The notes beneath the pieces are model-generated. The model worked only from the letters and a program-made list of their open reading frames with translations. It was not told where the DNA came from and made no database searches. The position numbers and the translations under genes are program-made. From a virus, in the IMG/VR virus record IMGVR_UViG_3300025138_000453, positions 1-21,301 of that record: 21,301 bases of DNA, one strand, 5' to 3'. Shown here piece by piece: positions 1-21,301 of the stretch (positions within the stretch are counted from its first letter, which is position 1; the number at the start of each line of letters is the position of its first letter).

Positions 1-285
1 CCCACAGCTAGCGACTGCGTTGGGATTTATTACTTTAAGATAACTTCCACCTAATTCATTAACATAATCAACTGTACATCCTAATACAAACATTTCTGCT
101 ATAGGATCTACAACTAATATATTATCAATTGGTTCACTCCATTTAACATCAGGCCATTTTGATTTGTAGTCCCACACATATGCAAATCCACTACATCCTC
201 CACCTTTGACTCCTAAGGTTACATAGTCACCAGATTTAGTTACTGATTTAAGATATACGCTAGCGCGTTCTGTTATTTGAATCAT
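1..285 (-). CDS. iscA: A-type iron-sulfur cluster carrier, IscA/HesB family (3' end beyond window)
   Basis: I translated this frame by hand. It begins MIQITERASVYLKS and stays open to the window edge, giving 95 residues without a stop. Residues 28-34 read GGGCSGF with Cys31, and the last visible residues read NPNAVASCG with Cys94. These are two of the three cysteines of the A-type carrier family, and the third (of the CGCG motif) would lie just past the edge. The LGCTVDYV segment before a Gly-rich turn also fits. Family members bind and pass on Fe-S clusters or iron in the cytoplasm. The ATG overlaps the upstream stop as ATGA, so translation is probably coupled. In a phage this would be an auxiliary metabolic gene, perhaps maturing a host or phage Fe-S enzyme; that role is inference. 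Truncated here by the window, not visibly broken. Confidence 0.9.
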   Translation of the reverse strand, partial: MIQITERASVYLKSVTKSGDYVTLGVKGGGCSGFAYVWDYKSKWPDVKWSEPIDNILVVDPIAEMFVLGCTVDYVNELGGSYLKVINPNAVASCG

Positions 286-512
286 GATGGTAAAAATATA
301 TTTGTTATTGCTGCTCCAACTATCAAAGCAGTTATAATCCACATTTTATTTTCAATAGATATCATTTTGTCTTGGATCTCACCAAACTTTTCATTGATTC
401 TATCTAATCTCAATGCGCATTCAGCTTCGTGTATTCTTATCTGTTCTAATACTTGAAGTGTAGACAATCTCTGTGACGTTTTTGTTGTTTGTGTAAGTTT
501 AGTTACAGCCAT
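282..512 (-). CDS. Small coiled-coil protein with C-terminal membrane segment
   Basis: This is a 76-residue protein starting MAVTKLTQ. I chose the ATG at 512 over an in-frame ATG at 524, because it forms a TAATG overlap with the upstream stop and has AGGTGG about seven bases before it. Residues from about 25 to 55 (the HEAECALRLDRI region) are charged and heptad-like. They are followed by a hydrophobic segment, WIITALIVGAAITNIFL, ending the protein. Coiled coil plus C-terminal anchor with an HE-x-ECALR motif is a layout I associate with small phage proteins of unknown function. It resembles XhlA-type haemolysin or holin-accessory proteins in form only. A membrane location is likely; a lysis role is speculative. 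It lies in a run of short coupled genes ending in the IscA-like gene. Confidence 0.7.
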   Translation of the reverse strand: MAVTKLTQTTKTSQRLSTLQVLEQIRIHEAECALRLDRINEKFGEIQDKMISIENKMWIITALIVGAAITNIFLPS

Positions 513-988
513 TAGCAATTCCACCTAGCTCTAGCTGCTTTACCTCGCTCACCATTCCAACTTTTTGATCTAGCACAAAAAGATTTTCTTCTTCCTGCTG
601 CTTTACTTCCTTTTTTTAACTTTGATGGAGGTGTTGTAACAGCTGTTTTTAAATCACCACCTGTACGATTATTGTATTTTGCTACACCTTGTGGAGTCAT
701 TCCAGCACCACTATCTGTACTTCTTTTGTCACCTGACTTCTGTGACATACCATCCATATCTTCTTTGGTATCTGTAGGTTTATTTTCTGTATCTTTTTTA
801 ACAGGAGTACTCAAATTCTTTCTTCTCATAAATTTGCTTACACCTTTTGGTCCATCAACAGGTACTTTTAAATTTGGAAGTTTGTCATCAGTCTTCATAA
901 CCATTTCATCTAAAACAATCATACCATGACGATTAAATTTATAACCGTCAGGACATTCATCTATTTTAAAATATTTAAATACAGACAT
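512..988 (-). CDS. Conserved phage hypothetical protein, basic C-terminal Cys motif
   Basis: This 158-residue protein has three parts. The N-terminal part (about 1-50) is mixed and contains CPDGYKFNRHGMIVLDEMV. A low-complexity middle is rich in Lys, Thr and Ser. The strongly basic tail contains GRRKSFCARSKSW and ends ARARWNC. The GRRKSFCAR...WNC signature recurs in many marine phage proteins of unknown function (DUF6321-like, from memory). The two tail cysteines may bind metal or form a disulfide, which is inference. Only four bases separate it from the upstream stop and I see no strong Shine-Dalgarno sequence, so re-initiation is likely. Its stop overlaps the next start. I cannot assign a function; DNA or RNA binding through the basic tail is one possibility. 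Confidence 0.7.
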   Translation of the reverse strand: MSVFKYFKIDECPDGYKFNRHGMIVLDEMVMKTDDKLPNLKVPVDGPKGVSKFMRRKNLSTPVKKDTENKPTDTKEDMDGMSQKSGDKRSTDSGAGMTPQGVAKYNNRTGGDLKTAVTTPPSKLKKGSKAAGRRKSFCARSKSWNGERGKAARARWNC

Positions 989-992
989 TTTT

Positions 993-2192
993 TTATTGAG
1001 ATCTTTTCATGTCAGCTGCAGAAGGTCTATCAGCGTCTCCAACTTCAGCTGGTTCGCCTCCTCTTTTTTTCTTTTGTGCAATGTTATACCACAAACCTTT
1101 CTTAGCTACTTTACCATCTTTGGTTACATGTGTTCCTTTTGCTTCTTCAACTTTAACATTAGTTTTAATTATTAAATTAGTCATCATGTTAGCCATCTGT
1201 TCAGCATAAGTTTCTTTTTTAGAAACATAACTACCAGTTTTATCAATCAATTTTATTTCTTCTTTATTGAAAGGTTTATAATTATCAGGATTGGATTGTT
1301 TAACTGCACCAACTTTTCTAACCATTTTCATATCACTTTTTGTAATTTTTTTATCTTTATTGTGATCTAATTTGTGTTGATCCCCAACTAATGCTTCTGA
1401 TTTAGTTTCAGGCTTTTGTCTTTCAGGATATTTTTCTCTTGTCTTTGGATCAACTTCATCTTTATGGCCTTTTGGAACAGCGTAACTTACTCCAGTTGGA
1501 CCATACGCCTTACCTTCTTTAGCAATCTCAGGCTTTGCAGGTTTAGCTGATGACATGTCATATCCAGTACCACCACATGGTTTACATGTACTACCAGTTT
1601 CTGTTTTACCATTATCACATTGTTGACAAACTTTTGATCCTGTACCTTCTTCATAAGAAATTATTTCTTCAGTTTTAAGAGATGACATATGTTTAGTTGG
1701 TAAGTGATGCTCTTCATCTCCATTACTATAAACATGATTGTCTTTACCGTGATATGGATTATCTTTTTCCATACTAAATCCACGGACTCTTTTACCTTTG
1801 TTCATGTTATGAACTTCTTTATGACTAAACTTTTGTTTATATCCTGAATTGTCAAAATGTACATGTGTATCTGTAATTTTAGCAGTTCCAGATTCTGTTT
1901 CATGTGAAGTATCTTCACTTACGTGAGACATAAAGTTTTTATGTGATTGTTGTGCATGATTTTGAATACTTAATTTATTATCTCTTGTAGCTGTTGTATG
2001 CTTATGTAGAAATTTTTGTGCATGAGCTCTAGATACATTGTGTGTTTTACCATCATGGAAAGTAATATCTTTACTACCCATGTTCACAGCTTTCCTAGCT
2101 TGCATTACTACATTTCGATCAGGCTTATCTCTTTCGTCTTCTTCTTCAGCTCTTTCGAATATTTCTTCTATAAAATCTGTAAATGTTTTCAT
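993..2192 (-). CDS. His-rich virion-type protein with DnaJ-like Cys4 motif and EF-hand-like loop
   Basis: This 399-residue hydrophilic protein starts MKTFTDFIEEIFERAEEED, an N-terminus typical of small T4-like phage core or head proteins. Residues 45-170 are unusually rich in histidine. Residues 189-209 contain CQQC and CKPCGGTGY (Cys189, 192, 203, 206), the pattern of a DnaJ-type zinc-binding unit. Residues 276-287 read DHNKDKKITKSD, close to an EF-hand calcium loop. The tail has GLWYNIAQKKKRGG and ADRPSAADMKRSQ, a recurrent ending in marine phage proteins as I recall them. The start has AGAGG at good spacing. There is no signal peptide or membrane segment. A structural or assembly role fits the location, but no function can be assigned. 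Zinc and calcium binding are inferred from residue spacing. Confidence 0.72.
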   Translation of the reverse strand: MKTFTDFIEEIFERAEEEDERDKPDRNVVMQARKAVNMGSKDITFHDGKTHNVSRAHAQKFLHKHTTATRDNKLSIQNHAQQSHKNFMSHVSEDTSHETESGTAKITDTHVHFDNSGYKQKFSHKEVHNMNKGKRVRGFSMEKDNPYHGKDNHVYSNGDEEHHLPTKHMSSLKTEEIISYEEGTGSKVCQQCDNGKTETGSTCKPCGGTGYDMSSAKPAKPEIAKEGKAYGPTGVSYAVPKGHKDEVDPKTREKYPERQKPETKSEALVGDQHKLDHNKDKKITKSDMKMVRKVGAVKQSNPDNYKPFNKEEIKLIDKTGSYVSKKETYAEQMANMMTNLIIKTNVKVEEAKGTHVTKDGKVAKKGLWYNIAQKKKRGGEPAEVGDADRPSAADMKRSQ

Positions 2193-2223
2193 AACGTACC
2201 TCTTAATATATATAGTTTATTTA

Positions 2224-2805
2224 TTAAATCTTATCATTGTTAGCTTGACCATTTGTATATGTTTCACATTCAAAATACATATATCTAAAACTAACACTTC
2301 CAACTAATGGTTCAACATCTAAAGTTTTTGAATCATATGTAGGCCCACCAACACCAATTGGAAATGCATCTTTAAATTTCCAACTTATTAATGCTTTGTT
2401 GCCAGCATCTGTACCAAATAATTCAATATTTGAGAAAAATTTAGCGTGTGCAGGTTGTCTTCTTGGTATACTGTTTTGATAATTTGTAGCCTGATCTCCT
2501 GTTTCAGGAGCAGTGATTCCTTTTATCCATCTTATAATTTCTCTATAAGTTTTGAATTCTTTATCAATAACATAATTTATTTCTAACGTACCATAATCTA
2601 AACCATCCCCTGGAATATAAACTCTTCCTGGGTTAAGAGAGTTTGGTAATATACTTTCACCAGCAACTAAAGTAGGTATAGTAAAATCTTGTATTGTAAA
2701 TACTAACTTTGGTAATCTTTCAGCAGTTAAGAAAAAGTTTTGAGGTGGAGTAAAGTTCAACTCAACTTGATTGTTTATTGCTACTTCTGAATAAGTATTT
2801 GCCAT
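2224..2805 (-). CDS. Tail tube-fold structural protein (gp19/gp54-like)
   Basis: This 193-residue protein begins MANTYSEVAINNQVELNF. It contains LPKLVFTIQDFTIPTL (about 29-45), then IPGDGLDYGTLEINYVIDKEF (about 64-85) and YREIIRWIKGI. That order (a strand, then PGD-x-L-x-Y-x-L, then VDE/VDK followed by a W-x-x-G helix) matches tail tube and tube-initiator proteins of T4-like phages. A tube-like or baseplate-tube-junction role is therefore likely. It is shorter than T4 gp54 or gp48 and closer to gp19, which is already present at 11499-12059, so this is probably a distinct tube-related protein. The start has no clear Shine-Dalgarno sequence but lies six bases after the 40-residue gene, suggesting coupled translation. 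Alternatives are gp3-like tail completion or another baseplate protein. Confidence 0.7.
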   Translation of the reverse strand: MANTYSEVAINNQVELNFTPPQNFFLTAERLPKLVFTIQDFTIPTLVAGESILPNSLNPGRVYIPGDGLDYGTLEINYVIDKEFKTYREIIRWIKGITAPETGDQATNYQNSIPRRQPAHAKFFSNIELFGTDAGNKALISWKFKDAFPIGVGGPTYDSKTLDVEPLVGSVSFRYMYFECETYTNGQANNDKI

Positions 2806-2811
2806 AATAAT

Positions 2812-2934
2812 TTATTTTTTAAAATTTGTTAGTTTATTCATTAGCCACGATTGAATCATAATAGCCCAACCAGGCTGTGGTAAATTCCATCCTATGAATG
2901 CACCAATTAATATCCACATTCCTATGTCTATCAT
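2812..2934 (-). CDS. 40-residue hydrophobic protein, very short gene
   Basis: Hand translation gives 40 residues starting MIDIGMWILIGAFIGWNLPQ and ending with KLTNFKK before TAA. Support for a real gene comes from AAAGGAG about six bases before the ATG, an exact TATAAATA box just upstream, and a hairpin terminator behind that box. Residues 4-18 are a hydrophobic, membrane-like stretch, followed by the GWNLPQPGW motif and a short amphipathic basic tail. I recall similar tiny GWN-x-PQP proteins downstream of capsid genes in marine T4-like phages, with no known function. It is first in a late transcription unit and six bases ahead of the tube-fold gene, which lacks its own strong ribosome site, so it may also act as a coupling leader. 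Confidence 0.78.
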   Translation of the reverse strand: MIDIGMWILIGAFIGWNLPQPGWAIMIQSWLMNKLTNFKK

Positions 2935-2951
2935 TTGAATCTCCTTTAGTA

Positions 2952-2959
2952 TATTTATA
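2952..2959 (-). promoter_or_regulatory. T4-type late promoter before the 40-residue gene
   Basis: Exact TATAAATA on the minus strand, 17 bases before the ATG at 2934 and directly downstream of the gp23 terminator. It matches the octamer recognised in T4 by the gp55-sigma late polymerase. The short leader would leave just enough room for AAAGGAG. Confidence 0.75.
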
Positions 2960-2961
2960 AC

Positions 2962-2991
2962 AAAAAAGGGAGGCTAAACCTCCCTTTTTTT
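2962..2991 (-). terminator. Rho-independent terminator after gp23
   Basis: The arms AAAAAAGGGAGG and CCTCCCTTTTTT enclose a five-base loop, giving a 12-bp stem followed by T residues. The arrangement is symmetric and could work in both directions. On the minus strand it lies 18 bases after the gp23 stop, so it should end the capsid transcript. Confidence 0.9.
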
Positions 2992-3009
2992 AAGATAATT
3001 TAATAACTC

Positions 3010-4494
3010 TTATACGTTATCTACAGCAAATTTTCTGTAGTAAACATTTGAATGAGGAGCTACTAATCCTTTTGATTGGATTGCTGCCGCACCAGCTGCA
3101 AATGGATTTGAAACCATTCCATATCGAGTTTTAAATCCGATTTTTGGTTGGAATGTCTCTTGAGCAACTGCTCTAACCATTTGTAATGGAACGTAAGGAC
3201 AATAGAACATACCTGCATCCATATTGTTTGTACCTTTATATCCAACAACGATGTAGTCACCTGATGTTGCATACGGGTCAATATAAACCTTAGTTCTATT
3301 ATTCAATGTACCAGCAAATACTCCAGATGTAACATCTACATCTAAGTTATCTTGGATACTTGATGAGTAGTCTAAAAGACCAGCCATAGTTAAGCCTGAA
3401 GCTACGTTAGCTGAACATAACATAAAGTTACCTTTACCTCTTCTAGTTTCAAAAGCAATATTATTACTTTCTTTTTCTATCTGAAGCATAAGACCTTTTT
3501 GTCTTTCAACTGACCATCTACCTTGACCATCTGCAATTAGATCAAATCTACCTGCATTTGTAAGTCCTGTAGCACCTCTTTTGGCTTGAGAAATGATAGT
3601 GTACACAACTTCTCTATTGATCTCAGCTAAGATTTCTGTAGATAAAATGTTGGACAATTCTGCCTCAGCATCTAATCCATGTACAGCTCTTAGATCTTGA
3701 ACCAATTCCATGGTGTATTCACTCTTAAGAGCTCTTGTCTTAGCTTCGACAGCAGTTCTTTCGATTGTGAATGACATTTCACGGAAGTTATCACCTTCAC
3801 CTTCTCTGGTAGTCATACCATAAGAAGAAGTACCTTCTGCAGCAACTTTAGCTGAACCGCCTGCTAATGCAGGGTTGGCGCCACTTGCTGTGCCAAAAGG
3901 ATTATTTACAGGTGTTACAGAATTATCTGTATATGTATCTGATTCTGCAGCAGTAGAACCAGAGTTGGCAGCTCTTGAAGGATTGAAAGGATTACCAGAG
4001 GTATCTTCGTTCGTTCCATCTTTATGAGTACCAGGAGCACCTGCATTGAAAGCAGTACCTGAGAAGTTAGGGAATACTTCATTGTAGAAAGCTTCTAAGC
4101 CTTCTTCACCAAGTCCATTAACTTCATTATTATTATTATATCTAGCACGTAAGGCAAAAATTAAGCCTGTTGGAGCTGACATTGCTTGCACACCACAAAG
4201 ATCAAAAGCCATCATTTGTGGCATTGCTCTTCTAACTAGTGATATGATAATCGGATCGTAACCTGCACGACCGGTTGCATTTATACTTGCATTATCGCCG
4301 GCACCTGAAAAGGCACCTCCGAAGGCTGCACCAGATACACTTGATTCCTGAATCTGAGTTTCTTCATGAAGAGCTTTCTCAGTATTCTCGAGAACTTGAG
4401 CTACAACGGCCTTTTTGTCTCGTTCTTTTATTTCAGGTAAATCGTCGTGATTAATTACTGGAGCCCATTTTTCTGTGAGAACATCAAAAGACAT
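3010..4494 (-). CDS. gp23: Major capsid protein (T4 gp23-like)
   Basis: This 494-residue protein builds the icosahedral head shell (HK97 fold in this family). Recognisable segments are TEKWAPVINHDDLPEI near the start and RAGYDPIIISLVRRAMPQMMAFDLCGVQAMSAPTG at about residues 78-112. A long flexible insertion rich in Asn, Thr, Ser and Gly follows (about 140-215), and the end reads YYRKFAVDNV. T4 gp23 is 521 residues, so the length is normal. IQE at residues 48-50 fits the gp21 cleavage consensus (hydrophobic-x-Glu) and would release an N-terminal propeptide, leaving a mature protein starting SSVSGAAFGG; this is inferred. The start is preceded by AAAGGAG. It follows gp21 and gp22 as in T4. A strong terminator follows it, as expected for the most abundant virion protein. 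Confidence 0.97.
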   Translation of the reverse strand: MSFDVLTEKWAPVINHDDLPEIKERDKKAVVAQVLENTEKALHEETQIQESSVSGAAFGGAFSGAGDNASINATGRAGYDPIIISLVRRAMPQMMAFDLCGVQAMSAPTGLIFALRARYNNNNEVNGLGEEGLEAFYNEVFPNFSGTAFNAGAPGTHKDGTNEDTSGNPFNPSRAANSGSTAAESDTYTDNSVTPVNNPFGTASGANPALAGGSAKVAAEGTSSYGMTTREGEGDNFREMSFTIERTAVEAKTRALKSEYTMELVQDLRAVHGLDAEAELSNILSTEILAEINREVVYTIISQAKRGATGLTNAGRFDLIADGQGRWSVERQKGLMLQIEKESNNIAFETRRGKGNFMLCSANVASGLTMAGLLDYSSSIQDNLDVDVTSGVFAGTLNNRTKVYIDPYATSGDYIVVGYKGTNNMDAGMFYCPYVPLQMVRAVAQETFQPKIGFKTRYGMVSNPFAAGAAAIQSKGLVAPHSNVYYRKFAVDNV

Positions 4495-4533
4495 ATCTCT
4501 TCTCCTTTATAAAAACGTTGATGTGATTTTTCT

Positions 4534-4541
4534 TATTCATA
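4534..4541 (-). promoter_or_regulatory. Possible late promoter of gp23 (one mismatch)
   Basis: TATGAATA on the minus strand, one base from the late octamer, in the gp22-gp23 gap and about 39 bases before the gp23 ATG. Position fits, but one mismatch in AT-rich DNA is weak evidence. Confidence 0.35.
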
Positions 4542-4558
4542 TTATATTTTTTTCTTAA

Positions 4559-6937
4559 TTATTTCTTTATAGTTTTTGTAAGGAACTGTGCGTATGCATT
4601 CACGGATGAGTCATCAGATTCTTCAGCAATTACTTCGTCAGTACCAATCACTTCTTCACTCAATGAGCCAAGAAGCTTCTTGCTTTCCTCACCTTCGTTA
4701 AAGTATACTTGTTTAAGATCCTCTAACTTAGTTTGGAATTCTATTGTATCTTCAGCTTCAACAGAACCAGATAATTTTTCTAATTTAATTTTCTGTGTCT
4801 CGGTTAAACCTTCAGCTACAGTTTCAACAATTGAATTCTTTTTCAATTCTAAAACTTCTTTTTGTAACTTCTCATTTAAAGTTGAATACTCTTCAGCTTG
4901 TTCTTTAAATGAATCTATTTGTTCTGTAATTTCATCTACAACAGAAATGTCGTCTTCAGGTATATCGATATAATTCTCTGCAAATAAATTTCTCATTCCT
5001 GTGATAAAATTTTCAGCTACTTCAGTTCTTAATGAATATTTAATCTCTAATTCATTTTCTTTTAACCATTCTTTAACAGCATAGTCAACGTACTCTTGAA
5101 CTTTTGCATTAAGAGCTTCTTTCTCTTCACTGATAGACTTTTCTGATTCTTCTCTCAATGTTTCTTTATACTGTTCAACTTTTTCATTGACAGCAGTTTC
5201 AAAAACTACAGCAGCTTTTCTTTTAAAGTCTTCATCTAGTTCTGATTCAATGTCATTACTTTGCTCTGTCTCTTCAGGCATTTTATTAACAATAGGATCA
5301 TTGGCTTGATCATGTGGACCTTTATTAGGTTCTGCAGCTGCAGAAGCTTTAGCCATTTTAGCTGGACCTTTAGGGTTAGCTGATGTTGGAGTTTCAATTG
5401 GGTCATTTGCTTGAGTATGTGGACCAGAAGCAACGTCACCACCTTTTGATTCAGCTTCACCTTTTGATGCTTTTTTATCATCAGAAGGTAGCTGCTTATC
5501 ATTAGAACCAGATTGTATAGAAGTATCTTGACCTTTAGCGTCACCTAATTTTTGCATAGGCTCACCTGCAGGTAAAGCTTCTTCAACTTTATCTTCGATT
5601 TCTTCTTTTTTAAATGAATTTTTTGCACCTTGATTACCAACTGGAACACCTGGTTTGAATCTAGCTGGAATCTTTGCACCCATTTTCACACCTGGAGACT
5701 TAGCAGGCATTCTGTCAAAAGCAGAACCAGGTTTTACTTTCTCACCTTCTTCAACTTTATCTTCGCCCATGCTTGTGTCTATGTTCTTCTTCATTGTTTC
5801 TTTCATTTTCTTTTTAGCTTTGGAAGGACCATGACTCATTTCATGAACAATGTTCATTCCTTCAACAGGAACTTCTTCTTCTATTCCATGTTCAAATTCT
5901 ACATCATACCATTCAATGTTACCTTCATCATCTGGCTTTGCATGTCTTCCAATAATAGGTTTGCCTTCACCCCACTCAGGATGTTCAACAACCACTGCAC
6001 ATAAATGATATTTTGACTCACAGATATGATCGTATTCTTCATCTGTCAATTCTCTACCATATTCTTCTTCAGCTTCTGCCTTTGTTGGTGTTTCCATAGC
6101 ATCTAAACTGATAGCCATATTCTTGATCTCTTCAGCGAATGTATTTTCTTCTGCTTCATCTAATTCACCTACTAATAAGTACCATTGGCTCTCATCTAAA
6201 TCTTTTATCTTATCCCATTCAAATGCACCTGTTGATTCTTTCAAGCTTAATTCTTCTGAATGAAGTACGTACATAGCATCTTCCCATGTAACTTCTTCTG
6301 AAGCCATTGATTTCTTTATTGCAGCTCTTCTTTTCATTAGATAATCATCTGACTTATCTTTATCGCCATCGTTATCTACATCGCCATCTTCTTTACCAAC
6401 TGCATCAAGTTTTTTTTCATCAACAGATTCATCATCTTCAGTAGCTGCTTGTTCGCTCATACCTGGATCATTAGATTGATCGTGTGGGCCTTTGTTAGCT
6501 TCTACTTCGCCGGAAGCTTGTGAAGGCTTTGCACTAATACCATCAATACTATTAGTATCACCTGCGTTGTCTGTAGACTGATCATGTGGACCTTTATCAG
6601 CCTCAATTTCAGAAGATGCAGCACTGGCTATCTTACCTTTGTTCATGTCACCTTCATCACCAGCATTTTCACCTGCTTGATCATGAGGTCCTTTATCAGC
6701 TTCAACTGAACTAGCTTCTTTACCACCTGATGGTTTTATTGTAGCTGTGTCAGCTGTTTTACCATCACTTGTTAAACTCTTAGCATTATCAGCATTCTGA
6801 TTAAATTCTTTTATATCTTCTTCTTTCATAGGCTTTTTCTCTTGAGGATTAATAACTGTATCTTTACTAGTCATTGCACCTCCTTTTGCCTTCTCATTAA
6901 GAAGATCATCAATTACGTTTATTAAATCTTTAGACAT
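4559..6937 (-). CDS. gp22: Prohead core scaffolding protein (gp22-like) with long N-terminal extension
   Basis: I chose the ATG at 6937 (792 residues), which lies eight bases after AAGGAG; an in-frame GTG at 6946 sits on that site. The last 225 residues are a helical scaffold domain with YVDYAVKEWLKENELEIKYS and VAENFITGMRNLFAENYIDI, which I recognise as gp22. Scaffold of this family fills the prohead core and is degraded by gp21 before packaging. T4 gp22 is only 269 residues, so about 565 residues are added here. From the ATG, the extension has acidic low complexity, GPHDQ motifs near residues 83, 116, 150 and 540, and GPHTQ near 505. It also has an EF-hand-like loop (about 186-197) and a compact region with EHPEWGEGKPIIGRH and WYDVEFEHGIEEEVP (about 312-368). 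Position between gp21 and gp23 agrees. What the extension does is unknown. Confidence 0.9.
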   Translation of the reverse strand: MSKDLINVIDDLLNEKAKGGAMTSKDTVINPQEKKPMKEEDIKEFNQNADNAKSLTSDGKTADTATIKPSGGKEASSVEADKGPHDQAGENAGDEGDMNKGKIASAASSEIEADKGPHDQSTDNAGDTNSIDGISAKPSQASGEVEANKGPHDQSNDPGMSEQAATEDDESVDEKKLDAVGKEDGDVDNDGDKDKSDDYLMKRRAAIKKSMASEEVTWEDAMYVLHSEELSLKESTGAFEWDKIKDLDESQWYLLVGELDEAEENTFAEEIKNMAISLDAMETPTKAEAEEEYGRELTDEEYDHICESKYHLCAVVVEHPEWGEGKPIIGRHAKPDDEGNIEWYDVEFEHGIEEEVPVEGMNIVHEMSHGPSKAKKKMKETMKKNIDTSMGEDKVEEGEKVKPGSAFDRMPAKSPGVKMGAKIPARFKPGVPVGNQGAKNSFKKEEIEDKVEEALPAGEPMQKLGDAKGQDTSIQSGSNDKQLPSDDKKASKGEAESKGGDVASGPHTQANDPIETPTSANPKGPAKMAKASAAAEPNKGPHDQANDPIVNKMPEETEQSNDIESELDEDFKRKAAVVFETAVNEKVEQYKETLREESEKSISEEKEALNAKVQEYVDYAVKEWLKENELEIKYSLRTEVAENFITGMRNLFAENYIDIPEDDISVVDEITEQIDSFKEQAEEYSTLNEKLQKEVLELKKNSIVETVAEGLTETQKIKLEKLSGSVEAEDTIEFQTKLEDLKQVYFNEGEESKKLLGSLSEEVIGTDEVIAEESDDSSVNAYAQFLTKTIKK
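6347..6382 (-). other. EF-hand-like loop in gp22 extension
   Basis: Encodes DVDNDGDKDKSD, with acidic residues at loop positions 1, 3, 5, 7, 9 and 12 and Gly at 6, followed by a basic helix YLMKRRAAIKKS. This is a candidate calcium-binding loop. Position 8 is Lys rather than hydrophobic, which weakens the match. Confidence 0.5.
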
Positions 6938-6962
6938 TGGGTCCACTCCTTATAGTCTCTTT

Positions 6963-6970
6963 TATTTATA
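6963..6970 (-). promoter_or_regulatory. T4-type late promoter before gp22
   Basis: Exact TATAAATA on the minus strand in the 37-base gp21-gp22 gap, with AAGGAG about 10 bases downstream and the ATG at 6937. It would allow scaffold synthesis independent of the upstream unit. Confidence 0.75.
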
Positions 6971-6974
6971 ATTC

Positions 6975-7622
6975 TTAAAGATCTCTTAAAAATTTATTAA
7001 ATAGTTTAAGTTTAACTTCATTTATTTTGTTCTTTTCAGCCATCAAAAGTTCTTTTCTAGCTTGTGCTAAATCTTTTTGTACAAACAAACCAGACTCAAA
7101 TATCCATTCAGCTTGTTCATAAACACCTTCGACAAATGAAGATTGTGCAGAGGGATCAAAAACGATGTCTGCCGCAGTAGTTAAAACGAAATCATTTTGT
7201 ACTTCATTGTAACCTTCTCTTGTTGGTTTGAGAGATCCTAAACCTCTAGAACTTACTCCAACCGTAACACCATCTTTGACTAAACTTTCTACAATTTTAC
7301 CACATGGTGTAGATAATATTTTTGCTTTACCTTTATAATATATGTCATCCTTAACTAAAGACTCTGTCAATATAGCAGCTCTTTCAGGATTAACTGTAGG
7401 TTCAGCTGGGTGATTTAACTCACCTAAAGATCTTTTCTTATCGATATATTCTTCAGTATATTTTCTCACAGCTTCGTCCATAACCATCTGAGGATATACT
7501 CTTCCATTTCTGTTTTGTTTTTCAGCCTGTAAGAAAGGACCAGAAATATACATCTTCTTGTCTTTACCTTCAGTAATAACTGTTATATCTTCTAATAATG
7601 TTGGTTCAGCTATAAGTTTCAT
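6975..7622 (-). CDS. gp21: Prohead core protease (T4 gp21-like)
   Basis: This 215-residue protein is the maturation serine protease, which in this family cleaves scaffold and capsid proteins after hydrophobic-x-Glu sites inside the prohead. Visible motifs are SGPFLQAEKQNRNGRVYP (about 27-44), GELNHP with the probable catalytic His71, and VGVSSRGLGSL with the probable catalytic Ser124 or Ser125. Asp153 or Asp156 in TAADIVFDPSA may complete the active site. The length is close to T4 gp21 (212 residues). The start overlaps the upstream stop as ATGA, with AGAGGA before it. It is followed by gp22 and gp23, the T4 order. The enzyme probably auto-cleaves, but I did not assign a site. Confidence 0.95.
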   Translation of the reverse strand: MKLIAEPTLLEDITVITEGKDKKMYISGPFLQAEKQNRNGRVYPQMVMDEAVRKYTEEYIDKKRSLGELNHPAEPTVNPERAAILTESLVKDDIYYKGKAKILSTPCGKIVESLVKDGVTVGVSSRGLGSLKPTREGYNEVQNDFVLTTAADIVFDPSAQSSFVEGVYEQAEWIFESGLFVQKDLAQARKELLMAEKNKINEVKLKLFNKFLRDL

Positions 7623-7954
7623 CTGATTAAAAATCCTCTAAGTTCTACAACTGCATTAGGAGAAGTTCCAGCTACAGTTAAAATACCTTTTTCATTCAAT
7701 ACAGGTAGTCCTCCAAACTGAGACAACAACCAATTGCCTGATTCAAATGCTTTGCCATCTATAGTAATATCATTAGGTCCCATATTAATTACTGACTCAA
7801 TTCTACTAGCTTTAAAAACAGCAGTTTCATCTGTTTCTAAAGTAAATGTTAATGCATCAGAATCAACATTGGCAGCAGTATCTAAATGTAAAGTTACCCT
7901 GGCAGAGTTTTGATCTCTTGCAGTAATTCTTTTTGCTACTATTGTATTTGCCAT
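7619..7954 (-). CDS. Small beta-rich virion-type protein, unknown function
   Basis: This 111-residue protein starts MANTIVAKRITARDQNSARV, with alternating hydrophobic residues throughout. It includes FKASRIESVINMGPNDITID, a Gly/Leu-rich SGNWLLSQFGGLPVLNEKG, and the end VVELRGFLIR. This suggests an all-beta fold. It has AGGAGATGTGA before its ATG and overlaps gp21 by four bases, so the two are translated together. Small beta proteins in phage head operons are often decoration or head-surface proteins, which would fit but is not shown. It carries one DSD tripeptide like its structural neighbours. I do not recognise a family. Confidence 0.65.
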   Translation of the reverse strand: MANTIVAKRITARDQNSARVTLHLDTAANVDSDALTFTLETDETAVFKASRIESVINMGPNDITIDGKAFESGNWLLSQFGGLPVLNEKGILTVAGTSPNAVVELRGFLIR

Positions 7955-7963
7955 TCACATCTC

Positions 7964-8692
7964 CTAGTTAGACAAAGAAGCAAGACTTCTATTTCGTCCT
8001 TTAATTCTTTTTTTTGTTATCTTTGCAATCCTTGCAGCCTTTCTTTTAGCTGCAGATCCCATAGCTTTTTTGGCTCTTTTTAATTTAATGCCAAGTTTTT
8101 TCATTGATGCTTTTTGTGTTCCTGTTTGAGGTAGACATCTTCTTCCAGCAAGTCTCATACCAGGTCCACATTTTTTCTTTTTAATTATTTTACCTTTAGC
8201 TCTTCTAAAGATTACTTGTGCAGCACCTTCTGTTATAAATTCATTTCCATCTTTATCAAAATCAATATCTTCATAAACTTCATAGTCTTCAGCAAACAAT
8301 GCATCTTTCATAGCTATGTAGACTTTAATTCCATCATGGTAGCCTGTTCTATCTTCAATTCCATATTGAAGATCCATATCATCACCATCTTCCATAGGAA
8401 CAAAGTCTAAATAATATTCTGGACATTGACATTCGTCATCACTTTCATGTGATTCACATCCACAATCTTCTTCTTCATCCTGAACATTTAAACTATTCTC
8501 ATAATCTTCAACGTCATCTATATCTTCTTCAATATATTCAAAATAATTATTGATATTATTTTCTTCTTTAATGTCTTCAATTTCTTTATCAGTAAAAATA
8601 GAATTATCAACTGAAACATTACTGTTCAATTGTTCAATAACAATATTCTTTTGTTTTTCTACTATTCTGTCTTTAAGACTTTGTAGTTTCAT
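7964..8692 (-). CDS. Prohead-core-like protein with acidic N-half and basic Cys-containing tail
   Basis: I chose the ATG at 8692, six bases after AAAGGTG; an in-frame GTG at 8701 lies within that site. The protein has 242 residues. Residues about 35-110 are very acidic and hold CGCESHESDDECQC, a CxC...CxC cluster that could bind metal. An EF-hand-like loop DFDKDGNEFITE follows at about 144-155. The last 80 residues are strongly basic and start with KCGPGMRLAGRRCLPQTG, a signature I remember from marine T4-like head-region proteins. It lies between portal and protease genes, where T4 carries core genes 67 and 68. A role in the prohead core, or internal DNA binding by the tail, is inferred. The start lies inside the preceding gene. 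Confidence 0.7.
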   Translation of the reverse strand: MKLQSLKDRIVEKQKNIVIEQLNSNVSVDNSIFTDKEIEDIKEENNINNYFEYIEEDIDDVEDYENSLNVQDEEEDCGCESHESDDECQCPEYYLDFVPMEDGDDMDLQYGIEDRTGYHDGIKVYIAMKDALFAEDYEVYEDIDFDKDGNEFITEGAAQVIFRRAKGKIIKKKKCGPGMRLAGRRCLPQTGTQKASMKKLGIKLKRAKKAMGSAAKRKAARIAKITKKRIKGRNRSLASLSN

Positions 8693-8849
8693 CTTTTTCA
8701 CCTTTAATAAAATTAGTCGCTAATTCTTTTTTAATCATGTTTAATGCATTAAAAGTCTTAACGTCCAATTGATTCTTCACGTCATTAACAAATTGATCTT
8801 TATTATCAATGTTAGTTGTAAAGTCATTATTATCCATACTATTTATCAT
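8673..8849 (-). CDS. Small head-operon protein, gp67/68 position
   Basis: This is a 58-residue protein starting MINSMDNNDF if the ATG at 8849 is used; it overlaps the gp13 stop as ATGA. An ATG at 8837 (MDNNDFTT) and a GTG at 8855 are alternatives. None has an ideal ribosome site, although GGGG lies upstream of 8837. The sequence is hydrophilic and helical, with FVNDVKNQLDVKTFNALNMI and KKELATNFI. The pattern F-V-x-V-x-x-x-L followed by ALxxxKxExA resembles short proteins found between gp20 and gp21 in marine T4-like phages. A prohead core or capsid-assembly role is inferred from position. Its 3' end overlaps the next gene by 20 bases. Confidence 0.6.
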   Translation of the reverse strand: MINSMDNNDFTTNIDNKDQFVNDVKNQLDVKTFNALNMIKKELATNFIKGEKDETTKS

Positions 8850-9847
8850 CCCCACATTATAGAGTCTAGCTCTAATTGGTTATTGTTTCTAAGCTCTTCT
8901 CTCAAAGCTACTTCTTCATCTTTACCTTCGTTATATAATGTTTGTCCATCTAATTGAACACCACCTGGAAGTTCTGTGTTCATATATTTTTTAAGATTTG
9001 AACCCCATTGCATTTTTGCTAAAGATACTGAATACGATTTAAGCCAACTATCTGAATATACTTGTCCGTATATATCAGGATCAGTAACAACATAACATTC
9101 AGCTAAAAGATAGTGTGTTTTTTTACCTCCACTAGATACATTTTTAAGTCTTTGCATATCAACATCTAAGTATAATCTATTTTTATGTTTGTTAAATCTT
9201 ATAGCTGGTGAAGTATTCAAAAGAAATTCTATATGTTCAATAAAAGATTTTTGAATATAGTAAGATGTTAAACCACCTCCAGCCATACCTCCATAGAAAA
9301 AATCAAAGTTATTCAAAAAATATTGGTACTCATAATTATACATACCTGCTTGACTGAACGAATCTACCTTTGCAATTTTAGTAACTGCTATAATGTCGTT
9401 AGGAACTTTAACTCCTATCTTTCCACCATCAGTTAATGTTATATTCTGATCTTCTAAAATTTTTTCTTCAAGTGTAAATTTAGTTGAAAAACTTGCTTCA
9501 GAATCAAAAGCACCATCAGAATCTGTTTTGATATATACTCTAGCACCGGTTACATTATCTACTTTGTGCATAACTCTAGCACCTTTAATGTAAGTGCTTG
9601 AGTCAACGTAATCTTCAGCAGTCATTTCAAGATGTTTTCTAGAATTTCTTTCTAGAAATTTTTGATCAACTTTTATTAATCTGTATGTTCTTTCCGCACC
9701 GTCAAAATGATATTCCTGATATAACTGTACAGCATCGTCTATACAATCTTCCAATTGTATGTCTGCTATCTCAACGTTAATTACAGGAGCACCTAATTTT
9801 CTTAATATATAATCAGCTAATTCCTGTTTACTATTCGGTAACGGCAT
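8846..9847 (-). CDS. gp13: Neck (head completion) protein, T4 gp13-like
   Basis: This 333-residue protein belongs to the T4 gp13 family, which closes the filled head and joins it to the tail. The start, with LADYILRKLGAPVINVEI, then LEDCIDDAVQLYQEYHFDG, matches the gp13 N-terminus as I recall it. The end, LPGGVQLDGQTLYNEG followed by VALREEL, matches the gp13 C-terminus. T4 gp13 is 309 residues, so the length is near normal. GAGG precedes the ATG, and its first 17 bases overlap gp20. An exact TATAAATA lies 24 bases upstream, inside gp20. In T4, gene 13 sits with 14 and 15 rather than after 20, and no gp14 or gp15 is seen here. Confidence 0.88.
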   Translation of the reverse strand: MPLPNSKQELADYILRKLGAPVINVEIADIQLEDCIDDAVQLYQEYHFDGAERTYRLIKVDQKFLERNSRKHLEMTAEDYVDSSTYIKGARVMHKVDNVTGARVYIKTDSDGAFDSEASFSTKFTLEEKILEDQNITLTDGGKIGVKVPNDIIAVTKIAKVDSFSQAGMYNYEYQYFLNNFDFFYGGMAGGGLTSYYIQKSFIEHIEFLLNTSPAIRFNKHKNRLYLDVDMQRLKNVSSGGKKTHYLLAECYVVTDPDIYGQVYSDSWLKSYSVSLAKMQWGSNLKKYMNTELPGGVQLDGQTLYNEGKDEEVALREELRNNNQLELDSIMWG

Positions 9848-11450
9848 CTGAATCCTCTTCTATTATTGATGTATTTATATCTAAATCACTACTGTTTTCT
9901 GTAAGTGTAAATTGAGGTGATTTTTTATAGTCATCATACATATTGACAAAGTCATTGTTTGCAATATCAGCAGGAACATCTACATCTACTATTTGTTCTT
10001 TATCCATTTCATCCATAATTTGTTTGTCAATTCTTGCAATGTCCTCTTCAGTTTGACCTAGTATTTCTTTTCTTATATATTCTATAGAGAAATATTTACC
10101 GACATATTCAGACGCATCTCTTAACACATTCAATTGATCACCAAGTATTTCAATTCTTTTTAAATTCTCAAAGTGTGTATCTGATATATAATCATATGTT
10201 ATATATTGTCTCATCTCTTCAAATTCACCAGTGGTACAAACACCTTTCAATACTAATTGAACTCTTAAAACCTCATTGAATAACTCAGCAAATTGTTTTC
10301 TTATTCTATGAATGAATTTAGTAAATTTTAATTCGTCTCTACTAATATCTGAAGCTCTACCTAATTGAAAATTATTATCTTGATTGATTCTACTCATAGG
10401 AACATTAAGTGCTTGATATAATTTACCTTTAAAATATTCAACATCATCTAGATCACCTAAATTTTGTCCTCCTGGTAATGTAGTAATCTCAGTACCTTTT
10501 GATCCATCTCTTCTAGGTAACCAAAAATCTTCTAACATAGACATAAATTTTCTACTATCTCTTATAGATCCTGTCGATGGATCATAATCAATTTTGTTTC
10601 TATATCTATTCATCATGTCTTTTATATATTGTTCAGCTTTTATCTTAGGTAGCTGTCCAACATCAACATAAAAAATTCTTCTTTCAGGAGCTCTTGCAAT
10701 TCTATATACTATAAGAGCATCTTCCATTGATCTCAAATTGTTAAATGGTTTAATTGCTTTATCTAAATAACCTACAATTATACCTCTGTTTCTATCTAAT
10801 AAACCTGAAGGACAAAACACAACACTATCTTTTGATAATTTAGCTGAACTATTCATGTTCTTATCAGGCGCGTATTCAAACCACTCGTTTACTTTTGTTA
10901 GAACAGGAACACCAGATATTTTATCTTTTTGATATTCAGGCTTCACAACTCTTTTTATTTTAAGAGCATCTATAGGTCTTAGTTCAACAATACCTTCTTT
11001 AGGATTTTTTTTATCAATGATAACTTGAAAGTATAATCTTCCATCAATGTACCATTGTCTAAATAAGTCATAAGATTTTTTTTGAAATTTAAGATAATGA
11101 AGAACGTTTTTAAATTCTTTTCTCATTATCTTTTTTATTCTATCATCGATGTTTAAAGTATCAAGTCTTATTGAAACAGGAGCTCTCTCATGTTCAACAA
11201 CAAAAGCTTCGTTTACAACATCATCTATAGCAGCATCCGCTTCTGGATAAAAACTTACTGATCTATATTGTGAAATAAGTTGATGTTCGTTTCTATACTT
11301 CTTATCAAGTTCATATGTATAACCAATACGACCACCTACAGGTAGTTCAGTACCGTCATCCATTTCAACAGGTATAGGACTTACTTGTTTTTTTTCATTT
11401 TCTGGAGTGACTAAATCAAATCCAAAAAGATTAATAGTTTTTTCTGCCAT
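9831..11450 (-). CDS. gp20: Portal vertex protein (T4 gp20-like)
   Basis: This 539-residue protein forms the dodecameric portal through which DNA enters and leaves the head. It also starts prohead assembly. Family landmarks are QYRSVSFYPEADAAIDDVVNEA (about 61-82), FQKKSYDLFRQWYIDGRLYF (122-141), KEGIVELRPID, YRIARAPERRIFYVDVG (249-265), and FWLPRRDGSKGTEITTLPGG (about 311-330). T4 gp20 is 524 residues. GAGGAA precedes the start. It follows the gp19 gene by 48 bases and overlaps gp13 by 17 bases. The C-terminal tail is acidic and low in complexity, and its coding sequence contains a late promoter octamer for gp13. Confidence 0.98.
   Translation of the reverse strand: MAEKTINLFGFDLVTPENEKKQVSPIPVEMDDGTELPVGGRIGYTYELDKKYRNEHQLISQYRSVSFYPEADAAIDDVVNEAFVVEHERAPVSIRLDTLNIDDRIKKIMRKEFKNVLHYLKFQKKSYDLFRQWYIDGRLYFQVIIDKKNPKEGIVELRPIDALKIKRVVKPEYQKDKISGVPVLTKVNEWFEYAPDKNMNSSAKLSKDSVVFCPSGLLDRNRGIIVGYLDKAIKPFNNLRSMEDALIVYRIARAPERRIFYVDVGQLPKIKAEQYIKDMMNRYRNKIDYDPSTGSIRDSRKFMSMLEDFWLPRRDGSKGTEITTLPGGQNLGDLDDVEYFKGKLYQALNVPMSRINQDNNFQLGRASDISRDELKFTKFIHRIRKQFAELFNEVLRVQLVLKGVCTTGEFEEMRQYITYDYISDTHFENLKRIEILGDQLNVLRDASEYVGKYFSIEYIRKEILGQTEEDIARIDKQIMDEMDKEQIVDVDVPADIANNDFVNMYDDYKKSPQFTLTENSSDLDINTSIIEEDSDAVTE
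9872..9879 (-). promoter_or_regulatory. Late promoter inside gp20 end, before gp13
   Basis: Exact TATAAATA on the minus strand, 24 bases before the gp13 ATG, with GAGG between. It lies within codons for the gp20 tail (DINTSI region), so chance is possible in AT-rich code, but spacing matches the other boxes. Confidence 0.6.
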
Positions 11451-11498
11451 TCTGCTTCCTCATAATATTAACTAGCTACTATATATGTTATAGGAGAT

Positions 11499-12059
11499 TT
11501 ATCCTACATTGTCCGTAGTATTACTAGTCCAATATTGATACGCGATAGTACAGCTGAATTCTTCGATAGTATCTGTAGCGTCAAATGACATATCGATAGG
11601 ATCAACTTGTACAGGAAAGCAGCCTCTGAACGTATAGGTTTTTTGTACCTTATTATTTTTGTCCAATTGTTCTACTCTCCAGTCTTGTATATAAGCCTGA
11701 ATGTTAGTACCAAGTGAAGTTGTACCACCTACGTGTTGGTTGATTTGATTCATCCAAGATTCAAAAGCATTTCTAATTGCAAAGTTGTTATCATTCATAA
11801 TTGTGATAGTCCAATCTTCAAATATTCTATCACCTGCAACTTTCAATTGTCTACCTCTAAAAGGAACTGGAATTTCACCAATTGTTGATGGAGGTAGTTG
11901 AGCTCCTTTTATTAAAAAAGAACCCAGTTGTACTAATCCTAAACCTGTATTATCTGTAGATGTAACTGTACCTGGAAATCCTGGTATTACTCTAAAATAA
12001 TTTGGTCTTGCTCCACCACCTATAAGTGCTGCTTTAAAGTCGTCAATTCTTAAGGTCAT
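11499..12059 (-). CDS. gp19: Tail tube protein (T4 gp19-like)
   Basis: This 186-residue protein forms the hexameric rings of the inner tail tube. Matching T4 gp19 are GGARPNYFRV near the start, then GEIPVPFRGRQLKVAGDRIFEDWTITIMNDNNFAIRNAFESWM (about 62-104) and TYTFRGCFPVQVDPIDMSFD. The end, TIEEFSCTIAYQYW, also matches. The protein is slightly longer than T4's 163 residues. It starts one base after the gp18 stop, with AGGAG in the last gp18 codons, so sheath and tube are co-translated. A 48-base gap before gp20 carries no clear promoter or terminator. Confidence 0.96.
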   Translation of the reverse strand: MTLRIDDFKAALIGGGARPNYFRVIPGFPGTVTSTDNTGLGLVQLGSFLIKGAQLPPSTIGEIPVPFRGRQLKVAGDRIFEDWTITIMNDNNFAIRNAFESWMNQINQHVGGTTSLGTNIQAYIQDWRVEQLDKNNKVQKTYTFRGCFPVQVDPIDMSFDATDTIEEFSCTIAYQYWTSNTTDNVG

Positions 12060-12060
12060 A

Positions 12061-14250
12061 TTAAGCTCCTGCTACTTCTTCAAAACTTACTCCAGTACGT
12101 ACTGCTACAAAGTTAAGAGTAATAAAATTAATTGATCGATTTGGTTTAATGTATATATCTGCTACAAATCTATTTCCATCAATCACTGCTGGTGTGTTAT
12201 TAGTAGTATCACAAACAACTTTAAAATCTTGCATACCTCTTCTTGCTTTAATATCTTGTAAGAAAGGTTCTATGGCTGCTGTAAAATTTGCTCTTGTAAA
12301 ATCATCATTGAATTCAAACAATTGAAATTTAGCTGCTGTAGATATAGCTTTTTCTAAAACTATAAAAAGTCTTCTTACATTTATTCTATCAAAAGATGAA
12401 GGCCTAGACAACGCAGTTTTATCTCCGAATAATAATGTTCCTTGACCTCTAACAGTCACAACTGGATTAACTCTCTCTCTATACAAAGCATCTCTATCTG
12501 CTTGTTGAGGATTGTAAGATAATTTTGTAACATTTGAAACAAAACCTCTATTAAAACCAGCTGGAGACCACCATGCATCGTTTGTATATTCAGATCTTGC
12601 TGTTATTCCAGCAGTGTCACCTGCCATAGGAGCCCAAAAATATTCATCATTGTATCTATCATACATTCTTTTCCATGCAGAATCGAATACTGTATATGAA
12701 TTACTATTGAAGTCTGCAAAATAATCGGTAACTTTTTTTGCTGTAGGATTAATTACAGCTGAATCATATGAAGGTGAACAAAATACTATACAATCTTTTC
12801 TTACTTTAGCTAAATTGTCTATAGCATATTTTTGTACAGTTTTTTGTTTAGTTGCATTACCAGATCCTGAACCAAAATGATTACCTATGATTAAAGATAT
12901 ATCAATCTCTTCAGCATCTTTAAATTTATCTAAAGCTCCTGTATAATCTGCAGCGTCAATATCGTCACCTGATGATCCACCATTTAAATTATATCTTCTT
13001 ACACCTGCTATCAATGCATTTGATACAAATCTTACAAAGTCTTTTTGATTATTTTTATATATACTTGTACCTATTGCAGTCGTCTGATCACTATTAGTAA
13101 GAGCTGTTACTGCAGATCCATTAGCTTGATCTTCAGTTAAAAGATATATCCAATTACTAGTATTGTTAACTACAGTCTTATAAAAATTCTGTCCTCCATC
13201 TGCAGTAACACCGTTACCAGCTTTTGAAAGTGCTTCATGAATTTCTAAAACTTCGAATGCATTTCCAGTAATTGTTGTATCAGTTGTATGTACAATGATA
13301 TGAACTTCATCATTTACATCTGAGTCAAAAGTGTCTGTTGACCATTGTGACTTACCAGGTTTCTTATCAAAAAATACACCTGCTTTTATTGTTCCATTAG
13401 CTACTAAAGAAGTATTTAAAAAATCACTATCACTTATCGTAGCATCAATTAATATAACTCCAATTCCATTTCCTCTTGCACCTGGAAATCTAGCATAAAC
13501 AGAACCATTAGTTAGGGTTGTTTCTTCAGATATAAAATCATCTAAATTATTAAGAACAGCAGCAGTTCCAAAACCTGCACCTTGTTCTAGTTCTTCTATT
13601 GGTATAAAAGATAAACCTATTGTTGTGACTGCTGAAGGATCTGTACCTGCAGGAGTTGTAAATGTTACTGTAGCATCATTTCCTAATGAACTAGATCCAT
13701 CTGAATCAACCGAAGCATCGACAGCGTTTCCTTCTACGTTTATAGCATTTTTAATTATATTAGCAATGTCACCTGAATTACTTATATTGTCTGAATCTGT
13801 AACTCTAAATGTTAAAGCACTACCACTTGTAACTGCTCCTATTGTAACAGTTTGAGTTTTGTGTCCCTCACCATCTGAGTCTGGAAAAGTCAATACTGGA
13901 GTACCAGTAATTGTTATTGTTGTTTTTCCTGCTTCCAATGTTACAAATTCTGAAGCAGCATTTCTTGCTCCATCAGTTAGTATTCTACAAACTTGTATTG
14001 CATTTGCATATGAAAGAAAATTTGCTGCTGAGTACCAATCTGTTCTGTTGCTTTCTCCAGCAACTGTTGATACAATTGGGTTACCAAAAATAGAAACTAA
14101 CTGTTCTTCTGAACTTATTAACGTTGGTTCTAAACATGGACCCCATTCAAAATTACCTGCTATAGCTCCTGTAGAGGTTGCTACTGCTGGTATTATATTC
14201 GTTAGATCTTTTTCTTGGACCTGTACACCTGGGCTAACTTGGAACGCCAT
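12061..14250 (-). CDS. gp18: Contractile tail sheath protein (T4 gp18-like)
   Basis: This 729-residue protein forms the contractile outer sheath of the tail. The N-terminus, FQVSPGVQVQEKDL then STGAIAGNFEWGP and LVSIFGNP, is the sheath signature. The C-terminal half has VNPVVTVRGQGTLLFGDKTA, FDRINVRRLFIVLEKAI and the closing FITLNFVAVRTGVSFEEV, the conserved polymerising core. T4 gp18 is 659 residues. The excess lies mainly in residues about 95-240, a Thr/Ser/Asp-rich beta segment with several DSD tripeptides, probably a surface domain. AAAAGGAG precedes the ATG, and a late promoter and two small palindromes lie in the leader. gp19 follows after one base. Confidence 0.97.
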   Translation of the reverse strand: MAFQVSPGVQVQEKDLTNIIPAVATSTGAIAGNFEWGPCLEPTLISSEEQLVSIFGNPIVSTVAGESNRTDWYSAANFLSYANAIQVCRILTDGARNAASEFVTLEAGKTTITITGTPVLTFPDSDGEGHKTQTVTIGAVTSGSALTFRVTDSDNISNSGDIANIIKNAINVEGNAVDASVDSDGSSSLGNDATVTFTTPAGTDPSAVTTIGLSFIPIEELEQGAGFGTAAVLNNLDDFISEETTLTNGSVYARFPGARGNGIGVILIDATISDSDFLNTSLVANGTIKAGVFFDKKPGKSQWSTDTFDSDVNDEVHIIVHTTDTTITGNAFEVLEIHEALSKAGNGVTADGGQNFYKTVVNNTSNWIYLLTEDQANGSAVTALTNSDQTTAIGTSIYKNNQKDFVRFVSNALIAGVRRYNLNGGSSGDDIDAADYTGALDKFKDAEEIDISLIIGNHFGSGSGNATKQKTVQKYAIDNLAKVRKDCIVFCSPSYDSAVINPTAKKVTDYFADFNSNSYTVFDSAWKRMYDRYNDEYFWAPMAGDTAGITARSEYTNDAWWSPAGFNRGFVSNVTKLSYNPQQADRDALYRERVNPVVTVRGQGTLLFGDKTALSRPSSFDRINVRRLFIVLEKAISTAAKFQLFEFNDDFTRANFTAAIEPFLQDIKARRGMQDFKVVCDTTNNTPAVIDGNRFVADIYIKPNRSINFITLNFVAVRTGVSFEEVAGA

Positions 14251-14263
14251 CTATCGACTCCTT

Positions 14264-14289
14264 TTTGTAATTACAAAGATAATTTATCT
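14264..14289. repeat. Two adjacent small palindromes in the gp18 leader
   Basis: TTTGTAATTACAAA is a perfect 14-base palindrome (14264-14277). AGATAATTTATCT (14277-14289) is a near-perfect one beside it. Both lie between the late promoter and the gp18 Shine-Dalgarno site, so they could form mRNA hairpins near the ribosome site. They are short and could be chance. Confidence 0.45.
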
Positions 14290-14293
14290 GTTA

Positions 14294-14301
14294 TATTTAT
14301 A
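14294..14301 (-). promoter_or_regulatory. T4-type late promoter before gp18
   Basis: Exact TATAAATA on the minus strand in the 62-base gap before gp18, 43 bases upstream of its ATG. It probably drives gp18, gp19 and gp20. Confidence 0.75.
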
Positions 14302-14312
14302 TTATTAAAATT

Positions 14313-15911
14313 CTACGATGAAGGAACTGTGTTAACAAAACTAGCATTATCACTACTATTTGTTACAGCAACTGTCAAAGTATAACCTAATATACTATAT
14401 TTTTCTTTGAATGCGTATTCAATTTTATTACCATTCCTTAATGCGAAAACTTCCCAATATCTATTTGCAACAGGATGGTCTATTATATTTATATATAATA
14501 TTTGTAGTACATTTGCATCAGTCATACCTTTAGCAAACAATACGTTATTAATTGTAACTGTAGCACCATCACCAGCAACGACTCTCCATGTTACAGTTAT
14601 GTTATTTTCTAGAACATTGTCACTGTCCGTTGAGAATTGTACTATACCAAGTGTTTCAGAATCAGTTGGTATAGGAGTAGCATCTGGCTGTGATGGTGTA
14701 ACACCAACTGCTGCCTCTAATATATTCATTCTTCTATTTAAATCTTGAATAACTATAGTATCTGAATCTCTATCAGACATTAAACTAATTACTTTAGTAT
14801 TTAAATTAGTAATTTCTGAATCAAAAGAATCTACTTCATTTCTCAATGTAGCCATTACTGTAAGATCTGAATCGCCTATTCCTTGTACACTAGCTATTTT
14901 ATTTTGAAATAAAGTATAATCTGAATCTATTAAAAGTTTTAATTCATTTTGTTTTGTTTTTAATAATTGTATTGTAGTTGTATCTGAATCTCTATCTAAT
15001 TTTAAATTGTCTACTTCATTTCTCAATGTAGCCATTACTGTAAGATCAGAATCATCTATACCTTTAACATTTGATAATTTTATTTGAAATAATGCATAAT
15101 CAGAATCAATTGCAACTTTTAAATCTGATTGTTTACTTTTTAAATTTTGTATAAATGTTGTATCTGAATCAACATCTAATCTTAAACTATCAACATCATT
15201 TCTCAATTGAGCTGATGCTGCTAAATCTGAATCACCTATACCTACTATACTAGCTATTTTCAATTGAAAAGCTAAATGATCTGAATCTGTATCAATTCTC
15301 AATTGATCAATTTCTTTTGTATGTCTAGCAACTGTGGCTTGATCAGATTCGTTCATTGCATTAGGAACAAACTCGTCTAATCCTAATGGTCCTACATATC
15401 TTGCTCCACTTATATAAACTGACTTACCACTGAAGCTTACTCCGTTAGGTAAATTCTCTCCCATGAAATGTAATACACCAGACGAATAATCAAAAAACCA
15501 TTCATCATTATTACCTGAACCAGAAGCAAAAACTTGTTTACTTATATTTGCAGCACTATCGCTATCATTAGAAGTATGAATGTAAACTTTTACTTGGTAC
15601 GTTGCTCCAAATTCTGGATTAATCCAATTAGTTAATCCTGTTAACCATGTACGATTAGTAGAAGCAGTACCATCATTTGTTGTTTCAATTAAATTATTAG
15701 ATCCATATACTTCTACTATACTATTGTTGGAAGCAGGAATAGCTATAGGAATAGCACCAGCTTTATTCCAAGTTAAATCACCTCTTATAACTAACGGTGA
15801 TGGTATTGATTCGTTAGTAGCTCCTTTTAGACTATCAGAGTCAGTTCTAGTAACATTAAAACCTAATTTTTTAAATAGAAAATCGACTTTTGATTTTAAA
15901 CTAATAGCCAT
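14313..15911 (-). CDS. Fibre-like structural protein with 60-residue DSD coiled-coil repeats
   Basis: This 532-residue protein has three parts. The N-terminal domain (about 30-180) includes TWLTGLTNWINPEFGATYQVKVYI, DEWFFDYSSGVLHFMGENLP and ISGARYVGPLG, a module I recall from marine phage structural proteins. Residues about 195-395 are coiled coil punctuated by DSD. Within it, a unit beginning LRNEVDxxxxDxDSD, then IDSDYxLFQ, then GIxDSDLTVMAT repeats every 60 residues. The C-terminal part (about 410-532) is beta-rich and may be a tip or attachment domain. There are 12 exact DSD tripeptides. The start overlaps the PKD-protein stop as TAATG with only a weak Shine-Dalgarno, so translation is coupled. 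A tail fibre, or fibre connector, made with the PKD protein is likely. No catalytic motif is seen. Confidence 0.72.
   Translation of the reverse strand: MAISLKSKVDFLFKKLGFNVTRTDSDSLKGATNESIPSPLVIRGDLTWNKAGAIPIAIPASNNSIVEVYGSNNLIETTNDGTASTNRTWLTGLTNWINPEFGATYQVKVYIHTSNDSDSAANISKQVFASGSGNNDEWFFDYSSGVLHFMGENLPNGVSFSGKSVYISGARYVGPLGLDEFVPNAMNESDQATVARHTKEIDQLRIDTDSDHLAFQLKIASIVGIGDSDLAASAQLRNDVDSLRLDVDSDTTFIQNLKSKQSDLKVAIDSDYALFQIKLSNVKGIDDSDLTVMATLRNEVDNLKLDRDSDTTTIQLLKTKQNELKLLIDSDYTLFQNKIASVQGIGDSDLTVMATLRNEVDSFDSEITNLNTKVISLMSDRDSDTIVIQDLNRRMNILEAAVGVTPSQPDATPIPTDSETLGIVQFSTDSDNVLENNITVTWRVVAGDGATVTINNVLFAKGMTDANVLQILYINIIDHPVANRYWEVFALRNGNKIEYAFKEKYSILGYTLTVAVTNSSDNASFVNTVPSS
14830..15250 (-). 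repeat. Tandem 180-base repeat inside fibre-like gene
   Basis: A 38-base stretch at 14830-14867 recurs identically at 15010-15047, exactly 180 bases away. A diverged copy begins near 15191, again 180 bases on. The unit encodes 60 residues of DSD-punctuated coiled coil. Near-identity of the first two copies suggests recent duplication or gene conversion. Confidence 0.85.
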
Positions 15912-18900
15912 TAACTTATACTCAAACTAGTTACTGTATCGTTAGCTGCTAAAGCTATTCTCAATAATACAACATTACTATCTGCATTAGTTGAGTTCTG
16001 TGTTCCTAAAGTAAATTTAAAAGATCCATTTAATGATCCACTACCAATAACATCTGCTCCTGTAGATGCACAACCATCTGAACCATTACCACCATTTCCC
16101 GTATCACTTCCAGGCACACCTGCACCTGCATATTGAACTCCACAATTTAACCAACCGTTTATGCCTGAAGTATTATCAATTGTTGTACCAGGAGCAGCTA
16201 TAAACATTCCTTCTATACCGGTAGTAGAAACTATACTTAATGTAAAGTTAGCCATAGCAGCTCTTCTAAATGCTAGTGTAAAATACTGAGTTCCTGTATC
16301 ACCAGATCTGTTCGGACCAGGTGGAATATATGTAGAATAATTTAGTACATCATGTTTTAATAATCCAAGTCTAACTGTAGATTCTTTTGTTCCAGCTATA
16401 CCAGGATCAGCACTTTCTGAAAAAATTTCTGTTGTGTAGTAATTAAAACTTGAACCTCTTAAAGATGGCGTATTAGTTGTTTCAGATTTAAAAGCTGCTG
16501 ACCTTACTGCATTATCTGTAAATGTTGAACCTAAACTATTAGATACTTGTATAGAATTTTCATTAATTCCAGATTGAGAAGCTGTATGTACATTTATATT
16601 TGTTGTATTTTCAATATACGAACTTGTACCATTAACATTTCTTGCTCTTATTTTTATTCTATCTACAGTTCTTACTGATGAAGAAGTTATAGGTACAGAT
16701 AATGTTCCTATTGCATAAGCAGAACCTACACCCACATTAGCTATAGGTATTCCAGATGATAACATAGTAGTTGATCCATCAATATTTGCATAGCTATAAT
16801 CAGTATTAACTGTACCAGACGAAGATGTACTTTCTTGATTAGTTCCAGTATCTATTTCTACTACGTTTGAAACATCGCAGTATGCTTCTCCTGTTAAATT
16901 AGTTATTGTAATACCAGCAACATTTATTGTTGGTGATCCTGAATTGAAATAAGGTATACCAGATATATATCTAAAAGTTCCAGCATTATTTACTGTTAAT
17001 GTTCCTGCATTTGTAACTACAGGTGAAGATGTAAGACTATCTCTTAATATATGAACAAAATTAGTACTTCCAGTTATAGCATGTACTAATTTTTGAGCAT
17101 TTAAACCAGTAGAATAATCACTTTCTGATCTAGATATTTTTGCATCAAATGTTTGATAAAAACCAGTTGGATATATTGATGAAGAAATAGTAACATGAGC
17201 ATCATTTTGTTGCGTTATAACTAGTGTATCAAAAGTACCAGTTTCATTTACAATACCAAAATTGAAATGTTTAATACCTTTTACTACATTATTAATTGAA
17301 CTAGCTAAATTACCAAAAGCTCCATTCAATGCATTGTTTATAGTATTTGTTTCAACTGTACCAGATATATATCTTCTAGCAGTTGTTGTATTTAAACTAT
17401 CTCCTGCATTTAAAGTAGTAAACGAACTTGTTTGATCTCTAAAACCTGAAACTAGTTTTGGATTATTACCCTGTGCTGGACTAGCAAATGTTAAACTAAA
17501 CGAAGATAAATCGTTTGGAGCAGCTGGAGGATCTGATAAAGTAAATGTCAATTGTTCATTATCGGTTTGTGACTCACCACCTGGTGATCCATTTCCTGTT
17601 AAGGTAATTGTATAACTTTGAGTATTTGCTCCTAGATAATTATGATTAAGTGTATGCCCTATTGATCCAGGTGTTGAACCATCTTCTGCTATATTATCAT
17701 TACTTCCATGTGACCAACTATAAACGTAACTACTAGCATTTTGAGATGTGTTTGTTGCTGTTACTAAAGCTCTATTTTTACTATTATAGTCAGTAAAATT
17801 ATATAAACTATATTGATTATCGCCATCTTTATCTGAAACAGTATCAGCTGTAGCTGCTAAATTAACTCTTAGATCTGGTTTCACTGTAATTTTAAATTGT
17901 TCTGAGCTAAATGGTGACGAAGAGTGATTTGATACTACTCTCAATTCACCTGTATAAGTTACTGTATTTCCATTGGCTTGATCAGAACTTGAAAGTGCAT
18001 ATGTATGAGACAATGGACTTGCACTTCTATCTCCAGCAGAGCCTGAACCAACATTAACTGTAGTATTAGAAGTTCCATCTCCCCAAACATATACATATTG
18101 ATTGCCAAATATACTATGATTACCTATACCAGACCCGCTATTATTTGTTGCTTGTATAACATGACCGGAGGTTGCTTCTTCATTTATACCATCACTATCA
18201 TTTATACTTACAGATGGAGTATGAGTGTCTAAAATATTAAAAAGATTATCTGAGTCCGCTATAGGAAGATCAGCTGGATTAGCTGTCGTGTGTGTGTTTA
18301 AAGTTAATGAAATGTTAAAAGATCGATCAGTATCAGTAACTGAATCAAAAGTATAAGGTAACCTTGAACCTCCATTGTTTACAGAGCCACCTGCTTGTCC
18401 ATCGTTACTAACATAATAGACTCCATCACTATCTCCAAAATTCCAATTGTATGTAGCAGTGGAATTAGAAGTATTAGTTGTGTTGTTTTGTAGATAAACA
18501 GTTGCACCATCATCCCAGTTTGTAATAGGAGAACCTCCAGAAGAAGCTGAGTATATAGCAAAGCTAACTACAGGTGTAGCAGTATACACAATAACATAAT
18601 TAGATCTTTCTTTTATTGAAAATGAACCTGCACCTTCACCAGAATTATTTCTCGCTACAACTTTTACAGTAAAAGGAGAACCACTGTTACTATTATATGT
18701 ATGGGAAGGTGTACTATCAGAACTGTCAGAGTCTACTGTACCATCACCCCAATATATATCATATCTATTAGGTGTACCATCTGCTGATGTAGTAAGAGTT
18801 GTAGTAAACCCAGCTCCACCTACTAAATTATCACCATTAAAATCTAGGTTAGCTACAGCAGTATTTTTTAGAATGTTTCTTGAAGCTTCGTTTAATCTAT

Positions 18901-19225
18901 CTATAGCATCGGCAACAGTATTGTTAGTTTGTAATGAAATAATTCCAGGTTCAATTGTAAACGAACCATCACTAGGTGAGTTGAGAGTAACATTATCTCC
19001 TGATATATCTGACGAGGCAGCATGCTCTCTTATCATATTAAAGACAATATCTGAATCAACTATAGCAGGATTTTCTTGAAGTACACTTTTTACAAAGTCT
19101 GAATCAATATTAGAATGTATTTTATATACACCTTCGCCTTCAGAATTAACTGAAAAATTTACTGTTGTACTATTTCCGGATTCAATCCTTGTGACTAAAG
19201 GAATGTTCTCAGAGTCATATGCCAT
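15911..19225 (-). CDS. Large PKD-domain structural/adhesion protein
   Basis: This 1104-residue protein is probably a tail fibre or head-tail appendage. After an N-terminal region with two DSD motifs and a short helix (ADAIDRLNEASRNIL) come several PKD-like beta domains. Each has a WGDGT or similar turn and an SHTY strand: YDIYWGDGTVDSD with SHTY (about 160-180), YNWNFGDSDG, YVYVWGDGTS with SHTYA, and YVYSWSHGS with LNHNYL. The C-terminal domain has GTQYFTLAFRRA, GMFIAAPGTTIDN, GWLNCGVQYAGAGVPG, and a Gly-rich GGNGSDGC segment, which I remember as a repeated ending in marine T4-like phage fibres, possibly receptor-binding. AGAGG precedes the ATG, with a late promoter just upstream. The next gene overlaps its stop. 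PKD domains are known in cell-surface adhesion; binding a host glycan is inference. Confidence 0.8.
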   Translation of the reverse strand: MAYDSENIPLVTRIESGNSTTVNFSVNSEGEGVYKIHSNIDSDFVKSVLQENPAIVDSDIVFNMIREHAASSDISGDNVTLNSPSDGSFTIEPGIISLQTNNTVADAIDRLNEASRNILKNTAVANLDFNGDNLVGGAGFTTTLTTSADGTPNRYDIYWGDGTVDSDSSDSTPSHTYNSNSGSPFTVKVVARNNSGEGAGSFSIKERSNYVIVYTATPVVSFAIYSASSGGSPITNWDDGATVYLQNNTTNTSNSTATYNWNFGDSDGVYYVSNDGQAGGSVNNGGSRLPYTFDSVTDTDRSFNISLTLNTHTTANPADLPIADSDNLFNILDTHTPSVSINDSDGINEEATSGHVIQATNNSGSGIGNHSIFGNQYVYVWGDGTSNTTVNVGSGSAGDRSASPLSHTYALSSSDQANGNTVTYTGELRVVSNHSSSPFSSEQFKITVKPDLRVNLAATADTVSDKDGDNQYSLYNFTDYNSKNRALVTATNTSQNASSYVYSWSHGSNDNIAEDGSTPGSIGHTLNHNYLGANTQSYTITLTGNGSPGGESQTDNEQLTFTLSDPPAAPNDLSSFSLTFASPAQGNNPKLVSGFRDQTSSFTTLNAGDSLNTTTARRYISGTVETNTINNALNGAFGNLASSINNVVKGIKHFNFGIVNETGTFDTLVITQQNDAHVTISSSIYPTGFYQTFDAKISRSESDYSTGLNAQKLVHAITGSTNFVHILRDSLTSSPVVTNAGTLTVNNAGTFRYISGIPYFNSGSPTINVAGITITNLTGEAYCDVSNVVEIDTGTNQESTSSSGTVNTDYSYANIDGSTTMLSSGIPIANVGVGSAYAIGTLSVPITSSSVRTVDRIKIRARNVNGTSSYIENTTNINVHTASQSGINENSIQVSNSLGSTFTDNAVRSAAFKSETTNTPSLRGSSFNYYTTEIFSESADPGIAGTKESTVRLGLLKHDVLNYSTYIPPGPNRSGDTGTQYFTLAFRRAAMANFTLSIVSTTGIEGMFIAAPGTTIDNTSGINGWLNCGVQYAGAGVPGSDTGNGGNGSDGCASTGADVIGSGSLNGSFKFTLGTQNSTNADSNVVLLRIALAANDTVTSLSIS

Positions 19226-19248
19226 TATAAAATACCTCTTTTACTTAT

Positions 19249-19256
19249 TATTTATA
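19249..19256 (-). promoter_or_regulatory. T4-type late promoter before the PKD-domain gene
   Basis: Exact TATAAATA on the minus strand, 23 bases before the ATG at 19225, right after the hairpin at 19264-19299. The same hairpin-then-box layout occurs at 2952-2991. Confidence 0.75.
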
Positions 19257-19263
19257 AGTTGAT

Positions 19264-19299
19264 AAAATATTAGATACCATTTATGATACCTAATATTTT
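19264..19299 (-). terminator. Hairpin terminator after the DSD fibre gene
   Basis: Two 17-base arms separated by two bases pair fully on the minus-strand RNA if two G-U pairs are allowed. The same arms have A-C mismatches on the plus strand, so the minus strand is the better hairpin. It lies 20 bases after the stop at 19319. It is AT-rich and the following U tract is short, so strength is uncertain. Confidence 0.6.
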
Positions 19300-19318
19300 T
19301 AATCAATTAAGAGATAAT

Positions 19319-20128
19319 TTAAGAAGACTTAACTAAACTTACTACTGTTAAATCGTTACTTACAGCCGCAGGTTCTGTTAACACTACACTTGTTCCATTT
19401 GAAGCGGTATAGTCAGAAGATTCTAATCTAATACCGTTTAAAAATACCATAATTTGGTTAACAGTGTATCCTAATGTTGCTGAATTATTATCGTTTCCTG
19501 AAAAAGTAGTCTGTCCTGCTGTTGCTGTATATTCAAAGAAAGTAAATGTATTTCTCAATCCTTGGATTATAGCTTCATCTGAATCTAATCTTACGTGAGC
19601 AGCATCTGCTCTAGCTTTAGCAACAGCTACAGCTGTATCTAAAGATTGTAATTTTGATTCATCTGAATCTAATCTTGTTTTCATTCCATCGATTTGTGTT
19701 TGAACATTTTGTAATGCTATGGAATCTGAATCTAAATTAGTAATTGCAGATGAAATTTTTGCAGTTAATTGACTTATGATTAAATCTGAGTCAGCTAAAT
19801 TAACTAAACCAGCTGCAATAATACTTCTAGTATTTTCATGCTCAGAATCTAATCTTGATTTTACTTCTGTTATATCTGCATTTGTAGCTGTTATCTCAGC
19901 TGTTAAATTTGTTCTTAATGTTTGAATAACTGTACTATCTGAGTCAAGATCTGCTCTTAAACTAGCTGTGTTACCACCTAAGCTATTACCCAATGATTGT
20001 ATTTTTGCGTCATCAGAATCCAATCTACCTTTTATAAGTGCTATTGTATTAGCTAAGTCTGAGTCAACACCAGTTACTACAACTGATTGTCCTACTATTA
20101 ATTTGGCTAGTTCTCTACCTCTACTCAT
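19319..20128 (-). CDS. Tail fibre protein with DSD-punctuated coiled coil
   Basis: This 269-residue protein starts MSRGRELAKLIVGQ. Residues about 20-195 are a long coiled coil in which LDSD or a close variant recurs about every 20-30 residues, usually followed by I-Q-x-L. The last 70 residues, from FEYTATAGQTTFSGND through LGYTVNQIMVFLNGIRLESSDYTASNGTSVVL, are a beta domain common at the C-terminus of phage tail fibres. Seven exact DSD tripeptides are present. A late promoter lies 31 bases upstream, AAGGG serves as ribosome site, and a hairpin follows the stop, so this may be a single-gene unit. A trimeric fibre or fibre-associated protein is likely. The acidic triplets may mark ion-binding or register points in the coil, which is speculation. 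Confidence 0.8.
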   Translation of the reverse strand: MSRGRELAKLIVGQSVVVTGVDSDLANTIALIKGRLDSDDAKIQSLGNSLGGNTASLRADLDSDSTVIQTLRTNLTAEITATNADITEVKSRLDSEHENTRSIIAAGLVNLADSDLIISQLTAKISSAITNLDSDSIALQNVQTQIDGMKTRLDSDESKLQSLDTAVAVAKARADAAHVRLDSDEAIIQGLRNTFTFFEYTATAGQTTFSGNDNNSATLGYTVNQIMVFLNGIRLESSDYTASNGTSVVLTEPAAVSNDLTVVSLVKSS

Positions 20129-20246
20129 TTCTTTATTCCCTTTTATTTAAAATGTGATATATTTATAATTTCTTAGTATTATATTTTCGTCTTTTTTTTA
20201 ATTTTTTTTTATATTTTTCTTGTGTTACTCATTATAGTTTTTTTAA
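20129..20246. other. Longest intergenic gap, with A/T tracts
   Basis: These 118 bases separate the propeller gene from the fibre gene. They hold a late promoter and long T runs on the plus strand (20191-20218, A runs on the minus strand), which may bend the DNA. I see no convincing terminator hairpin or gene in it. Confidence 0.6.
20160..20167 (-). promoter_or_regulatory. T4-type late promoter before the DSD fibre gene
   Basis: Exact TATAAATA on the minus strand, 31 bases before the ATG at 20128, inside the longest intergenic gap. Confidence 0.75.
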
Positions 20247-21301
20247 TTAATTTGCTTTGAATACAAACGAAGCACCATGGTTACTTTGCGATGACACAAC
20301 AGTATTAATTGCTCCTGCAACTAATATTCCACCATTGTCATCTACTTCAATATTTTCTCCTAAACCATTAACAGCAGAACCTATATCAGGATTTAGAGAT
20401 TCTTCTAATGTATATGAACCGCTTGCTAAATTATAAACATGTACTTGTCCAGTTACACCTGCAAAATTTATATGTCCGATAAAGATTTTATTAGCATCAC
20501 TTGAAATGTCTACAGAATAACCAAATCTTCCGTACATTCCTGTTCCTGGAGGTACAAATTTTTGAGCTTGTGTCCAAGTTGTACCTGATCTTGTATATAC
20601 ATATGCTGCTCCAGTTCTACTAGTAGTTCCTGTATCAGCATCCCATGCTCCAACAACTGCTGTAGCTCCATCATCACTAATCGCTACACTTATACCATTT
20701 TGATCCAAAGCAACTCCATCTGAAGGTACTAATTTTGCTTGCTTTGTCCATGTTCCACCTCCGTAAGTATAAATATAAGCTTTACCTGCATTGCTAGCAT
20801 TAGTTGGACAACCAACTATCATGTAAGATTTGTCAGTTGTTATCTCAATATCTTCTCCAAACATATCATCATTCAATCTATCTGAACTAGATTGTTCAAT
20901 TAATTGTGATTGAGACCACGTTTCACCTGATCTTGTATAAACATATAATGCACCTGCATCTGTTGTTGAATTTCCAGCAACCCATTGTTTATTAGTAGCT
21001 CCAACAAACAACATAGAACCATCTGAAGTTAACTTACATCCTCTACCAAATGCTTCACCACCAGCTCCTGTATTACCACCATGTCCTTCTAAACCTTGAC
21101 TTAAAGTATATGTATCTGAACCAGTTTTTTTATATATCCATACTTTACCAACTCCAGAATCACTTCCAACTGTAAAGCCTGTTGATCCAACTGCTATATA
21201 AGTTCCTGTTCCATCTGTTGCTAATCCTCCACCTCCAAATCCTCTGTGTACAGCATCTTCGCCATGACTTATACCTGTATTTTGTGATCCAGATATACTC
21301 C
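20247..21301 (-). CDS. FG-GAP-like beta-propeller protein (5' end beyond window)
   Basis: The frame stays open from 21299 down to a stop at 20247, so these 351 residues are the C-terminal part of a longer protein. The ATG at 21014 is internal, because coding upstream of it continues the same pattern. A unit of about 55 residues repeats: a strand with VAGA, VVGA, IVG or IFIG, then GAAYVYTRSG-x-TW, then FG or FGYSVDISSD. Examples are GALYVYTRSGETWSQSQ, GKAYIYTYGGGTWTKQAK, and GAAYVYTRSGTTWTQAQ with GRFGYSVDISSDANKIFIG. These match FG-GAP or integrin-alpha-type propeller blades. The final blade ends GASFVFKAN. No signal peptide is visible in the part seen. Its place beside fibre genes suggests a virion surface or host-binding role, which is inference. 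Confidence 0.8.
   Translation of the reverse strand, partial: SISGSQNTGISHGEDAVHRGFGGGGLATDGTGTYIAVGSTGFTVGSDSGVGKVWIYKKTGSDTYTLSQGLEGHGGNTGAGGEAFGRGCKLTSDGSMLFVGATNKQWVAGNSTTDAGALYVYTRSGETWSQSQLIEQSSSDRLNDDMFGEDIEITTDKSYMIVGCPTNASNAGKAYIYTYGGGTWTKQAKLVPSDGVALDQNGISVAISDDGATAVVGAWDADTGTTSRTGAAYVYTRSGTTWTQAQKFVPPGTGMYGRFGYSVDISSDANKIFIGHINFAGVTGQVHVYNLASGSYTLEESLNPDIGSAVNGLGENIEVDDNGGILVAGAINTVVSSQSNHGASFVFKAN

What the first reader, a model, noticed from the sequence alone, without database searches (positions are those of the whole stretch)
7619..20128. DSD tripeptide code across structural proteins
Exact DSD occurs about 12 times in the 14313-15911 protein, 7 times in the 19319-20128 fibre, about 6 times in the PKD protein and about 5 times in gp18, and also in gp13 and the 111-residue protein. 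In coiled coils it marks repeat boundaries, usually as LDSD. It is mostly encoded by near-identical nine-base words (GATTCAGAT type), so the repeat exists at DNA level too. It may bind cations, set coil register, or be a recombination seed among fibre genes.
Basis: partly seen in the sequence, partly recalled or inferred. Interest (0 to 1): 0.6.

Follow-up and report, generated by a model that had tools for sequence, protein, structure and literature searches.

The report
Asp-Ser-Asp tag covers phage tails
An uncultured group of marine T4-like viruses of bacteria carries the three-residue word Asp-Ser-Asp (or Asp-Ser-Glu) roughly 15-20 times more often than chance in the outer proteins of its tails and nowhere else, which looks like the address label of an enzyme that modifies the serine, probably with a sugar, rather than a fold, metal or DNA-recombination signal.

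Summary
DSD occurs 33 times in the window and is by far the most enriched tripeptide of its four long tail/fibre proteins (30 vs 1.6 expected; z 19, next z 4.6). Kin contigs (up to 152 kb) show the same: 136 vs 6.3 expected in 15 tail proteins of one contig, 11 vs 11.6 in its other 172 proteins. The word is D-S-[D/E]: Ser is not exchanged for Thr, nor the first Asp for Glu. Orthologous sites keep DSD (1036) or become DSE (133); DTD is rare (12). About 85% of distinct sites lie outside coiled coils, without flanking consensus. Synonymous codons vary, including AGY Ser codons (18%), so selection acts on protein. A sister clade uses D-S-A. Three marine T4-like control records show no excess. Best reading: a three-residue modification sequon on outer tail proteins, most likely for Ser O-glycosylation (S. 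aureus SdgB acts on bare DSD; Bacteroidota use D-[S/T]-x). A GT-A glycosyltransferase/methyltransferase-like cassette lies beside the tail genes in most such contigs, but the link has exceptions. No modification has been observed.

The parts
19319..20128 (-). 269-aa coiled-coil fibre; DSD at residues 22,37,62,113,133,154,182 (window 20057-20065, 20012-20020, 19937-19945, 19784-19792, 19724-19732, 19661-19669, 19577-19585) and one DSE site at 94; C-terminal ~70 aa is a domain common in marine phage tail fibres
14313..15911 (-). 532-aa tail protein (N-terminal 180 aa = phrog_9417 family) with a coiled coil of 60-aa repeats (21+21+18); DSD at 24,116,209,227,248,269,287,308,329,347,382,429
15911..19225 (-). 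1104-aa PKD-like/beta-rich tail protein; DSD at 41,57,165,265,324,343
12061..14250 (-). tail sheath gp18; DSD at 124,152,182,274,309, all inside residues 101-421, the stretch that phmmer does not align to T4 gp18 (aligned 5-100 and 422-728)
8846..9847 (-). neck protein gp13; one DSD (9515-9523); orthologues in kin have 1-3
7619..7954 (-). 111-aa protein between gp21 and the 245-aa ORF; one DSD (7856-7864), also present in kin
3010..7622 (-). negative control inside the window: gp23, gp22, gp21 with no DSD
14829..15243 (-). 180-bp tandem repeat in the 532-aa gene; the place where identical DSD words come from DNA duplication

Best explanation
D-S-[D/E] is a short recognition sequon on the outer proteins of the tail (neck, sheath insert, peripheral baseplate, fibres). 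An enzyme made by the phage or its host recognises Asp-Ser-acidic irrespective of fold and modifies the serine; O-glycosylation is the most likely chemistry. Shown: enrichment, strict D-S-[D/E] rule, tail restriction, site conservation, protein-level origin, a D-S-A variant in a sister clade. Inferred: that the serine is modified at all, that the modification is a glycan, and which enzyme does it. The candidate is a cassette of up to three GT-A glycosyltransferase-like proteins plus a methyltransferase-like protein beside the tail genes.
For: Pooled tail proteins: D-S-D 82 vs 4.2 (G001), 82 vs 6.0 (G002), 50 vs 2.7 (G007), 71 vs 4.0 (L006); D-S-E is the only other strongly raised D-S-x; DTD 1 vs 3.8, 1 vs 4.9, 1 vs 2.5, 1 vs 3.6; E-S-D not raised. 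G008: 136 vs 6.3 in 15 rich proteins, 11 vs 11.6 in 172 others. Inner baseplate, hub, tube and capsid families average about 0 per protein, outer baseplate and fibre families 3-21. In orthologue alignments DSD residues are 74% identical, flanks 51%, other Ser 47%, other Asp 64%; fates DSD 1036, DSE 133, gap 127, DTD 12. No flanking consensus at 524 non-coil contexts. The sister clade has D-S-A 92 vs 8.4 with Thr not accepted (D-T-A 5 vs 9.8). SdgB O-GlcNAcylates bare DSD (PMC8561734); Bacteroidota modify D-[S/T]-x (PMC12871550). Cassette: GT-A fold by Foldseek (LARGE1, LgtC; E down to 1e-9), invariant D103/D105; present in 6 of 7 DSD and 3 of 3 DSA contigs compared, absent from the three control records in the regions read and, for the one GT queried, from 50,697 phage records.
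Against: No modification has been measured. G015 is DSD-rich (122 sites in 11 proteins) yet has no cassette between its gp15 and terminase genes; G016 and G020 carry the cassette but show no D-S enrichment. No GT4 family (PF00534) or GT2 (PF00535) domain was found. The rest of each proteome is at chance, not depleted, which a promiscuous cytoplasmic enzyme might have caused. The window itself contains none of the candidate enzymes.
Confidence: 0.5

Rival explanations
1. Non-covalent recognition label: DSD is a repeated docking peptide read by a tail-assembly chaperone, a host surface component or a lectin-like partner, with no chemical modification.
For: The same strict, context-free three-residue rule and tail-only distribution fit a binding motif too; no enzyme is tied to it without exceptions.
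Against: Up to 36 copies per protein and more than 130 per genome seem excessive for docking; Ser over Thr at nearly every site is more typical of an enzyme or a very tight pocket.
Confidence: 0.17
2. Physicochemical or structural motif: an acidic polar triplet that binds Ca2+/Mg2+ or sets coiled-coil register and turns.
For: In 92 coil-like contexts the Ser prefers heptad position c, putting an Asp at core position d; the fibre is predicted as one long helix through its DSD sites; sea water is rich in divalent cations (general knowledge).
Confidence: 0.15
3. Spread of DSD-bearing modules by duplication and domain shuffling within one lineage, without function of its own.
For: Fibre paralogues share DSD coils (eight tandem genes in G002); the 532-aa gene has a 180-bp tandem repeat; indels between fibre orthologues fall at LDSD unit boundaries.
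Confidence: 0.08
4. DNA-level word: GATTCAGAT acts as a recombination seed, a methylation site (GANTC) or another DNA signal.
For: GAYTCN contains GANTC; TCA is somewhat over-used in DSD codons (49% vs 39%).
Against: Only frame 0 is enriched (385 vs 5-18 elsewhere); word frequency outside the tandem repeat equals the codon expectation, and the longest words shared between window genes never include DSD.
Confidence: 0.02

Closest known systems
SdgA/SdgB O-GlcNAcylation of serine-aspartate repeats, Staphylococcus aureus (PMC8561734, PMC3794999)
   Same: Serine between two aspartates; DSD alone is a sufficient substrate for SdgB; acts on surface-exposed proteins.
   Different: There the sites form long (SD)n tracts in cell-wall adhesins; here single DSD/DSE words are scattered over many folded virion proteins. 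No PF00534 domain found in the phage contigs.
Bacteroidota general protein O-glycosylation, D-[S/T]-[A/I/L/V/M/T] (PMC8550257, PMC12871550)
   Same: A three-residue motif with a nearly obligatory Asp before the modified residue and a species-dependent third residue; glycan made by a locus of glycosyltransferases.
Virion glycosylation in mycobacteriophages (Freeman et al. 2023, as cited in PMC12619734)
   Same: Phage virion structural proteins carry glycans.
   Different: Known for C-termini of capsid and tail-tube subunits; here capsid and tube lack the motif and the outer tail carries it.
T4-like cyanophages and pelagimyophages (S-RIM2, HTVC008M) and the single-cell virus AG-345-E02
   Same: Same T4-like core structural genes.
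   Different: DSD, DSE and DSA at about or below expectation in the regions read; no member of the cassette families there.
Polar core layers in trimeric coiled coils
   Same: In coil sites an Asp recurs at a core position.
   Different: Concerns only about 15% of sites and does not explain the strict Ser.

Membership tests
Enzyme-recognised sequon (general) | Strict residue rule at the modified position | tested here: met
   Ser only; Thr depleted; first Asp not replaced by Glu
Enzyme-recognised sequon (general) | Independence of fold and flanks | tested here: met
   524 non-coil contexts without consensus
Enzyme-recognised sequon (general) | Covalent modification at the site | not testable with these tools
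   needs mass spectrometry
SdgA/SdgB SD-repeat glycosylation | DSD acceptor | tested here: met
   DSD present; SdgB acceptor from PMC8561734
SdgA/SdgB SD-repeat glycosylation | Long (SD)n dipeptide tracts | tested here: not met
   isolated words; the window proteins have one SDSD
SdgA/SdgB SD-repeat glycosylation | SdgB-type GT-B glycosyltransferase in the genome | tested here: inconclusive
   PF00534 absent from 8 contigs, but these are fragments and the enzyme could be the host's
Bacteroidota D-[S/T]-x O-glycosylation | Thr accepted as well as Ser | tested here: not met
   DTD depleted; D-T-A 5 vs 9.8
Bacteroidota D-[S/T]-x O-glycosylation | Hydrophobic third residue | tested here: not met
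   D/E in this clade; A, D, S, N, G in the sister clade
Phage virion glycosylation | Phage-encoded glycosyltransferase near structural genes | tested here: inconclusive
   GT-A cassette in 6 of 7 DSD contigs compared, absent at its usual place in G015, present without the motif in G016/G020
GT-A glycosyltransferase (cassette proteins) | GT-A fold and DxD motif | tested here: met
   model pLDDT 84; Foldseek to LARGE1, LgtC, alpha-3GalT, UGGT; D103/D105 invariant
T4-like myovirus | gp18, gp20, gp23 homologues | tested here: met
   Portal_T4 2.6e-165, Gp23 2.4e-132, sheath domains

The most novel reading that the evidence does not exclude
A whole phage lineage decorates the exterior of its tail with glycans at a fold-independent three-residue sequon, D-S-[D/E], and a sister lineage has retuned the same D-S core to D-S-A; it would be sequon-directed glycosylation of virions and a further O-glycosylation sequon beside that of Bacteroidota.
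Probability: 0.35. Interest if true: 0.87.

Novelty: new variant of a known kind. Interest (0 to 1): 0.68.

Why it matters
A 2025 review calls Bacteroidota the only known exception to the rule that bacterial O-glycosylation lacks a defined sequence motif (PMC12871550). A phage lineage with more than a hundred copies of a three-residue rule, confined to outer tail proteins and with a sister lineage using a changed third residue, makes motif-specific virion modification directly testable by mass spectrometry and gives a natural experiment on how such specificity evolves. Heavy tail modification would also bear on adsorption and shielding of marine phages.

Tried and rejected
DNA word/recombination seed: rejected. 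Cation site as the general cause: rejected on the Ser-only rule and the D-S-A clade. Coil register as the general cause: rejected, 85% non-coil. Kinase: a RIO1-like protein occurs in only 2 of 8 contigs. Classical GT4 and GT2 domains: none. Host genomes carrying the GT: none found in GTDB contigs. Asp beta-hydroxylase/2OG oxygenases: PF05118 in 7 of 10 contigs, and a further HxD..H..R family in 6 of 7 DSD and all 3 DSA contigs compared but not in G016/G020 or controls; kept as a weaker alternative (Asp hydroxylation), since 2OG oxygenases are also annotated in cultured marine phages. The [YH]AN[ST] excess in G016 looks like a longer coil repeat, not a sequon. No paper on a DSD motif in phage tails turned up in the open library searched. 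tRNAs as a hint to the host: none found.

Full report
What the window is. The 21.3-kb window is a fragment of an uncultured T4-like phage held in IMG/VR: portal gp20, major capsid gp23, sheath gp18, neck gp13, and a 532-aa, an 1104-aa PKD-like and a 269-aa coiled-coil tail protein. The best cultured gp23 relatives are about 50% identical. Close kin exist only as contigs: G001 (69.5 kb), G002 (35 kb), G007 (51 kb), and, found through gp15 and gp23, G008 (152 kb), G009 (109 kb), G010-G013 and G015.

Check of the observation. The counts are as stated. DSD is the single outlier among all tripeptides in the four long tail genes: 30 against 1.64 expected, z 19, the next at z 4.6. Capsid, scaffold, protease and tube genes have none. 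Two details need correction: LDSD is typical only of the 269-aa fibre, and the DNA words are no more alike than codon usage predicts once the 532-aa gene with its 180-bp tandem repeat is set aside.

It is lineage-wide and confined to the tail. In G008, 15 proteins with three or more DSD hold 136 sites (6.3 expected) and the other 172 proteins hold 11 (11.6 expected); G001, G002, G007, G009, G011, G012, G013 and G015 look the same. That split is by DSD count, so its informative half is that everything else is at chance. Splitting G001, G002 and G007 by gene position instead gives 82, 82 and 50 in the tail genes (4.2, 6.0 and 2.7 expected) and 6, 3 and 9 elsewhere (5.2, 1.3 and 4.2 expected; the remainder includes gp13 and the 111-aa type protein). 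Rich proteins are sheath, neck, gp15, peripheral baseplate and fibre proteins; families of the inner baseplate, hub, tube and capsid average about zero. In gp15 of G001 seven DSD lie in the last ~80 residues, beyond the part matched by most T4-like relatives. In gp18 all five lie in residues 101-421, which phmmer does not align to T4 gp18; in T4 that stretch holds the peripheral domains (own knowledge, not tested). Two cultured T4-like phages, S-RIM2 and HTVC008M, and the single-cell virus AG-345-E02 show no excess in the regions read.

The rule. In pooled tail proteins D-S-D is raised about 14- to 20-fold and D-S-E several-fold; no other D-S-x, x-S-D or D-x-D is raised comparably; DTD is depleted and ESD is near chance. 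Across orthologues DSD residues are 74% identical against 51% in flanks; a DSD is conserved (1036), becomes DSE (133) or is lost with a gap (127), while DTD appears 12 times. These pairwise counts are not independent events. There is no flanking consensus at 524 distinct non-coil contexts; in 92 coil-like contexts the serine prefers heptad position c, the second Asp then at d. The fibre model is one helix (residues 3-194) running through the DSD sites, so DSD is not a helix break there, though the model rests on three sequences and its pTM is 0.36. Ser codons in DSD include 18% AGY (25% elsewhere), which is evidence for repeated independent origin at protein level.

A second dialect. So the D-S core is kept and the third residue changes between clades.

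Candidate machinery. Beside the tail genes most DSD and DSA contigs encode up to three related proteins with an invariant D-x-D pair; one was modelled (pLDDT 84) and matches GT-A glycosyltransferases such as LARGE1 and LgtC. With them goes a Rossmann-type protein that looks like a methyltransferase by motif only; the PDB profile search gave only weak support. These families occur in 6 of 7 DSD and 3 of 3 DSA contigs compared and not in the control records; the one GT queried has no tblastn match in 50,697 phage records and none in GTDB contigs. Exceptions matter: G015 is DSD-rich without the cassette at its usual position, and G016 and G020 have the cassette without D-S enrichment. A 2OG-oxygenase-like family with HxD..H..R is another correlate. 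G013, the seventh DSD contig, ends before the usual place of the cassette. Contigs are fragments, so absence is weak evidence.

Interpretation. A context-free three-residue rule with an obligatory hydroxyl residue, conserved site by site, restricted to outer tail proteins and retuned in a sister clade has the signature of an enzyme sequon. Two known systems show that such rules exist: SdgB glycosylates a bare DSD peptide (PMC8561734), and Bacteroidota glycosylate D-[S/T]-x with a nearly obligatory Asp (PMC12871550, PMC8550257). I therefore propose serine O-glycosylation of the tail surface as most likely, at about even odds for a covalent modification by a sequon-reading enzyme, and lower for this particular cassette. 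Cation binding, coil register and recombination are not adequate general causes.

Limits. No modified residue has been seen; the host is unknown; expected counts come from residue composition per protein; the coil classifier is a simple composition rule; the contigs are fragments and several kin are close relatives of one another.

Noticed in passing
L295, L298, L303, L305 (contigs of L295, L303, L305 = G017, G018, G021): Sister T4-like contigs use D-S-A (then D, S, N, G) instead of D-S-D in their tail proteins, 94 vs 9.7 expected in G017.
   Followed up: yes
L294 / contig G016: [YH]AN and AN[ST] strongly over-represented (YAN 71 vs 7.7, ANT 82 vs 16) in 13-20 ORFs; same GT/methyltransferase-like cassette but no D-S enrichment; looks like a coil repeat.
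   Followed up: partly
L165:4863-20000 (contig G001): Island between the gp15 module and the terminase/sheath genes with eight proteins matching Radical_SAM (one just below cut-off, three with SPASM), a QueC-like protein, an FeS assembly protein and a RIO-like kinase.
   Followed up: partly
L169 (contig G002:236-15780): Eight tandem paralogous fibre genes sharing a DSD coil at the N-terminus with long variable C-termini; the window's 19319-20128 fibre resembles a short form.
   Followed up: partly
window 20247-21299: FG-GAP repeat protein cut by the contig end, without DSD in the part present; probably the C-terminal part of a fibre like those of G002.
   Followed up: no
L263:876-1457 and relatives: 2OG-Fe(II) oxygenase-like family (HxD..H..R) present in 6 of 7 DSD and all 3 DSA contigs compared and absent from G016/G020 and controls at the threshold used.
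   Followed up: partly
window 14829-15243: 180-bp tandem repeat coding 60-aa coiled-coil units (21+21+18 residues) in the 532-aa gene.
   Followed up: partly
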